DNA of 64,000 bases, from positions 1 through 64,000 of the forward strand of contig JAHJHI010000046.1 of the NCBI GenBank assembly GCA_018824085.1, in the 5' to 3' direction. Shown piece after piece: positions 1 to 64,000 of the stretch. The notes beneath the pieces were generated by a model, which was not told the DNA's origin, did not search any database, and saw only the letters and a program-made list of their open reading frames with translations. Every line of letters starts with the position of its first letter. The stretch's first letter is position 1. This DNA comes from Gammaproteobacteria bacterium. Lineage in GTDB: Bacteria > Pseudomonadota > Gammaproteobacteria > Burkholderiales > Rhodocyclaceae. The position numbers and the translations under genes are program-made.

Positions 1-174
1 AGCGTTCGATTTCGCGAGCGCCAGCCAGTACTTCTTCTCTTCTTCGTCTTTCGCACGTTCTGCGTTTGCAGCCGCGATCAGCTCCATTGGCGCCCTGCCA
101 AGAAGCTCCGCAAGTCGCGCCGCCTGAAAGTCATCAAGCGCACGACGCTTGAGCCGGCCCTTCGGCTTGAACCG
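1..174 (-). pseudogene. C-terminal part of a phage-type small regulatory protein (DUF3693-like), runs off left edge
   Basis: Read on the minus strand, this stretch encodes a clean acidic, helical segment (ALDDFQAARLAELLGRAP, then MELIAAANAERAKDEE and KKYWLALAKS) and continues past base 1. The pattern of an A-rich helix followed by AAANAERAKDEEEKKYW resembles the C-terminus of small helix-turn-helix phage regulators of the DUF3693 type. Upstream, above about base 174, the same frame stays open but turns into Pro/Arg/Gln-rich sequence with no helix-turn-helix and no convincing start. I therefore read it as a remnant or a broken gene rather than an intact one. The true end lies outside the window. 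The family name is a recollection from sequence character only. Confidence 0.4.
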
Positions 175-319
175 CCGAGGTTTTTGCGGAGGCCGGCGAG
201 TTGCCGGCTGCAGTTTCCTCGGCCTCTGCAGGCGGAATGTAGCCGACGGGTTCCAGCAGGCGGCGGTGACAGCAAGGATGCACGACTGGCCCGTGCGCGC
301 GGAACGGCGCACTTGAAAT

Positions 320-349
320 TGATTCAATGATTGATGTATCGTTGAATCA
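320..349 (+). promoter_or_regulatory. Probable ArsR operator
   Basis: An 8-bp inverted repeat, TGATTCAA (320-327) and TTGAATCA (342-349), with a 14-bp AT-rich spacer sits directly in front of and over the arsR start codon. ArsR-family repressors bind such AT-rich dyads and regulate their own operon, so this is the natural autoregulatory site. The local AT content stands out from the surrounding GC-rich DNA. Confidence 0.6.
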
Positions 350-672
350 TGAATGAAGATCAAGCCGTGTCCTCTCTCGGTGCGCTGGCACACCCCCAAC
401 GCCTGCGCGTGTTTCGCGCCCTGGTCGCCGCCGGGCCCGACGGACTCACGCCCAGCGTTCTGGCCGGTCTGCTCGACGTTGCCCGCAACGCCTTGTCCTT
501 CCATTTGAAGGAACTGGCACACGCCGGTCTCGTCACCATCGAGCAGCAGGGCCGCAACCTGATCTATCGCGCCGAGTACGGCCACATGAACAGCCTGATC
601 GGTTACCTGACCGAGCATTGCTGCCAGGGCGACGCCGGCGGGGTTTCCGGCCCCACCGGCTGCGCCTGCTGA
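349..672 (+). CDS. arsR: ArsR-family As(III)-responsive repressor
   Basis: 107-aa winged-helix protein, normal length for ArsR/SmtB repressors. The recognition helix region is LLDVARNALSFHLKELAHAGLV, followed by the wing IEQQGRNLIYRAEY. The classic R773-type CxC in the DNA-binding helix is absent; instead the C-terminus carries a vicinal pair Cys91-Cys92 and Cys105/Cys107. That matches the Acidithiobacillus-type ArsR in which C-terminal cysteines bind arsenite. It heads arsC and arsH on the same strand, and an inverted repeat overlaps its start codon, so it should repress this operon until arsenite or antimonite releases it. The rest of the protein is typical; only the metal site assignment is inference. 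Confidence 0.85.
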   Translation: MNEDQAVSSLGALAHPQRLRVFRALVAAGPDGLTPSVLAGLLDVARNALSFHLKELAHAGLVTIEQQGRNLIYRAEYGHMNSLIGYLTEHCCQGDAGGVSGPTGCAC

Positions 673-752
673 TCGCGGCTCTCCCGCATTCCCGAATTCG
701 CGCAACCGGCACGCGCACCTTCCATCCACACCACGCTGAAACAGGGCATTTC

Positions 753-1178
753 ATGAGCGAAATCACGATCTATCACAACCCCGCCTGCGGCACGTCACGC
801 AACGTGCTCGGCCTGATCCGCAACAGCGGTGCGGAACCCGTCGTCATCGAGTACCTGAAGACGCCACCTGATCGTGCGACGCTGAAGGCGCTGATCGCTG
901 CAATGGGCAGCCCTGTGCGCGATGTGCTGCGCGCCAAGGGCACGCCATACGAGGCGCTGGGCCTGGGCGATCCGAAGTGGAGCGACGATCAACTGATCGA
1001 CTTCATGCTCGAACACCCCATCCTCATCAACCGCCCCATCGTCGTCACGCAGCACGGCACGCGCCTGTGCCGGCCGTCGGAAACCGTGCTGGACATCCTG
1101 CCGCAGCCGCAGCGAGGCGCGTTCAACAAGGAAGACGGCGAGCCCGTGGTGGACGCGGAGGGCCGTCGTCATGTCTGA
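753..1178 (+). CDS. arsC: Arsenate reductase, glutaredoxin type
   Basis: 141-aa ArsC of the ArsC/Spx thioredoxin-fold family. It reduces cytoplasmic arsenate to arsenite using glutathione and glutaredoxin. The N-terminal [12 protein letters not shown] contains the catalytic cysteine (Cys12), and the conserved arginine cluster appears later in [18 protein letters not shown]. The ATG at 753 gives the standard N-terminus SEITIYHNP; the frame is open further upstream but that part is unlike the family. The 3' end overlaps arsH by 8 bp, indicating translational coupling. No arsenite efflux pump follows, which is unusual because the product arsenite must be exported or modified. Confidence 0.9.
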
Positions 1179-1893
1179 GCCCCGTCCCGACCTTCCGAAC
1201 ATCGACGCCGCGCTGTTCCGGCAACCGGACCACGGCCGGCTGCTGGCCGCCGAACGCGCGCCGCACGCGCCACGCATCCTCCTGCTCTACGGCTCGCTGC
1301 GCGAGCGCTCCTACAGCCGCCTGCTGGCCGAGGAAGCGGCTCGCCTGCTCCGGGCGCTGGGCGCGGAAACGCGGTTGTTCAACCCGTCAGGTCTGCCGCT
1401 GGTGGACGACGCCACCGACGATCACCCGAAGGTGAAGGAGCTGCGCGAACTGGTGCAGTGGGCTGAAGGCATGGTGTGGAGTTCGCCTGAGCGCCACGGC
1501 GCGATGAGCGGCCTCATGAAGATGCAGATCGACTGGATTCCGCTGTCGGTCGGCGCGGTGCGCCCAACCCAGGGCAAGACGCTGGCGTTGATGCAGGTGT
1601 CCGGAGGCTCGCAGTCCTTCAATGCACTGAACCAGATGCGCGTGCTCGGCCGCTGGATGCGGATGCTGACCATCCCGAACCAGTCTTCGGTCGCCAAGGC
1701 CTGGCAGGAATTCGACGAGGCGGGGCGAATGAAGCCGTCGGCCTGCTACGACCGCGTGGTGGACGTGATGGAGGAACTGATGAAGTTCACGCTGCTCACG
1801 CGTGACGTCGCGCCTTACCTCGGGGACCGCTACAGCGAGCGCAAGGAAAGCGCGGAGGCCTTGAGCCGGCGCGTCAATCAGACGACGATCTGA
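1171..1893 (+). CDS. arsH: ArsH NADPH-dependent FMN oxidoreductase (organoarsenical oxidase)
   Basis: 240-aa flavodoxin-fold protein of the NADPH-dependent FMN reductase family. ArsH proteins oxidise trivalent methyl- or aryl-arsenicals to less toxic pentavalent forms and can make peroxide. Visible hallmarks are the flavin phosphate loop [20 protein letters not shown] near residues 33-52, the [19 protein letters not shown] segment typical of ArsH, and [15 protein letters not shown]. Length and the long N-terminal extension are normal. The start codon lies inside the end of arsC (8-bp overlap), so it is co-translated with arsR-arsC. Finding arsH here without arsB or acr3 suggests detoxification by redox change of organic arsenicals or a pump encoded elsewhere. 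Confidence 0.9.
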
Positions 1894-1977
1894 CGCACTG
1901 CATTGCTTCCGGCCTAGGGCTGGATCGCCCAGGCTCCAGGACGGGTCCGCGCGTCATCGTCGCCCGTGACAGCGATC

Positions 1978-3204
1978 TCACACCCCGCCCTCCGGCACCG
2001 CGCGCGCTTTTGCTTGCCGCTTCCGCGCCCAGATCAGGACGCCGGTAATCGACAGCACGGCCGTCGCCAGTCCGCATGCGGCGACGAAAGCCTTTCCGGC
2101 AAGGCCGGCGATGCGGCCGGTGTGCAGCGGTCGTGGCAGTTCCAGTATCTTGTCGGCCAGTGTGCCGCCCAGCGGCTCAGCTTCGCCGAGGTAGGCGCCG
2201 CTGGCGCCATCCACGTAGCGCATGGCTGCATCGATGCCGAAACCTTGAGACGCGCGACCCGGGAACATGACGATGTAGATGCCGCTGCCAGGATCGAACG
2301 AGGCGCTGGCCGCGATGCTGTCACGCCCCTGCCGGAGTGCTTGCGTGCGGGCGATGTCGACGGCCGCGCCGAATGACAGTTCGGGTTCGGCCGGATCGTT
2401 GTCCGGGCGCTCGGGACGCTGTTCGATCGGCGACTGCGTGATGGCGGACAGTGACGCCAGCAACGGACGAACGGTGTGTTCGCCCACGCGCAGGTAGAAA
2501 CCCGTGAGCGCCAGCATCAGCAGTCCGCCCCAGAGCCAGAGTCCCCCCGCACGGTGAATGTCGACGGTGCGCCGGTGTGCACCAGCGCCGCGTTTGAGTC
2601 GCCAGGCGCGGCGCCACCCCTGCCAGAGCGGCGGCGAGCGCGGCAACGTGAGCCAGGCGCCGACAAAGCAGTCCGCAGCCCACGCCGCGGCGAGCAGTCC
2701 GAGGAACCAGCCGCTCAGCATCTCGGGCAGGAACAGGCTGTAGTGGATCTCGTAGACCCATGGAATGAAGTGCAGGCGATCGACGGTGAACGCGCCCCAG
2801 TGACGGCGGCCGAGGACCGCACCGTCCTGCGGGTCGACATAGATCTGGTTGTAGCCGAGCGCGTACAGCTGGCCGGTCTGCGGGTCGCGCCGGGGTTTTG
2901 CGAAGAACAGCGCGGAACGGCCGGGCGGCACCACGAGCGACGCGTGCGTGATGCGTGCCCGCGGGTCTTCCGCCTGCAGGCGCTCGATCACCCCGTACGG
3001 CGATACCTGCCAGCCCGCATCGGCGCGGCTCAGCCGCAGCTGCGGATTGAGCCAGGTGTCGAGTTCGTCGGTGAATGCGATTACCGCGCCGCTCAGGCCC
3101 GCTATCGTCAGAAAGAGCGCGAGCGAAAGCCCGACCCGGCGATGCGCGCGCAGCGCCAGAGAACGTGCCGTCGCGCGGCGCGCGACGCCGTAATCACCAG
3201 GCAT
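1978..3204 (-). CDS. PepSY-associated transmembrane protein, probable siderophore-iron reductase
   Basis: 408-aa inner-membrane protein of the PepSY-TM family (PiuB/FsrB-like). It shows an N-terminal membrane helix (about residues 23-45, LSLALFLTIAGLSGAVIAF), a helix after LPEMLSGWFLGLLAAAWA, one in GGLWLWGGLLMLALTGFYL, and a last one near GLATAVLSITGVLIWA before the basic tail. Conserved His/Trp positions in such proteins bind haem, and several relatives reduce ferric siderophores after import. Its start overlaps the stop of the TonB receptor gene by 11 bp, so it is the last gene of the Fur-controlled iron operon. Function in ferric-siderophore reduction is inferred from this position. Confidence 0.75.
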   Translation of the reverse strand: MPGDYGVARRATARSLALRAHRRVGLSLALFLTIAGLSGAVIAFTDELDTWLNPQLRLSRADAGWQVSPYGVIERLQAEDPRARITHASLVVPPGRSALFFAKPRRDPQTGQLYALGYNQIYVDPQDGAVLGRRHWGAFTVDRLHFIPWVYEIHYSLFLPEMLSGWFLGLLAAAWAADCFVGAWLTLPRSPPLWQGWRRAWRLKRGAGAHRRTVDIHRAGGLWLWGGLLMLALTGFYLRVGEHTVRPLLASLSAITQSPIEQRPERPDNDPAEPELSFGAAVDIARTQALRQGRDSIAASASFDPGSGIYIVMFPGRASQGFGIDAAMRYVDGASGAYLGEAEPLGGTLADKILELPRPLHTGRIAGLAGKAFVAACGLATAVLSITGVLIWARKRQAKARAVPEGGV

Positions 3205-5674
3205 ATTTCAGCGCCGCCTGCACGCTGCGACGCGCACCGTAGTAGCAGGTGTTGATGTTCTGGCATGAGCCGACATAGGTCTTGTCGAACAGGTTGTTCA
3301 CGAAGACGGCGATACGCGCACCGCGCGTCAGGTCGTAGCCGAGCGCCAGGTCGGCAAGCGTGTATGCGGGCACCTCCAGGCTGTTGTCGGCACTGCCGAA
3401 TGTGGCTCCCATGCGGCGCACGCCCAACCCGGCGTCGAGCCCGGCAAGCGCGCCGCCGGTGACGCGGTGGTGCGCCCACACGGCCGCGCTGTGCCGCGGC
3501 TGATAGACCGGCGCCTTGCCGACGAGGCCGTCGTTGGAGCGGGTGATTTCGCTGTCGACATTGCTGTACGCCGCGGTGAAGCGCCAATTCCGGTTCAGTT
3601 CGAACTTGCCTTCGATTTCGAAACCCTTCGAACGCACGGCGCCTGTCTGGGCCTGGGCGAATGGATTGATCGCCAGATGGGCGGGGTCCGCATCCGCGGT
3701 GAGCACGTTGCGCTGTTCAAGGTTGAACAGCGACACCGTCCACAGCGTCGATCCGCCTCCCGGCTGATACTTGAGGCCGGCTTCGTACTGGCGCGCACGC
3801 GTGGGCTTGAACGGCGTGCCCGCGTAGTCGGTGCCGCTCACCGGCTGGAAGGATTCGGTGTAGCTCGCATACGGCGCGAAGCCGTTGTCCAGCAGGTAGA
3901 GCAGCCCCGCCTTCTTGGTGAATGCCTTGTCACGGGTACGCCTGCCGGCATCGGCAATCCGGTCTTCCGTCTCGCTGCGTACCCAGTCCTGGCGGCCCGC
4001 GAGCATGAGTCGCCAGGCCCGCCACGCGATCAGGTCCTGCACGTAAAGCCCGGTCTGCGTGCGCTTCTGCCGCTGATCCAGGTAGGTGACCGGCTCGCCG
4101 GTGGTCTGACCGTACACCGGTTGCACGAAGTCGAGATCCGGCGCCGTACCCATGCCGTCGCGCTGGTCCTTGTCGCTGTGCTGCAGATCGAGGCCGAACA
4201 GCAGGGCGTGATTCAGCGCGCCCGCGTCGAAGCGATAGAGCAGCTGGTTGTCGAGCGTGTAGCCGTCATGGCGCTCCACGGCCGCGTACGAGAAGCGCCG
4301 CAGGTTTCGCAGATCAGGCTGCAGGCGATTGAACACGACGATCCTGTAGTCGCCATCCACGCGCATGTAGCGGAAGTTCTGCCGCACGCTCAACGCCTCG
4401 TCGAACCGGTGTTCGAACAGATAGCCGGCCGACAGCTGCTCTCGTTCCTGCCTGCCGAAATCGGGCTCGCCGTTGTTGAAGCTCGTCGGGATGACCCCGT
4501 TCGGGTTGGGCAGCAAGGTGCCCTGCGCGGGCAGCTTGTAGTAGGCACCGGACTCCGGGTCGTGCAGATGGCTTGCGAGAAGCGTCAGCGAGGTCGACGC
4601 ATCCGGTGCCCAGGTCAGCGCCGGTGCCACGAAGCTTCGCTGCTCCTTCGTGCCATCGACCTGGGTGTCGACGCTGCGCCCGAGCGCGGTCAGGCGATAC
4701 AGCCAGCGGCCATCCCCGGTCAGCGGCCCGGTGAGGTCCACGCCCATCTGCGCGCGATGCCGGTTGCCGAGCTGCACGGTGACCTCGCGCAACGGCTCGC
4801 GTTGCGGCCGCTTGCTCGTGTAGTTGGCCAGTCCGCCGGGTGCGGCCTGGCCGTAGAGCACCGAAGACGGCCCCTTGACGACGTCGATGCGCTCAAGTCC
4901 GTAGGCATCGATCTGCGGCAATGCCCACGTGCCGGCGAGCAGCGGCATGCCGTCAAGATACTGATCCATCGCGAATCCGCGCGCCTGGAGATAGTCGGTG
5001 CGTTGATCGGCGCCATTGCGTTCGACCTGCACGCCGGACGTGTAGCGCAACGCCTGCGGCACCGTCTGCGCGCCCTGGTCGTCCATCTGGTCGCGCGTGA
5101 CCACCGACACGGACTGCGGTGTCTCGATGAGCGGCATACCCGTTTTGGTCCCGACCGCGCTGCGTCGCGCGACATAGCCCGGCACCGGTCCGGTACCCGA
5201 TTCGTCGCCGACGGTCGCGGTGACCTTGACCGGCGCCAGCGTGTCGATCGGCTCCGGCTCCGGCTGCGGGCGCACGACAACCGCCGAGCCGCTGGGCATG
5301 GCGACCATGCCGCTGCCTGCGAGCGCGCGCTCAAGCGCCTCGCCGAGCGTGAACGCGCCTTGCAGGGGTGGCGATGTCCGGCCGGACACGAGCGTCGCAT
5401 CGACGGAGATCGCAACGCCCCAGATGCGCGCCAGCGCATTCAGCGCCTGGCCCAACGGCTGCGCGGGCAGCGACAGTGATCGCTGTGCCGCGAACACCGC
5501 CGCGCCGGACGGCGCGGCGTGCGCGGTCACCGGCGCGAGCCCGCTGGTCAGGGCGACGCAGGTCAGTGCGACAGCAGCAATTGAATGCGTGGCCGGCAAC
5601 GGCCTGAATGCGCCGTGTGTCGCGGCGCCACGGGTCAGCGGGTGTTTCGGAAGGGTTCCGTTACGGAATGTCAT
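3194..5674 (-). CDS. TonB-dependent ferric-siderophore receptor with STN signalling domain
   Basis: About 826-aa outer-membrane receptor. Order: signal peptide ending near AHAAP (residue 53); secretin/TonB N-terminal STN domain (about 65-137, LSLPAQPLGQALNALARIWG); plug domain with PLIETPQSVSVVTRDQM; 22-strand barrel ending in an aromatic Trp, as usual. The STN domain marks a transducer that signals to FecR and FecI, both encoded just upstream. The start at 5674 is chosen because GAAAGGA precedes it at correct spacing and a signal peptide follows; an upstream ATG at 5734 would add 20 unlikely residues. The substrate siderophore cannot be read from sequence; FpvA/FoxA-like receptors are the nearest class. 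Confidence 0.9.
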   Translation of the reverse strand: MTFRNGTLPKHPLTRGAATHGAFRPLPATHSIAAVALTCVALTSGLAPVTAHAAPSGAAVFAAQRSLSLPAQPLGQALNALARIWGVAISVDATLVSGRTSPPLQGAFTLGEALERALAGSGMVAMPSGSAVVVRPQPEPEPIDTLAPVKVTATVGDESGTGPVPGYVARRSAVGTKTGMPLIETPQSVSVVTRDQMDDQGAQTVPQALRYTSGVQVERNGADQRTDYLQARGFAMDQYLDGMPLLAGTWALPQIDAYGLERIDVVKGPSSVLYGQAAPGGLANYTSKRPQREPLREVTVQLGNRHRAQMGVDLTGPLTGDGRWLYRLTALGRSVDTQVDGTKEQRSFVAPALTWAPDASTSLTLLASHLHDPESGAYYKLPAQGTLLPNPNGVIPTSFNNGEPDFGRQEREQLSAGYLFEHRFDEALSVRQNFRYMRVDGDYRIVVFNRLQPDLRNLRRFSYAAVERHDGYTLDNQLLYRFDAGALNHALLFGLDLQHSDKDQRDGMGTAPDLDFVQPVYGQTTGEPVTYLDQRQKRTQTGLYVQDLIAWRAWRLMLAGRQDWVRSETEDRIADAGRRTRDKAFTKKAGLLYLLDNGFAPYASYTESFQPVSGTDYAGTPFKPTRARQYEAGLKYQPGGGSTLWTVSLFNLEQRNVLTADADPAHLAINPFAQAQTGAVRSKGFEIEGKFELNRNWRFTAAYSNVDSEITRSNDGLVGKAPVYQPRHSAAVWAHHRVTGGALAGLDAGLGVRRMGATFGSADNSLEVPAYTLADLALGYDLTRGARIAVFVNNLFDKTYVGSCQNINTCYYGARRSVQAALKYAW

Positions 5675-5764
5675 TGCGTGCGTCCTTTCAGGGTTCTCTC
5701 TGTGAAGACGCACCACGCCGGCAAAACCGGACAAATGGATGCAGGGGCAGGGGCGGCGCGCGGA

Positions 5765-6769
5765 TCAGCGCCGTGAAAAAATGTGTCGCGCGCCGTCCGC
5801 GCTGCGCTCGACACGCACCGGCAGCACCTCCGGCAAGCTGGCGACGAACGCCGCCGGATCGCGCAGCGGAAAACTGCCGGTCAGGATCAAACCGCGCGCC
5901 GCCACGTCGTCCGCCAGCACCAGCGGCGACGCAAGATAATCATTCCATTGCGCCACGGCCTCGACCAGCGGCGTGCGATTGAACACCAGCCAGCCCTGCC
6001 GCCACGCCGCAACGTCCGACGGCAGGATCGTCGCCGTCGCTCCGACGCCCCGTTCATCCACGCGCAAACGCTGACCGGCCTGCAGTTCGGCATCCGGCGC
6101 CCCGGTATCCGGACCGTGTCCGCGGCGGTCGGCCCAGACGGCCACCCTGCCCTCGGCGACGGCCACGTCCATGCGCCGCGCCCGCACGGCGACGGTGAAT
6201 ACGGTACCGAGCACGCGCACGTGCCCCCAGTCGGTGACGACAGTAAACGGCCGCCCGTCGCTGCGTACGTCGAAGCGGATCTCGCCCGCCGCCAGCCACA
6301 CTTCACGACGGTCGCGATGAACGCTGGCGCGGGCCCGCGTGTGCGGCGCGAGGTCCAGCCGGCTGCCATCCGCCAGCGTGCGCATCATCGTCTGGCCGCC
6401 CGCTGTCTGCAGGGCGAGCTGCTCGACCGGCTGCAACCAGAGCCAGCGGCCCGCGCCGCCAAGCAAGGCGCTCACGCCGACGACACCCAATGCGGAGAGC
6501 GTGCGCCGGCGCGCCCGCACGGCTGCCGCATCCTGCGCGACGGGCAAGGCGATGCGCTCGCGCAGCGCGCCGGCCTCGGTCGCTGCCCAGCCGCGCAGCG
6601 CAGCCTGGGCAGCCGCTTCGTGCGCAGCATCTGCCTTGCGCCAGAGCTCGAATGCCTGGCGCGCCTGCGCCGACACCCGTGCGTCCCCGCCATGCTGGCG
6701 CGCGAGCAGCAACAGCGCGTGTTCGAACAGCCGGCGCGCGCGCCGGTCGGTCAGTGCGGCGTCCGTCAT
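5765..6769 (-). CDS. fecR: FecR-family anti-sigma/regulator
   Basis: 334-aa FecR-type membrane protein that relays the receptor signal to its partner sigma factor. The cytoplasmic N-terminus has the DUF4880-like helix ARRLFEHALLLLARQHGG, then FELWRKADAAHEAA. One short hydrophobic helix (TLSALGVVGVSALLGGAGRWLW region, about residues 89-110) precedes the periplasmic FecR domain, with LADGSRLDLAPHTRA and RREVWLAAGEIRFDV. The C-terminal STN-like/secretin-type segment (VEAVAQWNDYLASPLVLADD) contacts the receptor. It lies 18 bp downstream of the sigma gene and 90 bp upstream of the receptor, the standard fecI-fecR-fecA order. Confidence 0.85.
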   Translation of the reverse strand: MTDAALTDRRARRLFEHALLLLARQHGGDARVSAQARQAFELWRKADAAHEAAAQAALRGWAATEAGALRERIALPVAQDAAAVRARRRTLSALGVVGVSALLGGAGRWLWLQPVEQLALQTAGGQTMMRTLADGSRLDLAPHTRARASVHRDRREVWLAAGEIRFDVRSDGRPFTVVTDWGHVRVLGTVFTVAVRARRMDVAVAEGRVAVWADRRGHGPDTGAPDAELQAGQRLRVDERGVGATATILPSDVAAWRQGWLVFNRTPLVEAVAQWNDYLASPLVLADDVAARGLILTGSFPLRDPAAFVASLPEVLPVRVERSADGARHIFSRR

Positions 6770-6787
6770 CGATTCTCAGTGACCATG

Positions 6788-7264
6788 TCAGCGACGGCTC
6801 GCAGCGAGGCCGAGGCAATCGCACACGGCGCGCACGACGTGCTTTTCGATCGCGGCTTCACTGATGCCGACATGGGCCGCCGCTTCGATGTGGGTGAAGC
6901 CGTAGATGCGCACGAGCACGAATACTTCGCGCCGCTTGCGCGGCATCGCTGCCAGACGCCGGACGAGCTGTTCCAGTTGCTGGCGCGCGCTCGCGCTGTC
7001 CTCCGTCGAGGGCGCCTCGTTGCGGCACACCAGCGCGAGCGTGTCGAGCATGCGCGCCTCGGCTGCGATGCGCCGATGGCGGTCGATGACGATGTTGCGG
7101 CCGGTGTGAAAAAGCAGCGCACGCAGATCGTGCACCGCTGACGAACTGGCGCACATGGCAAGCACGCGGGCGTAGCTCTCCTGCACGACGTCGGTTGCCG
7201 CATCCCGGTCCTTGAGCGAGCGTGCGAAGTAGCTGAGCAGTTCGGAGTAGTGGCGTACGCCCAC
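6788..7264 (-). CDS. fecI: FecI-like extracytoplasmic-function sigma factor
   Basis: About 158-aa ECF sigma factor. Region 2 reads LLSYFARSLKDRDAATDVVQESYARVL; region 4 ends with VFVLVRIYGFTHIEAAAHVGISEAAIEKHVVRAV, a typical FecI-type helix-turn-helix. The frame contains no good ATG. I favour GTG at 7264 because AGAGG lies 6 bases upstream and the resulting N-terminus fits the family; another GTG at 7303 lacks a ribosome-binding site. A strong Fur box lies about 83 bp upstream, so iron starvation should induce it, after which it would drive the receptor operon. Confidence 0.85.
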   Translation of the reverse strand: MGVRHYSELLSYFARSLKDRDAATDVVQESYARVLAMCASSSAVHDLRALLFHTGRNIVIDRHRRIAAEARMLDTLALVCRNEAPSTEDSASARQQLEQLVRRLAAMPRKRREVFVLVRIYGFTHIEAAAHVGISEAAIEKHVVRAVCDCLGLAASRR

Positions 7265-7346
7265 GGAGTACCTCTGCCTGGCGATGACGGCCCCGCACGG
7301 CACCTGCCGGCGAGCCGTGGCAGGACCGGGTCGCTTGCCACGCCAT

Positions 7347-7365
7347 GATAATGATTCGCATTATC
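7347..7365 (-). promoter_or_regulatory. Fur box
   Basis: GATAATGATTCGCATTATC matches the 19-bp Fur consensus GATAATGATAATCATTATC at 16 of 19 positions; the three differences are in the centre. It lies between the divergent sigma-factor gene and the thioredoxin-like gene, upstream of fecI, so it predicts iron repression of the fecI-fecR-receptor-PepSY block. It may also affect the gene at 7507. Confidence 0.85.
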
Positions 7366-7506
7366 ACAGATGTGCCGCGCGACTGTCCAACGCCCGTGCG
7401 ACGTCACGTTACCCGGCGCCGCGACTTGCGGCACACGCCGCGCCGGGTGAAACTCGCGCGCTCGTCAACGCGTCCACCGGACCGGTGGGCCCTTTCCGAT
7501 TCAGTC

Positions 7507-7854
7507 ATGTCGCATACGATCTTTGCCCTGTGCGCCGAATGGTGCGGTGTGTGTCGCGAATTCCGTCTGCAGTGGGATGCCGCAGCGGCCGGCAATCCGC
7601 AGGTGCGTCACGTCTGGATCGACATCGAGGACCACGCCGACCGTCTCGGCGACCTGGACATCGAAACCTTCCCGACCATCGCCATCGCACGCGGCGCGCA
7701 ACCGCTCTTCTTCGGCACCACGCTGCCCAGCATGCCCACCGTCCAGCGGCTGCTGGACGCGGGTCTGTCGGTCGACGCGCTCGACGCCGGTCACCGCGCC
7801 ACGGTCGCTCACCTCATGAGGGAGTTCGCTCCGGACGACGACACGAGCGGCTAA
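7507..7854 (+). CDS. Small thioredoxin-fold protein (WCGVC motif)
   Basis: 115-aa cytoplasmic thioredoxin-like protein. The active-site sequence is FALCAEWCGVCREF, placing a CGVC redox pair at about residues 13-16, and the cis-proline segment is ETFPTIAIARG. There is no signal peptide. The core is short but complete for a thioredoxin fold, as in the family of thioredoxin-like proteins of betaproteobacteria. ATG at 7507 gives the compact form; the frame extends upstream over the Fur box but that part is not thioredoxin-like. It is followed by a peroxiredoxin gene on the same strand, 154 bp on, for which it could serve as reductant, although this is inference. Confidence 0.75.
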   Translation: MSHTIFALCAEWCGVCREFRLQWDAAAAGNPQVRHVWIDIEDHADRLGDLDIETFPTIAIARGAQPLFFGTTLPSMPTVQRLLDAGLSVDALDAGHRATVAHLMREFAPDDDTSG

Positions 7855-8008
7855 CCGACACCGCGCCGCAGATGTCGTAAGCTAATGCACCCGAATGATG
7901 CGTCGCCGCCTCCGGAACGCGCGGGCGACTGCGCGGCAGGGTGACGACAGCCGTTCGGGCGGGCGCAATGACCACCTTTCCGGACTTCACGACACAAGGA
8001 GACGACTC

Positions 8009-8644
8009 ATGACCTTACGACTTGGCGACACCGCCCCCGATTTCGAACAGGATTCTTCCGAAGGCCGCATCAGCTTCCACAAGTGGCTCGGTTCGAGCTG
8101 GGGCGTGCTGTTTTCCCACCCGGCTGACTTCACGCCGGTGTGCACGACCGAACTCGGCCTGACGGCCAAGCTCAAGGGCGAATTCGACAAGCGGGGCGTG
8201 AAGGCGATCGCGCTGTCGGTCGATCCGGTCGAGTCGCACACGCGCTGGATCGGCGACATCAACGAAACCCAGAACACGACGGTGAATTTCCCCATCCTCG
8301 CGGACGGTGACCGCAAGGTGAGCGAGCTGTACGACATGATTCACCCGAACGCCAGCGCGACGCTGACGGTGCGCTCGCTGTTCGTCATTGATCCGAACAA
8401 GAAGGTGCGCCTCATCATCACTTACCCGGCCAGCACCGGCCGCAATTTCGACGAAGTGCTGCGTGTCATCGATTCGCTGCAACTGACCGACAAGCACTCG
8501 GTGGCGACGCCGGGCAACTGGAAGCATGGCGACGACGTCGTCATCGTGCCGTCGCTGCAGGACCCTGACGAAATCGCTCGCCGCTTCCCCGGCGGCTACA
8601 AGGCACTGCGCCCCTACCTGCGCATGACCGCCATGCCGAAATGA
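8009..8644 (+). CDS. 1-Cys peroxiredoxin (Prx6/AhpC-TSA family)
   Basis: 211-aa peroxiredoxin that reduces hydrogen peroxide and alkyl peroxides. The N-terminus LRLGDTAPDFEQDSSEG and the peroxidatic motif FSHPADFTPVCTTELG (catalytic Cys near residue 46) are clear. The C-terminal domain (PNWKHGDDVVIVPSL region, here GNWKHGDDVVIVPSLQDPDE) is typical of the Prx6 subgroup, where no resolving cysteine is present. Length matches Prx6. AAGGAGA lies just upstream of the chosen ATG. A bidirectional terminator follows 30 bp after the stop. Confidence 0.92.
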   Translation: MTLRLGDTAPDFEQDSSEGRISFHKWLGSSWGVLFSHPADFTPVCTTELGLTAKLKGEFDKRGVKAIALSVDPVESHTRWIGDINETQNTTVNFPILADGDRKVSELYDMIHPNASATLTVRSLFVIDPNKKVRLIITYPASTGRNFDEVLRVIDSLQLTDKHSVATPGNWKHGDDVVIVPSLQDPDEIARRFPGGYKALRPYLRMTAMPK

Positions 8645-8668
8645 GCGGGCCCGCGACGCCCTGACGAA

Positions 8669-8700
8669 AAAAAAGCCTGGTCAATGACCAGGCTTTTTTT
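8669..8700. terminator. Bidirectional intrinsic terminator
   Basis: The 8-bp stem GCCTGGTC/GACCAGGC (8675-8682 and 8686-8693) with a 3-nt loop is flanked by an A run on the left and a T run on the right. It can therefore end the peroxiredoxin transcript on the plus strand and the PCu(A)C transcript on the minus strand. Confidence 0.9.
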
Positions 8701-8704
8701 CGCA

Positions 8705-9163
8705 TCAGTGTCCGTGATGCATGCCGCCGCCGGCAGGCGCCCCCAGCCCGCGCGCAACCGCCTCAACCTCGACCACCTCGCGCGTCTTGTCGGCGTGTTC
8801 GATCACCAGGGTCAATGGCACCTTCTGGCCGTCGGCGATCTCCTTCTTCAGCTCCATCAGCATCACGTGGAAACCGCCCGGCCTGAGTTCGACCGCGCTA
8901 CCTGCGGGCAGATCGACTCCCGTAACGGCGCGCATCCGCATGATGTCGTTGTGCATCGACATTTCGTGCAGCTCGGACACGCCAGCCACCGGCGAACGGA
9001 CTTCAACCAGCCGCCCGGCCGTCTTCGCCGTGATCTGCATGAAGGCGCCGGTCGCCTTTTGCTGGGCGACCGTGCCACGCACCCAGGCGTCCTTCACGGT
9101 GACTTGCGCGGCCGCCACGCCACAGATGGCGCAGAGGATGGAAGCGAGGAGAAATCGGGGCAT
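8705..9163 (-). CDS. PCu(A)C periplasmic copper chaperone
   Basis: 152-aa secreted protein: signal peptide MPRFLLASILCAICGVAAAQ, then a cupredoxin-like beta-barrel. The copper ligands are seen as HEMSMHNDIMRM and later PGGFHVMLMEL, fitting the H-M-x(10)-M-x(21)-H-x-M pattern of PCu(A)C. These chaperones deliver Cu(I) to the CuA or CuB centre of cytochrome c oxidase. The C-terminal GGGMHHGH is an extra Met/His copper-binding tail often found in this family. It stands alone without Sco or oxidase genes nearby; greB lies 48 bp upstream in the same direction. Confidence 0.88.
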   Translation of the reverse strand: MPRFLLASILCAICGVAAAQVTVKDAWVRGTVAQQKATGAFMQITAKTAGRLVEVRSPVAGVSELHEMSMHNDIMRMRAVTGVDLPAGSAVELRPGGFHVMLMELKKEIADGQKVPLTLVIEHADKTREVVEVEAVARGLGAPAGGGMHHGH

Positions 9164-9211
9164 CGAAGTGGCCTTTGCATTGATCCGGATGGGGAGACCC
9201 GCGGCGCGCGC

Positions 9212-9757
9212 TCACTCGTAGCGCACTTCGACCACGTCGATCTCGCGCACGCCGGCCGGACTCTGGAAACGGACGGCATCACCTTCGCGTGCCTTCAGCA
9301 GCGCACGCGCCAGTGGAGAAATCCAGGAAATGCGCCCTTCCGATGCATTGGCTTCGTCGACACCGACGATCTGCACCGTGTGGCTGCTGCCGTCCTCGTC
9401 TTCGTAATGCACGGTCGCACCGAAGAACACCTGGTCGACGTTGCGCTGGTCCTTCGGATCCACGACGGTCGACGATTCGAGTCGCTTGATGAGGAAACGG
9501 ATGCGCCGGTCTATCTCGCGCAGGCGCTTCTTGCCGTAGATGTAGTCGCCGTTCTCCGAGCGGTCACCATTGGAGGCCGCCCAGGCAACGGTTTCGACGA
9601 TGCGAGGACGCTCTTCCCGCACCAGGGCGTCAAGCTCGGCGCGCAGGCGACCATAGCCGGCGAGTGTCATGTAGTTCTTGCTGCCCGCGGGCAACGCGCT
9701 GACGACTTCCGGATCGTCGTCCTCGGTGTCGGTTTCCTTGGTAAACGCCTTGCTCAT
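9212..9757 (-). CDS. greB: Transcription elongation factor GreB
   Basis: 181-aa Gre factor that stimulates transcript cleavage by stalled RNA polymerase through its secondary channel. The coiled-coil tip carries the acidic residues in NGDRSENGDYIYGKKRLREID; the phrase DYIYGKK is typical of GreB rather than GreA. The C-terminal FKBP-like domain ends with GEVREIDVVEVRY-like sequence (GVREIDVVEVRYE). The N-terminal 25 residues (SKAFTKETDTEDDDPE) are a short acidic extension known from GreB. A perfect hairpin lies 14 bp upstream of the ATG. Confidence 0.92.
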   Translation of the reverse strand: MSKAFTKETDTEDDDPEVVSALPAGSKNYMTLAGYGRLRAELDALVREERPRIVETVAWAASNGDRSENGDYIYGKKRLREIDRRIRFLIKRLESSTVVDPKDQRNVDQVFFGATVHYEDEDGSSHTVQIVGVDEANASEGRISWISPLARALLKAREGDAVRFQSPAGVREIDVVEVRYE

Positions 9758-9770
9758 TCGGATGGAAAAT

Positions 9771-9795
9771 TGCGTGCTCGATCAACGAGCACGCA
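9771..9795 (-). terminator. Hairpin between DUF3567 gene and greB
   Basis: A perfect 10-bp stem (TGCGTGCTCG, 9771-9780, paired with 9786-9795) and 5-nt loop ends in ATTTT when read on the minus strand. It sits 10 bp after the stop of the DUF3567 gene and 14 bp before greB, so it either terminates the former or attenuates transcription into greB. Confidence 0.6.
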
Positions 9796-9805
9796 TCTTA
9801 CAGAA

Positions 9806-10039
9806 TCAGTGGTAGATCGCCGGCTGCGTGAGCAGCGCCTCCCACGGAACCATGAAGGCGTCGAACTCTTCCGGCCCGACTTCGTGATCAACGAGATCCT
9901 TCAATTCCTCACGGAATCGCCTCGCCGCATCGTCACGAATCAGGGCGCCACGCCCGACGCGCTTGTCGATCACCTCGACAGCTTCCATGCCTGCGTACTC
10001 GACCACATAGACCAACGGATTGTTGAACATGATATGCAT
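9806..10039 (-). CDS. DUF3567 family protein
   Basis: 77-aa cytoplasmic protein of the betaproteobacterial DUF3567 (BTH_I0359) type. Recognisable are the start MHIMFNNPLVYVVEY, the middle GYEIVDK-like stretch VEVIDKRVGRGALI, and the end DAFMVPWEALLTQPAIYH. The structure of relatives is known but no biochemical role is. The ATG at 10039 is preceded by GGAGAGA; the frame continues far upstream without resemblance to the family. Present across Burkholderiales and Rhodocyclales, it supports placement of the organism. Confidence 0.8.
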   Translation of the reverse strand: MHIMFNNPLVYVVEYAGMEAVEVIDKRVGRGALIRDDAARRFREELKDLVDHEVGPEEFDAFMVPWEALLTQPAIYH

Positions 10040-10265
10040 GATGTCTCTCCATGGCTGGTGCGGCTGTGGAACATTCGCCGGAACGGCTGTTCCGGCACTC
10101 GCTTCGGCACTTGCAGCCTCTGAAGCGCAGGTGGGGGATGCCCACCGCCTTTCAAGAGTCTTAACGGCGGAACTGTCCGCAGGCTGAAGGGCGCTTGCGC
10201 GCCCCCGACGTGACACCTAACATCCGTTTCTCTCAACGGCCAGGAGCGCGCACGGGTTGTCACCG

Positions 10266-10475
10266 ATGCGCAAGAGCATGGAAGAAACCGAACTGCGCGC
10301 CTCTCTGGACGCATTGCGCGTCGAACATCGCGACCTGGACAAGGCCATCGCCGACCTGCATGACGCGCAGGTCGGCGACGAACTGCTGTTGCGGCGCCTG
10401 AAGAAACGCAAACTTGTGTTGCGCGACCGTATCGAACAGCTGGAACGCCTGCTGGAACCCGACGACCGCGCCTGA
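10266..10475 (+). CDS. YdcH family (DUF465) small helical protein
   Basis: 69-aa highly charged helical protein, normal size for YdcH/DUF465. It starts RKSMEETELRASLDALRVEH and has the family's closing helix LLLRRLKKRKLVLRDRIEQLE. These proteins are predicted helical hairpins of unknown role. A TTG codon lies three codons upstream as an alternative start; the ATG is preferred. A hairpin follows the stop. Confidence 0.75.
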   Translation: MRKSMEETELRASLDALRVEHRDLDKAIADLHDAQVGDELLLRRLKKRKLVLRDRIEQLERLLEPDDRA

Positions 10476-10497
10476 AACGCCACCCCGCACGCCCTCG

Positions 10498-10518
10498 TGC
10501 GACGGCCCATGCCGTCGT
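10498..10518. terminator. Hairpin between convergent genes
   Basis: A 7-bp stem CGACGGC/GCCGTCG with a CCAT loop lies between the convergent YdcH-type gene and the endonuclease-fold gene. There is no T tract, so termination strength is uncertain. Confidence 0.4.
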
Positions 10519-11375
10519 CACGCATGAGCGTCCAGCGTGACCCACAGCGGCTGGTGATCCGATGCCGCCGTCGCCTGATCGACCCGTATCCCGGCCAGAC
10601 GCGGCAGCAAGGCTGCGCTGGCAAACGCAAAGTCGCAGCAATAGGGGCGGTCCGGCCATTCGCAGCCGTGTAGACCGACGGTGTGCGCATGCGGTTCGTC
10701 ACCACGGCAAAATGCCCATGCGTCATGCCAGTCGGCAGCCGCGTCGCGGCCCGGTGCCAGCAACTGCAGATACTCGGGGCTGAACGGCTGGCAGTTGAAG
10801 TCACCGCACAGCAATGCCGCCGCCGGACGCGCCACCGGTGCGAACGCCGGACTGCCGTTGCGCGTTGCGGACGGTGCGGCGGCATGTGCGAGCGCCTCGG
10901 CATTCAGCGCGCGCAGCGCATGCATCTGCGCCGAGCGCTGCTGCGCCGAGTAGTATTCCAGATGCGTGTTGAGCACCCGCAGGCCGCCGCCCGGCACATC
11001 CAGCAGCACTTCTGCGCAGGCGCGCTGCATGCCGGGAACCGCCGGGTCGGCCGGCCAGGGCAGCAGGTGGCGCCAGGCCTGCAGCACGGGCAGCCGGCTC
11101 AGCGTCAGATTGCCGAACTGCCGGCGTGCGCCGTCGGCTCGCAGGCTGTCCGTGCCGGGCGCGAAAATGGCTTGATGGTCCGGAAAGCACGCGGCGAACA
11201 GTGCCACCTGATCCTCGCCGGACAGCCCCGGCAGATCATCGAAGCCGCGCGCAACTTCCTGCAGGCAGATCACGTCCGCGTCACCGTTCGCGCGCAAGGT
11301 GTCGGCGATGCGCCGCACGCTGACGGCGCCGTCGCAACCGCGCGCCCACTGGATGTTCCAGCTCACCAGTTCCAT
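10518..11375 (-). CDS. Endonuclease/exonuclease/phosphatase (EEP) family hydrolase
   Basis: 285-aa protein of the exonuclease III/DNase I-like metal-dependent phosphohydrolase fold. Landmarks in order: ELVSWNIQW (first catalytic Asn), VICLQEVARG (metal-binding Glu), TLSRLPVL, LNTHLEYYS, LLCGDFNCQPFSPEY (Asp/Asn catalytic pair) and the final ASDHQPLWVTLD (catalytic Asp-His). All catalytic residues seem present, so the enzyme should be active on a nucleic acid or phosphoester substrate, which cannot be specified. Start at 11375 is chosen because the protein begins directly with the first beta-strand and GGAGG precedes it. No signal peptide. Confidence 0.8.
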   Translation of the reverse strand: MELVSWNIQWARGCDGAVSVRRIADTLRANGDADVICLQEVARGFDDLPGLSGEDQVALFAACFPDHQAIFAPGTDSLRADGARRQFGNLTLSRLPVLQAWRHLLPWPADPAVPGMQRACAEVLLDVPGGGLRVLNTHLEYYSAQQRSAQMHALRALNAEALAHAAAPSATRNGSPAFAPVARPAAALLCGDFNCQPFSPEYLQLLAPGRDAAADWHDAWAFCRGDEPHAHTVGLHGCEWPDRPYCCDFAFASAALLPRLAGIRVDQATAASDHQPLWVTLDAHA

Positions 11376-11464
11376 CGCCCCCTCCTCTCTCGTTTTCGAT
11401 TGAACACCGTTCGACGAAACGGGTCGACCGTGGCGAACCGAACATACCGCACCAGGAGACAACG

Positions 11465-12616
11465 ATGATCCGCCGCCTGCTGACAGTCTGCGCACTGACC
11501 CTCGGCTTCGCCGCCGCGCTTGCACCGGTATCCGCCCGCGCGGATACGGCCATCGATCACCTCACCGTGCCGCCCGGCTTCACCATCGAACTGTGGGCGC
11601 GCGTCGACAATCCGCGAGCAATGACACTGGGCGCGCCCGGCCGTCTCTATGCCGGGTCGCGCGAAGGGCACGTCAGCGCCGTGACGTTCGATCCGGTGAC
11701 GATGAAGGCCGGCAAGACCGTGAAGATCGCCCGCGGCCTGGACATGCCGGTCGGCGTGGCCTGGCGCAAGGGCGAACTGTTCGTGTCCTCCGTCGACCGC
11801 ATCGTGAAACTGCCCGGCATCGACGCCCGGCTTGATGCGCCACCCGCGCCGGTATTGGTCAGCGACCGTTTTCCGGATGAAACGTCGCACGGCTGGAAGT
11901 TCATCGCCTTCGGCCCGGACGACAAGCTCTACGTGCCGGTCGGCGCACCGTGCAACATCTGCGACCGGGGCGGCGAGGGGTTCGCGAACATCATGCGCAT
12001 GAACCCGGACGGCAGCGCGCTGGAGGTGGTCGCGCGCGGCGTGCGCAACTCGGTCGGCTTCGACTGGCAGCCCGGCAGCGGCGCACTGTGGTTCACCGAC
12101 AACGGGCGCGACTGGCTGGGCGACGACCAGCCCGCCTGCGAACTGAACAAGGTCACGAAAGCCGGCGAACACTTCGGCTATCCGTACTGCCACGGCGGCA
12201 CCGTGCTCGACCCGGAATTCGGCCAGGGCAAGTCATGCGCCGACTACACGCCACCGGCCTGGCGTCTGGGCGCTCACGTCGCGCCGCTGGGCATGCGCTT
12301 CTATACCGGCGCGCAATTCCCGGACAGCTATCGCGGCGTGCTGTTCGTCGCCGAGCACGGCTCGTGGAACCGCAGCAAGCGCGACGGCTACCGCGTGATG
12401 ATGGCGCACCTGGAGGGCGGCCGTGTGGTCAGCTACACGCCCTTCGTCGAAGGGTTTCTCGGCCGCAGCGATGCCGTGTTCGGCCGCCCGGCGGACGTGC
12501 AGCAATTGCCCGACGGTTCGCTGCTCGTTTCCGACGACGCCTCGGACGCGATCTACCGCGTTCGCTGGAACGGCACACGCCAGGCGCAGTCGCCATCCCG
12601 TACCACCGCGCATTGA
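11465..12616 (+). CDS. Periplasmic PQQ-dependent sorbosone/glucose-type dehydrogenase
   Basis: 383-aa secreted beta-propeller of the sorbosone dehydrogenase (soluble glucose dehydrogenase-like) family. Signal peptide: MIRRLLTVCALTLGFAAALA, cleaved near ARADT. Then DHLTVPPGFTIELWARVDNPRAM and the characteristic ARGVRNSVGFDWQPGSGALWFTDNGRDWLGDD, followed by EHFGYPYCHGG and VAEHGSWNRSKRDGYRV. Relatives oxidise aldose or aldehyde sugars with PQQ and pass electrons to cytochrome c; the actual substrate is unknown here. The paired cysteines around APCNICDRGG are common in this group. It stands alone, 51 bp before the DAHP synthase gene. Confidence 0.85.
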   Translation: MIRRLLTVCALTLGFAAALAPVSARADTAIDHLTVPPGFTIELWARVDNPRAMTLGAPGRLYAGSREGHVSAVTFDPVTMKAGKTVKIARGLDMPVGVAWRKGELFVSSVDRIVKLPGIDARLDAPPAPVLVSDRFPDETSHGWKFIAFGPDDKLYVPVGAPCNICDRGGEGFANIMRMNPDGSALEVVARGVRNSVGFDWQPGSGALWFTDNGRDWLGDDQPACELNKVTKAGEHFGYPYCHGGTVLDPEFGQGKSCADYTPPAWRLGAHVAPLGMRFYTGAQFPDSYRGVLFVAEHGSWNRSKRDGYRVMMAHLEGGRVVSYTPFVEGFLGRSDAVFGRPADVQQLPDGSLLVSDDASDAIYRVRWNGTRQAQSPSRTTAH

Positions 12617-12667
12617 CACGAGCGCGACTCAGGCGTTCACTGTTCATGACAAGTGAGGAGACAGGTC

Positions 12668-13750
12668 ATGGACGACACCGACACGCTTGAAGATGGCCGG
12701 ATCGAAAGTTTCAGCGTCATGCCGGCACCTGCCGACATCAAGGGCGACGCCCCGCTGAGCGAGGCGGCAGCCCGGACCGTCAGCGCCGGGCGCGCCGCGG
12801 TCCGGGCCATTCTGGAACGCAGCGACCCGCGCCTGTTCGTCGTCGTCGGGCCGTGCTCCATGCACGATCCGGTCGCCTGCATGGACTACGCGCACCGGCT
12901 GCGTGCGCTGGCTGACGAGTTGTCCGGCACGCTGCTGCTCGTCATGCGCGTCTATTTCGAGAAGCCGCGCACGGCGACCGGCTGGAAGGGCTACATCAAC
13001 GACCCGTTCATGGACGACAGCTTCCGCATCGAGGAAGGCATGCGCCGCGCCCGCCGCTTCCTGATCGACATCGCGGAACTGGGCCTGCCGAGCGCAACCG
13101 AGGCACTCGATCCGGTCTCGCCGCAATACCTTGGCGACCTCATCTCGTGGACCGCGATCGGCGCACGCACGTCAGAGTCGCAAACGCACCGGGAAATGGC
13201 CAGTGGCCTGTCGACACCGGTCGGCTTCAAGAACGCGACCGACGGCGACATGGACGCCGCGATCAACGCCATCATTTCCGCCTCGCGCCCCCACAGCTTT
13301 CTCGGCATCAGCCGCTACGGCCGCTCCAGCATCATCCGCACGCGCGGCAATCCGTACGGCCACCTGGTGCTGCGCGGTGGCGCCGGACGTCCCAACTATG
13401 ATTCGGTCAGCGTGGCGCTGGCCGGACAGGCGCTGGTGCGCGCCGGTCTTGCGCCGAACATCGTCGTCGATTGTTCGCACGCCAACTCGTTCAAGAAGCC
13501 CGAGATGCAGCCGCTCGTGCTGGCCGACGTCGCGGGGCAGATACGCGATGGCAACCGCTCGATCACGGGCGTCATGATCGAAAGCCACATCGAGGCCGGC
13601 AACCAGCCGATCCCGAAGGATCTTGCGCAGTTGCGCTACGGCTGTTCGGTCACCGATGGCTGCGTCGACTGGGCAAGCACCGAACGCATGCTGCGCGACT
13701 GCGCAAAAACCGCCGGCGAGGCGCTGCGCAACCGCCACGCGGCCACCTGA
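12668..13750 (+). CDS. aroG: 3-deoxy-7-phosphoheptulonate (DAHP) synthase, class I
   Basis: 360-aa type I-alpha DAHP synthase, the first step of the shikimate pathway, joining phosphoenolpyruvate and erythrose 4-phosphate. Clear motifs: FVVVGPCSMHDPVACMDYA, MRVYFEKPRTATGWKG, GARTSESQTHREMASGLS, VGFKNATDGD and the metal-binding VDCSHANSFKKP. Start ATG at 12668 is favoured by GAGGAG 7 bases upstream. Which aromatic amino acid inhibits it cannot be read from sequence, so the AroG/F/H paralogue name is a class label. Confidence 0.92.
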   Translation: MDDTDTLEDGRIESFSVMPAPADIKGDAPLSEAAARTVSAGRAAVRAILERSDPRLFVVVGPCSMHDPVACMDYAHRLRALADELSGTLLLVMRVYFEKPRTATGWKGYINDPFMDDSFRIEEGMRRARRFLIDIAELGLPSATEALDPVSPQYLGDLISWTAIGARTSESQTHREMASGLSTPVGFKNATDGDMDAAINAIISASRPHSFLGISRYGRSSIIRTRGNPYGHLVLRGGAGRPNYDSVSVALAGQALVRAGLAPNIVVDCSHANSFKKPEMQPLVLADVAGQIRDGNRSITGVMIESHIEAGNQPIPKDLAQLRYGCSVTDGCVDWASTERMLRDCAKTAGEALRNRHAAT

Positions 13751-13764
13751 GGCGGCGCAACGGT

Positions 13765-16041
13765 TCATCGCGGCGACGCGGACCCGGCGAGCAGAACGTT
13801 CAACGCCGAACGCAGCTTGAGCGCCGTCACCGGCTTGCGCAGCACGACGACGCCGGCTTCGCCGCGCGCGTGATCGGCGTCCGGGGCGGTATCACCGGTC
13901 ATCAGCAGCGCGGGCAACTGCACGCCGCTGCGCGCACGCCACTCCCGCAGGAGATCAATGCCCAGCCCGTCCGGCAGTTGCTGGTCCAGCACGATGCAAT
14001 CAGGCGGCGCCCCGGTTGCAAAGCGGCTGCGCGCATCGGCGACCGACGCCGCCACGGTGACGTCCGCCTGCCAGTTGCGCAGCTGCCGCAGCGTGGCATC
14101 GCGCACCTTTGCGTCGTCCTCCACGAGCCACAGGCGGCACCCGGCCAGGCCGGCCTGCCCACCCGGCAAAGGCGCCGCCTCCGGCGCACCCGCCGTCGCG
14201 CGCGACTCGAGCGGCAGCCCGACCGTGAAGATCGATCCGCGTCCGGCGCGGCTGCGCACGCTCACCGGGTGATGCAGCAACGCGCACATCTGCCCGACGA
14301 TGGCGAGTCCCAGCCCGACGCCGTCGCCCCCGTGCCGGTCATGCACATGCGGCTCGAACAGGTGGCCACGAGCGTCGCGTGCGATGCCGGGGCCACTGTC
14401 GAACACCTGCACCCTTGCCCGGCCGTTGCGCACCGTGCAGCGCAGCGCGACCCAGCCGCTTTCCGTATAGCGCAACGCATTGACCAGCAGATTGCGCACC
14501 ACGCGCTCCAGTAACAGCGGGTCGGATTCGACGCGCGCCGGCTCGATGTGCCGGAACAGCCGCAGGCAACGGCGCTGCGCGAGCGCCTCGCCCTCATCGC
14601 ACAGCCGCTGCAGCAACGGCGCGATGTCGAACCCGCGCGGCGACGGCTGCAACTGGCCGCTCTCCAGACGCCCCAGATCGAGCAACCCGTCGAACAGCCC
14701 CTGCAGGCCGTCCGCGGCGCTGCGCAGACGCGCCATGAAACTGCGGTCAGCCGACAGCTGCGGGCGCTCGCCCAGCAGGTTCAGGTAAAGGCCGAGCGCG
14801 TGCAGCGGCTGACGCACGTCATGGCTCGCAGCCTGCAGGAAATGGCTGCGTGCCCTGGCCGCGGCGTCCGCCTGTTCGCGCAGCGAGCGCTGCATGGCGG
14901 CACCGACCTGTTCGGACAGCAGATCCTGCTGCATGCCGGCCAGACGGCGGTTGAGCCAGCTGAGCTGGCGTCCGCGGGCAAGCGCGATGAACAGGTAGAG
15001 CGCGAGCAAGGCGGTGACCAGCACGCCGATGACGATGCCCGCCAGCGGCAGGCCGGGATCGGGCACCAGCGAGTCGTCCGGACCGGGCAGCATGAACATG
15101 ACCCAGGAGCGGTTGGCGAAGCGGAACCATTTTTCCGCCATCGGCTCGCCGGCCGGGATCCGGTCCACATACTCCTGCGCGCTGCGCGGATCGCCTTCGA
15201 CATTGCGCGCGAACAGCCGCTGTTCGGGCGCCGGGGACGACAGGTCGAACACCGCGACCTGCACGTCATCGCGGGCGCTGTCGAACACTTTTCGGAAGAT
15301 CGCGCCGACGCTGAAGATGCCGATGACGACGCTGGCGCCGTCGCCCACACCGGCATCGGGCACGTGATCCTGCGCCGGATTGACGCGTTCGAACGCCTGG
15401 ATGACAAGATCTCCGTCAATCCCCCATACATCGGCCCGGCGCGCCTTGAGCGCCGCCGGCGCGCCGGTCGCCAGCGTGCTGCGTATGGCGTCCCGCCGGG
15501 CCGGCACGGCGTTCATGTCCAAGCCGGACTGCAGTGCGTCACCCTGCTGCGACACCAGCAGACGCACCGGAAAGTACTCCGGACTGTAGGGCACCGCACG
15601 CTGCACGCCGTGGCCGGTTTCTTCGAAAATATATTCGGTGCGCGCGCGCTGCGCAGACAGCCATTGCTCGAATGCGGCCCGCTCCCGATGGGGCACGCGC
15701 GACGCAAGGCCAAGCGCGAGCAGGCCGTTGCGGCCTTCGGCATCGGACACCACAAAACGGGAAAAGCCGGCGAACTCGACGGGACCGCCTGCCTCGACAT
15801 AGGTCCTCGCAGAATGCAGCGATGCCAGCGACAGGTCGATGGCCAGCTGCAGCTGGCGCGCGGTGGACGATGCCTGCTCCTCCAGCCGCGCACGGCCGCG
15901 TTCGCCCTCGGCGTCGAACAGCACGCGACTGGCCAGCCAGGTCAGCGCAAGCCCCGCAATGAGCACGACGATCGCCAGCAGAACCGGCCATCGCCCGCCT
16001 GCAAGGGGCGAGGCACCCGCGCCGTCTATATCCATCGACAT
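13765..16041 (-). CDS. CHASE-domain hybrid sensor histidine kinase with C-terminal receiver
   Basis: About 758-aa inner-membrane kinase. Order: TM helix at 18-40; periplasmic CHASE sensor (about 70-310, with YFPVRLLVSQQGDALQSGLD); second TM at 333-355; short coiled coil; HisKA with SHDVRQPLHALGL (His407); HATPase with NLLVNALRY and GDGVGLGLAIVG; receiver with LWLVEDDAKVRD and phospho-acceptor Asp686 in IVLDQQLPDG. CHASE domains bind small ligands such as amino acids, peptides or cytokinin-like molecules. The start is uncertain: ATGs at 16041 and 16035 are both possible. A NarL-type response regulator lies nearby on the other strand and is a plausible output partner. Confidence 0.85.
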   Translation of the reverse strand: MSMDIDGAGASPLAGGRWPVLLAIVVLIAGLALTWLASRVLFDAEGERGRARLEEQASSTARQLQLAIDLSLASLHSARTYVEAGGPVEFAGFSRFVVSDAEGRNGLLALGLASRVPHRERAAFEQWLSAQRARTEYIFEETGHGVQRAVPYSPEYFPVRLLVSQQGDALQSGLDMNAVPARRDAIRSTLATGAPAALKARRADVWGIDGDLVIQAFERVNPAQDHVPDAGVGDGASVVIGIFSVGAIFRKVFDSARDDVQVAVFDLSSPAPEQRLFARNVEGDPRSAQEYVDRIPAGEPMAEKWFRFANRSWVMFMLPGPDDSLVPDPGLPLAGIVIGVLVTALLALYLFIALARGRQLSWLNRRLAGMQQDLLSEQVGAAMQRSLREQADAAARARSHFLQAASHDVRQPLHALGLYLNLLGERPQLSADRSFMARLRSAADGLQGLFDGLLDLGRLESGQLQPSPRGFDIAPLLQRLCDEGEALAQRRCLRLFRHIEPARVESDPLLLERVVRNLLVNALRYTESGWVALRCTVRNGRARVQVFDSGPGIARDARGHLFEPHVHDRHGGDGVGLGLAIVGQMCALLHHPVSVRSRAGRGSIFTVGLPLESRATAGAPEAAPLPGGQAGLAGCRLWLVEDDAKVRDATLRQLRNWQADVTVAASVADARSRFATGAPPDCIVLDQQLPDGLGIDLLREWRARSGVQLPALLMTGDTAPDADHARGEAGVVVLRKPVTALKLRSALNVLLAGSASPR

Positions 16042-16119
16042 ATTGTCCACACGGCGCCGCGGCACGAGAATGCAGCCTCGCGCCTCATTGGCGCACACAC
16101 AAAATCAGAGGAGCGTCTC

Positions 16120-16617
16120 ATGAATTCAGTCCGCAACGCCATCGTCGCCGCAGGCCTGCTGGCCGCGACCGGTACCTGTCTGGCCGCAGGCGCCATTTCG
16201 CTCGAACGCGAGGTCACTGTCGACACCACGCCGGACACGGTCTGGAAGCTGGTCGGCAATTTCAATGCGCTGGACGTGTGGCACCCGGCAGTGGTGTCGA
16301 GCACGATGAAGGGCGCCGGCACCAAGGCCGGCGCGACGCGTGTGCTCACGCTGGGCAACGGCGCGCTGATCAAGGAAAAGCTGACCGCCTACAGCTCGAC
16401 GAAGCACAGCTACACCTACGCCATCACCGAATCACCGCTGCCGGTGAAGAACTATTCGTCGACGATCAGCCTGAGCCCGGCCGGCGAAGGCAAGACGCTG
16501 GTCAAGTGGCAAGCGACGTTCGACGCGAACGGCGCCAGCGACGACGAGGCCACGAAGGTCATGCAGGGCGTCTACGACGGCGGCCTCACCCGCGTGGGCG
16601 CCATCTTCAAGAAGTAA
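16120..16617 (+). CDS. Secreted SRPBCC (START-like) family protein
   Basis: 165-aa exported protein. Signal peptide MNSVRNAIVAAGLLAATGTCLAAG precedes a Bet v1/polyketide-cyclase-like helix-grip fold: VTVDTTPDTVWKLVGNFNALDVWHPAV, then the ALIKEKLTAYSSTKHSYTYAI beta region. These folds bind hydrophobic ligands; the substrate is unknown. An AGAGGAG ribosome-binding site precedes the ATG. It sits between a divergent sensor kinase and a regulator gene 65 bp downstream. A periplasmic ligand-binding protein next to a CHASE kinase could present the ligand to it, but that is speculation. Confidence 0.75.
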   Translation: MNSVRNAIVAAGLLAATGTCLAAGAISLEREVTVDTTPDTVWKLVGNFNALDVWHPAVVSSTMKGAGTKAGATRVLTLGNGALIKEKLTAYSSTKHSYTYAITESPLPVKNYSSTISLSPAGEGKTLVKWQATFDANGASDDEATKVMQGVYDGGLTRVGAIFKK

Positions 16618-16682
16618 GGAAAGTCCCGCGCACGCGCGCGGTCGTGGCGGCGAAGGACGGCCGCCCTGACATAATCGCCGGC

Positions 16683-17294
16683 ATGAGAATCCTCATTGCC
16701 GACGATCATCCGCTGTTCCGCGACGCACTGGCCCGCATGGTGCAGGAACTGAACCCCGATGCGCACATCGCCGAAGCCGGCAGCGCCGCCGAGCTCGAAC
16801 AGCTGCTCGAACGCGATCCGTCGTGCGAATTGATGCTGATCGACCTGCGCATGCCCGGCAGCAAGCCTTCGCAGACGGTGGAGCGACTGCACGCGCGCCA
16901 TCCCGCGGTGCCCATCGTCGTAGTGTCCGGATCGGAGAATCCGCTCGACGCGGAAGAATCGCTGGCGCGCGGCGCGCTGTTCTACCTGCGCAAGTCTCTG
17001 ACGCCGGAGGCGATCCGGCGCCACCTGTCCACGCTGCTGTCGGGCGAGCTGCCGGATGCGCGGGACGACCCTGCGATGTGGCCGGTCGAGCGCGCGGACG
17101 GACCGCGCCTGACGCCGCGCCAGCTGGAGGTGCTGCGCGCGCTGAGCGGTGGCGCCAGCAACAAGCTGATCGCGCGTGAACTCGGTCTGTCGGAAGGCAC
17201 CGTGAAGCTGCATGTGGCCGCCGTCATCGGCGCACTGGCGGTGCAAAACCGCACCGAAGCCGCGGCGCGCGCACGCGAGCTCGGGCTGGCCTGA
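16683..17294 (+). CDS. NarL/LuxR-type response regulator
   Basis: 203-aa two-domain regulator. The receiver starts RILIADDHPLFRDAL, and the phosphorylated Asp is in LMLIDLRMPG (about residue 57). The DNA-binding domain is LTPRQLEVLRALSGGASNKLIARELGLSEGTVKLHVAAV. It is probably activated by the hybrid kinase at 13765-16041, which lies divergently beyond the SRPBCC gene. The stop codon lies inside a long palindrome shared with the next convergent gene. Confidence 0.85.
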   Translation: MRILIADDHPLFRDALARMVQELNPDAHIAEAGSAAELEQLLERDPSCELMLIDLRMPGSKPSQTVERLHARHPAVPIVVVSGSENPLDAEESLARGALFYLRKSLTPEAIRRHLSTLLSGELPDARDDPAMWPVERADGPRLTPRQLEVLRALSGGASNKLIARELGLSEGTVKLHVAAVIGALAVQNRTEAAARARELGLA

Positions 17295-17317
17295 GCGTCG
17301 GGCCCGACGCTCAGGCC
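17288..17317. terminator. Perfect 30-bp palindrome over two convergent stop codons
   Basis: GGCCTGAGCGTCGGG (17288-17302) is the exact reverse complement of the next 15 bases. The palindrome contains the TGA of the response regulator (17292-17294) and the TGA of the convergent glutamate-synthase-like gene (17311-17313). It should act as a bidirectional transcription terminator or RNA end. Confidence 0.75.
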
Positions 17318-18807
17318 GGGCGGGCCGGCTGCGGATCCGGGTAGGGATAGAGCATGTTGAGCGCGATGCTCTGGCCATTCGGCTGCACGATGCGAGTGTG
17401 TTCGCGCCGGAATTCGCGCGCGTGCCGCAGTCCGCACGAGTGCGCGATCATGTCGATTTCCATGTTCATGTTGTTGCAATAGTTGGCGACGCGCTGCGCC
17501 TTGTCCTCGACAACGAGGCCGCGATGCAGCTTTGGGTTGTGGGACGTGACGCCGGTCGGGCAGCTGTTGGTGTGGCAACGCAATGCCTGGATGCAGCCGA
17601 GCGAGAACATGAAGCCGCGCGCGGTGTTCACGAAATCCGCACCGGCCGACAGCGCCCATGCGGCGCGCGCCGACGTGACCAGCTTGCCGGCTGCGATCAG
17701 CTTCACGCGTTCGCGCAAGCCTGATTCGATCAACGCATCGACGACACGCGGCAGCGCTTCGTCGATCGACAGCGCGACGTGATCCGCCAGCGCCTGCGGC
17801 GCCGCGCCCGAGCCGCCCTCGCCGCCATCGATCGCGATGAAATCGGGCGCGGCGTCCATGCCGCGCCGCAGGATGGCCTCGCACAATTCGTTCATGAAGC
17901 GCCAGCCGCCGATCGCCGTCTTGATGCCGACCGGCTTGCCGGTGACGTTGCGGATCAGCGCAATGCGGTCGAGCAGCTGTTCGACGTTGGACACTTCCGG
18001 GTGCCGGTTTGGACTGATGGAATCGATGCCCACCGGAATGCCGCGAATGCGCGCGATTTCCTCCGTCACCTTGGTGCCCGGCAGCACACCGCCCTTGCCA
18101 GGCTTCGCGCCCTGCGACAGCTTGATCTCGAAGGCACGCACCGACTCGATCGCCGCCAGTTCGCGCAGGCGCGCCTCCGACAGCAGACCCTGCGAATCAC
18201 GCACGCCATATTTGGCCGTGCCGACCTGCATGATGACGTCGCAATTGCCTTCCAGATGGTAGGGCGACAGGCCGCCCTCGCCGGTATTCATCCAGCAGCC
18301 GGCCAGCGCCGCCCCGCGCGACAGCGATTGCACGGCCGGCTGCGAGATCGCGCCATAGCTCATGCCGCTGATATTGACGATGGAGCGCGCAACGAATGGC
18401 TTGTCGCAATAGCCGTCGCCGAGCACCAGCGGCGGCGTGGCCTCGCGGTCCTCGTCCAGCACCGGAAACGGCGCATTGACGAAGATGAGCGCGCCCGGCT
18501 CGTGCAGCGAATACGTGGAACCGAAACCGATGACGCCGCCTTCGTCCTTCGCCAGCCGGTACACCCAACCGCGGGTCGCGCGGTTGAACGGCATTTCCTC
18601 GCGATCGCCGAGGAAGAAGTACTGGCGGAAATACTCGCCCAGCTGCTCGAAGAAGTAACGCAGATGACCGACGACGGGATAGTTGCGCAGGATGGTGTGC
18701 TGCGTCTGCGTGCTGTCGCGCACATAGCGATAGAGCAGCCAGGCGGCAAGCGCGATCGCCAGCAGGACGCCGACACTGACCTGGAACACCGACATCAGGG
18801 CTTCCAT
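17311..18807 (-). CDS. FMN-binding glutamate-synthase-domain protein, membrane anchored
   Basis: 498-aa protein with one N-terminal membrane helix (FQVSVGVLLAIALAAWLLYRYV) and a glutamate-synthase central-type FMN barrel. Recognised: NISGMSYGAISQPAVQSLS, LSQGAKPGKGGVLPG, KTAIGGWRFMNELC, DFIAIDGGEGGSGAAP and the cluster-binding-like SLGCIQALRCHTNSCPTGV. It lacks the amidotransferase domain of true GltB. Relatives occur widely as predicted oxidoreductases of unknown substrate. ATG at 18807 follows GGAGGAGG. The cysteine motif near the end probably ligates an iron-sulfur cluster, as in GltB. Confidence 0.85.
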   Translation of the reverse strand: MEALMSVFQVSVGVLLAIALAAWLLYRYVRDSTQTQHTILRNYPVVGHLRYFFEQLGEYFRQYFFLGDREEMPFNRATRGWVYRLAKDEGGVIGFGSTYSLHEPGALIFVNAPFPVLDEDREATPPLVLGDGYCDKPFVARSIVNISGMSYGAISQPAVQSLSRGAALAGCWMNTGEGGLSPYHLEGNCDVIMQVGTAKYGVRDSQGLLSEARLRELAAIESVRAFEIKLSQGAKPGKGGVLPGTKVTEEIARIRGIPVGIDSISPNRHPEVSNVEQLLDRIALIRNVTGKPVGIKTAIGGWRFMNELCEAILRRGMDAAPDFIAIDGGEGGSGAAPQALADHVALSIDEALPRVVDALIESGLRERVKLIAAGKLVTSARAAWALSAGADFVNTARGFMFSLGCIQALRCHTNSCPTGVTSHNPKLHRGLVVEDKAQRVANYCNNMNMEIDMIAHSCGLRHAREFRREHTRIVQPNGQSIALNMLYPYPDPQPARPA

Positions 18808-18885
18808 CCCGCCTCCTCCGAAACCTGCATGGACCGCAACGACCCGCACTATGAGCGCAAACCGGCGCGTCTGTGCAGCTTCGCG

Positions 18886-19686
18886 TCAGTCGGACTGCGC
18901 CAGCGCGCTGCGCAGCAGCGCGCGTATCGTCGCCGGTTCGAAGGGCTTGTCGCAAATGCCGGACACGCCGGCCTGCTCGACCGCAGCCAGTCGCCCCTCG
19001 TCGGATTCGCTGGTCACCATCAGGATGGGAATCGACGCCTGCCAGCTCTGCTGGCGCACGTATTCGACCAGCGCCTGGCCGTCCATCTCGGGCATGTTGT
19101 AGTCGGTCACGATGAGATCGAACATCGTCTGTTCAAGCACGGCAACCGCTTCGAGGCCGTTGTTGGCTTCGACGAATTCACGCAGGCCGAGATTTTCGAG
19201 CACGCGCCGCATGAAGCGCCGCGCATTCGGGCTGTCGTCGACCAGCAGCACACGCAGCGCCTCGAAATCGATGTCTCCGTCATCAGCCGTGTCGTCGGCG
19301 AGGAAATCCATCGTCGCGTCGAGCACGCGACGCAGCTGCGCGGTATCGAACGGCTTGGGCAGGATGCCGCAGACACCGGACTGGCGCACCGGGTCGAGCG
19401 CCTGCGGCCGTGTTTCGCTGGACACGAGCACGAAGGCGACGTGCTGCAGTTCGGGCGTTGCCCGCATCGCCTGCACCAGTCCGGTTCCTTCGCCATCCGG
19501 CAGATAGAGCGCGCTGATGACGAGGTCAGGCACCTTCCGCTGCATTGCGAGGAGAGCGGACTGCACGCCGTCGGCTTCGCGCATCTGCATGATGCCGACG
19601 CCGCTGGCACGTTCGCGCAGGATTTTGAGCTGGACCGGCGACGGTTCAACCAGCAGGACATCAAGATGGAACAGGTCTGAGGACAT
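18886..19686 (-). CDS. Double-receiver response regulator with degenerate first receiver
   Basis: 266-aa protein consisting of two CheY-like receiver domains and no output domain. In the first (about residues 8-125) the acidic pair reads VEPSP and the phospho-acceptor position is Ala59 (VISALYLPDG) instead of Asp, though the signature Lys in LPKPF remains. The second (about 145-266) is intact: LLVDDSP, Asp195 in LIVTDYNMPEMDG, Thr in MVTSESDEG, and DKPF. The first domain is therefore a pseudo-receiver, likely used for protein contact or allostery. ATG at 19686 gives a compact protein. No kinase gene is adjacent, so its partner is not known. Confidence 0.8.
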   Translation of the reverse strand: MSSDLFHLDVLLVEPSPVQLKILRERASGVGIMQMREADGVQSALLAMQRKVPDLVISALYLPDGEGTGLVQAMRATPELQHVAFVLVSSETRPQALDPVRQSGVCGILPKPFDTAQLRRVLDATMDFLADDTADDGDIDFEALRVLLVDDSPNARRFMRRVLENLGLREFVEANNGLEAVAVLEQTMFDLIVTDYNMPEMDGQALVEYVRQQSWQASIPILMVTSESDEGRLAAVEQAGVSGICDKPFEPATIRALLRSALAQSD

Positions 19687-19797
19687 GGCGTCGCGGCAAC
19701 GGCCGTTGCGGTTGCAATCGTTCACGTATCGGCGTAAACGCACTGCAACATGAGCGGCACGGCGACGCGGCGGCCTGACGGCGGGCGTGCGCCGATG

Positions 19798-19833
19798 AAA
19801 AAAGGGCCCGCCGGATGCGCCGGCGGGCCCTTT
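19798..19833 (-). terminator. Strong intrinsic terminator of acnB
   Basis: A 14-bp stem AAAGGGCCCGCCGG (19801-19814), paired with 19820-19833, has a 5-nt loop and is followed on the minus strand by six T. It lies 26 bp downstream of the acnB stop. Confidence 0.92.
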
Positions 19834-19858
19834 CAGAACGGACGGGCCGCGCTGCCGC

Positions 19859-22444
19859 TCAGGCGCTGACTTCCTTTGCCGTCTCCGCGTACTCCTCGAT
19901 GCGGTCGAAGTTCATGTAGCGGTACACGCTGGCGGCGTCCTTGTTGATGACGCCCATGTCCGCGTGGTACTCGGCCACGGTCGGGATGCGGCCCAGCTTC
20001 GAACAGATCGCGGCCAGTTCGGCGGAACCGAGATAGACGTTGGTGTTCTTGCCGAGACGGTTCGGGAAGTTGCGGGTCGAGGTCGACATGACCGTCGCGC
20101 CTTCGCGCACCTGCGCCTGATTGCCCATGCACAGCGAGCAGCCCGGCATTTCGGTCCGCGCACCGGCCGCGCCGAACACGCCGTAGTGACCTTCCTTCGT
20201 CAATTCGGCCGCATCCATCTTGGTCGGCGGCGCCACCCACAGCTTGACCGGAATGTCGCGCTTGCCTTCGAGCAGCTTGGACGCCGCGCGGAAGTGGCCG
20301 ATATTGGTCATGCACGAACCGATGAACACCTCGTCGATGGTCTGCCCTTGCACGTCCGACAGGAACTTCGCGTCGTCCGGATCGTTCGGGCAGCACACGA
20401 TGGGTTCCTTGATGTCGGCCAGATCGATCTCGATGACCGCCGCGTACTCCGCGTCAGCGTCGCCCTCAAGCAACTGCGGATTGGCCAGCCAGGCTTCCAT
20501 GCCCTTGATGCGGCGGCTCAGCGTGCGCGCATCTTCATAGCCGTTGGCGATCATGTTCTTCATCAGCACGATGTTCGAATTCATGTACTCGATCATCGGC
20601 TCCTTGTTCAGCTTGACGGTGCAGCCGGCGGCGGAACGCTCGGCCGATGCGTCGCTCAGCTCGAACGCCTGTTCCACCTTCAGGTCGGGCAGACCTTCGA
20701 TTTCCAGGATACGGCCGGAGAAGATGTTCTTCTTGCCCTTCTTCTCGACCGTCAGCAGGCCGGCCTTGATCGCGTACAGCGGAATGGCATGCACCAGATC
20801 GCGCAGCGTGATGCCGGGCTGCATCTTGCCCTTGAAGCGCACCAGCACGGATTCCGGCATGTCCAGCGGCATGACGCCGGTGGCGGCGGCGAAGGCGACC
20901 AGACCGGAGCCGGCCGGGAAGGAAATGCCGATCGGGAAGCGGGTGTGCGAGTCGCCCCCGGTGCCGACGGTGTCGGGCAGCAGCAGGCGGTTCAGCCAGG
21001 AGTGGATCACGCCGTCGCCCGGACGCAGCGCAACACCGCCGCGCGTGCTGATGAACGCCGGCAGTTCGCGGTGCATCTTCACGTCGACCGGCTTCGGGTA
21101 GGCCGCGGTATGGCAGAACGACTGCATCACCAGATCGGCCGAGAAACCGAGGCAGGCCAGATCCTTCAGCTCGTCGCGCGTCATCGGGCCGGTCGTGTCC
21201 TGGCTGCCGACCGTCGTCATCTTCGGCTCGCAGTAGGTGCCCGGACGCATGCCCTTGCCTTCCGGCAGGCCACAGGCGCGGCCGACCATCTTCTGCGCCA
21301 GCGAGAAGCCCTTGCCGGTATCGGCCGGCACCTGCGGCAGGCGGAACAGCGTCGACGGCGCAAGGCCCAGCGCCTCGCGCGCCTTGGCCGTGAGGCCGCG
21401 GCCGATGATCAGCGGGATGCGGCCACCGGCGCGCACTTCGTCGAACAGCACGTCGGACTTGATCTTGAATTCGGCGATCACCTTGCCGTCCTTCAGCGCC
21501 TTGCCTTCATACGGACGCAGCTCGACGGTGTCGCCCATGTCCATCTGGCTCACGTCCAGCTCGATCGGCAGCGCACCGGCATCTTCCATCGTGTTGTAGA
21601 AGATCGGCGCAATCTTGCTGCCCAGGCACACGCCGCCGAAGCGCTTGTTCGGCACGTAGGGAATGTCTTCGCCGGTAAACCACAGTACCGAATTCGTCGC
21701 CGACTTGCGGCTGGAACCGGTTCCCACCACGTCGCCGACGTAGGCCACGAGGTTGCCGCGGCCGCGCAGCGATTCAATGAACTTGATCGGACCGCGCTTG
21801 CCGTCCTCTTCCGGCGTGATGCCGTCGCGCGCGTTCTTCAGCATGGCCAGCGCGTGCAACGGAATGTCCGGGCGACTCCATGCGTCCGGCGCCGGCGACA
21901 GGTCGTCGGTATTCGTTTCGCCGGTCACCTTCAGGATGGTCAGCATGATGGACTGCGGCACTTCCGGGCGGCTGGTGAACCACTCCGCTTCGGCCCAGCT
22001 CTTCATCACGGCCACGGCGTGCGCATTGCCGGCGTCGGCCTTTTCCTTGACGTCGTGGAACTGGTCGAACATCAGCAGCGTTTTCTTCAGGCCGTCGGCG
22101 GCGATGCCGGCGACTTCCGCATCGTCCAGCAATTCGATCATCGGATGAATGTTGTAGCCGCCGAGCATCGTGCCCAGCAGTTCGGTCGCCTTCTGGCGCG
22201 AAATCAGCGGGCTCTTCTCGGTCCCGTGCGCCAGGGCGGCCAGATAGCTCGCCTTCACCTTGGCGGCGTCATCGACGCCGGCAGGCACGCGGTGGGTAAT
22301 CAGCTCCACCAGCGTGGCCTCTTCGCCGGCGGGTGGCGCCTTCAACAATTCGATCAGTTCGCCGGTCTGCTGCGCAGTCAGGGGCAGCGGCGGGATGCCA
22401 AGCGCGGCGCGCTCGGCGACATGGGCACGGTAAGCTTCAAGCAC
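19859..22444 (-). CDS. acnB: Aconitate hydratase B
   Basis: 861-aa AcnB, which interconverts citrate and isocitrate in the TCA cycle; relatives also handle 2-methylaconitate. It starts with GTG at 22444 to give the family N-terminus (M)[15 protein letters not shown], with GGAGGA upstream; extending further would add residues unlike AcnB. HEAT-like domain first, then the swivel and catalytic domains; the 4Fe-4S cysteines are in [11 protein letters not shown] and in [10 protein letters not shown]. The substrate-binding [11 protein letters not shown]-type and [15 protein letters not shown] segments are present. Length is normal. Downstream is a strong terminator. Confidence 0.95.
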
Positions 22445-22759
22445 GGTGAGTCCTCCGGTAGACGGGTGTACCGCATCATAGAACGACACACCTATGGATG
22501 GTGCATCGCACGAAGACACGGGCAGAAAATCCGCGGCTTGTACCGAAGCGAACCTGCACGGACGCTGGGAAATCATCAGCGCATACCGATTCGCGTACCG
22601 GCTTGGCGCACTGCAAAACCGGGCAGTGCCGCCGGCGGTTCAAGTCTTATATATGATATCTTTTATTCGATCCAACGCCAACATGATGCGCGCGTCAGGG
22701 GCTTGCGGCTTGGCTATACTCGCGTCCCGACCCCGCAATCGCGAGACCGCCTGCGCGAC
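22445..22759. promoter_or_regulatory. Divergent acnB/murB intergenic region with an AT-rich island
   Basis: This 315-bp gap separates acnB (minus) from murB (plus). I see no gene. Around 22645-22668 it holds an AT-rich stretch (TCTTATATATGATATCTTTT) very unlike the flanking DNA, a likely promoter or operator site. Similar TATATGATAT-like sequences are recognised by GntR-type regulators in some betaproteobacteria; I cannot assign which gene it serves. Confidence 0.35.
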
Positions 22760-23782
22760 ATGATCCATCCCGCCCAGCCCCACGCCGACCTGACGGCGCT
22801 CAACACGCTGCATCTGCCGGCGCGGGCCGAGTCCCTGCAGCCGGTCGAGGCGGCCATGGATCTGCCCGCGCTGACCGAAGCGCTGCTGCAGCGCGGGACA
22901 CCGGTGCTTGTCCTCGGCGGTGGCAGCAACATCGTGTTTGCGGGCGACTTCGCGGGCACGGTGCTGCACATGCGCACTCGCGGCATCGAACTGCTGGCGC
23001 ACACGGGCGACACCGTCCGCGTGGCCGTCGCCGCCGGCGAGTCGTGGCATGACTGGGTTGCCCATGCGCTGGCACAGGGCTGGCACGGCCTGGAGAACCT
23101 CGCGCTGATTCCGGGCACCGTAGGTGCTGCGCCGGTACAGAACATCGGCGCCTATGGTGTCGAACTGTTCGAATTCGTCGATCGCATCGAGGCGTGGGAC
23201 ATGCAGTCGCGCATCTGGCTGCAGCTCGATGCGGCCGATTGCTGCCCCGGCTATCGCGACAGCGTGTTCAAGCGGTCACTGGCCGGTCGCGCCATCATCA
23301 CACGCGTCACATTCCGCCTGACGACCCGGCCGCACGTGCGCTGCGACTACGCGGACCTGCGGGGCGCGCTGCGTGACGCCGGCGTCACCGCGCCGACACC
23401 GCGCGACGTGTTCGATGCGGTATGCGCCGTCCGGCGCGCCAAGCTGCCGGATCCGGCACGGCTCGGCAACGCCGGCAGCTTCTTCCGCAACCCGGTACTG
23501 CCGGCCGGCGACGCGGCGCGCCTGCTCGCCGCGCATCCCGGCGCACCGCACCATGCGGGCGGTGACGGTTCGGTCAAGTTCGCCGCCGCCTGGCTGATAG
23601 ACCAGTGCGGCTGGAAAGGCCATCGCCGGGGCGATGCCGGCGTGCACGAGCGGCAGGCGCTGGTGCTCGTGAATTTCGGCCACGCCCGCGCCGACGACAT
23701 CCTCGGTCTCGCCGAGGACATCCGGCGCAGCGTGCTCGCGCGCTTCGGCGTCACGCTGGAAGCGGAACCGCGCGTCGTCTGA
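22760..23782 (+). CDS. murB: UDP-N-acetylenolpyruvoylglucosamine reductase
   Basis: 340-aa MurB of the long E. coli-like class (type I), which reduces the enolpyruvyl group during peptidoglycan precursor synthesis using NADPH and FAD. FAD-binding motifs: LVLGGGSNIVFAGDF and ALIPGTVGAAPVQNIGAYGVEL. The type I-specific Tyr loop is CPGYRDSVFKR; the catalytic serine region is LGNAGSFFRNPVL, and the closing Glu lies in VTLEAEPRVV. ATG at 22760 gives the natural N-terminus. It converges with the PEP-CTERM gene, only 4 bp away. Confidence 0.95.
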   Translation: MIHPAQPHADLTALNTLHLPARAESLQPVEAAMDLPALTEALLQRGTPVLVLGGGSNIVFAGDFAGTVLHMRTRGIELLAHTGDTVRVAVAAGESWHDWVAHALAQGWHGLENLALIPGTVGAAPVQNIGAYGVELFEFVDRIEAWDMQSRIWLQLDAADCCPGYRDSVFKRSLAGRAIITRVTFRLTTRPHVRCDYADLRGALRDAGVTAPTPRDVFDAVCAVRRAKLPDPARLGNAGSFFRNPVLPAGDAARLLAAHPGAPHHAGGDGSVKFAAAWLIDQCGWKGHRRGDAGVHERQALVLVNFGHARADDILGLAEDIRRSVLARFGVTLEAEPRVV

Positions 23783-23786
23783 CGGC

Positions 23787-24887
23787 TCAGTCGCGCCGGC
23801 GGGTGGCCGCGCCGAACACGAGCAGCGCACCGGCGCCCAGCATCGCCCAGCTCGCGGGTTCCGGCACCGGCACCAGCATCACCGCACGCAACTGCCCGTC
23901 GGCAGACAGCGCATTGCCGACGATGTAGCCCGCGTCGTTGATCGAACGGGCGCGCTGGATCTGCCAGCCGCCGCTGTCCTGAAGCAGGCCGTCGAGCGAC
24001 TGCATGCCACCGCCCGAAGACCACAGGAAGGCCACATCGCCAGCCGCCGATTCGGTCCAGCCGACGGCGACACCGTCGGCATTCACGCCGGCACCAAAAC
24101 TGGCCGTGCTGCCGGCGAGCTTGCCCAGCGCCATGACGCCGGTACCGCTCGACCACAGGAAGGCTTCGCTGCCCAAAGCCGGATCGGACGCGTCGCCCGT
24201 CACCCATCCATTCGAACTGATGCCGAACGCACGCGTGCGGCTGGTGGCGTCCGCGCCCGCCGTCCCGACGCCCTGCAGGCCGCCCGCGTCGCCGGTGAAG
24301 CCGCGATCGCCCGCCGCGGTGCGTCCCCAGCCAGCCACGGTGCCGTCATTGTTGATGGCATAGGCGCGCGACTGGCTGCCGCCATCGACCACGCCCAGAT
24401 TCTGCATGCCGCCGCCGGCGGACCACAGAAAGGCCCGCGTATCCGGTTGCGCGTCCGACCAGCCGGTCACCTGGCCCGCGTCGTTGATGGCAAATGCCAC
24501 ACTGCTGCCGGCGCCATTCAGCGTACCCAATCCCTGCGCATTGCCGGCCGCCCACAGCGTGGCTTCGCGCTCGCCCGCATAGGCCGTTTCGCCGACGACC
24601 TGCCCCGCCGAATTGACGCCGAAGCCGCGCGACGCAGTCGCACCGTCACGAAGCGCCAGCACGGTCAGTCCTTCAGCGGCCGACCAGCGGAACGCCTGCG
24701 TGCCGCCTGCGGCGTCCTGCATCCAGCCGGCCACGAAATTGTTGTCGCTCAGCCCATAGGCGAAGCTGCTGACAAAGCCCTCCGCAATACCCAGATCGAC
24801 AACTCTGTAGGTCGCCGCCTGTGCCGCGCCGACACCTGCAACGCACGCCATGCCAACGAGAAAACGGTTCATCCGGTTCACCTTCAT
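23787..24887 (-). CDS. Secreted PEP-CTERM protein with HAF-type repeats
   Basis: 366-aa exported protein. Signal peptide MNRFLVGMACVAGVGAAQA; then about seven repeats of a roughly 45-residue unit of the type AFLWSxGGGMQxLG...AYAINNxGxVxGW, the extracellular HAF repeat that forms a beta-propeller-like array. It ends with a sorting signal: VPEPASWAMLGAGALLVFG, then ATRRR. PEP-CTERM proteins are processed by exosortase and usually act in extracellular polysaccharide or biofilm. No exosortase gene is within the window. Function of the repeat domain is unknown. Confidence 0.85.
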   Translation of the reverse strand: MKVNRMNRFLVGMACVAGVGAAQAATYRVVDLGIAEGFVSSFAYGLSDNNFVAGWMQDAAGGTQAFRWSAAEGLTVLALRDGATASRGFGVNSAGQVVGETAYAGEREATLWAAGNAQGLGTLNGAGSSVAFAINDAGQVTGWSDAQPDTRAFLWSAGGGMQNLGVVDGGSQSRAYAINNDGTVAGWGRTAAGDRGFTGDAGGLQGVGTAGADATSRTRAFGISSNGWVTGDASDPALGSEAFLWSSGTGVMALGKLAGSTASFGAGVNADGVAVGWTESAAGDVAFLWSSGGGMQSLDGLLQDSGGWQIQRARSINDAGYIVGNALSADGQLRAVMLVPVPEPASWAMLGAGALLVFGAATRRRD

Positions 24888-25065
24888 GACTCCTCCTGTT
24901 GCCGCCTTTTAAGCATCGATATGCATGAAAGATGGCACTGTTGTTCGACAGAATGTCGTGGAAGCGAAGACTAGACCGCAGCAAGAAGACGACAAAACAT
25001 GAAAATAATTGCCATAAAGAAGAAGACCTCCCGCCGGACGCACCGTGACACGCTCACTCGCCATG

Positions 25066-25368
25066 TCAATGATCGAGGGCGTGCCGCCTGCGCGCACGCA
25101 GGCAGGCCGGCGAACCGGCCTCGAACTCGCGGCAGGGGTCCGGCCGTTCCTCGTAGATGCGGCAGCTCACGGCCTGTCCGATGCGCCCGTTCAATGCACG
25201 GCAGCGCGGCCTGGCGTCGTCGGTACCCCGCATCCGGGCGAGCGAGGGAGTGAGTTCCTCATAGAAACCTTCAGGCACGAGGCCGCCGCGCACCTCGCCG
25301 CATGAAGGGTGAAAGTCGACACGGAAACTGGCGCAGCACGCGCCGCATTCCTTGCAGTCAGCAGTCAT
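25066..25368 (-). CDS. YkgJ family cysteine cluster protein
   Basis: 100-aa protein of the CxxCxxCC family. The N-terminus has CKECGACC (residues 5-12), and more cysteines follow in the family arrangement: HPSCGE, RPRCRAL, VSCRIYEERPDPCREF. The eight cysteines suggest a metal or iron-sulfur site; no enzyme activity is known for the family. It stands alone. A 298-bp gap separates it from the next, oppositely oriented gene. Confidence 0.8.
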   Translation of the reverse strand: MTADCKECGACCASFRVDFHPSCGEVRGGLVPEGFYEELTPSLARMRGTDDARPRCRALNGRIGQAVSCRIYEERPDPCREFEAGSPACLRARRRHALDH

Positions 25369-25666
25369 CAGACCTCCGGTTCTCCACGCACCGCACCCGC
25401 GGCGCCATCACGGCGGATGCCATTGTCCGACAGTCTGTGCCGGCCACCCCGTGCCGGATGCCGCCACCCGTCAGCGCACGCCCGCACACCGTTCCATGCA
25501 TCCGACCGCGCCTGCCCACGGCGCGTCGCGCGCCTGCCTGCGCCTACAGCCACGCCCGAAGATGCCGACACGCCGTAGGCCGGCAGCGACAGCCGGCGTG
25601 CGCCGCCGACGCCAGAATTCGACCCATGGATGTCACCGACGACATCCGCAATTCAAGGAGATCGCA
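25369..25666. other. Intergenic gap, no recognisable gene
   Basis: The gap between the YkgJ gene (minus) and the small secreted protein gene (plus) contains GC-rich sequence with open frames on both strands but no protein-like composition. AAGGAG at 25655-25660 is the ribosome-binding site of the gene that begins at 25667. Confidence 0.6.
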
Positions 25667-26044
25667 ATGAACATCATCAAGCCGATGGGTACCGCCGCCT
25701 TTGTCATGTTTTCCGCCGCCGCGATGGCTGCACCGACCTACCCGTCCGGGCACATGACCGATACGATATCCGGCGACATGGCCCGTGGCGCCGCGCAGCG
25801 CACGTCCGCGGCCGAGGCGCGCAATGAGATCACGGCGCGGCCGACACCGATCGCCCCCGCCGCGCCGGCCGATCCGATGTACCGCGCCGACAACTATCCG
25901 AACAACACCGGCTGGAAGCGTGCCGCCGACGCGCAGCGCGCCAACGGCGTGTCCCCGGACGAGGCCTCGGCGGAAATTTCGGACCGACCGACACCGGTCG
26001 CCCCGGCTGCGCCGGCCGACCCGAAGTTCGTGCCGTCGAGCTGA
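25667..26044 (+). CDS. Small secreted protein with a repeated RPTP(I/V)APAAPADP motif
   Basis: 125-aa exported protein of unknown function. A signal peptide (MNIIKPMGTAAFVMFSAAAMA) is followed by a low-complexity body in which the segment E-I-x-x-RPTP(I/V)APAAPADP occurs twice, near residues 52-70 and 103-121. Between them lies YPNNTGWKRAADAQRANGVSPDEA. The repeats and Ala/Pro richness suggest an extended periplasmic or surface linker. An AAGGAG site precedes ATG at 25667. I recognise no named family; a DUF4148-like secreted protein is the closest guess. Confidence 0.6.
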   Translation: MNIIKPMGTAAFVMFSAAAMAAPTYPSGHMTDTISGDMARGAAQRTSAAEARNEITARPTPIAPAAPADPMYRADNYPNNTGWKRAADAQRANGVSPDEASAEISDRPTPVAPAAPADPKFVPSS

Positions 26045-26108
26045 CCACCGCCGTCCGCGCACGCAGCGCATGACCGGAACATGCCAGGCGCCCGGCAGCG
26101 GTGAGTCA

Positions 26109-26138
26109 CGGGGTGCTCCGTTCACGCGGAGCGCCCCG
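26109..26138. terminator. Hairpin after the small secreted protein gene
   Basis: A 12-bp stem CGGGGTGCTCCG/CGGAGCGCCCCG with one G-T pair and a 6-nt loop lies between two convergent genes. There is no strong T tract. Confidence 0.45.
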
Positions 26139-26151
26139 ACACGCGTCGGGT

Positions 26152-26817
26152 TCAGGCTGGCGGCAACCGTGCGACACAGCGATACAGTTCGTGTCCGCTC
26201 GCCTGGTACTTGCGCTCGAATGGCGTCATGGGCTGAACATCGCGCAGCACCTCCGGCTGCGCCTCGACACCGCTGAGCACGCGCACCGCGAGCGCGAATT
26301 CCCCGACGTAGATGCGCCAGTTGCTGCGGCACTCGATGCGTCCGCCAAGCGCCAGCACGGTCGGAAAAATGGCGTGTGCCGGCCAGCGCCGTGCGAGATG
26401 CGCTGCCTTGGGCCACGGGTTGGGATACAGCATGAACTGCTGCGCCGGGCGGTAACCACCCTCATGCAGCAACTGCCACACGTCCGGCATGTCGGCGCGC
26501 ACGAGCAGCGCGTTGCCGGGCAGCGCGGGCGCTCGCTGCAGCCGGTCGGCCGACTGGTCAACGCCCAGCACGAAATGATCCGGATGACGTTGCGCGAGGT
26601 GCAGCGTGCTTTCGCCCACGCCGCAGCAGCTATCGACGATGAGCGGCTCATGCGGAGAACAGCGCGCGACGAACCGCGCGAACGCATCCGCGCTGTACGC
26701 GGCGACCGGCTTGCGGAAAGCCTGTCCTGCACGGCGCGCGAGCAACGCGGCAAGTTGACGGTGCGGCCCCGTCTGGGCGCTTTCCGGAACGCGGGACGTG
26801 CCGTCGGTGCGGCTCAC
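26152..26817 (-). CDS. TrmB-like SAM-dependent methyltransferase
   Basis: 221-aa protein resembling tRNA (guanine-N7)-methyltransferase. The SAM-binding region is PLIVDSCCGVGESTLHLAQRHP and LGVDQSADRL; the TrmB-type motif appears as FMLYPNPWPKAAHLARRW, and the C-terminal TPFERKYQASG is the family's TxFE-type motif. A second TrmB-type enzyme elsewhere in the genome is possible, because this one is somewhat shorter and divergent (CCGVGES rather than EIGxGxG). The GTG start at 26817 overlaps the upstream stop by 4 bp (GTGA), so translation is coupled; an ATG at 26850 is the alternative. Confidence 0.75.
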   Translation of the reverse strand: MSRTDGTSRVPESAQTGPHRQLAALLARRAGQAFRKPVAAYSADAFARFVARCSPHEPLIVDSCCGVGESTLHLAQRHPDHFVLGVDQSADRLQRAPALPGNALLVRADMPDVWQLLHEGGYRPAQQFMLYPNPWPKAAHLARRWPAHAIFPTVLALGGRIECRSNWRIYVGEFALAVRVLSGVEAQPEVLRDVQPMTPFERKYQASGHELYRCVARLPPA

Positions 26818-27458
26818 GACAGATAGCGGCGCTCGATCTGGCTGAGCCATACGGACCAGGCAAGGATGAGCGGGTGGGCCATCTCCAGCCCTTCCTCGAA
26901 TGCCGACGCGTACAGCTTGACCAGCGGCGCCAGCTCTATCCCGTAATCGACGGACAGCACGGCCGGCAGGCGGTCAATCAGCTTGCCGACGATGACCAGC
27001 GCCGTGCCCGCCATCAGCCAGGCGCCGGAGCGCGAACGCCAGCCGCCTCGGAGGAACAGGAAGCGCGCGATGACGAAACCGGCATACAGCACGAGCGCCA
27101 CGAGCACCATCGCCACCAGGGCGCACACGAGCTTTTCCTGGAACGGCCGGGCGGCGTCGCGATAAAAGCTGTTCTTCAGGAAGCTCTCGCCGGTGAACGC
27201 CTTGTGCCAGTCGGCTTCGCGCGCGGCAAACGCGAAGCACAGCAGCGAGAACGCCAGCGCACGCAGGCCCAGTGGACGGATGCGTACGAGCACCAGCAGC
27301 GCCGTGAACAACCAGCCGGCAATCGACAGCTGTTCGAACGGCCCGGCTTCGGAAAACGTCCACGCGAATGCCTGCGCGTCGAGCGCCAGCGGCAGCAGCG
27401 CAAGGCCCAGCGTGTAGGCAATCAGTATCCAGGTGATGCGAAGGTCCACGATGTTCAT
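26814..27458 (-). CDS. Predicted inner-membrane protein, unknown function
   Basis: 214-aa membrane protein with about five helices: residues 8-27 (TWILIAYTLGLALLPLAL), 45-60, 65-80, 112-135 (ALVAMVLVALVLYAGFVIA) and 146-163. Between helices 3 and 4 is a charged loop with READWHKAFTGESFLKNSFYRD, a conserved-looking motif. The C-terminal helical part (FEEGLEMAHPLILAWSVW) is amphipathic. No family name is clear to me. It overlaps the TrmB-like gene by 4 bp, and a 75-bp gap separates it from the glycan operon upstream. Confidence 0.6.
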   Translation of the reverse strand: MNIVDLRITWILIAYTLGLALLPLALDAQAFAWTFSEAGPFEQLSIAGWLFTALLVLVRIRPLGLRALAFSLLCFAFAAREADWHKAFTGESFLKNSFYRDAARPFQEKLVCALVAMVLVALVLYAGFVIARFLFLRGGWRSRSGAWLMAGTALVIVGKLIDRLPAVLSVDYGIELAPLVKLYASAFEEGLEMAHPLILAWSVWLSQIERRYLS

Positions 27459-27533
27459 TGCTATGTCCTGTGTTCAATGCGCAGCCAGCACGTGCCGATG
27501 GAGGAGGGATTTCCGACCACCATGACGTAGCGT

Positions 27534-28628
27534 TCAGCCAGCGAGCAGTTCGCGATAGATGCGCAGATTGCCTTCGACCATTGCATCGGTATTGAACTCC
27601 CGTTCGACGATCTGCCGGCCTTGCTCGCCCAGTCGGCTCCGCAGGGCGGCGTCGCCCAGCAAACGCAACAGCGCTCCGGCCAGCGCAGGCGGATCACCCG
27701 GCGGCACCAGCAGGCCGCTGACGCCGTCGCGTACCGATTCGGGCATGCCGCCGACCGCGGACGACACCACCGGAATCCCGGCCGCCATGGCCTGCATGGC
27801 AACGTTCGCGAAACCTTCCATTGTCGCCGGGTGCACCAGCACGTCGCACGCCCGCAGGATGTCACCGATGTCATTGCGGTAGCCCAGAAAGCGCACGCAG
27901 TCGTCCAGTCCTTCGCGGCTCACCTGCGCACGCAGATTGGCCTCTTCCGCACCTTCGCCGACGAACAGCACATGCACATCCGGATTCGTTTCGCGCACTT
28001 TCGCCAGCGCCTGCAACAGGAAACGGTGCCCCTTGCGTACGATGAGCTGGGCGATCACGACGAGCACCGGCGCGCCGTCCGGGAGATCCAGGCGCTGGCG
28101 CGCTACGCGCACGTCAAGTGAAGATTGATAGGCCCGAAAATCGATCGCGCTATAGACCTGCCGGATGCCGGCTGACGGCACCCCCGCGGCTTCGAGCACG
28201 CGGGCAATGCCTTTCGACACCGTCACCACGCGGTCGGGCAGGCGCACATAGCGCAACTGCGTGAGCCAGCCCGGTTTGACCGGGTCATCAACGCGGCGCG
28301 ACAGGATGACCTTGCCGATGCCGACCGCCTTCGCCGCGACCAGGCCCATCGTGTCGGCACCGCGCCGGCTGTGGATGTGGATGATGTCCGGCCGCTCTGC
28401 ACGCAGGATCGCGGCCAGCCTGAACACGAAGCGCAGATCGACATCGCCGGCGAAATCGACGGCGTGCAATTCGAGTCCGTCGGCTTCGGCCAGCCTGTGC
28501 AGCTCGCCGCCCCGTGCGCACACCAGCACGGCGGGCAGGCCGCGCTCGCGCAGGCCGCGCATCAGGTAATAGACCTGCATGGTGCCGCCCAGACGGTGGC
28601 GCCCCATTTCGATGTGCAAGGTTTTCAT
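27534..28628 (-). CDS. GT4-family glycosyltransferase
   Basis: 364-aa GT-B glycosyltransferase. The N-terminal acceptor domain starts TLHIEMGRHRLGGTMQVYYLMRG; the C-terminal nucleotide-sugar domain has VIAQLIVRKGHRFLLQAL, FLGYRNDIGDILRACDVLVHPATMEGFANVAMQAMAAG (the E-x7-E-like motif) and VGGMPESVRDGVSGLL. It likely transfers a hexose or acetylhexosamine to a growing lipopolysaccharide or capsule chain in the cytoplasm. Its start overlaps the heptosyltransferase stop by 4 bp (ATGA). Confidence 0.85.
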   Translation of the reverse strand: MKTLHIEMGRHRLGGTMQVYYLMRGLRERGLPAVLVCARGGELHRLAEADGLELHAVDFAGDVDLRFVFRLAAILRAERPDIIHIHSRRGADTMGLVAAKAVGIGKVILSRRVDDPVKPGWLTQLRYVRLPDRVVTVSKGIARVLEAAGVPSAGIRQVYSAIDFRAYQSSLDVRVARQRLDLPDGAPVLVVIAQLIVRKGHRFLLQALAKVRETNPDVHVLFVGEGAEEANLRAQVSREGLDDCVRFLGYRNDIGDILRACDVLVHPATMEGFANVAMQAMAAGIPVVSSAVGGMPESVRDGVSGLLVPPGDPPALAGALLRLLGDAALRSRLGEQGRQIVEREFNTDAMVEGNLRIYRELLAG

Positions 28629-29665
28629 GCGTGAAGGTCGAGCAGGGGAAGTGCGGTGTCAAGCACCAGTTGCGCCGTGATGTCGCGCAGGCAATGAAAG
28701 CTGCCGGCGCAAGTCGGATGCCGCCGGCAGGGTGAGCAGGACTTGCCGAGCCATATTACTCGCGCATTCGCGCGCCCGGTCTCGGTGTACGGGCAGGTCG
28801 AGCCGAATAGTGCCACGGTCGGCCGCGCCAGCGCGATGCCCATATGGGTCAGCCCCGTATCGACGCCGACCAGCAGCGCGGCGTGACGGATCAGCGCGGC
28901 CGCCTCCGGCAAACCGGTGCGGCCGGCGAGATTGACGATGCGCGGGTCGGCTGCGGCGATGCGCGCCGCGGCGTCCGCATCGGCCGGACCGCCGAGCAGC
29001 ACCGGCACCAGGCCGTGCCCGTCCAGCAGCTTGCCTGCCAGCGCCTGCCAGGCGTCCTCGAACCAGTGCTTTTGAGGACGCGTCGTGAAAGGCGCGCAGG
29101 CGACGTAGCGGCCGACCGCCAGGCCATGCCCGGCGAGCAGTTCACGCGCACGCGCGTCGGCATCTTCCGCCACGGTCAGGCGTGGCAGGAAGTCGCCGGT
29201 ATCGAGGCCGATCTCCTGCGCGAGGAAAAGGTATTCGGAGCTGATGCGCGCCGGGTCCCCGCCGCGCTCGAGCACCTGCGTCATCAGCCAGCCGCTGCCC
29301 TCTTTCGAACCCAGCCCGATGCGCCGGCCGGCGCCACTGAGCCAGGCCAGCAACCCGCTCTTGAGCAGGCCCTGCAGATCGAGCGCGGTATCGAAACGAC
29401 GCGCTCGCAGCATCGCCCTGAAGTCACGGATGCGCCGCAGCAACTCCATCCGCCGCCCCTCGCGCCACAGCGTCTTCCAGGCGTTCTTCGGCCAGTGGAT
29501 CACCTCGTCGATGCACGGATCGTGCTCGATCAGCGGCGCAATGCCGGGCTCGACCAGCCAGGCGATGTAGGCGTCCGGATGGCTGCGCCGCAACGCCGCC
29601 GCTAGCGGCGACGCGAACACGACGTCACCGATCGCCGAGGTGCGGATGACGAGGATGCGCTTCAA
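28625..29665 (-). CDS. GT9 heptosyltransferase-type glycosyltransferase
   Basis: 346-aa member of the ADP-heptose:LPS heptosyltransferase family. N-terminus KRILVIRTSAIGDVVFASPLAAALRR; later PRPQKHWFEDAW-like (TRPQKHWFEDAWQALAG), LLGGPADADAAA, LAGRTGLPEAAALIRHAALLVGVDTGLTHMGIAL and FGSTCPYTETGR. A cysteine cluster (CSPCRRHPTCAGSFHC) lies near the C-terminus, common in this family. It starts with TTG at 29665, overlapping the previous stop by 4 bp (TTGA); no other start in frame is credible. It adds heptose to lipid A core, or a related sugar. Confidence 0.85.
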   Translation of the reverse strand: MKRILVIRTSAIGDVVFASPLAAALRRSHPDAYIAWLVEPGIAPLIEHDPCIDEVIHWPKNAWKTLWREGRRMELLRRIRDFRAMLRARRFDTALDLQGLLKSGLLAWLSGAGRRIGLGSKEGSGWLMTQVLERGGDPARISSEYLFLAQEIGLDTGDFLPRLTVAEDADARARELLAGHGLAVGRYVACAPFTTRPQKHWFEDAWQALAGKLLDGHGLVPVLLGGPADADAAARIAAADPRIVNLAGRTGLPEAAALIRHAALLVGVDTGLTHMGIALARPTVALFGSTCPYTETGRANARVIWLGKSCSPCRRHPTCAGSFHCLRDITAQLVLDTALPLLDLHA

Positions 29666-30885
29666 GCCCTGTGCTCCCGCAAGCCGCACCAGAGCGCCGC
29701 AAGAAAGGCGACGTACATCATGCTCAGGTTGGAACGCATCAGATACGACTCGAAGAAGCAGATCGGAATGAACAGCATGGGCAAGGCGTGTCGAATGCGC
29801 TGCCGTCCGTCGTCCGGTCCCCGCCGCAGCAACGGATAGCCCAGCACCAGCAGCAGCAGCACGCCAGCGGCCAGTCCCGCATTGGCCCAGGCATACAGAT
29901 ACTGGTTGTGCGGGTTGTAGATGGGCCCCCACAACGGCGTATGGATGGCGTTGATCTTCTCGTACTCGCTCCTGAAGTCACCGATGCCGACGCCGAGCAA
30001 GGGATGTTCTCCGATCATGCGGCTGGCGTTCAGCGCATAGACGATGCGCAGGCCGATCGACGAATTCGGCCGCTCTTCGTAGTGGAGCAATTCGTCGACG
30101 CCCCGATCGACGCGCTCCCGGAAATAGTCGCCGGTTTGATAGCCGCCCAGCACGATGCCGCCCGCCAGCAACGCCGCCAGCGCGGCCGCCAGCAGCGGAC
30201 GGCGCGCGAAACGCTGGAACACCAGCAGCGTGAGCAGCACGAGAAAGCCGAGCAGGCCGGCACGCCCGCCGGAAATGAGCAGGTTGAGCGCGGTGGTGCC
30301 GAACAGCAGCACATAGGGCAACCTCTCGCGCAGCGTGCGCGTATCGAACAAGACGCGGTGACCCGCCAGATAGCCGGCCAGCGCGAGCGCCGGCGTATAC
30401 ATCATGCGGTCGACAAAGGGTGCCGTGTCCTCCAGCCCCTTGTCCACGCGAATGCCGTCCGGCAATCCGGGCCAGACGTGCATCTGCGTCCAGTTGTAGA
30501 ACGCCAGCGCTTCGCACATTGCAATCGACAGCAGGAAGGCCGCAATGTAGCGGCCGAGGTGTTCCCGCCGCGCAACGCTGAAATAGAGCGCGAACAGCAG
30601 GAAGAACTGCTGCTTGCCCACCATGCGCCAGCCCCAGGCCACGTCTTCGGTCCACAACATCGACAGCAGGTATGCGCCGAAATAGGCGGCGAACAGCCAC
30701 ACCAGCGGTTCGGCCGCGAGCACGCGAAGTCTGGCGGCGTAGCGCCCCTCCACGAACCACAGCAACAGCATCAGCGCGGACAGCCAGAACGCCGGCGCCA
30801 CCTGGAGGGGAATGCAGAAAAACACCCCGGCCAGCAGCCAGGAATTGATCCGGGGAATGCGCTCGCGCATCGTTTCAAGGTTCAT
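29662..30885 (-). CDS. O-antigen ligase family (Wzy/WaaL) membrane protein
   Basis: 407-aa polytopic protein with about 10-12 helices and the Wzy_C motif region: LLISGGRAGLLGFLVLLTL, then the large periplasmic loop with HPLLGVGIGDFRSEYEKINA and THTPHNQYLYAWANAG-like (NPHNQYLYAWANAGLAAG). The Arg/His of this loop are catalytic in ligases. It either joins O-antigen to lipid A-core or polymerises repeat units. ATG at 30885 overlaps the preceding stop by 4 bp (ATGA). The family cannot be separated into ligase and polymerase by sequence alone. Confidence 0.8.
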   Translation of the reverse strand: MNLETMRERIPRINSWLLAGVFFCIPLQVAPAFWLSALMLLLWFVEGRYAARLRVLAAEPLVWLFAAYFGAYLLSMLWTEDVAWGWRMVGKQQFFLLFALYFSVARREHLGRYIAAFLLSIAMCEALAFYNWTQMHVWPGLPDGIRVDKGLEDTAPFVDRMMYTPALALAGYLAGHRVLFDTRTLRERLPYVLLFGTTALNLLISGGRAGLLGFLVLLTLLVFQRFARRPLLAAALAALLAGGIVLGGYQTGDYFRERVDRGVDELLHYEERPNSSIGLRIVYALNASRMIGEHPLLGVGIGDFRSEYEKINAIHTPLWGPIYNPHNQYLYAWANAGLAAGVLLLLVLGYPLLRRGPDDGRQRIRHALPMLFIPICFFESYLMRSNLSMMYVAFLAALWCGLREHRA

Positions 30886-31919
30886 GCAAATTCCACTCCG
30901 CACTGCCCGAATGCCTTCCTCATGTCGCTTCTTTCATCGTCCGATTTGAATTTCACGTTGTCCCATCCGAATGCCGCAACGCGGGTGTCCGGTCCGTAGA
31001 TCTGCCGCGCGAACAGCAAGGCGGACGAGCGCACCCCGACAACCGCCGCATAGACCGTTTGCGCCATGTGTGCCTCCAGCGCGCAGGCCGGTTCGATGAC
31101 CCGGTAGTCCGCATGGCACAGCTCGCGTGCCGGGTCCTTCGGATGTCCCTTGTAGTCGATGTCATCGATGCCGAGTGCATGCAGCCACTCGCGGATGTCC
31201 GCGGTCACTGCCGCCAGATGCGGCGGCGCCATCAGGCCCGCGCCGACCAGCGGCTGCCCGATCACCAGCGCGCGCCGCGTCGCACCGCTGTCGTCCCGCG
31301 CCACGGGCACGGCGTCGACCAGCGGCGGCAGCACGACCACCTTGTCAGGCGGATATTCGTGCGGCAGGCCCGGCAGCACGTAAATGCGGTCGCAGAACGG
31401 CGCGTCCGAGCCGATGCGGTCGCCGGAAAAGCAGCGGTAGCGCAACTCCGGCGCGAACAGCGCCCGCAGCCGGCGTGCCTGCTGCATCAAGCACTTCACC
31501 GGGCTCAGCGGATAGCGCCGGATGCTGATGAGGCCGTCGGGCAGGATGCGTGCGTGCATCTGCTGCGCACCGGCGCGTTTCGGCAAAGCATCGAGAAAAT
31601 AGTTGATCGCCTCGGTGTCGAACACCGCGCTGTGCAGCACCAGCCGCTCGCAGCGCCCGAGCAGGCCGGCCACCAGGTCGATGTTGGCGCGCAGCCGGCG
31701 ATGCCGGCCGAACGCACCGGGCAGCGGTTCCCAGCGCGGCCAGGGCATATAGGTACAGGCGTCCCACTCGGCCGGATCGACCACCGCCTTCATGCCAGGC
31801 TTGTACCAGACCAGCACCTGGCGCGCACCGCGCTCCATGCGTGACGCAATGCGCCGGGCCGCGAGGTACTGCAGCGGCGAAGCAACGAAATAGACGGCGA
31901 CGGAACGGGGAACGGACAT
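30882..31919 (-). CDS. Predicted sialyl/polysialyltransferase-like glycosyltransferase
   Basis: 345-aa protein, first gene of the glycan operon. It begins VPRSVAVYFVASPLQYLAARRI, the SPLQ-type opening seen in GT52 and polysialyltransferase-like proteins (Neisseria Lst, capsule polysialyltransferases). Later IDDIDYKGHPKDPAR matches the H-P motif of that superfamily, and VVGVRSSALLFARQIYG resembles its S-S/T-S motif. The donor would then be CMP-sialic acid or a related ulosonate, but no sialic acid synthesis genes are in view, so the sugar may differ. Assignment is inference. Confidence 0.6.
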   Translation of the reverse strand: MSVPRSVAVYFVASPLQYLAARRIASRMERGARQVLVWYKPGMKAVVDPAEWDACTYMPWPRWEPLPGAFGRHRRLRANIDLVAGLLGRCERLVLHSAVFDTEAINYFLDALPKRAGAQQMHARILPDGLISIRRYPLSPVKCLMQQARRLRALFAPELRYRCFSGDRIGSDAPFCDRIYVLPGLPHEYPPDKVVVLPPLVDAVPVARDDSGATRRALVIGQPLVGAGLMAPPHLAAVTADIREWLHALGIDDIDYKGHPKDPARELCHADYRVIEPACALEAHMAQTVYAAVVGVRSSALLFARQIYGPDTRVAAFGWDNVKFKSDDERSDMRKAFGQCGVEFA

Positions 31920-32008
31920 GCCGCGGGGCTGGGGCGGAACTCGGGAAGGCGTGATGGTACTTGTTTGGACAGCCGGCCGCGAGCAGGGACGACGCGCCGG
32001 CGGGCCGC

Positions 32009-33118
32009 TCAGGATCGGTCGAGAAACGCGCCGAACGCCCCCCAGCCATCGACGTGCGAGCACACGACCTTCATGACGATGAGCGTCGGCACCGCGATCA
32101 GCATGCCGGCAATGCCCCACAGCCAGCCCCAGAACAGGAAGCTCACGAAAACGGCGACCGGATTCAGTGACAGCGTGCGCCCGGCCAGCATGGGCTGGAC
32201 GAACTGGCCTTCGATGACGGTGATCGCGAGAAAGCTCGCCGGAATCCGCCAGGCTTCGGCCGCGGTATCGAAGTTGATCAGCGCGGCGAGCGCGAGCGCG
32301 ACCCCGCACAACGTGGGGCCGAGATACGGAATGAAATTGAGCAGGCCCGCCATGACGCCCCACAGCGCCGGATTCGGCATGTCGAGCAGCGCCATCGCGC
32401 AGCCGGTCGCGATGCCGAGACCGACGTTGATGGCACTGAGCGTAAGAAAGTAGCGGCCGATTTCCTGCTGGATCTGGCGCGCGACGCCGATGGCGCGGAT
32501 CTTGTCCCGCATGGTCGGCATCAGTCGCACCAGCTTGCGCAGGAACCCGTCTCCGGACGCGAGCAGAAAGTACATCAGCACCACGGTGGACACGGTGCCG
32601 ATCAGGAAATACTGCGTGCCGGCGAACAGCACCGAGCCCAGCCCCGGCTCCTTCAGCACCACCGAGCGACTGCCGCCGGACTTGCCGCCGGCGGCGATCG
32701 CCTCGACCTTTTCGGTCGCCTGGCGCACCTCGTCCACCGGCTTCTTGAGCGCCAGCAGCTTCGCTTCCACCTCGCGCAGCGCGCGCGGCGACTTGTCCAG
32801 CCAGTCGAGCGCCGGATTGGTGAGGTTGTAGACGGCCGAACCGATGCCGGCCAGCAGCAGCGCGACGATGATGGCGGCGCCTATCGGCTCGCGTACGCGC
32901 AGCCGCTTCAGCATGCCGACCAGTGGCGCGAGCAGCAGCGTGAACAGCGCGGCGAGCACGATGGGCAGCAGCAGCGCCCGCGCAAAGTAAGTGACCCCCA
33001 GTGCCGACAGCCAGAACATGCCCATGATGGCCAGCGAGGCATTGCGCAACCAGGGCGCCGTCACCGCGAGCGGCAGATCCGGGGGCACGGACGATTCGTT
33101 TTCCGGGTGTTCTTGCAT
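32009..33118 (-). CDS. AI-2E family transporter (DUF20 permease)
   Basis: 369-aa inner-membrane protein with about eight helices. Signatures: LLPIVLAALFTLLLAPLVGMLKRL near residues 48-71, GLLNFIPYLGPTLCGVALALAAL in the middle and FVSFLFWGWLWGIAGMLIAVPTLI near the end. Family members export or exchange small molecules (AI-2, Na+/H+, others); substrate unknown. An unusually hydrophilic loop (SPRALREVEAKLLALKKP) lies between TM2 and TM3. It is divergent from the porin gene at 33534. Confidence 0.85.
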   Translation of the reverse strand: MQEHPENESSVPPDLPLAVTAPWLRNASLAIMGMFWLSALGVTYFARALLLPIVLAALFTLLLAPLVGMLKRLRVREPIGAAIIVALLLAGIGSAVYNLTNPALDWLDKSPRALREVEAKLLALKKPVDEVRQATEKVEAIAAGGKSGGSRSVVLKEPGLGSVLFAGTQYFLIGTVSTVVLMYFLLASGDGFLRKLVRLMPTMRDKIRAIGVARQIQQEIGRYFLTLSAINVGLGIATGCAMALLDMPNPALWGVMAGLLNFIPYLGPTLCGVALALAALINFDTAAEAWRIPASFLAITVIEGQFVQPMLAGRTLSLNPVAVFVSFLFWGWLWGIAGMLIAVPTLIVMKVVCSHVDGWGAFGAFLDRS

Positions 33119-33533
33119 TCGGGAAGCTTTTCCGGGCGTGGCACGGCGAACATCGGCTTCGCCGGGGCCGGCGAAGGATTGCCCGCTGGACGCGCGGGCT
33201 TGGCGACGCTGATTCTAGCCGACCCGTCGGGCGCCATGCGGCCCGGGCCACGCCCGCGCGCAACGTCCGCGCACGCTGGCACCGCTCTTGCGGTATCCGG
33301 CAGGTCGCCGTGTTCCGGACGGCGCGGTGCGCCGCCATTCACGCACCGCATCGGTGCGCAAACGGCGCGCTGGCGCGACCTGCCAGCCCGGGCGCATCGT
33401 TCGGCGCCCGTGGGCGCGGTTGCGGCGACACGACCGAAGAACGGACTCCGTGCTCCGAATACCGGACGCCGCCACCCGCCAACCCGCGCAGCCGGCCCGC
33501 CCGGCCCTGCCCGACAGATCAGGACTGCCGACC
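33119..33533. other. 415-bp divergent intergenic region
   Basis: The gap lies between the AI-2E-type gene (minus) and the porin gene (plus). It contains one clear signal, a sigma-54 promoter at 33277-33291 pointing at the porin. The roughly 230 bp after that promoter has GC-rich sequence without a convincing gene, and would form a long untranslated leader. Confidence 0.6.
33277..33291 (+). promoter_or_regulatory. Sigma-54 promoter toward the amide-porin paralogue
   Basis: TGGCAC-CGCTC-TTGC matches the -24/-12 consensus TGGCAC-N5-TTGC exactly. It faces the porin gene 243 bp downstream. Sigma-54 use predicts activation by an enhancer-binding protein, such as NtrC under nitrogen limitation. No enhancer site was recognised. 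Confidence 0.65.
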
Positions 33534-34688
33534 ATGACACCCCGCCGCAACACCCGTCCGCGATGGACGCCGCACACCACCCGCACGCTGCTCGCTGCCG
33601 CCCTCCTCGGCGGAGGGGGCGCCCAGGCGCAGACGACACTCACCGGGCCGGGCGACAGCTCGCTGACGCTGGGCCTGTGGCTGCGCACGTCCTATGTCAT
33701 CGAGGAAACGGAGCGCCCGGACGGTCGCCGCGCACACGACAGTGGCGTCACGATGGATTCCGTGCGCCTGCTGTCGTCGGCGAAATTCACGCGCCGCCTC
33801 GGCGCGACGCTCACCTTCGAACGCCCGCCGTCGGCGGACATGCAGTTGCTGGACGCCATCCTGCAGTTCGAAGCGGCCGACGGCGTGAATCTGTGGCTCG
33901 GCCGGCTGGTGCCGCCGACCGACCGCTCGAACATGGCCGGCAACCAGTTTGCCAATGTGTGGGGCTATCCGCGCGTATCGCTGTATCCGAACGCCTTCAC
34001 CGGCCGCGATGACGGCGTGCTGCTGTGGGGCAATCTGTTAGGCGACCGGCTGCTGTACGGCATCGGAGCGTTCGAGGGCAAGAACCGCGGGCGCGGCCTG
34101 TCCAACGACTCGAACGATCCGCTGTTCGCGGCGCGCGTCGCGTGGAGCTTTCTCGATCCCGAGCCCGGCTATTACGGCACCAGCACCTACTATGGACAGA
34201 AGGAGGTGTTCACGCTCGGCGCCGCCTGGCTGAGCCAGAAGAACGGCGTCGGTCTGGCCGGCGCGCGCGGCGACTATCGCGCGTGGAACATCGACGCGCT
34301 GTTCGAGCACCGGTTGCCGGGCGCTGGCGTGGTGACCGTCGAAGGCGCCTGGTACGACTACGACACCGACGGCGTGGCCGATGTCGCCCCCGCCGATCCG
34401 CTGTGCGCACGCGTGGGCAACTGCGGCGGCGCCGTGCCGGCAACGGCCTTCCTGCTGACCGCCGCCTACCTGATTCCGGCCAGGACAGGCATCGGCCAAC
34501 TGCAACCCTATGTGCGCCTCCAGCGGTTCGAACCGGATGCCGGTGCCCGCGTCGATCAGCGGGACGCCGGCGTGAACTACGTGATATCGGGCCACAACGC
34601 CCGCATCACCGCCGTGTATTCAAGCATCGACACGGACGGTGCAAGGCGGCTCGACCGCGTCGTGCTCGGCCTGCAGCTTCTTTATTGA
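33534..34688 (+). CDS. Outer-membrane porin, FmdC-like paralogue
   Basis: 384-aa beta-barrel porin. Signal region HTTRTLLAAALLGGGGAQAQ, then TLTGPGDSSLTLGLWLRTSY. Characteristic segments: GVNLWLGRLVPPTDRSN, YPNAFTGRDDGVLLWGN, GIGAFEGKNRGRGLSND and PGYYGTSTYYGQKEVF; it ends LGLQLLY with a terminal aromatic. The same segments recur in the porin at 46058, so the two are recent paralogues that flank the amide system. It is related to FmdC of Methylophilus amide uptake. The start is the ATG at 33534; a sigma-54 promoter lies upstream. The function in amide or urea entry is inferred from the family and context. Confidence 0.8.
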   Translation: MTPRRNTRPRWTPHTTRTLLAAALLGGGGAQAQTTLTGPGDSSLTLGLWLRTSYVIEETERPDGRRAHDSGVTMDSVRLLSSAKFTRRLGATLTFERPPSADMQLLDAILQFEAADGVNLWLGRLVPPTDRSNMAGNQFANVWGYPRVSLYPNAFTGRDDGVLLWGNLLGDRLLYGIGAFEGKNRGRGLSNDSNDPLFAARVAWSFLDPEPGYYGTSTYYGQKEVFTLGAAWLSQKNGVGLAGARGDYRAWNIDALFEHRLPGAGVVTVEGAWYDYDTDGVADVAPADPLCARVGNCGGAVPATAFLLTAAYLIPARTGIGQLQPYVRLQRFEPDAGARVDQRDAGVNYVISGHNARITAVYSSIDTDGARRLDRVVLGLQLLY

Positions 34689-34698
34689 GGCGGGCGCC

Positions 34699-35613
34699 TC
34701 AGTCGGTGACCGCGCGCATCGCGAGCGCGGCCGCCGCGGCGCGCGTCTCCACGCCGAGCTTTTCGTAGATGTGCTCCAGGTGCTTGTTCACGGTGCGCGG
34801 GCTCATGCCGAGAATGTCGCCGATGTCGCGGTTGGTCTTGCCCTTGGCCAGCCATGACAGCACCTCCGCCTCGCGCGGCGTCAGCTGCGCGCCGGCGATG
34901 CGCGTGGCCGATTCGCCGCGCCGGCGCACGTCGAGCAGCAGCATGTGCTCGCCCAGCCCGACCGCGCCCAGGCTGCGCGCGTACAGCGCGTGTTCGCCGC
35001 GTTCCTCGATCAGTTGCGCCTCGACCGCCTGGTCTCCGGCCAGCCCGGCCGCGTTGCGCAGCCACTCGCCCGGCGGCGACGCCGTGGTGTCGAGCCCGAA
35101 TTGCGACAGGTTTTCCGCGGCCCTCGGCGAGCGCCACGCGATGCGCCCCATGTTGTCGATCACCAGCACGCCCAGCCCGGCCACGTCCACCGCCTGGCGC
35201 GCGATGCGCACCGCGCGGGCGTTGCGCACGTGGGCCTGCAGGCGCGCGAGCACTTCTTCCACCCGCAGCGGCTTGACGACGTAGTCGGTGCCGCCGGCCG
35301 TGAAGCCCTGCACCACCTCGGCCGTGCCGGACAGACCGGTCATGAAGATGACCGGCACATGCGCCAGCCCCGGCTCCTCGCGGATGAGGCGGCAGGTTTC
35401 GAAGCCGGACATGCCGGGCATGACGGCGTCGAGCAGGATGGCGTCCGGCACGACAAGTTCGAGCCGGGCCAGCGCCGACGCGCCGTCGTTGGCGATGAGC
35501 ACGAGGTAGCCGGCCTGCGACAGCGCGCTGCACAGGAAGCCGAGCGAGTCGGGCGCGTCGTCGACCACCAGCACGACGGGCTGGAAGGAAGGATCAGAGA
35601 GCATGGGCGTCAC
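34699..35613 (-). CDS. LuxR-type response regulator with internal PAS-like domain
   Basis: 304-aa regulator. The receiver (about 12-130) has VVLVVDDAPDSLGFL, phospho-Asp in AILLDAVMPGMSG, and KPLRVEE. A middle PAS-like segment (LGVLVIDNMGRIAWRSP) follows, then a LuxR helix-turn-helix: LTPREAEVLSWLAKGKTNRDIGDILGMSPRTVNKHLEHI. Its start (35613, or ATG at 35604) overlaps the stop of the big hybrid kinase, so the two are cotranscribed and should form one signalling pair. It is the likely regulator of the amide operon and porins. Confidence 0.85.
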   Translation of the reverse strand: MTPMLSDPSFQPVVLVVDDAPDSLGFLCSALSQAGYLVLIANDGASALARLELVVPDAILLDAVMPGMSGFETCRLIREEPGLAHVPVIFMTGLSGTAEVVQGFTAGGTDYVVKPLRVEEVLARLQAHVRNARAVRIARQAVDVAGLGVLVIDNMGRIAWRSPRAAENLSQFGLDTTASPPGEWLRNAAGLAGDQAVEAQLIEERGEHALYARSLGAVGLGEHMLLLDVRRRGESATRIAGAQLTPREAEVLSWLAKGKTNRDIGDILGMSPRTVNKHLEHIYEKLGVETRAAAAALAMRAVTD

Positions 35614-38600
35614 GTTGCAGCAATTCGGTGAATCGTATGAGGTCGAAACCGTCTATCAGCGCGCGCAGTCTGCGGCAATCCGCGCGCGCCGCCTCGGAAC
35701 GTTCGGCAATCGCGTCGAGCAGCGTGGCGATGCCATTCACGTGCCCGAGGCGGGACAGGCGCAGCAGCGCCGCGCGCTCGTCGTCGTCCAGCGCACCCAG
35801 GGGCCGGTCGGCATCGCCTGCCGCGTCCTGCGCCGCCGACGGCGCGACCGGAAGATCCACCACCCAGGTCAGGTCCAGCGCGTCGCGCAGCTGGTCGAGC
35901 AGTTCGGACTCCATGACCGGCTTGGGCACGAAGCCGGCACACCCGGCCGCGCGCAGCAATTCGCTGCGATTGTCGAACACGTTGGCCGACACCATGATGA
36001 CCGGTATCGGCTCGCCGTCGAATTCGCGCAGACGGCGCGCGACGTCCCAGCCATCCATGCCATCCATGTTGATGTCCAGCAGCACCACGTCGGGGCGCGC
36101 CCGCGCCACGCATTCCAGCCCCTCGCGGCCGCTCGCCGCCTCACCGACATCGAAGCCGAGCGGCGACAGCATGCCGGCCAGCATGTGGCGCTGCGTCGCG
36201 TCGTCGTCGACCAGCAGCACGCGCCGGCGCACGCCGTCGTAGCCGACGACCTGCCGGTTCGGCCGGGCCGACACCTGCGCCGTCAGATACTCCGGCAGAT
36301 AGAGCCGCAGGCGGAAGGTGCTGCCGCGCCCCGGTTCGCTGGCGAGCGTGAGCTCGCCGCCCATCAGCGAACTGAGCATGCGGCTGATGCTCAGCCCCAG
36401 ACCGGTGCCGGGTTCGGCGACGGTACGCCCGCTGCTGCTGCGCTCGAACGGCATGAAGATGCGCGCGTGGTCTTCCTCGGCGATGCCCGGGCCGGTGTCG
36501 GCGATCTCGAAGCGGGCCACCTCCATGCGGTAATCCACGCGCAGCACCACCTCGCCGCGCGCGGTGAATTTCACGGCATTGCCGAGCAGGTTGATCAGCA
36601 CCTGCCGCAGCCGCTTCACGTCCACCCGCACGTAGTCGGGCATGCGCCCGGTGTGTTCGATGCGAAAGCCCAGCCCCTTGCGCGCGGCCTGCGGCTCGAA
36701 CATCTTCGCCAGATCGTCGAGCAGCTCGCGCATCGGCATCGGCGACGGGTCGAGCCGCAGCTTGCCGGCTTCGATGCGCGCCAGATCGAGCAGGCCGTCT
36801 ATCAGTCCGAGCAGGTGCTCGCCGCTGCGCAGTATCGTCGCCAGCGCGCGGCGCTGCGATTCGCCCTGCCCCGCTTCGCGCAGCAGGATCTGTGCATAGC
36901 CCAGGATGCTGTTGAGCGGCGTACGCAGCTCGTGGCTGATGCCGGTCACGTAGCGCGTCTTCGCCAGATTGGCCGATTCGGCGGCGTCCTTCGCCTTCTG
37001 CAGCGCGATGTCGGTGCGGTGGTGCGCCTCGATCTCGCGCATCAGCAACTGGTTCTGGCGGTTCGATTCGTCCTGCGCCATGCGCCGGCTCTCCGAGCCG
37101 AGCACGATCCACCAGGCGCACACCGCGCACAGCAGCACCAGCAACGCGAAGGTCTTCTGCAGGGTGAGCTGCAGGCTTTCGCGCGCGTCGGGATACAGGC
37201 CGGACACGATGGCCTCCTGATAGAACACGACGCCGAATATCACGGCCAGCAGCACGGTCAGCGACAGGAACACGACGAGGAAGTGGCCGATGCGGAAGTT
37301 CACGCGCCGCGCGAGCCGCATCGGCAGGATCGCGTTGAGCACCGCGTGCAGCTGGTCGGCCGCACTGGCGTCGGTCTTGCAGCGGTCGTGGCAGCGCGAC
37401 TCCAGCGTGCAGCACAGCGAACAGATGGGCTGGCCGTAGGCCGGGCAGTGCGCCATGTCCTCGGACTCGAAACTGTTTTCGCAGACGAAGCAGGTCACCG
37501 TCTCACCCGGGCGCCACTGCGCGGTACCGCGGCGCGCAAGGTAGTAGCGGCCGCTCGTGGCCCAGGCGATCAGCGGCGCCGTGACAAAGGCGGTCGCGAG
37601 CGAAATGAGCGGCGAGAACGCCTGCGGCCCCTCGCCCATCCAGCCGGTGTAGGCAAGCACCGATACCAGCGTGGCAATGAGCATGGAGCCGAGGCCCACC
37701 GGATTGATCTCGTACAGGTGGGCGCGCTTGAATTCGATGTGTGACGGACTCAGGCCGAGCGGCTTGTTCACCACCAGATCGGCGACCAGCGCGCCGACCC
37801 ATGCGATCGCGAGATTGGCGTACAGGCCGAGCACGCGCTCCAGCGCCTCGAACACGCCGAGCAGCATCAGCAGCAGCGCGATGACCACGTTGAACACCAG
37901 CCACACGACGCGCCCGGGATGGCTGTGCGTGAGCCGGGCGAAGAAATTGGACCACGCGAGCGAGCCGGCGTAGGCATTGGTCACGTTGATCTTCAGCTGC
38001 GACACGATGACGAAGAAGGTGGTCACCGCGAGCACCACGGCCGGCGAATCGAACACGTAGGCGAAGCCCGCGAGATACATCTGGGTCGGTTCGACGGCGC
38101 GGTCCACCGGCACCAGCGACTGCAGCGCCAGAAAGGCCAGGAAGGCGCCGCCCAGCATCTTCACCATGCCCGGCACGATCCAGCCCGGACCGGCCACCAG
38201 CACGGCAGCCCACCAGCGCCGGCTGTTCTCGCGGTTCTTCTCCGGCAGGAAGCGCAGGTAATCGACCTGCTCGCCGATCTGCACCACCAGCGATATGGCC
38301 ACCGTCGCCGCGGCGCCGAACATGAGCCAGTTGAAGTCACTGCTGCCCGACGAACGCCCGGACAGCGAGGTGAACTGCGTGTACAGCTCCGGCGCCTGCC
38401 ACCACACGGCCACATAGGGCAGCACCAGCAACACGATCCAGATCGGCTGGGTCCACAGCTGGATGCGGCTGATCAGCGTGACGCCATGGATGACCAGCGG
38501 AATGACGACGACCGCGCACAGCAGGTAGGCCCATGCGATCGGGATGCCGAAATACATCTCGAAGGCGAGCGCCATGATGGCGGCCTCGATGGCGAAGAAG

Positions 38601-38986
38601 ATGAAGGTGAAGCTGGCGTAGACCAGCGACGTGATGGTCGAGCCGAGATAGCCGAAACCGGCGCCGCGCGTGAGCAGGTCCATGTCGAGACCGTATTTCG
38701 CGGCGCAATAGCTGATCGGCAGCCCGGTCAGGAAGGTGATGACACCGACCAGCAGGATGGCCCACAGCGCATTGGTGAAGCCGTAATTGAGTGCGATGGC
38801 GCCGCCGATGGCTTCCAGCGCCAGGAAGGACACGGCGCCGAAGGCGGTGTTGGCGACCCGCCACTCGGACCAGCGCCGGAAGCTGCGCGGCGTGTAGCGC
38901 AGCGCGTAGTCCTCGAGGGTTTCGGTCGCAACCCAGGTGTTGTAGTCGCGACGGATCTTGAAAATCTGCTGTGTGGCTTCTGACAT
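35594..38986 (-). CDS. Giant hybrid histidine kinase with complete NCS1-permease-type sensor
   Basis: About 1130-aa protein. Residues 1-480 form a 12-helix permease of the NCS1 cytosine/allantoin/hydantoin class (RRWSEWRVANTAFGAVSFLALE; GYLGSTITSLVYASFTFIFFA; QLKINVTNAYAGSLAWSNFF). Residues 497-537 are a Cys/His-rich cluster, CFVCENSFESED...CPAYG...CSLCC...CHDRC, probably zinc-binding. Two more helices (563-629) precede the kinase: His685 in GISHELRTP; HATPase with NLLGNAVKF and PGTGLGLSISR; receiver with phospho-Asp971 in VVLLDINMDG; then an 80-residue helical tail. ATG at 38986 is chosen because the N-terminus then matches NCS1 proteins. It is the kinase of the response-regulator pair and lies divergent to the amide operon. 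Confidence 0.88.
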   Translation of the reverse strand: MSEATQQIFKIRRDYNTWVATETLEDYALRYTPRSFRRWSEWRVANTAFGAVSFLALEAIGGAIALNYGFTNALWAILLVGVITFLTGLPISYCAAKYGLDMDLLTRGAGFGYLGSTITSLVYASFTFIFFAIEAAIMALAFEMYFGIPIAWAYLLCAVVVIPLVIHGVTLISRIQLWTQPIWIVLLVLPYVAVWWQAPELYTQFTSLSGRSSGSSDFNWLMFGAAATVAISLVVQIGEQVDYLRFLPEKNRENSRRWWAAVLVAGPGWIVPGMVKMLGGAFLAFLALQSLVPVDRAVEPTQMYLAGFAYVFDSPAVVLAVTTFFVIVSQLKINVTNAYAGSLAWSNFFARLTHSHPGRVVWLVFNVVIALLLMLLGVFEALERVLGLYANLAIAWVGALVADLVVNKPLGLSPSHIEFKRAHLYEINPVGLGSMLIATLVSVLAYTGWMGEGPQAFSPLISLATAFVTAPLIAWATSGRYYLARRGTAQWRPGETVTCFVCENSFESEDMAHCPAYGQPICSLCCTLESRCHDRCKTDASAADQLHAVLNAILPMRLARRVNFRIGHFLVVFLSLTVLLAVIFGVVFYQEAIVSGLYPDARESLQLTLQKTFALLVLLCAVCAWWIVLGSESRRMAQDESNRQNQLLMREIEAHHRTDIALQKAKDAAESANLAKTRYVTGISHELRTPLNSILGYAQILLREAGQGESQRRALATILRSGEHLLGLIDGLLDLARIEAGKLRLDPSPMPMRELLDDLAKMFEPQAARKGLGFRIEHTGRMPDYVRVDVKRLRQVLINLLGNAVKFTARGEVVLRVDYRMEVARFEIADTGPGIAEEDHARIFMPFERSSSGRTVAEPGTGLGLSISRMLSSLMGGELTLASEPGRGSTFRLRLYLPEYLTAQVSARPNRQVVGYDGVRRRVLLVDDDATQRHMLAGMLSPLGFDVGEAASGREGLECVARARPDVVLLDINMDGMDGWDVARRLREFDGEPIPVIMVSANVFDNRSELLRAAGCAGFVPKPVMESELLDQLRDALDLTWVVDLPVAPSAAQDAAGDADRPLGALDDDERAALLRLSRLGHVNGIATLLDAIAERSEAARADCRRLRALIDGFDLIRFTELLQRDAHAL

Positions 38987-39348
38987 CGGCGACTTGGGGA
39001 AAACGGCTCCCGGCACGCCATGCAAGAAACGCTCCGGGCAGCACAACGGCGCGCCGCCCGGAGCACAAGGTACAGCTTCCCTCCGCGCCGCCCCACCCGC
39101 GCACCAATCCGGGGCGCAAGCCACATCGTGGTGCAGTGCGTCAGCGCAGGATTCAACCTTAGCACCGATGCCCGCGGGCAGCCGGTGTTGCACTGCGCAG
39201 ACACATACGTCGATTGACGTATTCCGGCAGCCCCCTCCCAGCGACTAATTTTTGCACCGCAGCGAACCGGAGCGGAGCGACGCGTCGTGATGATCTTTCC
39301 GCCCGGTCCGCCTGAAGCTCCCCATCCATCCGTACAGGAGAACAGAAA
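38987..39348. other. Divergent intergenic region between sensor kinase and amide operon
   Basis: A 362-bp gap with no gene. On the kinase side, GCTCCGGGC (39031-39039) pairs with GCCCGGAGC (39056-39064), giving a 9-bp hairpin in the kinase 5' leader. On the operon side lies the 18-bp inverted repeat at 39205-39222. AGGAGA at 39338-39343 serves the first operon gene. Confidence 0.55.
39205..39222. promoter_or_regulatory. Perfect inverted repeat, likely response-regulator operator
   Basis: ATACGTCGATTGACGTAT has two perfect 7-bp arms (ATACGTC/GACGTAT) around GATT. Such TACG...CGTA dyads are typical LuxR/NarL-type response regulator sites. It lies 127 bp before the fmdD start and 219 bp before the kinase start, placing it where the adjacent regulator could control both directions. 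Confidence 0.55.
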
Positions 39349-40623
39349 ATGGCTGACAAGAAAGACCCGATCCAGGCGCCGCTTACCGACACCCAGCGTC
39401 GCAAGATGCTGATGGGCATGGCCTCCGCACCGGCGCTGATGATGCCCGCCATGACGTGGGCGAACGCCGCGCAATACCCGACGGCCAAGGTGAATACCAC
39501 CAAGCTCGCGGTGACGGATACCGAGGTCGTCGTAGGTCAGCTTCACTCCGCCACCGGCACGATGGCGATTTCGGAAACCGGGTCGATCCAGGCCGAACAG
39601 CTGGCCATCGACCAGATCAACGCCATGGGCGGCGTGCTCGGCCGCAAGATCCGCGTGATCAAGGAAGACGGCGCGTCCGACTGGCCGACCTTCGCCGAGA
39701 AGTCCAAGAAGCTGCTGGTGCAGGACCACGTCGCGTGCGTGTTCGGCTGCTGGACGTCGGCGTCGCGCAAGGCCGTGCTGCCGATCTTCGAGAAGGAAAA
39801 CGGGATGCTCTACTACCCGACCTTCTACGAAGGACTGGAGCAGTCGAAGAACGTCATCTATACCGGCCAGGAAGCCACGCAGCAGATCCTGTTCGGTCTG
39901 GACTGGGCGTCCAAGGAGAAGAAGGCAAAAACCTTCTTCCTGGTCGGCTCCGACTACATCTGGCCGCGTACCTCGATGAAGATCGCCCGCAAGCACATCG
40001 AAGGTCACCTGCGGGCCAGCAGCGTCGTCGGCGAGGAGTACTACCCGCTCGGCCACACCAACTTCAATTCGCTGATCAACAAGATCAAGCTTAAGAAGCC
40101 TGACGTCATCTTCGCCGCCGTCGTCGGCGGCTCCAACGTCGCCTTCTACAAGCAGCTCAAGGCGGCCGGCATCACCGCGTCCAAGCAGTTCCTGCTGACC
40201 ATCTCGGTGACGGAGGACGAAGTGCTCGGCATCGGCGGCGAAAACATCGCCGGCTTCTACTCCTCGATGAAGTACTTCCAGTCGCTCGACAACCCGAACA
40301 ACAAGGCCTTCGTGGAAGCGTTCAAGAAGGCCTACGGACCGAAGTCGGTCATCGGCGACGTGACGCAGGCGGGCTATCTCGGCCCCTGGATCTGGAAGGC
40401 CACGGTCGAGAAGGCGGGCAGCTTCGACGTCGACAAGATCGCCGCCGCCTCCGGTGGCATCGAGCTCAAGACCGCGCCGGAAGGCTACGTCAAGGTGCAC
40501 GACAACCATCACCTGTGGAGCCGCGCGCGCATCGGCATGGCGCAGGCGGACGGCCAGTTCAAGGTCGTCGCCGAGTCGCCCGAGCTGATCCAGCCGGATC
40601 CGTTCCCCAAGGGCTACCAGTAA
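39349..40623 (+). CDS. fmdD: Periplasmic amide/urea-binding protein of ABC transporter (FmdD/UrtA-like)
   Basis: 424-aa substrate-binding protein of the UrtA/LivJ group. The N-terminus carries QRRKMLMGMASAPALMMPAM, a twin-arginine-like signal cleaved near WANAAQ. The two-lobe core shows VVGQLHSATGTMAISETGS, INAMGGVLGRKIRVIKEDGASDWPTF, VFGCWTSASRKAVLPIFE and LYYPTFYEG, all close to the urea/short-chain amide branch. It starts an operon with two permeases and two ATPases followed by formamidase, matching the fmdCDEF amide uptake genes of Methylophilus. Formamide, acetamide or urea are candidate ligands. Confidence 0.9.
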   Translation: MADKKDPIQAPLTDTQRRKMLMGMASAPALMMPAMTWANAAQYPTAKVNTTKLAVTDTEVVVGQLHSATGTMAISETGSIQAEQLAIDQINAMGGVLGRKIRVIKEDGASDWPTFAEKSKKLLVQDHVACVFGCWTSASRKAVLPIFEKENGMLYYPTFYEGLEQSKNVIYTGQEATQQILFGLDWASKEKKAKTFFLVGSDYIWPRTSMKIARKHIEGHLRASSVVGEEYYPLGHTNFNSLINKIKLKKPDVIFAAVVGGSNVAFYKQLKAAGITASKQFLLTISVTEDEVLGIGGENIAGFYSSMKYFQSLDNPNNKAFVEAFKKAYGPKSVIGDVTQAGYLGPWIWKATVEKAGSFDVDKIAAASGGIELKTAPEGYVKVHDNHHLWSRARIGMAQADGQFKVVAESPELIQPDPFPKGYQ

Positions 40624-40747
40624 TACCCCGGGCCGCACCGCCTGCGTCCGCCACGCGCGCGCAGGACGGCGCGGCCCCCACCGATGCGGGTTGCGCGCGC
40701 GCCGTCACGGCGTGCGCCGCCCGGTTCAAGCAACGCCGGAGATCGCC

Positions 40748-41662
40748 ATGTCATTCACCGATATCACCAACATTGCCCTGATGCAGGGTTTTGCGGGGCT
40801 GAGCCTGTTTGCGGTGCTGCTGCTGATGGGTCTCGGGCTCGCCATCATTTTCGGACAGATGGGTGTCATCAACATGGCGCATGGCGAGTTCATGACCATT
40901 GGTGCCTACACCATCTACATGTTCTCGACGCTGACCGAGACCTACCTGCCCGGCTTCGTGTCGGCCTACTTTCCGGTCGCCATCATCGCGGCCTTCTTCA
41001 TCGCATTCGTATTCGGCTGGATTGTCGAGTGGGCGCTGATACGCCATCTCTACAAGCGGCCGCTGGACACGCTGCTCGCCACCTGGGGCCTGTCGCTGGC
41101 CATGCAGCAGACCTTCCGCTCGGTGTTCGGCGCGCGTGAAGTGAGCCCGACGCTGCCCGACTGGCTGCTCGGCTCCTGGGCGCCGGCCGAAGGCCTGGAC
41201 ATCCCGATCAACGGCATGTTCGTGCTCGGCCTCACCGCTGTCGTGACCGGCGGCGTGCTGCTCGCGCTGTACCGCTCGCGCTGGGGCTTGCGCGTGCGTG
41301 CCACCGTTGCCAACCGCCCGATGGCCAATGCAACCGGCATCAACACCAAGCGCACCGACCGCCTCACCTACGCCATCGGCTGCGGCATCGCCGGTGTTGC
41401 CGGCGCGGCCTTCACGACGATCGGCTCGACCGGCCCGACCAGCGGTTCGCTGTACATCGTCGATGCCTTCCTGGTCGTGACCTTCGGCGGCGCGGGTTCG
41501 CTGCTCGGCACCGTCGCCTCGGCTTTCGGCATCGCCCAGACGCAATCGATCGCGGAGTTCTTCCTGACCGGCTCGATGGCCAAGGTGCTCACGCTGCTGC
41601 TCATCGTGACCATCCTGATGATCCGTCCGCAAGGTCTGTTCGCCTCGAAGATCCGCCGCTGA
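40748..41662 (+). CDS. fmdE: ABC transporter permease, LivH/UrtB type
   Basis: 304-aa inner-membrane permease with about eight helices, LivH/UrtB class. Signatures: LFAVLLLMGLGLAIIFGQMGVINMAHGEFMTIGAYT, the LivH hallmark near residues 21-56; YKRPLDTLLATWGLSLAMQQ; and the closing VTFGGAGSLLGTVASAFGIAQTQ and LLLIVTILMIRPQGLFA. It pairs with the next permease to form the channel. Homologue of FmdE/FmdF in Methylophilus; which of these two names belongs to which permease here is not certain. Short 38-bp gap to the next gene. Confidence 0.87.
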   Translation: MSFTDITNIALMQGFAGLSLFAVLLLMGLGLAIIFGQMGVINMAHGEFMTIGAYTIYMFSTLTETYLPGFVSAYFPVAIIAAFFIAFVFGWIVEWALIRHLYKRPLDTLLATWGLSLAMQQTFRSVFGAREVSPTLPDWLLGSWAPAEGLDIPINGMFVLGLTAVVTGGVLLALYRSRWGLRVRATVANRPMANATGINTKRTDRLTYAIGCGIAGVAGAAFTTIGSTGPTSGSLYIVDAFLVVTFGGAGSLLGTVASAFGIAQTQSIAEFFLTGSMAKVLTLLLIVTILMIRPQGLFASKIRR

Positions 41663-41700
41663 GCGCGCATCCAGACCATTCCAATCCCCGGGAGATTCAC

Positions 41701-42894
41701 ATGAACGCACTCAAGATCTGGATCGGAAAGAGCGGGCTGGGCAGCGTGCTCATCCTCGCCCTGATCATCCTCGTCGTGTTTCCGCTGACGATGGACCTGT
41801 TCCGTCTCAACCTCGTCGGCAAATACCTCACCTACGGCTTCGTCGCCGTCGGCCTGGTCATGCTGTGGGGCTACGGCGGCGTACTCAGCCTCGGCCAGGG
41901 CGTGTTCTTCGGCCTTGGCGGCTACATGATGGCGATGTTCATGAAGCTCGAAGCATCGGATCCGGTCACCACCAAGATCCAGAGCACGCCGGGCATTCCC
42001 GACTTCATGGACTGGAACCAGATCACCGAACTGCCGTTCTGGTGGGAGCCGTTCCGCCACCTGCCGCTCGCGCTGATCGCGGTACTGCTGGTGCCGACGC
42101 TGCTCGCCTTCATCATCAGCTACGCGATGTTCAAGCGCCGGGTCGGCGGCGTGTATTTCGCCATCATCACGCAGGCGGTCGCGCTGATCATGACCGTGCT
42201 CATCATCGGTCAGCAGGGCTACACCGGCGGCGTGAACGGCATCACCGACCTGAAGACGATGCTGGGCTGGGACACCCGCGAGGACACCGCCAAGTACATC
42301 CTGTACTTCGTCAATGGCGGCCTGCTCATCGGCGCCATCCTGCTGTGCCGCTGGATCCAGATGTCCAAGCTCGGCACGCTGCTGCTGGCCATGCGCGACA
42401 AGGAAGACCGGGTGCGCTTCTCCGGTTACGACGTGTCGATGTTCAAGGTGTTCGCCTTCTGTCTGGCCGCGATGCTGTCGGCCATCGGCGGCGCCATGTT
42501 CACGCTGCAGGTCGGCTTCATGTCGCCGTCGTTCGTCGGCATCGTGCCGTCGATCGAGATGGTCATCTTCGCCGCGGTCGGCGGGCGCATGTCACTGGTC
42601 GGCGCGGTGTACGGAACGCTGCTGGTCAATTTCGGCAAGACCTACTTCTCGGAAAGCTTCCCCGACCTCTGGCTGTTCCTGATGGCCGCGCTGTTCATCG
42701 GCGTCGTGCTCGCCTTCCCGAACGGACTCGCGGGCCTGTACGAAAGCCATGTGAAGCCGCTGTTCGGCCGCCGCAAGGCGAAGCCCGAAACCACCGCTGC
42801 GCCAGGCGACGGCACACCCCACACATCCACCGGCGGCAAGCCGCTCAGCCGCGGCGCGCCGATCTCCGGCGACGTGCAGGGCCAGTCGGCCTGA
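41701..42894 (+). CDS. fmdF: ABC transporter permease, LivM/UrtC type
   Basis: 397-aa permease of the LivM/UrtC class. It shows YLTYGFVAVGLVMLWGYGGVLSLGQGVFFGLGGYMMAM (the LivM hallmark), an elongated periplasmic insert with DFMDWNQITELPFWWEPF seen in UrtC, and AAVGGRMSLVGAVYGTLLVNFGKTYFSESFPDLW near the end. A hydrophilic C-terminal tail of about 45 residues follows (GRRKAKPETTAAPGDG...). Works with the LivH-type gene upstream and the two ATPases downstream. Confidence 0.87.
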   Translation: MNALKIWIGKSGLGSVLILALIILVVFPLTMDLFRLNLVGKYLTYGFVAVGLVMLWGYGGVLSLGQGVFFGLGGYMMAMFMKLEASDPVTTKIQSTPGIPDFMDWNQITELPFWWEPFRHLPLALIAVLLVPTLLAFIISYAMFKRRVGGVYFAIITQAVALIMTVLIIGQQGYTGGVNGITDLKTMLGWDTREDTAKYILYFVNGGLLIGAILLCRWIQMSKLGTLLLAMRDKEDRVRFSGYDVSMFKVFAFCLAAMLSAIGGAMFTLQVGFMSPSFVGIVPSIEMVIFAAVGGRMSLVGAVYGTLLVNFGKTYFSESFPDLWLFLMAALFIGVVLAFPNGLAGLYESHVKPLFGRRKAKPETTAAPGDGTPHTSTGGKPLSRGAPISGDVQGQSA

Positions 42895-42930
42895 GCCCCC
42901 GTACCGGCGAACCGACCGAAAGGAACAACC

Positions 42931-43674
42931 ATGAGCAATACCGATTTCGTGCTGGCGGTGGAAGACCTCACCGTGTCCTTCGACGGCTTCAAGGCGATCG
43001 ACGCGCTGACGCTGTACGTCGATCGCGGCGAGCTGCGCGTGATCATCGGACCGAACGGCGCCGGCAAGACGACGCTGCTCGACCTGATCTGCGGCAAGAC
43101 GCGCGCCAGCGCCGGCAGCATCAAGTTCAAGAACGTTGAAATGACCAAGCTGCAGGAACACAAGATCGTGCGCGCCGGCATCGGCCGCAAGTTCCAGACG
43201 CCGTCGATCTACGAAAACCTGTCCGTGTTCAAGAACCTGGAGGTGTCCTTCCCGCGCGGTCGCAGCGTGTTCGGCGCGCTCGGCTTCCGGTGCACCGACG
43301 AGGTGCGCGAGCGCGTGCAGTCGGTGGCCGACGAGATCGGCCTGGGCGACGCGCTGGATGTCGAAGCCGGCCTGCTGAGCCACGGCCAGAAGCAGTGGCT
43401 GGAGATCGGCATGCTGCTGATGCAGGAGCCGGAGCTGCTGATGCTCGACGAACCGATCGCCGGCATGAGCGTGCGCGAGCGCGAACTGACGGCCGAGCTG
43501 CTGGCGCGCATCTGCAAGGGCCGCTCGGTGATCGTCATCGAGCACGACATGGATTTCGTCAAGCGCATCGCCCACAAGGTCACCGTCATGCACCAGGGAA
43601 AGATCCTCGCGGAAGGATCGATGGACAAGGTGCAGAACGATCCCAAGGTCATCGACGTTTATCTCGGCCACTGA
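42931..43674 (+). CDS. urtD: ABC transporter ATPase UrtD type
   Basis: 247-aa ATP-binding subunit of the branched-chain/urea class. Walker A is GPNGAGKTTLL, the ABC signature LLSHGQKQWLEIGMLLM, Walker B ELLMLDEPIAG, and the switch His is in VIVIEHDMDFV. The phrase GIGRKFQTPSIYENLSVFKNLEV is diagnostic of UrtD-like subunits. AAGGA precedes the ATG. Energises import of the amide or urea ligand. Confidence 0.88.
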   Translation: MSNTDFVLAVEDLTVSFDGFKAIDALTLYVDRGELRVIIGPNGAGKTTLLDLICGKTRASAGSIKFKNVEMTKLQEHKIVRAGIGRKFQTPSIYENLSVFKNLEVSFPRGRSVFGALGFRCTDEVRERVQSVADEIGLGDALDVEAGLLSHGQKQWLEIGMLLMQEPELLMLDEPIAGMSVRERELTAELLARICKGRSVIVIEHDMDFVKRIAHKVTVMHQGKILAEGSMDKVQNDPKVIDVYLGH

Positions 43675-43715
43675 GTCCGGCACGCCGGATCACGACTCCA
43701 ACCAAGGACATCATC

Positions 43716-44405
43716 ATGCTCAACGTCAAGGACGTACACGTCGCCTACGGCCAGAGCGAGGCACTGCATGGCGTTTCGTTCGAAGCAAACAGGAACGAAA
43801 CGGTCGCCATCATGGGCCGCAACGGCATGGGCAAGACCACGCTGTTCAAGTCGCTCATCGGCATCCTGCCGCTGAAGAGCGGCCACATCGAAGTCGCCGG
43901 CAAGGAAGTGTCGAAGGACGAGAGCTTCCAGCGCGTCGCCAAGGGCATCGCCTACGTGCCGCAGGGCCGGATGATTTTCCCGACGCTCACGGTCGAGGAA
44001 AACATCCAGACCGGCCTGGAAAACGCGAAGGTGAAGAAGGTGCCGGACGACATCTACGCGCTGTTCCCGGTGCTGTGGGAGATGCGTCGCCGCAAGGGCG
44101 GCAACCTCTCCGGCGGCCAGCAGCAGCAGCTCGCCATCGCCCGCGCGCTGGTGACCGACCCCAAGGTGCTGCTGCTCGACGAGCCGACCGAGGGCATCCA
44201 GCCGTCAATCATCAAGGACATCGCGAAGGCGCTCAACGAGATCCGCAAGTTGCGCGAAATCACCATCGTCGTGTCCGAGCAGGTCCTCAGTTTCGCCATG
44301 GACGTGGCCGACCGGCTGTTCGTCATCGAAGGCGGACGCCTCGTCCATGAAAGCACGCGCGCCGACACGGATACCGCGCGCATCAAGCAGTTCCTGTCCG
44401 TCTGA
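43716..44405 (+). CDS. urtE: ABC transporter ATPase UrtE type
   Basis: 229-aa second ATPase. Walker A GRNGMGKTTLFKSLIG, signature NLSGGQQQQLAIARAL, Walker B VLLLDEPTEGIQPSIIKD and the LivF/UrtE-typical YVPQGRMIFPTLTVEENI are all present. Start ATG at 43716 gives the standard N-terminus LNVKDVHVAYGQSEALHG. It completes the five-subunit importer and is 26 bp from the formamidase gene. Confidence 0.88.
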   Translation: MLNVKDVHVAYGQSEALHGVSFEANRNETVAIMGRNGMGKTTLFKSLIGILPLKSGHIEVAGKEVSKDESFQRVAKGIAYVPQGRMIFPTLTVEENIQTGLENAKVKKVPDDIYALFPVLWEMRRRKGGNLSGGQQQQLAIARALVTDPKVLLLDEPTEGIQPSIIKDIAKALNEIRKLREITIVVSEQVLSFAMDVADRLFVIEGGRLVHESTRADTDTARIKQFLSV

Positions 44406-44431
44406 CCGCCGTCCAATCAAAGGAGATAAAC

Positions 44432-45664
44432 ATGGCTGAGACCCTGATCAAGGTCGACCTGAAGCAGTCGCCGTACGACAACGACATGGTGCACAACCGC
44501 TGGCACCCGGACATCCCCATCGTCACGTGGGTCAAGCCGGGCGACGACTTCAAGATCGAAACGTATGACTGGACCGGCGGCTACATCCAGAACAACGACA
44601 GCGCGGACGACGTGCGCGACGTCGACCTCACGACGGTGCACTTCCTGTCCGGCCCGATCGGCGTCGAAGGCTGCGAGCCGGGCGACCTGCTGGTGGTCGA
44701 CATCCTCGACATCGGCGCCAAGGAAGACAGCCTGTGGGGCTTCAACGGCTTCTTCTCGAAGAAGAACGGCGGCGGCTTCCTGACCGAACACTTCCCGCTC
44801 GCGCAGAAATCGATCTGGGACATCAAGGGCATGTTCACCGAATCGCGCCACGTGCCGGGCGTGAAGTACGCCGGCCTGATCCACCCCGGGCTCATCGGCT
44901 GCCTGCCGGACCCGAAGCTGCTCGAAGAGTGGAACAAGCGCGAGATCGACTTCATCAACACCGATCCGGACCGCGTACCGGCACTCGGCTGCCCGCCGTG
45001 CGCACCGACCGCACACATGGGCCGCCTCAAGGGCGAAGCGCGCGACAAGGCCGCGATGGAGGGCGCTCGCACGGTGCCGCCGCGCGAACACGGCGGCAAC
45101 TGCGACATCAAGGACCTGTCGCGTGGCTCGCGCATCTATTTCCCGGTCTATGTGAAGGGCGGCGGCCTGTCGATGGGCGACCTGCACTTCTCGCAGGGCG
45201 ACGGTGAAATCACCTTCTGCGGCGCCATCGAAATGGCCGGCTGGCTGCACCTGCGCGTGTCGCTGATCAAGGACGGCATGAAGAAGTACGCGGTGAAGAA
45301 CCCGATGTTCAAGCCGAGTCCGATCACGCCCAAGTACGACGACTACCTCATCTTCGAAGGCATTTCGGTCGACGAGTACGGCAAACAGCACTACCTCGAC
45401 GTGCATGTGGCCTACCGCCAGGCCTGCCTGAACGCGATCGAATACCTGAAGAAGTTCGGCTACTCCGGCGCCCAGGCCTATTCCATCCTCGGCACCGCGC
45501 CGGTGCAGGGCCACATCAGCGGCGTGGTCGACATTCCGAACGCCTGCGCAACGCTGTGGCTGCCGACCGACATCTTCGACTTCGACATCATGCCGAACGA
45601 GGCCGGGCCGGTGAAATTCCTCGACGGCAGCATCCAGATGCCGATCTCCGAAGACGTCGCCTGA
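44432..45664 (+). CDS. fmdA: Formamidase
   Basis: 410-aa acetamidase/formamidase (FmdA/AmdA) family member that hydrolyses formamide to formate and ammonia. Diagnostic parts: VDLKQSPYDNDMVHNRWHPDIP, the VGPIGVEGCEPGDLLVVDILD-type segment (FLSGPIGVEGCEPGDLL), the Cys-containing LGCPPCAPTAHMGRL and HGGNCDIKDLSRGSRIYFPV, and GDLHFSQGDGEITFCGAIE, which provide the metal and catalytic residues in this family. Length equals Methylophilus FmdA. Cytoplasmic. AAAGGAGA is the ribosome-binding site. It joins transport to ammonium release. Confidence 0.94.
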   Translation: MAETLIKVDLKQSPYDNDMVHNRWHPDIPIVTWVKPGDDFKIETYDWTGGYIQNNDSADDVRDVDLTTVHFLSGPIGVEGCEPGDLLVVDILDIGAKEDSLWGFNGFFSKKNGGGFLTEHFPLAQKSIWDIKGMFTESRHVPGVKYAGLIHPGLIGCLPDPKLLEEWNKREIDFINTDPDRVPALGCPPCAPTAHMGRLKGEARDKAAMEGARTVPPREHGGNCDIKDLSRGSRIYFPVYVKGGGLSMGDLHFSQGDGEITFCGAIEMAGWLHLRVSLIKDGMKKYAVKNPMFKPSPITPKYDDYLIFEGISVDEYGKQHYLDVHVAYRQACLNAIEYLKKFGYSGAQAYSILGTAPVQGHISGVVDIPNACATLWLPTDIFDFDIMPNEAGPVKFLDGSIQMPISEDVA

Positions 45665-45674
45665 GGACGCTGCC

Positions 45675-46004
45675 ATGCCGACCTACGACTATCAATGCAC
45701 GTCGCATGGCAGCTTCTCGGCCATGCGCAGCATCGCCCAGCGCGACGCGCCCTGCCTGTGCCCGGACTGCGGCAGCCCCGCCTCCCGCGTGCTGGTGGCC
45801 GCGCCGTCCTTCGCCGACATGCCGGGCCAGTTGCGCACGGCCCACGCCACCAATGAACGCAGCCGTCACGAGCCGAAGCTGGCCAGCCGCAGCCACGGCC
45901 CCGGCTGTTCGTGCTGCAGCGGCAAACCGAGTCGTACCACCGCCGTCGCCCGCGACGGTTCCAAAGCCTTCCCAACGAAGCGCCCCTGGATGATCAGTCA
46001 CTGA
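45675..46004 (+). CDS. fmdB: FmdB zinc-ribbon protein
   Basis: 109-aa FmdB family protein, start MPTYDYQCTSHGSFSAMRSI. The zinc ribbon uses Cys8-x2-His11 and Cys29-x2-Cys32 (DAPCLCPDCGSPASRVL); the first half-site has His where most members have Cys. The C-terminal half has a second cysteine group, GCSCCSG. FmdB is thought to regulate formamidase expression in Methylophilus and other bacteria. It starts 10 bp after fmdA, so it is in the same operon. Confidence 0.85.
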   Translation: MPTYDYQCTSHGSFSAMRSIAQRDAPCLCPDCGSPASRVLVAAPSFADMPGQLRTAHATNERSRHEPKLASRSHGPGCSCCSGKPSRTTAVARDGSKAFPTKRPWMISH

Positions 46005-46057
46005 TCACCGCAACCACAGCCCCTCAGCCCCTTTTTATCAACCCGGGAGTCAGCACC

Positions 46058-47206
46058 ATGAACAACACCACGAAAACCCGCAGCCGCCACGTCGCTCCGC
46101 GCCTCGGCGCGCTTGCGCTGGCACTTGCCGCCGCTGGCACAGCCAACGCGGGCGTCACCGTCGCCGGCCCCGGCGACAGCTACCTCACGCTCGGCCTGTG
46201 GATGCGCACGTCCTACACGAGCGCAGAGGACGCGGCACCCAACGGCAGCTCGCGCTCCAACGACTTCGCCGTCGATTCGATCCGGATCATCACCAGCGGC
46301 AAGCTCACAAAGAGCATCGGCGGCATGGTGAACTTCGAGCGCCAGTCGGACGAATCGATGCGCCTGCTCGACGTGGTGGCCCAGTTCGAACTGACGGAAG
46401 GCATCAATCTGTGGTTCGGCCGCATGCTGCCGCCGACCGACCGCGCCAACCTGGCCGGCCCCTTCTTCGCCAACGTGTGGGAATACCCGGGCGTGTCGCA
46501 GTACCCGAACGCCTTCACCGGCCGCGACGACGGTGCGCTGCTCTGGGGCAACGTGATGGACAGCAAGCTGCTGTATGCCATCGGCGCCTTCCAGGGCAAG
46601 AACCGCGGCACCGGCCTGTCCAACGATTCGGACGAGCTGCTGTACGCCGGCCGCCTCGCCTACAGCTTCCTCGACGCCGAGCCGGGCTACTACGGCACCA
46701 ACAGCTACTTCGGCGAGAAGAACCTGTTCACCGTCGGCGCCACCTTCCAGACGCAGAAGAACGGCGTGGGCACGGCGCTGGCCAAGGGCGACTACACCGC
46801 GTGGAACCTCGATGCGCTGTTCGAGACGAAGCTCGCCGGCGGCGGCGTGGTGACGCTGGAAGGCGCCTACTACGACTACGACACCGATGGCGTCACCGAC
46901 GTGGCGAACACCAATGTCCTGTGCTCGGGCATCAACAACTGCGGCGGCGCAACGGAAGGCACCGCCTACCTCGTGACCGCCGCCTACCTGATTCCGGGCA
47001 CCTACGGCATCGGCCAGTTCCAGCCCTACGTCCGCTACCAGGAGTTCGATCCGGAAGTCGGTTCGACGACCGACCAGTGGGACTTCGGCGTGACCTATGT
47101 GATGAAGGGCCACAACGCGCGCATCACCGCGGTGTACTCCGACATCGACCCGGGTGCGGCCGCCTCGACCGACAAGTTCATCGTCGGCGTGCAGCTGATG
47201 TACTGA
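46058..47206 (+). CDS. fmdC: Outer-membrane amide porin, FmdC-like
   Basis: 382-aa porin ending the operon. Signal peptide to about ANAGVT (RLGALALALAAAGTANAG), then VAGPGDSYLTLGLWMRTSY. Barrel segments match the porin at 33534: LWFGRMLPPTDRANLAGPFFANVWEYP, YPNAFTGRDDGALLWGNVMD, YGTNSYFGEKN, and the end FIVGVQLMY. FmdC of Methylophilus is a porin needed for amide uptake; the last-gene position differs from fmdC being first there. A terminator follows. Identity to the paralogue at 33534 is high across the barrel but not in signal peptide and loops. Confidence 0.85.
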   Translation: MNNTTKTRSRHVAPRLGALALALAAAGTANAGVTVAGPGDSYLTLGLWMRTSYTSAEDAAPNGSSRSNDFAVDSIRIITSGKLTKSIGGMVNFERQSDESMRLLDVVAQFELTEGINLWFGRMLPPTDRANLAGPFFANVWEYPGVSQYPNAFTGRDDGALLWGNVMDSKLLYAIGAFQGKNRGTGLSNDSDELLYAGRLAYSFLDAEPGYYGTNSYFGEKNLFTVGATFQTQKNGVGTALAKGDYTAWNLDALFETKLAGGGVVTLEGAYYDYDTDGVTDVANTNVLCSGINNCGGATEGTAYLVTAAYLIPGTYGIGQFQPYVRYQEFDPEVGSTTDQWDFGVTYVMKGHNARITAVYSDIDPGAAASTDKFIVGVQLMY

Positions 47207-47277
47207 GCAATCGACCGGGATGCGCTGACGCCATCCTGACCCTGTACGCCGGCGCCGATGCGCCAGCGCATGCTGGA

Positions 47278-47304
47278 GGGCACGCCGCGGCGTGCCCTTT
47301 TTTT
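47278..47304 (+). terminator. Intrinsic terminator of the amide operon
   Basis: GGGCACG (47278-47284) pairs with CGTGCCC (47291-47297) and is followed by seven T. It lies 72 bp after the porin stop. Confidence 0.85.
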
Positions 47305-47522
47305 GTCGGGACCGTGCCAGCCTGGGCGGTTGCGGCGAAGCGGGTCCGACGGAGCCGTCGACAGTCGCCCCCGGCCGCGCCGGACATGTGTCGGAGCGCG
47401 CTGCCGTTTCGTCAGCCATGGGTCGCCTGCGCGCCCGTCGCATTGACATCCGGGACACAGGCGGTTCAAGTCGGGGCCGTCATGTCCGATATATCGCCGA
47501 CAGCCACCCGGAACTCGCACCG
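47305..47522. other. Intergenic, no recognisable gene
   Basis: Between the operon terminator and the GGDEF-EAL gene. The sequence is open on the plus strand but has no protein-like character. No clear promoter was seen. Confidence 0.5.
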
Positions 47523-50006
47523 ATGCGATGCCACAGCTCATCAGATCAGCAGGCTGACCGGCGGCCCTGCGTCGAACCGACCCGACGGGAATCCGTCCCG
47601 GGAGCGGCGGCCCTGCGCGTGCGCACCGCGATTCAGGGTTTCTTCAGGCTCTACGATGCCGACGAGCCGCTGGCCGGTCGATACCGGGCACGGCAGATCG
47701 AAGCCGTTCTTCGCTTCACGCCGGTGGCGATGGCAATCAACGTCGCCAATGCACTGGTGGCGTCGGCAACCGCGTGGCCTTCCGGTCATCACGGCTTCCT
47801 GGTCGCCTGGACACTCGCCGTCACGCTCGCTGCCGTCCTGGGTCTGCGCGGCTGGATGCGCACGCGCGGCGAAACCCGCACCAGCGTGTCGAGCCGGGCC
47901 TTTCGCAGTGCGACGGTCCAGGCCGGCCTGTTGGCCGCGCTGTGGGCGAGTCTGGCCATCGCCCTGTTGCCGTCACAGGACGAGGCGCTCCGATTGTTCG
48001 CGGGGCTGATCACCACCGGCATGATCTGCGCGGGGGGCTTCGCGCTGTCGAACGTGCCCGGCGCCGCCACAACCTATGTCGCGGTTCTGGGCGTCGGCAC
48101 GGCGATTGCGCTGTCGCTGTCCGACATGGGTCACAAGGCCAGCGTCGGCATCTTGCTGACGGCGTACTGCCTGATCGTCATCTACAGCGCGTGGACGGCT
48201 GCACGCTCCTTTGTCGCACGTCTGGTGGCCGAAGCGAGGGCGGATCAGCAGAGCGAGGTGATCGCGCTCCTGCTGCGCGATTTCGAACACGACGCCAGCG
48301 ACATCCTCTGGGAACTCGATCGCGAGGGCCATTTCGTCCATGTATCGGAGCGGCTCGAAACCGGCCTGCACCTGGGCGCAAGCGACGTTCGGCGGCGCAG
48401 CGCCGCCTTGCTCCTGCGACATCGCCTCGGACGTTCGCCGGAGGAGCACAGACAGACCTGGCAGCGACTGCGCGCGATTTTTCTGAAACGCAGGCCATTC
48501 CGCGACGAAATCGTGCACCTGACGGGAAAGGGCGGCGTGCAAAGCTGGTCGCTGAGCGCCCGGCCCCTGTTCGACTCCGTCGGCGGGTTGTCGGGATGGC
48601 GGGGAGTGGCCAGTGAAGTCACCGCCCGGCAGATGGCCGTCGAGCGCATGGAATGGCTGGCGCACCACGATACGCTCACCGGCCTGTTCAACCGGACCTA
48701 CCTGCGCTCGGTGCTGCGCGAACTGCTGCCCTCGGCCTCCGGAAGCGGATTCGCCGTCGTCTGCTTCGACCTCGACGGCTTCAAGAAGATCAACGACACG
48801 CTGGGCCACGCCGCGGGCGACGCCTATCTCCAGGAGTTCAGCCGGCGGCTCAAGTCCAGCCTGAAACGCGAAGATATCGCCGGCCGGATCGGGGGCGACG
48901 AGTTCGCGCTGGTGCTGCCGAACATGCGCGACCGCGCACGCATCGCCACCTGCCTTGACGAACTGAACGCGAGCCTTGCCGAACCGTGCCGCATTGCCGG
49001 CCAGATCGTACCGATGAAGACAAGCATGGGGGTCGCATTGGCACCGGACGACGGGCGTGACGTCGACCGCCTGCTCGGCTGCGCCGACCTTGCCCTGTAT
49101 GTCGCCAAGCGCGACGGCGGAGCAGGCTATTGCTTCTTCGAAGCCTCGATGAGCGAGCAGGCACGCCGCCGCACCTTGCTCGAGATGGCGCTGCGCGATG
49201 CGATAGGCAAGGAACAGCTGCACCTCGCGTTCCAGCCGCAGCTGTCGCTCCAAAACAGCAGGATCAGCGGATTCGAGGCACTGCTGCGCTGGCGCCACCC
49301 GGATCTGGGCGCCATCTCTCCGGCGGAATTCATTCCCATTGCGGAAGCGACCGGGCAAATGGAACAGATCGGCAACTGGGTGCTCGAGGAAGCATGCCGG
49401 ATTGCCGCCACATGGCCGAGGGGCATTTCGGTGTCGATCAACGTTTCCGCCGTTCAACTGGGTACCGAGAGCTTTCTGGAGCAGGTACGGCGTTCGGCGG
49501 CGATTCTCCCCCCGGAACGCGTCGAGTTCGAAATCACCGAGTCGCTGCTGCTCGAGTGCACCGAATCCGCCGCGCGGCAGATGCGGGACATGCGCGCCCT
49601 GGGATATCGCATCGCTCTGGACGATTTCGGTACCGGTTACTCGGCATTGACGTACTTGCGCACCTTCTCCTTCGACACGCTGAAAATCGATCAAAGCTTC
49701 GTGCGCGACATGGGCAGGTCGGAAAAGGCGCGCGCGATCGTCGACACCCTTCTCGCGATGTCGGTATCGCTCGACATGCAGACCGTCGCAGAAGGCGTGG
49801 AAACGCTGTCCGACTTCCAGGCACTGAGGAAGAAGAACTGCTCGCAGATCCAGGGCTACCTCGTGAGCCCCCCGCTGCCCGCCGCCGATGTCCCCGGCTT
49901 TCTTGCCGCATGGCTGACGTCGCCCGCCTGTCGCGCACTGCGCGACGCACCGGGCGCGACAGGCAGGCGTGCCCTGCTGTCCGCCGGCCACGACGGACCG
50001 GACTGA
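47523..50006 (+). CDS. Membrane GGDEF-EAL protein with PAS domain
   Basis: About 827-aa c-di-GMP enzyme. An N-terminal region with several membrane helices (VAMAINVANALVASATAW; FLVAWTLAVTLAAVLGL; AGLLAALWASLAIALL; GLITTGMICAGGFALS; ASVGILLTAYCLIVIYS) precedes a PAS domain (DILWELDREGHFVHVSERL). The GGDEF domain is intact (RIGGDEFALVLP); the inhibitory I-site position reads KRED rather than RxxD. The EAL domain is intact: SGFEALLRWRHP, then FEITESLL, DDFGTGYSAL and KIDQSFV. Both synthase and phosphodiesterase activities are possible. The start is uncertain: ATG at 47523 fits protein composition best. Confidence 0.85.
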   Translation: MRCHSSSDQQADRRPCVEPTRRESVPGAAALRVRTAIQGFFRLYDADEPLAGRYRARQIEAVLRFTPVAMAINVANALVASATAWPSGHHGFLVAWTLAVTLAAVLGLRGWMRTRGETRTSVSSRAFRSATVQAGLLAALWASLAIALLPSQDEALRLFAGLITTGMICAGGFALSNVPGAATTYVAVLGVGTAIALSLSDMGHKASVGILLTAYCLIVIYSAWTAARSFVARLVAEARADQQSEVIALLLRDFEHDASDILWELDREGHFVHVSERLETGLHLGASDVRRRSAALLLRHRLGRSPEEHRQTWQRLRAIFLKRRPFRDEIVHLTGKGGVQSWSLSARPLFDSVGGLSGWRGVASEVTARQMAVERMEWLAHHDTLTGLFNRTYLRSVLRELLPSASGSGFAVVCFDLDGFKKINDTLGHAAGDAYLQEFSRRLKSSLKREDIAGRIGGDEFALVLPNMRDRARIATCLDELNASLAEPCRIAGQIVPMKTSMGVALAPDDGRDVDRLLGCADLALYVAKRDGGAGYCFFEASMSEQARRRTLLEMALRDAIGKEQLHLAFQPQLSLQNSRISGFEALLRWRHPDLGAISPAEFIPIAEATGQMEQIGNWVLEEACRIAATWPRGISVSINVSAVQLGTESFLEQVRRSAAILPPERVEFEITESLLLECTESAARQMRDMRALGYRIALDDFGTGYSALTYLRTFSFDTLKIDQSFVRDMGRSEKARAIVDTLLAMSVSLDMQTVAEGVETLSDFQALRKKNCSQIQGYLVSPPLPAADVPGFLAAWLTSPACRALRDAPGATGRRALLSAGHDGPD

Positions 50007-50088
50007 CCCGGTCCGGTCGGCGATCGCGGCACGCACGGAAGGTACCTCCGTCACCACGCTGTCACAGTGGACAGCTTCAATCGGGGGC

Positions 50089-50853
50089 GTGATCTCAAAA
50101 GAACCCATTCCGGGGGATGTCGCCCATCGGGCAGCATCTGCCGGCGCCAACCTGCGCACCGCCTGGCGCATGCTGCAGGGCATGCCGCGTGCGGACTCGC
50201 ACGCGGCGCGACTCGACGCCTTCTACGGCCCGCAGGCCGCGCACTACGACCGCTTCCGCGAACGCCTGCTGCACGGCCGTGCCGAGCTGATCGGCTCGCT
50301 GCGCCTGCCGCCCGATGCTCACGTCATCGAATTCGGCGCCGGCACCGGCAACAACCTGCGCTACTTCGGCGCCTCGGCGCGCGACTTCAGGCGGGTCGAG
50401 CTGGTGGACCTGTGCGCGCCGCTGCTCGACATCGCCCGCAGCCGCTACGCCGGCCTGCCACACGTGCATGCCGTGCATGCCGACGCCACGCGCTACCGCC
50501 CGACACAGGCCGCCGACTGCGTGCTGTTCGCCTATTCGCTGTCGATGATTCCGGACTGGCGCGCCGCACTGGTCAATGCACTCGCCTGCCTCAGACCGGG
50601 CGGCACGCTGGCCGTTGTCGACTTCCACATCGCGCCGCCGCATCCGGCGCCCGGCTTCAGCCGCCACGACTGGCTGACGCGCCAGTTCTGGCCGCGCTGG
50701 TTCGCGCACGACGGCGTGCATCTGCGCCCGCAACTGCTGCCCACGCTGTGCGCGGCCGTGCCGCTGCACGAGAAGGTCGAGTCGCGCGGCCCGGTGCCCG
50801 GCCTGCCGGGGCTGAGCGTGCCCTGGTTCCGCTTCAGCGGCGTACGCGCGTGA
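50089..50853 (+). CDS. BtaB-like class I SAM methyltransferase
   Basis: About 254-aa methyltransferase. The SAM motif I is VIEFGAGTGNNLRYFG; motif II region VELVDLCAPLLDIARSRY; the acceptor region DCVLFAYSLSMIPDWRAALVNALACLRPGGTLAVVDFH. The opening AARLDAFYGPQAAHYDRFRERLLHGRAELI resembles BtaB-type and related lipid N-methyltransferases, which trimethylate the homoserine head group. Its GTGA stop overlaps the next gene's start. No ATG fits well: GTG at 50089 is preferred because the extra N-terminal helix matches relatives; ATG at 50170 is the alternative. BtaA is not in the window, so the lipid acceptor is not certain. Confidence 0.65.
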   Translation: MISKEPIPGDVAHRAASAGANLRTAWRMLQGMPRADSHAARLDAFYGPQAAHYDRFRERLLHGRAELIGSLRLPPDAHVIEFGAGTGNNLRYFGASARDFRRVELVDLCAPLLDIARSRYAGLPHVHAVHADATRYRPTQAADCVLFAYSLSMIPDWRAALVNALACLRPGGTLAVVDFHIAPPHPAPGFSRHDWLTRQFWPRWFAHDGVHLRPQLLPTLCAAVPLHEKVESRGPVPGLPGLSVPWFRFSGVRA

Positions 50854-51662
50854 GCGTCGAGCCCAAGCGCGTACGCGCCCTCTTCCTGTCCGACATCCAC
50901 CTCGGCACGCGGGGCTGCCAGGCCGACGCGCTGCTCGATTTCCTGCGCCACTACGAGTCCGACTACCTCTATCTGGTCGGCGACATCATCGACTTCTGGG
51001 CGATGAGCCGCTCCATCCACTGGACACCGGCGCAGAACACCGTGGTGCAGAAGGTCCTGCGCCGCGCACGCAAGGGAACCAAAGTCATCTTCATTCCCGG
51101 CAACCACGACGAAGCGCTGCGCGAGTACGCGGACACCGTGTTCGGCGACATCCCGGTGCATCTCGACTACACCCACGTGGCGGCTGACGGCAGGCGCTAC
51201 TGGCTGGTGCACGGCGACGACTTCGACCAGGTCACGCGTCATCACAAATGGGTCGCCGTGCTGGGTGACGTTGCCTACAACACGCTGGTGCGCATCAATT
51301 CATGGATGTCCTGGGCACGGCGCCGGCTCGGCATCGCCGGCTACTGGTCGCTGGCCGGCTACGCCAAGCGCAAGGTGAAGAGCGCAGTCAGCTTCATCTA
51401 CGACTTCGAGGACTCGGTGATGCACGAAGCGCGCACGCGCGGCGTGGATGGCGTCATCTGCGGCCACATCCACGCGGTCGCCCTGCGCGAGGTGCAGGGG
51501 CTCACCTACATGAACTGCGGTGACTGGGTGGACAGCTGCACCGCCATCGTCGAACACGCGGACGGGCGCTTCGCCATCCTTGACTGGGGCGAGGAGCTGC
51601 GGCGCGCCGGATCGCGCGCCGTCACCGTGCCGCAACTGGAAGAGGAAGCGCTGGAGAGCTGA
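50850..51662 (+). CDS. PlcP-like metallophosphoesterase (LpxH-related), likely phospholipid headgroup hydrolase
   Basis: 270-aa calcineurin-like phosphoesterase. Metal ligands are in LFLSDIHLGTRG, LVGDIIDFWAMS, FIPGNHDEALREYADT, VHGDDFDQVTRHHKW and VICGHIHAVALREV, GDWVDSCTAIVEH. Databases often name such proteins UDP-2,3-diacylglucosamine hydrolase (LpxH), but the opening LFLSDIHLGTRGCQADALLDFL and the SIHWTPAQNTVVQKVLRRARKG segment fit the PlcP group, which releases diacylglycerol from phospholipids during phosphate starvation. GTG at 50850 shares GTGA with the upstream methyltransferase, so the two are co-translated and probably act in one pathway. Confidence 0.7.
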   Translation: MSVEPKRVRALFLSDIHLGTRGCQADALLDFLRHYESDYLYLVGDIIDFWAMSRSIHWTPAQNTVVQKVLRRARKGTKVIFIPGNHDEALREYADTVFGDIPVHLDYTHVAADGRRYWLVHGDDFDQVTRHHKWVAVLGDVAYNTLVRINSWMSWARRRLGIAGYWSLAGYAKRKVKSAVSFIYDFEDSVMHEARTRGVDGVICGHIHAVALREVQGLTYMNCGDWVDSCTAIVEHADGRFAILDWGEELRRAGSRAVTVPQLEEEALES

Positions 51663-51692
51663 CACCGCACCCGTTGCGGTGCGCGGTGTCAG
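51661..51692. terminator. Hairpin after PlcP-like gene
   Basis: TGACACCGC (51661-51669) pairs with GCGGTGTCA (51684-51692), and inner bases ACC/GGT extend it with a small bulge. It contains the stop codon and sits before the convergent hmp gene; no T run. Confidence 0.5.
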
Positions 51693-51702
51693 GCCTTCGG
51701 CG

Positions 51703-52884
51703 TCAGGCTTCGAGCGCCGATGCGGGCCCGAAGAACTCGTAGTGCGCCTGACCGGCCGGCACGCCCAGATCGCCCAGCAAGGATTTCACCCTCGCCATGA
51801 AGGGCTTGGGCCCCAGGAAGTAGGCGTCAAGCCCGTGCCCTTCCGGCAGCCAGCCCGCCAGATGTTCGCGCGTGATGAAGCCCTCGCCGTGCGCGCTGTC
51901 CTCGGTGCGCGGCTCGCTGTAGACGTAGAAGCGCTTCAGTTTCGGGTGGCGTTCGGCCAGTGCGTCCACCCAGTCGCGGAACGCATGGACGCCGCCGTGG
52001 CGCGCGCAGTGGATGAAATGCACGTCGCGCCCGTCGTCCAGCGCCTGCTGCAGCATGGGCAGCGCCGGCGTGATGCCGACACCGGCCGTGATGAAGGCGA
52101 CCGCCCGTCCGGTATCGCGCAGCGTGAAGTCACCGCTCGGCGCGAACAGCTCCAGCGTGTCGCCCTCGACCACCACGTCATGCAGGTGGCCGGACACCCG
52201 CCCGCCCGGCTCGCGCTTGACGCTGATGCGGTAGTCGCGCCCGTTCGGCGCGGCCGACAGCGAATAGTTGCGGCGCGTCTCCTCGCCATCGATCACCACC
52301 CGCAGGCCGATGTACTCGCCCGCCTTGTGGCGCAACACCGGTGCGCCATCGACCGGCACCAGGTGAAAGGACGTGATTTCGTCGCTCTCGCGCACCTTGC
52401 GTTCGACACGGAAGGCACGCACGCCACGCCAGCCGCCATCGGCGTGTTCGTGCGACGCATAGACCGCCTCCTCGGCACCGATCAGCAGATCGGCCAGCTG
52501 GCCATAGGCGGCGCCCCAGGCTTCGATGACCGCATCCGTCGCGATGTCGGCGCCCAGCACCTCGCGGATCGCGCGCAGCAGGCAGCTGCCGACAATGGGG
52601 TAGTGCCCGGGCAGCACCTGCAGCGACACGTGCTTCTGTACGACCTGTCCGACCAGCGGCCCGAGCGCTTCCAGACGATCGATGTTCTTTGCATACATGA
52701 GCACGCCATTGGCCAGCGCGCGCGGCTGGTCGCCACTCGCCTGATGTGCCTGATTGAACAAGGGGCGCACTTCCGGGTATTCGTCAAGCATGACGCGGTA
52801 GAAGTGCGTGGTCAGCGCCTCGCCGCCTGTCTCCAGCAGCGGCACGGTGGCCTTGATGATGGCGCGGTGTTCCGGGCTCAGCAT
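51703..52884 (-). CDS. hmp: Flavohaemoglobin, nitric oxide dioxygenase
   Basis: 393-aa Hmp. The globin domain (1-135) has the haem-ligating His85 in VVQKHVSLQV, with the Tyr29/Gln53 pocket in HFYRVMLDEYP and ASGDQPRALANG. The FAD domain has RRNYSLSAAPNG; the NAD(P)H domain has AFITAGVGITPALPML and FLGPKPFM. It converts NO and oxygen to nitrate. AGGAGA is its ribosome-binding site. Regulation by the divergent NorR through a sigma-54 promoter is clear from sites in the gap. Confidence 0.94.
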   Translation of the reverse strand: MLSPEHRAIIKATVPLLETGGEALTTHFYRVMLDEYPEVRPLFNQAHQASGDQPRALANGVLMYAKNIDRLEALGPLVGQVVQKHVSLQVLPGHYPIVGSCLLRAIREVLGADIATDAVIEAWGAAYGQLADLLIGAEEAVYASHEHADGGWRGVRAFRVERKVRESDEITSFHLVPVDGAPVLRHKAGEYIGLRVVIDGEETRRNYSLSAAPNGRDYRISVKREPGGRVSGHLHDVVVEGDTLELFAPSGDFTLRDTGRAVAFITAGVGITPALPMLQQALDDGRDVHFIHCARHGGVHAFRDWVDALAERHPKLKRFYVYSEPRTEDSAHGEGFITREHLAGWLPEGHGLDAYFLGPKPFMARVKSLLGDLGVPAGQAHYEFFGPASALEA

Positions 52885-52951
52885 TGAAATCTCCTGTTTT
52901 GTGGTCGCCGGTTCGCACGGCAGTCCCGTAGAGCGCGAACATCATTCATAC

Positions 52952-52966
52952 TCAACAAACGTGCCA
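52952..52966 (-). promoter_or_regulatory. Sigma-54 promoter of hmp
   Basis: On the minus strand the sequence reads TGGCAC-GTTTG-TTGA, matching the -24/-12 consensus except the final base (TTGC expected). It is about 68 bp before the hmp ATG. Its partner activator NorR binds at the three sites at 53008-53062. Confidence 0.7.
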
Positions 52967-53007
52967 GAATAAAAACACAAACATATCAACAATCTAAAAA
53001 CACTAAT

Positions 53008-53057
53008 GTCAAAATGACTACACTCAAAAACGGTCATTCCGACAACTCGACGTCACA

Positions 53058-53062
<5 letters not shown>
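53008..53062. promoter_or_regulatory. Three NorR binding sites (GT-N7-AC)
   Basis: Three copies of the NorR core occur: GTCAAAATGAC (53008-53018), GTCATTCCGAC (53033-53043) and GTCACAATGAC (53052-53062). The first is a perfect palindrome apart from its central AAA. The last overlaps the norR start codon, suggesting autorepression. The centre-to-centre spacing is 25 and 19 bp. E. coli NorR needs three such sites to activate norVW. Confidence 0.8.
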
Positions 53063-54587
<1,525 letters not shown>

Positions 54588-54673
54588 GCATCTGCCTGCC
54601 GGCTTGACCGATTACCGACAGGAAACTAAGATTCTTGCCACACAACTTCGCAGCCCGTCCGGTGCTGCGCGGA

Positions 54674-54718
54674 GACGGGACGGCCCGTCCTCCTTCCATG
54701 CATTGCGGGGACGACCCC
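54674..54718 (+). ncRNA. Guanidine-II riboswitch (mini-ykkC)
   Basis: Two short hairpins with ACGR tetraloops: GACGGG-ACGG-CCCGTC (54674-54689) and CGGGG-ACGA-CCCCG (54706-54719), joined by 16 nt. That is the architecture of the guanidine-II class, two hairpins with ACGR loops that dimerise on binding guanidinium and free the ribosome-binding site. The site GCGGAG follows about 6 nt later and is 8 nt before the start codon of the SMR exporter. Confidence 0.85.
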
Positions 54719-54739
54719 GAATATCGCGGAGTCTGATCC

Positions 54740-55057
54740 ATGACCTGGTTCATCCTGGTGATCGCCGGCCTGTTTGAAGTGGCCTGGGCGATCGGCCTGA
54801 AATACACCGAAGGCTTCACCCGGCTGTGGCCCACCGTCGGCACCGTCGCGGCGATGGTGACCAGCGTGGTGCTGCTCGGGCTTGCCATGCGCACGCTGCC
54901 GGTCGGCACGGCCTACGCGGTATGGACCGGCATCGGCGCCGTGGGCACCGTGATACTGGGCATCGTGCTGTTCGGCGACCCGGCAAACACGGCCCGGCTC
55001 GCCTGCGTCGCGCTCATCGTGTGCGGCATTCTCGGGCTCAAGCTGACGTCCGCCTGA
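54740..55057 (+). CDS. sugE: Gdx/SugE guanidinium exporter (SMR family)
   Basis: 105-aa four-helix small multidrug resistance protein. The catalytic Glu13 is in [20 protein letters not shown], and [29 protein letters not shown] is the family's third-helix signature; the W-A-x-G-L-K-Y opening is that of the Gdx (guanidinium-specific) branch rather than EmrE. It exports guanidinium in exchange for protons. A guanidine-II riboswitch lies in the leader, confirming the substrate in genomic terms. Confidence 0.93.
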
Positions 55058-55178
55058 GTCGCCGCACGCCGCTCGCCGGCCGGCGCACTTGTGCCGCCGG
55101 CCCGCTATCGGCGAAAATCGTGCGCTTTGGCTTTTGCGCCGCACCGGTGCGGGAGCCTTCATCTTCACCGAGCCCACC

Positions 55179-56678
<1,500 letters not shown>

Positions 56679-56706
56679 GGCGCGCGGCACGGCGCTCGCG
56701 CACCCG

Positions 56707-58581
56707 ATGTCGCGTCCACTGACGCCGGTCGAGCCGGCGACGCTCGAATTCGCCAGCGACGGCACACCGTACTCGGCACTGTTCGAAGACCGCTATCACT
56801 CGCGTGAAGGCGCACTGGCGCAGGCAGCCTACGTCTTTCTCGGCGGCAACGGCCTGCCCGGCCGGTGGGCCGCGCGCGACCGCTTCGTCGTGCTGGAAAC
56901 CGGCTTCGGACTGGGGCTGAATTTCCTCGCCACCTGGCGCGCCTGGCGCGACGATCCGGCACGCTGCCGGCGGCTGCACTTCGTGTCGGTCGAGAAGCAC
57001 CCTTTTGCGCCGGACGACCTGACGACGCTGTATCGCCGCGTGCTGCCGCCCGACATGGCGGACATGGGCCGGCAACTGGTCGAACACTGGCCGCTCGCCG
57101 TCGGCGGCCTGCACCGCATCGAATTCGAAGGCGGCCGCGTGGTGCTGACCCTGGCGCTGGGCGACGTGCACGAGCAGCTGCCCCAGCTCACGCTGCGCGC
57201 CAACGCGCTCTATCTCGACGGGTTCTCGCCGGCCAGGAATCCGGACATGTGGTCGCCCCGGCTGTGCCGGCAGCTGAAGCGCCTGAGCGCGGCCGACGCG
57301 ACGCTCGCGACGTGGACCATCGCCGCGTCGGTGCGCGAGGCGCTCGCCGGCGCGAGCTTCGTGACGGAAAAACGCCTCGGCTTCCCGCCCAAGCGCGACA
57401 TGCTGAGCGGCCACCTGCATCCGGCCGCGCAGGCTGCGGCGCTGCACCACCGTCCGGAAGTGAAAGCCCCCGGGCACGTCGCCGTCATCGGCGCCGGCCT
57501 CGCCGGCTGCGCGCTGGCCGAACGTCTGGCGGCGCGCGGCGTGCAGGTGAGCCTGATCGAGCGCCACGCGGCACCGGCACAGGAAGCGTCCGGCAACGCA
57601 GCCGGCGTGCTGCGCCCGATGATCGCGCGTGACGACAGCCTGATGGCGCGCCTGTCGCGCGCCGCCTTCATGCATGCATCGAATCATCTGCGCCGGCTGG
57701 CCAGCGAGGGCCTGCCGCTCATCTGGGGGCCGACGGGCGTCATGCAGATCGCGCACGACGATGCCCACGAGCAGCAGCTGCGCGACATATGCGAACTGCA
57801 CGCGCTGCCCGGCGCACTGGTGCGCTATTTGAGCCGGCCGCAGATGAGCCGGCGCGTCGGCCACGACGTCGCCTGCGGCGGCTGGTGGTTCGAACGCGGC
57901 GCCTGGGTGAATCCGCCCAGCCTGTGCGCCGCCCATCTCGCGCGGGGCGGCACGGCGATCGCCCGGTTTTTCTCGCGCGAGGCGCTGCACCTCGACCACG
58001 GCGGCACACATTGGCAGGTCCGCAGCAGCCATGATGTACGCATCGATGCGGACGCGGTCGTGCTGGCCAACGCGGCCGACGCACGACAGCTGTCGCCGCA
58101 ACCTCTACCGCTGGTTCGCGTGCGCGGCCAGATCACCCTGCTGCCGGGCGCGATGTTCCCGCAGCTGCAGATGACGCTGTGCCGTGACGGATATCTGTGC
58201 CCGACGCCGGATGGTGACCTCAATCTGGGCGCCAGTTTCGATCTGGACGATGAAGACACGACCGTGCGCGACGACAGTCACGCAGGCAATCTTGCCCGCC
58301 TGGCGGCTCTGCTGCCGGGCGCTGCCGCCCCGCCCGACATCGCCGGGTTGCGCGGCCGGGTCGGTTTCCGCACCGCGAGCCCGGACCGCATGCCGCTGAT
58401 CGGTCCGCTGGCCGCCACATTCCCCGGGCTGCACGCCTTCACCGGCCTCGGTTCACGCGGCCTCGTGTGGAGCCCGCTCGGCGCGGAGCAGCTGGCATCC
58501 GCGCTGTGCGGCGATCCGCTTCCGCTAGCCTCCGATATCACTGAAGCATTGATGCCACGCAGATTTCTGCCGTCTTCTTGA
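56707..58581 (+). CDS. mnmC: Bifunctional tRNA 5-methylaminomethyl-2-thiouridine synthase
   Basis: 624-aa fusion. The N-terminal methyltransferase (MnmD, about 1-245) has FVVLETGFGLGLNFLATW and ALYLDGFSPARNPDMWSP. The C-terminal FAD oxidase (MnmC1, about 255-624) has HVAVIGAGLAGCALAERLAARGV as dinucleotide-binding motif, and GLRGRVGFRTASPDRMPLIG and GLGSRGLVWSPLGAE near the end. It carries out the last two steps of mnm5s2U formation at the tRNA wobble position. Complete length. Confidence 0.93.
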   Translation: MSRPLTPVEPATLEFASDGTPYSALFEDRYHSREGALAQAAYVFLGGNGLPGRWAARDRFVVLETGFGLGLNFLATWRAWRDDPARCRRLHFVSVEKHPFAPDDLTTLYRRVLPPDMADMGRQLVEHWPLAVGGLHRIEFEGGRVVLTLALGDVHEQLPQLTLRANALYLDGFSPARNPDMWSPRLCRQLKRLSAADATLATWTIAASVREALAGASFVTEKRLGFPPKRDMLSGHLHPAAQAAALHHRPEVKAPGHVAVIGAGLAGCALAERLAARGVQVSLIERHAAPAQEASGNAAGVLRPMIARDDSLMARLSRAAFMHASNHLRRLASEGLPLIWGPTGVMQIAHDDAHEQQLRDICELHALPGALVRYLSRPQMSRRVGHDVACGGWWFERGAWVNPPSLCAAHLARGGTAIARFFSREALHLDHGGTHWQVRSSHDVRIDADAVVLANAADARQLSPQPLPLVRVRGQITLLPGAMFPQLQMTLCRDGYLCPTPDGDLNLGASFDLDDEDTTVRDDSHAGNLARLAALLPGAAAPPDIAGLRGRVGFRTASPDRMPLIGPLAATFPGLHAFTGLGSRGLVWSPLGAEQLASALCGDPLPLASDITEALMPRRFLPSS

Positions 58582-58739
58582 CGCAAGTCAAGCCTCGCAT
58601 CTAATCCTGAATGGGTACTCAAGAAACGGCGGTCGCGTGCCGTTGAGCACGCTGCGCGCGTCACAGCACGGCATCCCGCATCTGCTGATGACAGCCCGGG
58701 AGCCCTGTGCCGTGCCTCTTACCCACCAGGAGAGACACC

Positions 58740-60329
58740 GTGAAAGTCAACATGCCCGTCACGCAGCAAGAGGTCTTTCTCGAGCCGGGAAAACCAATCG
58801 TCACGAAGACGGACCTGAAAGGTCGCATTACCTACGCGAACGAATCGTTCGTTTCGATCAGCGGCTACACGCACGCTGAACTCATGGGCGAAAGTCATAA
58901 CATTGTTCGCCATCCGGACATGCCGCCGGAAGCGTTCGAGGATTTGTGGACCACCATCAAGGCCGGGCAGCCCTGGCGCGGCCTTGTGAAGAATCGCGCC
59001 AAGAATGGCGACCATTACTGGGTCGAAGCGTTCGTGACACCGACGACGCTGGACGGCAAGACCGTGGGCTACCAGTCGGTGCGCAACATTCCGAAGCGCG
59101 ACGACGTGGCCGCTGCGGAAACGCTGTATCGCGCGGTACGCGACAAGACCTGCCGGTTTCCGAAAACGGCGCTGCACGCGGACCGCGTCGGCCTTGGCGC
59201 GCGCATCTGGATGAGTGCCGGCGCGAGCAGCGCACTCGCCGTGGGGGGCGCAGCAACGGGCGGCTCCTGGGGCATCGGTCTGGCCGGCGCGGGTGCCGCC
59301 ATTGCGCTCGGCGCGGCCTGGTACCAGAACACCGCGGTTGCGTCGCGGCTCACGGCGCTGCATCAGGCGATGATGGCACTGGACGAAGGCAAGCTGGCGA
59401 CCCGCATCGATGCGCCCCGAGGCCCGCTGCGCCCGCTGTTCGTCGGACTGGAAGTGATGCGCATCCATCTGCGCGCCATGTTCGCCGACGTGCTGGTCAG
59501 CGCGCGCGCAGTCGACGACCGTTCGAAGGAACTGGACGACGCGATGAAGGCGCTGATCGAGTCGACCGGGGCGCAGGGCGAGAATGTCATGCAGGTGGCT
59601 GCGGCCATGGAAGAGATGAGCGTGTCGATCAATGAAGTGTCGAACAACACGGACCGCAGCCTCGAAGCCGTCAAGCGCACCGAAACCAGCGCACAGGACG
59701 CGATGCAGACGATGGCCGCCGGCATCGCCAGCAGCCAGCGCGTGGTCGGCGTCGTGCGCCAGTCGCAGGAGCGCATCACCGAGGTCAACGCCTCGGCAGA
59801 ACAGATCCGCGCCGTCACGCAGGTCATCAACGACATCGCCGAACAGACCAATCTGCTCGCACTCAATGCCGCCATCGAGGCCGCCCGCGCCGGTGAGCAG
59901 GGACGCGGGTTCGCGGTGGTGGCGGACGAGGTGCGCAAGCTTGCGGAACGCACCCGCAACAGCACGCAGGACATCGGCCACGCCGTGGCAGACATCGTCA
60001 AGCTGGCCGGTGCGGCCGTCGAGACGATGAGCGCGACGGCCGGCGAGGTGGCGCGCTCTACGGAAGAGATCGAGGCGAGCAACAGCGGCCTTCAGGGCAT
60101 CTGGGACGCCAGCCACGAAGCGGCGACCTATTCGGAGGAGATCACGCAGATGCTGCGCCAGCAGTCACTGGCCTCGCACGAGGTCGCGTGCAGCATGGAG
60201 CGCATTTCGGGTTCGGTCGAACAGACGGGCAGCAGCGTCCAGTCGGTGGGCACGGCGGCCACGCGTCTGCACGCCACGTCGAGCGAGTTGCGCGCACTGG
60301 TGAAACATCTGGAGCAGGCACTGAACTGA
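58740..60329 (+). CDS. PAS-containing methyl-accepting chemotaxis protein (Aer-like)
   Basis: 529-aa receptor. An N-terminal PAS domain (about 15-125: [23 protein letters not shown] and [16 protein letters not shown]), as in aerotaxis receptors, is followed by two close membrane helices (163-205), a short HAMP-like part and the signalling domain with [32 protein letters not shown] at 58740 with CAGGAGAG upstream is the best start; ATG at 58752 is the alternative. PAS-bound FAD would sense redox or energy state. A terminator-like hairpin follows the stop. Confidence 0.88.
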
Positions 60330-60339
60330 GAAGCGACGA

Positions 60340-60370
60340 CGGTCCCGGGGGGCAACCCGCCCCGGGACCG
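60340..60370. terminator. Hairpin between two convergent chemotaxis receptor genes
   Basis: An 11-bp perfect stem CGGTCCCGGGG (60340-60350)/CCCCGGGACCG (60360-60370) with a 9-nt loop lies 10 bp after the PAS-receptor stop. No T run follows on either side. Confidence 0.55.
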
Positions 60371-60401
60371 CCTGCCGCGGTGGCGCCAGCCAGCGCGCCG
60401 G

Positions 60402-62429
60402 TCAGTGCGCCGTGGAACCCGTCGTCAACCCCTGCAGCACATCAGCGACACCCCGCGTATGGCCGGCGACGCTCGCCGTCTGCGTGCTGTAGGTTTCAAT
60501 GGTCTCCAGCACGCCGGTCAGGCTGGACACCTGCTGTGACTGGCTTTCAATCATCTGCGCGACCCGCACGATTTCCCCGGCGAGCGATGAAATGTCCTTG
60601 CCGATCTCGCCCGCGCTGTTGCGCGACTTCTCGGCAAGCATGCGCACCTCGTCCGCCACCACGGCGAATCCGCGCCCGGCCTCGCCGGCGCGCGCGGCCT
60701 CGATGGCGGCGTTCAGCGCCAGCAGGTTCGTCTGGTCGGCGATCTGCTGGATCATTTCCACCACGCGCTGGATGCGTTCGCTCGCCTGCGACAGGTCACG
60801 CGCGCTGCCACCGACTTCGCTCGCTCGGCTGGCCAGCGTGTCAACGGTACGGACCGCCTGCTTGATCACGCCCTGCTGCTCGGTCAGGCGCGTCGTGAGG
60901 TCGCCGACCGACGCATACAGATCGGTCGAGCACGACTCGAGCTGCCGGGCCGTCGCTTCACGGTTGCGATCGGCTTCAAGCATGATCTCGCCAAGCTGGT
61001 TGAGGTCGCGCACCACCGGCACCATGCTGGCGTCGACATTGGCCGGATCGAGCCGGCTGGTGAAGTTGCCGTCTCGGTAATCGGCGATCTGCTGCACCAT
61101 CACGCGCGACATGCCGGCCAGCTTCGCGTTGTGCCGGCGCAGGAAGAAGGCCTTGAATTCACCGTAGTGCGCGACGAAGTTGTCGACGTACTCGTCGCGG
61201 AAGCGCTCGCCCGGCGACACGCTGAAGAAGAACACCGCGGTCAGCGTCTGGTTCAGGTTCAGGCCCAGGATTTCACCGAAGGTCGAAAACCCCGCGATGC
61301 CGATGCCGCCGAACACCCGGTCCAGGCCGGCCAGTTCCGCTCCGTTGTAGAGCCGGCGCAACACGCAGTCGTTGAACATGCCGGCCAGCGGCGCCGACGG
61401 CTTGTCGGTCATGAAGGTGCGGAAATCGCGTTCGGTCGCGCTGACGAAAGGCGTGCGGCGCACCAGCACGAGTTCTTCGCCGGGCGCCACGTCGCAATAG
61501 AAATCGACCCGGTCATTGTCCAGATCAAGCCGCGCGACCGAGCGCACGAACAGTTCGCCGTTCACCTTGATGGCGAAGGAGTAGCTGTCGAGCTTGGACG
61601 ACAGGTCTTTGCGCTCGCACGAAAAGGTCTTGCACAGCGCCTCGATCAGCGGCACCACGCGGCCTTCCGGATTGATGACGAGACTGACCTGACGGCGCTC
61701 GACCGATGCGCTGAATATCTGGAAGCTGGTGCCGGCCGGCTCGAAGTTCTGGCTTTTGAACACGCCGAAACGCACTTTCGGCGCCATCTTCAGGAAGGCG
61801 ATGACGACGTGGTTGTTGAGCCGGCGCTGGCCGTCGTGCAGCCAGGTATCGCGGAAATCCAGCTTGCCGCCCGCCGAGCCGCCCACGAACAGACAGGGGA
61901 AGCGGCCCGATTCATACAGCGCTTCCATGAAGAAGGATTCGGAATTCGACAGCCCGTCGAACAGCGCATAGGCAAAGGTGTCGCGGTGATCGATGTCGAG
62001 ATCGAGCTGCGCGTCCCGGATGCCTTGCACGAGGCGTTCGATGCGTTCGCGATAATCCATGACGCGCCCGCTCTGGCGCAGGTCTTCGCTCGCCAGCGGA
62101 ACGGCGATGACGCGCGCCTCGCCGATGACACTGCGTTCGAACAGCTGCAGCACGACGCGGTCCCGCGTTTCCGGCCCGTCGCAATACAGCGCACCGCCCT
62201 CGCTGCACAGCTCTCCGGCCGTCGTGCTCAGCGTCAGCGCCACGCCGGGAAAGCGCGCGCGGACGCTGCGCGCGACGCGGTCGATATCGACCTCCGGAGA
62301 CACGTAGCCGCTGACGAACGACGGTTCGGCACCGGCAGCGGCAAGCCGCGCGTCAAGCTCCGATACACGCGTCTGCAGGGTGTGCACGCCGGTCTTGCAA
62401 GCGCCCGCACGGCGACCGAATAGCTTCAT
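60402..62429 (-). CDS. FIST-domain methyl-accepting protein (soluble)
   Basis: 675-aa protein without clear membrane helices. Residues about 35-230 ([34 protein letters not shown]) and about 245-390 ([16 protein letters not shown]... [15 protein letters not shown]) form the FIST sensory module, proposed to bind small ligands such as amino acids. Residues 480-675 are an MCP signalling domain with [42 protein letters not shown] precedes the ATG at 62429. A cytoplasmic chemotaxis or kinase-control receptor is the likely role. Confidence 0.88.
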
Positions 62430-62618
62430 TTTTATCTCCCCCTGGAAAATGCGGAAACGACAGTCGAGCCGTTCTCCCACTCATCCTTACGGGAGGGCTA
62501 TCGATCACTTGAGGGATGAATTCCCTATTTCTGCGGAAGTGTCCAGAATCTGGACGCTTTTGCACGCCTGTACATCGCAACACACCGGACAAGTGCATGT
62601 TGCAACGCGCAAATCGCA

Positions 62619-63581
62619 TCACGCGGCACTGCGCAGCACGTGTCCGGCCAACGCGTTTGCACTGTCGAAGGCATCTTCCACGCGCTCGCCCAGACAGCCG
62701 TCCGATGCATAGCCAAGACGTTGTCCGTCGTCCCAGATGCAGTCACGCCCGAGCGGCTTGAGCACGCGCGCGTAGCGCCAGCGATGCGCGCGCAGGTGGA
62801 CCGGCATGACCGCCATGCCGAGCTGCATCTGGAACGCAGCCAGCAACAGTGGTTCGACGTCCTCCGGCTCCAGCCCCATGTGTTCGTCCGACCAGCGCGC
62901 ACTCGCGTGCACGACCCAGCATTCGCTCGCAGCATCGTGCTGCGGCTTGCTGCTGTCCCGCGCCGCCCAGCCGAGCACGCCGTTCCGATCGAGGCGCATG
63001 CAATCAGGCGCATCGAGACGGTGGTCGAAGGAGAGCATCAGCGCCCAGCACGACGCGTACGAAATATCGCGCATCGCCTCCGAGAACGGTGTCGCGTCGG
63101 CACCGCTGCAACCGTCGAACAGCGCCGCGGCCTGCGGCGCGGGAAGCGTCACGAGCACTGCGTCGAAACAGTCCGGAATCATTCCTTCGTCATTGGCCAG
63201 CCACCAGCCGAGACGGTCGGTGCCGATGCCGGCAATCGTCGTCTGCGGCTGCAATTCCGCGCCCCACAGCATGCGTGGCGCCAGTGCGTTCATGCCCGGC
63301 ACGCCGACCCAGCGCGCATCGGCGCCGACCTCGGCCTGCGGCCACCGCGACACGACGCCGGCGCGCTGCCAGTCGGCCAGCTGTTCCGACATGGCGGCAC
63401 CGCGTACCGACATGAACTGCGCGCCATGGTCGAAACGGCACGCGCCAACGGCGCGCGTGGCCATGCGCCCGCCAGCGGCGCGGCCCTTGTCGAACACCCT
63501 CACCGACAGCCCGCCATCCACCAGTCTCCGGGCCAATGTGCAGCCCGCCATCCCTGCGCCTATCACCGCAATGTTGTGCAC
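62619..63581 (-). CDS. Renalase-like FAD-dependent oxidoreductase
   Basis: 320-aa flavoprotein of the NAD(P)/FAD amine-oxidase-like group (COG3380, renalase-like). FAD-binding N-terminus: HNIAVIGAGMAGCTLARRLVDGGLSVRVFDKG, then AAGGRMATRAVGACRFDHGAQFM. It starts with GTG at 63581; GGAGGAG lies 5 bases upstream and an out-of-frame ATG sits between. The substrate is unknown; renalases oxidise isomeric dihydronicotinamides. The C-terminus includes GRDCIWDDGQRLGYASDGCLGERVEDAF. Confidence 0.8.
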   Translation of the reverse strand: MHNIAVIGAGMAGCTLARRLVDGGLSVRVFDKGRAAGGRMATRAVGACRFDHGAQFMSVRGAAMSEQLADWQRAGVVSRWPQAEVGADARWVGVPGMNALAPRMLWGAELQPQTTIAGIGTDRLGWWLANDEGMIPDCFDAVLVTLPAPQAAALFDGCSGADATPFSEAMRDISYASCWALMLSFDHRLDAPDCMRLDRNGVLGWAARDSSKPQHDAASECWVVHASARWSDEHMGLEPEDVEPLLLAAFQMQLGMAVMPVHLRAHRWRYARVLKPLGRDCIWDDGQRLGYASDGCLGERVEDAFDSANALAGHVLRSAA

Positions 63582-63715
63582 TTCATCTCCTCCGTCATTT
63601 TGTACGCTCGAAGCGCCGGCCGATTCATGCAAGCTCTGTGCTAGGGTGCGGCTGGAAATGGATTCGACCGCGCGCGCCCGCTCCTGGCGCTGCCCGCCCG
63701 GCGACTGCAACAGCG

Positions 63716-64000
63716 ATGCCCCGCCAACTGCTCGATCACTACCCTCAGACAAGCTCACGCTACGACGAACTGCTCGCCGGGCCGATGGCGCTGCGGCCGC
63801 ACTGGCGCAGCGTGTTCGACACGCTGGCGCGCTCGCGCCCCGAACAGATGGCGGAGCGCCTCGCGTCGGTGCATCGCCAGATCCGTGAGAACGGCGTCAC
63901 TTACAACGTCTATGCGGATCCTCAGGGTGTAGAGCGGCCGTGGGAACTGGACGTTCTGCCGCTCATCATCCCGCCTGACGAATGGCAGCAGATATCGACC
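63716..64000 (+). CDS. Circularly permuted ATP-grasp protein, N-terminal part (cut by window edge)
   Basis: The first 95 codons of a gene that continues beyond the window. It begins PRQLLDHYPQTSSRYDELL and ends at LDVLPLIIPPDEWQQIST, the hallmark N-terminus of the circularly permuted type 2 ATP-grasp (COG2308/DUF404-DUF407) family. These proteins are often encoded with an alpha-E domain protein and a transglutaminase, and probably form peptide-like bonds. The gene starts after the divergent oxidoreductase gene. No stop is in view. Confidence 0.8.
   Translation, partial: MPRQLLDHYPQTSSRYDELLAGPMALRPHWRSVFDTLARSRPEQMAERLASVHRQIRENGVTYNVYADPQGVERPWELDVLPLIIPPDEWQQIST

Follow-up and report, generated by a model that had tools for sequence, protein, structure and literature searches.

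The 64,000-nucleotide stretch of DNA analysed here (the window) raises the question of what turns on an amide-utilisation operon, and whether a kinase that has a permease for a sensor does so. In this Methyloversatilis genome, a LuxR-type response regulator and an 1130-aa hybrid histidine kinase lie divergent from a urtABCDE-fmdA-fmdB-porin operon (Table 1). We propose that the two proteins form a two-component system that would detect short-chain amides (urea in sister clades) and switch on amide uptake and hydrolysis, a reading to which we give a probability of about 0.77.

Table 1 Features of the amide-utilisation locus (positions in the window)
Feature	Position	Strand	Basis
Second, related porin	about 33534..34688	+	ORF; just outside the block, convergent with the regulator
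Response regulator	34699..35613	-	REC (PF00072 81.7 bits) and LuxR HTH (PF00196 68.8 bits)
Hybrid histidine kinase, 1130 aa, NCS1-type permease as sensor domain	35594..38986	-	HisKA, HATPase_c, Response_reg
Eight-cysteine cluster between permease and kinase	37379..37492	-	Conserved alignment columns
NCS1-type permease domain, about residues 1-482	37540..38986	-	hhalign, AlphaFold, Foldseek
Palindromic operator (predicted) TACGTC-GATT-GACGTA	39206..39221	.	Perfect match, divergent promoter region
urtA-type substrate-binding protein (amide/urea type)	39349..40623	+	TIGR03407 526.6 bits, cut-off 492.75
urtB-type ABC permease	40748..41662	+	TIGR03409 396.7 bits
urtC-type ABC permease	41701..42894	+	TIGR03408 444 bits
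urtD-type ABC ATPase	42931..43674	+	TIGR03411 379.8 bits
urtE-type ABC ATPase	43716..44405	+	TIGR03410 337.4 bits
fmdA, formamidase	44432..45664	+	NF045496 equivalog 767.8 bits (cut-off 500); PF03069 598.5 bits
fmdB-like zinc-ribbon protein (RPWMISH domain)	45675..46004	+	TIGR02605 51.1 bits, NF053663 147.5 bits
Outer-membrane porin, last gene of operon	46058..47206	+	ExtI-porin profile 125.8 bits, below cut-off 150

Every gene that the sequence-only reading had placed in this divergent layout (regulator, kinase, five ABC transporter genes, formamidase, FmdB and porin) is present. The second porin with which it closed the block also exists, but just beyond the left end of the block, behind the regulator gene; this porin has an equivalent position in the same-genus loci L031 and L068, and the operon-end porin in ten same-genus loci. 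In Pfam searches the kinase carries HisKA (73 bits), HATPase (99.5) and C-terminal receiver (82.6) domains, which make it a hybrid histidine kinase, and the receiver and LuxR-type helix-turn-helix domains of the neighbouring protein make that a NarL/FixJ-type response regulator. The start Met of the kinase lies at 38986, and its gene overlaps that of the regulator by 20 bases at the 3' end. A promoter scan of the divergent region found no sigma-70-like or terminator-like site.

The products of all five urt genes score above the NCBIfam urea-transporter cut-offs. With an FmdA formamidase, FmdB and a binding-protein ABC transporter, each above curated cut-offs, the operon is of the Methylophilus fmd type. 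Its porin was judged through ExtI, the only profile to match, rather than FmdC, to which ExtI is 19% identical (PMC5877670). The gene order amiE-fmdA-fmdB-urtABCDE has been reported (PMC13209695). For the fmdCABDEF cluster of Methylophilus methylotrophus, the excerpted source names no sensor kinase (PMC10781810), whereas the operon described here has a kinase-regulator pair and a palindrome attached.

The sensor domain had been called an NCS1-type permease, a name that holds by profile comparison and structure and finds no support in Pfam. The Pfam NCS1 profile PF02133 has no match on the kinase or in the whole genome, and because it is silent on the kinase we named the domain by the other two methods. 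An hhalign comparison with six NCS1 proteins gave a probability of 97.7 (E 2.3e-12) over 394 colinear columns, against 0.1 (E 0.42) for a control with seven SSS proteins, and PF00474 has no match on the kinase. The AlphaFold model (pLDDT 83.4, pTM 0.81) shows about 12 membrane helices in the permease domain. The top five chains found by Foldseek in the PDB are all CodB or Mhp1, with TM-scores of 0.67-0.75 by target and 0.48-0.51 by query (655 aa, linker included), so that the modelled fold is LeuT-type and like those of CodB and Mhp1. PF02133 does match L228, a free-standing relative with about 30% identity, at 36.4 bits (cut-off 23.5); a PDB sequence search returned nothing useful for L228 or for the kinase. 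Together, the profile comparison, the AlphaFold model and this relative show the kinase N-terminus to be NCS1-derived. By family matches alone, the neighbours of L228 are a CN-hydrolase, an AmiC/UrtA-like protein and an AmiR-N/ANTAR protein. As a query, its permease finds matches in 58 of 398 genomes, mostly the kinases themselves, with 8 other free-standing matches.

Such a domain might still transport as well as sense, as a true transceptor whose signal would come from turnover while it imports the amide. The model contains the whole NCS1 fold, and many core residues are invariant. CbrA likewise joins a transporter to a kinase, and a transceptor has been proposed there (PMC13022988). On the other hand, the two Na+-binding Thr of CodB (PMC9379551) are replaced in TM8, as read from the alignment rather than from a superposition, by Lys at position 321 (130/130) and Ile/Val at 322, leaving no pair of Thr/Ser. 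Three of the six aligned NCS1 proteins have Thr-Thr or Ser-Thr at these positions and one has Gly-Ile; in the other two the Thr pair falls at 319/320, positions that hold Gln/Glu and a hydrophobic residue in the kinases. Moreover, the permease domain is fused to a kinase in all 57 sampled copies, and the linked operon supplies its own ABC importer. We therefore consider a transceptor unlikely, although a proton-coupled cycle is conceivable, and favour a receptor role.

To follow the kinase beyond this genome we sampled 398 genomes of the phylum, using tblastn labels to define urt and fmd neighbours, as the initial neighbourhood clustering undercounted these genes. The family is present in 52 of them, in 57 copies; among the matches listed, same-genus and family genomes also carry homologues. 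The sequence-only reading had asked for other genomes with such a kinase beside amide genes, and had named kinases lacking that link as evidence against itself. The phylum sample did not produce that contrary evidence: 39 of the 57 copies have amide genes and 17 have urea genes in the fetched stretch; the one unlinked copy lies on a 4.8-kb contig, too short to tell. The nearest amide or urea match is at most 3.2 kb away in 55 of the 56 linked copies. The gene association exceeds chance, since amide or urea genes accompany 56 of the 57 relatives and the response regulator 55.

A comparison within genomes agrees: UrtA or UreC is at most 25 kb from 21 of 33 such kinases, compared with 2 of 25 other hybrid kinases listed from the same genomes; for 11 of the remaining 12, no UrtA or UreC is on the same contig. 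Amide and urea genes are missing from the surroundings of two deep-branching relatives (L062, L063), and two genomes, G056 and G046 (82% complete), carry the kinase and gave no match to UrtA or urease alpha. A large sister clade of kinases is associated with urea instead of amides. Because loci from the same genus and duplicates (L070 and L081) are among our 174, counts over these are not independent, and the 57-copy sample is the fair count. Plasmid copies appear in 523 PLSDB records, 342 of them from Klebsiella, and pSymB of Sinorhizobium meliloti carries a copy of the urea type.

The recurrent neighbours that can be named are amide and urea genes. This argues against a cyclic ureide or nucleobase as ligand (hydantoin, allantoin or cytosine), with the amide genes acting downstream of it, as does the pocket. 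The CodB aromatic pair Trp108/Phe204 aligns to Phe119 (116/130) and, in a loose TM6 alignment, to Leu222; this TM6 position is aromatic in the six aligned NCS1 proteins and Leu in 127 of 130 kinase-family rows. Characterised bacterial NCS1 proteins, whose fold the domain shares, mostly take such rings as substrates, but the family can shift to an open-chain ligand, metformin (PMC13390362). Many neighbour clusters are unnamed, so a ureide gene could have been missed; even so, we find a ring ligand very improbable. For an amide or urea ligand, a candidate selectivity position emerged post hoc: residue 288 is Glu in 84% of 69 amide rows and Asp/Asn in all four urea clades, and was the only one among the filtered columns to differ in every urea clade.

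Between permease and kinase lies a linker which, in the alignment and the AlphaFold model, consists of an eight-Cys cluster and a two-helix hairpin, and which has no Pfam match over cut-off in a library that may not include a STAC model. The Cys columns (488, 491, 503, 511, 514, 515, 521 and 525) are invariant among 32 sequences, and 521 and 525 are nearly so across 57. The cluster is probably cytoplasmic and metal-binding. This raises the alternative that the cue is not an amide at all, and that the Cys let the kinase respond to nitrogen or redox/metal state, with the permease mainly a membrane anchor. It would agree with one module serving both amide and urea loci, and with the Methylophilus fmd operon, which is also repressed by ammonia (PMC10781810). 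However, the invariance of the pocket (T116, E123, Q225, E228, Q229, K321 and N323; 130/130 in the alignment) seems beyond what an anchor would need, and permease and Cys cluster stay joined in two proteins whose kinase differs (L217, L226). A nitrogen or redox cue therefore appears unlikely to us, and we retain an amide as the probable ligand.

A palindrome, TACGTC-N4-GACGTA, sits between the kinase and urtA. Palindromes of this 6-4-6 form are usual for NarL/FixJ-type regulators. Of 92 divergent regions, 60 contain the dyad, compared with no more than 5 in shuffles. The genome itself has two perfect copies, one before urtA and the other just upstream of the aliphatic amidase gene amiE on another contig. 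With this part of the predicted regulon in trans, the system is not fully self-contained, contrary to what had been claimed. Allowing one mismatch in this genome gives more matches to a reversed control pattern (13) than to the real one (4); genus-wide, perfect matches number 20 for the real pattern and 4 for the control. Among 107 sites with at most one mismatch, 80 lie between kinase and urtA, 25 precede fmdA, amiE, porin or urea-type urtA, and none lies inside a matched gene. A strict site occurs in 9 of 52 kinase genomes compared to 3 of 346 others, and in one of the nine (G162) it stands away from any gene queried.

The operator is rare at urea loci (5/40 at up to one mismatch). In loci lacking amide genes, the region upstream of the kinase gave weak GC-rich dyads (top 6/64, against no more than 5 in shuffles), and the regions upstream of urtA/ureA/ureD gave GCGCT/CTGCG dyads (12 and 11 of 48, against no more than 3 in shuffles). 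The site also varies with the regulator, whose recognition helix here holds Asn, the residue that accompanies the operator: the site is present in 66 of 75 loci with Asn, 0 of 14 with Asp and 0 of 5 with Thr, and most Asp/Thr loci show TACGC-N6-GCGTA instead. On the tree this pairing amounts to 3-4 independent pairs with none against, at a p not below 0.05.

These observations bear on whether FmdB or general nitrogen control runs the operon, with the kinase pair governing something else. The Methylophilus cluster is said to encode a putative positive regulator (PMC10781810), which would suit such control. Yet kinase, regulator and amide or urea genes stay together across the phylum, and the palindrome recurs in trans and differs with the regulator helix, which leaves this explanation highly improbable. 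The site common to the urtA, fmdA and amiE promoters suggests instead that the permease-kinase turns those genes on. The earlier proposal that an NCS1-type domain, by sensing or transporting an amide, switches on amide uptake and breakdown thus fits the predicted fold, the neighbourhoods across the phylum and this shared putative operator.

In the mechanism that we infer, the NCS1-derived domain would use its former transport site to bind a small amide such as formamide or acetamide, or urea in sister clades, acting as a receptor rather than a transporter. The Cys cluster and hairpin may relay the movement to the kinase, and the kinase would phosphorylate the LuxR-type regulator of the overlapping gene, either via its own receiver or directly. 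The regulator would then bind the palindrome and activate, rather than repress, urtABCDE-fmdAB-porin, amiE elsewhere in the genome and possibly the operon that encodes the kinase and itself.

Amide-responsive control of an aliphatic amidase is known from AmiC/AmiR of Pseudomonas, which works by a cytosolic amide receptor and an antiterminator; that common ground apart, AmiC/AmiR uses no membrane kinase, in contrast to the present system. Transporter-kinase fusions are also already known (CbrA, CrbS, Ks-Amt5). The SLC5/STAC kinases (CbrA, CrbS, RpuS) resemble ours in joining a transporter domain of the LeuT-fold kind to a histidine kinase for nutrient-gene control (PMC13022988), but have an SSS domain and STAC linker in place of the NCS1-type domain, Cys cluster and hairpin. 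In Ks-Amt5, too, a transporter fold, there Amt rather than NCS1, was recruited as a nitrogen-source receptor, which binds its ligand without moving it efficiently (PMC5764959). Two loci can be likened to ours by description only, their excerpts noting neither a permease domain nor a function: one in Dechloromonas aromatica, where a histidine kinase of 1131 aa and a receiver of 308 aa are listed next to urt/ure genes (PMC2907700), and one in Ectopseudomonas guguanensis, with a hybrid kinase and LuxR regulator beside urtABCDE (PMC13296017). Among the open-licence PMC matches listed, the excerpts mention no NCS1-kinase fusion and no named fmd/urt sensor.

On balance, we lean towards seeing these kinases as an undescribed, widespread class of nitrogen sensor, in which an NCS1 permease would have become a Na+-independent, kinase-fused receptor for the amide group, with about four amide/urea switches on a preserved core pocket and a scattered regulon reached through a palindrome that co-evolves with one regulator residue. 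With the palindrome, the regulon can be predicted and the claim tested directly, and the amide and urea branches offer a natural series for testing ligand switching in such a receptor. If the proposal is true, NCS1 would be added to the short list of transporter folds known to have turned into receptors, and the kinase would supply the sensor that has been missing for the use of amides, and often of urea, in many Pseudomonadota, including nitrogen-fixing and methylotrophic genera.

The sequence-only reading described an amide block in which a response regulator and a hybrid histidine kinase are divergent from ABC transporter, formamidase, FmdB and porin genes. All of these genes were present, with small corrections: the second porin falls just beyond the range assigned to the block (table). 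FmdA scores 767.8 bits against the formamidase equivalog model (cut-off 500), and all five ABC proteins pass urea-transporter models. A gene for a PAS-GGDEF-EAL protein lies directly 3' of the porin. Elsewhere in the window, an 818-aa open frame, which may be a chance frame, has no Pfam match at E 0.001, and a methyl-accepting chemotaxis signalling domain is fused directly to FIST domains.

Coordinates of the features in the window, elsewhere in its genome and at other loci
Feature	Location	Coordinates	Strand	Remark
Open frame, 818 aa	window	30882-33338	minus	
Second porin	window	~33534-34688		
Response regulator, REC-LuxR	window	34699-35613	minus	overlaps kinase gene end by 20 bases
Hybrid histidine kinase, 1130 aa	window	35594-38986	minus	
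Eight-cysteine segment	window	37379-37492	minus	between permease and kinase
Putative operator	window	39206-39221		TACGTCGATTGACGTA
urtA, urtB, urtC, urtD, urtE, fmdA, fmdB, porin	window		plus	divergent from kinase
PAS-GGDEF-EAL protein	window	47292-50006	plus	
Chemotaxis-FIST protein	window	60402-62480	minus	
UrtA/urease-alpha cluster	contig C31, own genome	1602-13418		
Free-standing permease and neighbours	L228	8949-13984		
Deep-branching kinase	L062	7338-11525		
Deep-branching kinase	L063	1604-5368		
Permease-Cys module, other kinase	L217	8799-11456		
Permease-Cys module, other kinase	L226	8866-11502		
Plasmid copy	L263 (NZ_CP065035.1)	5879-16213		Klebsiella IncF plasmid

The sensor of the kinase had been taken for an NCS1-type permease, an assignment that our results support. 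Residues 1-660 match no Pfam family at E 0.001, and a PF02133 search of the window's own genome gave no match. When an alignment (A1) built from 32 sequences was compared with six NCS1 proteins of related genomes, it matched them with a probability of 97.7% (E 2.3e-12, 394 colinear columns), against 0.1% for seven SSS proteins. The AlphaFold model, for which the window's sequence was combined with those from named loci to give 57 in all, has a mean pLDDT of 83.4 and a pTM of 0.81, and its best five PDB chains in Foldseek are CodB and Mhp1 (TM-score 0.67-0.75 by target, 0.48-0.51 by query). One free-standing relative of 497 aa (L228), 28–34% identical to those kinases whose match to it spans 400 residues or more, passes PF02133 with 36.4 bits (cut-off 23.5). 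The profile match, the model, the PDB matches and this relative therefore show that the sensor domain is NCS1-derived. The L228 permease gene forms a series with those for a double CN-hydrolase, an AmiR-N/ANTAR protein and a binding protein that we read as AmiC/UrtA-like; the permease is perhaps an amide or nitrile transporter.

Fusions of transporters to kinases are already known in CbrA, CrbS, RpuS and Ks-Amt5, so the present kinase is a variant among these, differing from them in transporter family, linker and predicted regulon. An NCS1-type kinase is not described among the literature matches listed, and the accessible parts of two reports carry, uncommented, a kinase and receiver of like size and place in Dechloromonas and Ectopseudomonas (PMC2907700, PMC13296017). 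Between the permease and the kinase stand eight conserved cysteines and then a two-helix hairpin. The cysteines are near-invariant, their segment has no Pfam match over cut-off, and it is possibly a metal-binding fold replacing the STAC linker of CbrA.

We compared the pocket and Na+ site with CodB residues taken from the accessible part of PMC9379551, numbering by A1 columns (protein number = column + 11). The two Na+-holding threonines of CodB align with Lys321 (130/130 sequences) and Ile/Val322, and its TM6 aromatic with Leu222 (127/130). The register in TM8 is somewhat uncertain: of the six NCS1 rows, three carry a Thr/Ser pair at 321/322 and one carries Gly-Ile, while the other two place a Thr pair at 319/320, positions occupied in the kinases by Gln/Glu and a hydrophobic residue; the hydroxyl pair is kept in neither register. 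Thr116, Glu123, Gln225, Glu228, Gln229, Asn323 and Asn326 are invariant in all 130. As far as the alignment goes, the pocket would no longer be adapted to a flat ring or to Na+ coupling. A candidate for amide/urea specificity, picked post hoc, is column 288: 84% of the 69 amide rows carry Glu there, and each of the four urea clades carries Asp or Asn.

In a phylum sample, the domain is present in 52 of 398 genomes. It occurs there as 57 copies, each within an open frame no shorter than 894 aa; the one further match is L228. We examined all 57 neighbourhoods (53 fetched, L175-L227, plus the window, L038, L042 and L065). Across genomes the proposed link to amide genes held, with urea genes in their place at some copies: 39 copies lie near amide-type urtA or fmdA, 17 near urea-type urtA or urease, and one on a 4.8-kb contig. 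For 55 of 56 copies, no more than 3.2 kb separates the permease match from the nearest such match; for one, the distance is 6.5 kb. Counting only UrtA or UreC within 25 kb, 21/33 kinases qualify versus 2/25 other hybrid kinases among the matches listed from the same 29 genomes (Fisher p 1.4e-5); for 11 of the 33, the contig carries neither gene. The window's own genome (4.28 Mb, 56 contigs) has a separate UrtA/urease-alpha cluster on a contig other than the kinase's, with no perfect copy of the putative operator.

In a larger, redundant set of 174 loci, 106 are amide loci and 40 are urea loci, 4 have both kinds of gene and 24 have neither. Among these last, UrtA is 10-23 kb away in five, the contig ends no more than 6.3 kb from the domain in ten, and L140 has an AmiE-cluster gene; 17 of the 21 in the tree fall within the urea clade. 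In this FastTree phylogeny of 130 permease domains, the amide/urea labels need four changes. The deep-branching kinases L062 and L063 end in REC and Hpt, with neither amide nor urea genes nearby, and a search for UrtA and urease alpha found no match in the genome of L063 (G056) or in G046 (82% complete); these are real or possible exceptions to the linkage. The regulator is present in 55/57 copies and was not found at L217 and L226, where the same permease-Cys module precedes a different kinase without receiver, about 2 kb from fmdA. The module thus pairs with more than one kind of kinase.

The regions between kinase and urtA were compared in 92 loci, relatives not thinned: the window's own and others not belonging to the fetched genus set, with same-genus L081 included. 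The dyad TACGT-N6-ACGTA occurs in 60 of them; when two-base blocks were shuffled 20 times, no dyad exceeded 5. Allowing one mismatch to TACGTC-N4-GACGTA, 3.3 Mb of loci hold 107 sites: 80 between kinase and urtA, 25 before fmdA (16), amiE (3), porin (2) or urea-type urtA (4), and 2 elsewhere; none lies inside a gene matched by the queries. Such sites occur in 74/106 amide, 5/40 urea, 2/4 both and 2/24 neither loci.

The own genome has two perfect copies. One lies between kinase and urtA; the other, on contig C15, precedes the aliphatic amidase gene amiE (717 bits, cut-off 427) by about 64 bases. At one mismatch the reversed control is commoner there (13 versus 4 real), therefore only perfect sites are informative. 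Across 13 Methyloversatilis genomes, perfect sites number 20, against 4 for the control; the kinase/urtA site is found in all 13 (12 by fetched loci, G008 by coordinates) and a second in seven, the five of these fetched all lying before amiE. The strict site TACGTCRWWYGACGTA occurs in 12/398 genomes, 9/52 with the kinase versus 3/346 without (p 9.4e-7), and its reversed control in 3/398, none with the kinase. Of the 15 strict sites, 11 precede urtA, fmdA, amiE or urea-type urtA; the other four comprise three sites from genomes lacking the kinase and one from a kinase-bearing genome (G162).

The regulator's recognition helix appears from sequence to go with site type: the site lies between kinase and urtA in 66/75 loci with Asn, 0/14 with Asp and 0/5 with Thr, while TACGC-N6-GCGTA is found instead in 9/14 Asp and 4/5 Thr loci. 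Relatedness limits this pairing to 3–4 independent changes, too few for significance.

The kinase, regulator, urtABCDE and formamidase occur in the same arrangement on a Klebsiella IncF plasmid (L263), where the regulator, absent from the distributed gene table, was found by tblastn, and where the interval from kinase to urtA contains a one-mismatch site (one Klebsiella record examined). The domain is found in 523 plasmid records, 342 from Klebsiella; 305 of the 523 are typed conjugative.

An amide-sensing mechanism would fit two systems: the Methylophilus fmd operon, induced by formamide and urea with no sensor named in the accessible part of the source (PMC10781810), and a locus, in a P. veronii strain able to use acetamide and formamide, that is said in the part available to contain neither amiC nor amiR (PMC13209695). 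In the mechanism that we consider most likely, a short-chain amide, the putative ligand, would bind the permease domain, and the resulting change would reach the kinase via the cysteine cluster and the two-helix hairpin. The LuxR-type regulator, predicted to bind the palindrome, would then turn on both uptake, through urtABCDE and the porin, and hydrolysis, through fmdA here and amiE in trans.
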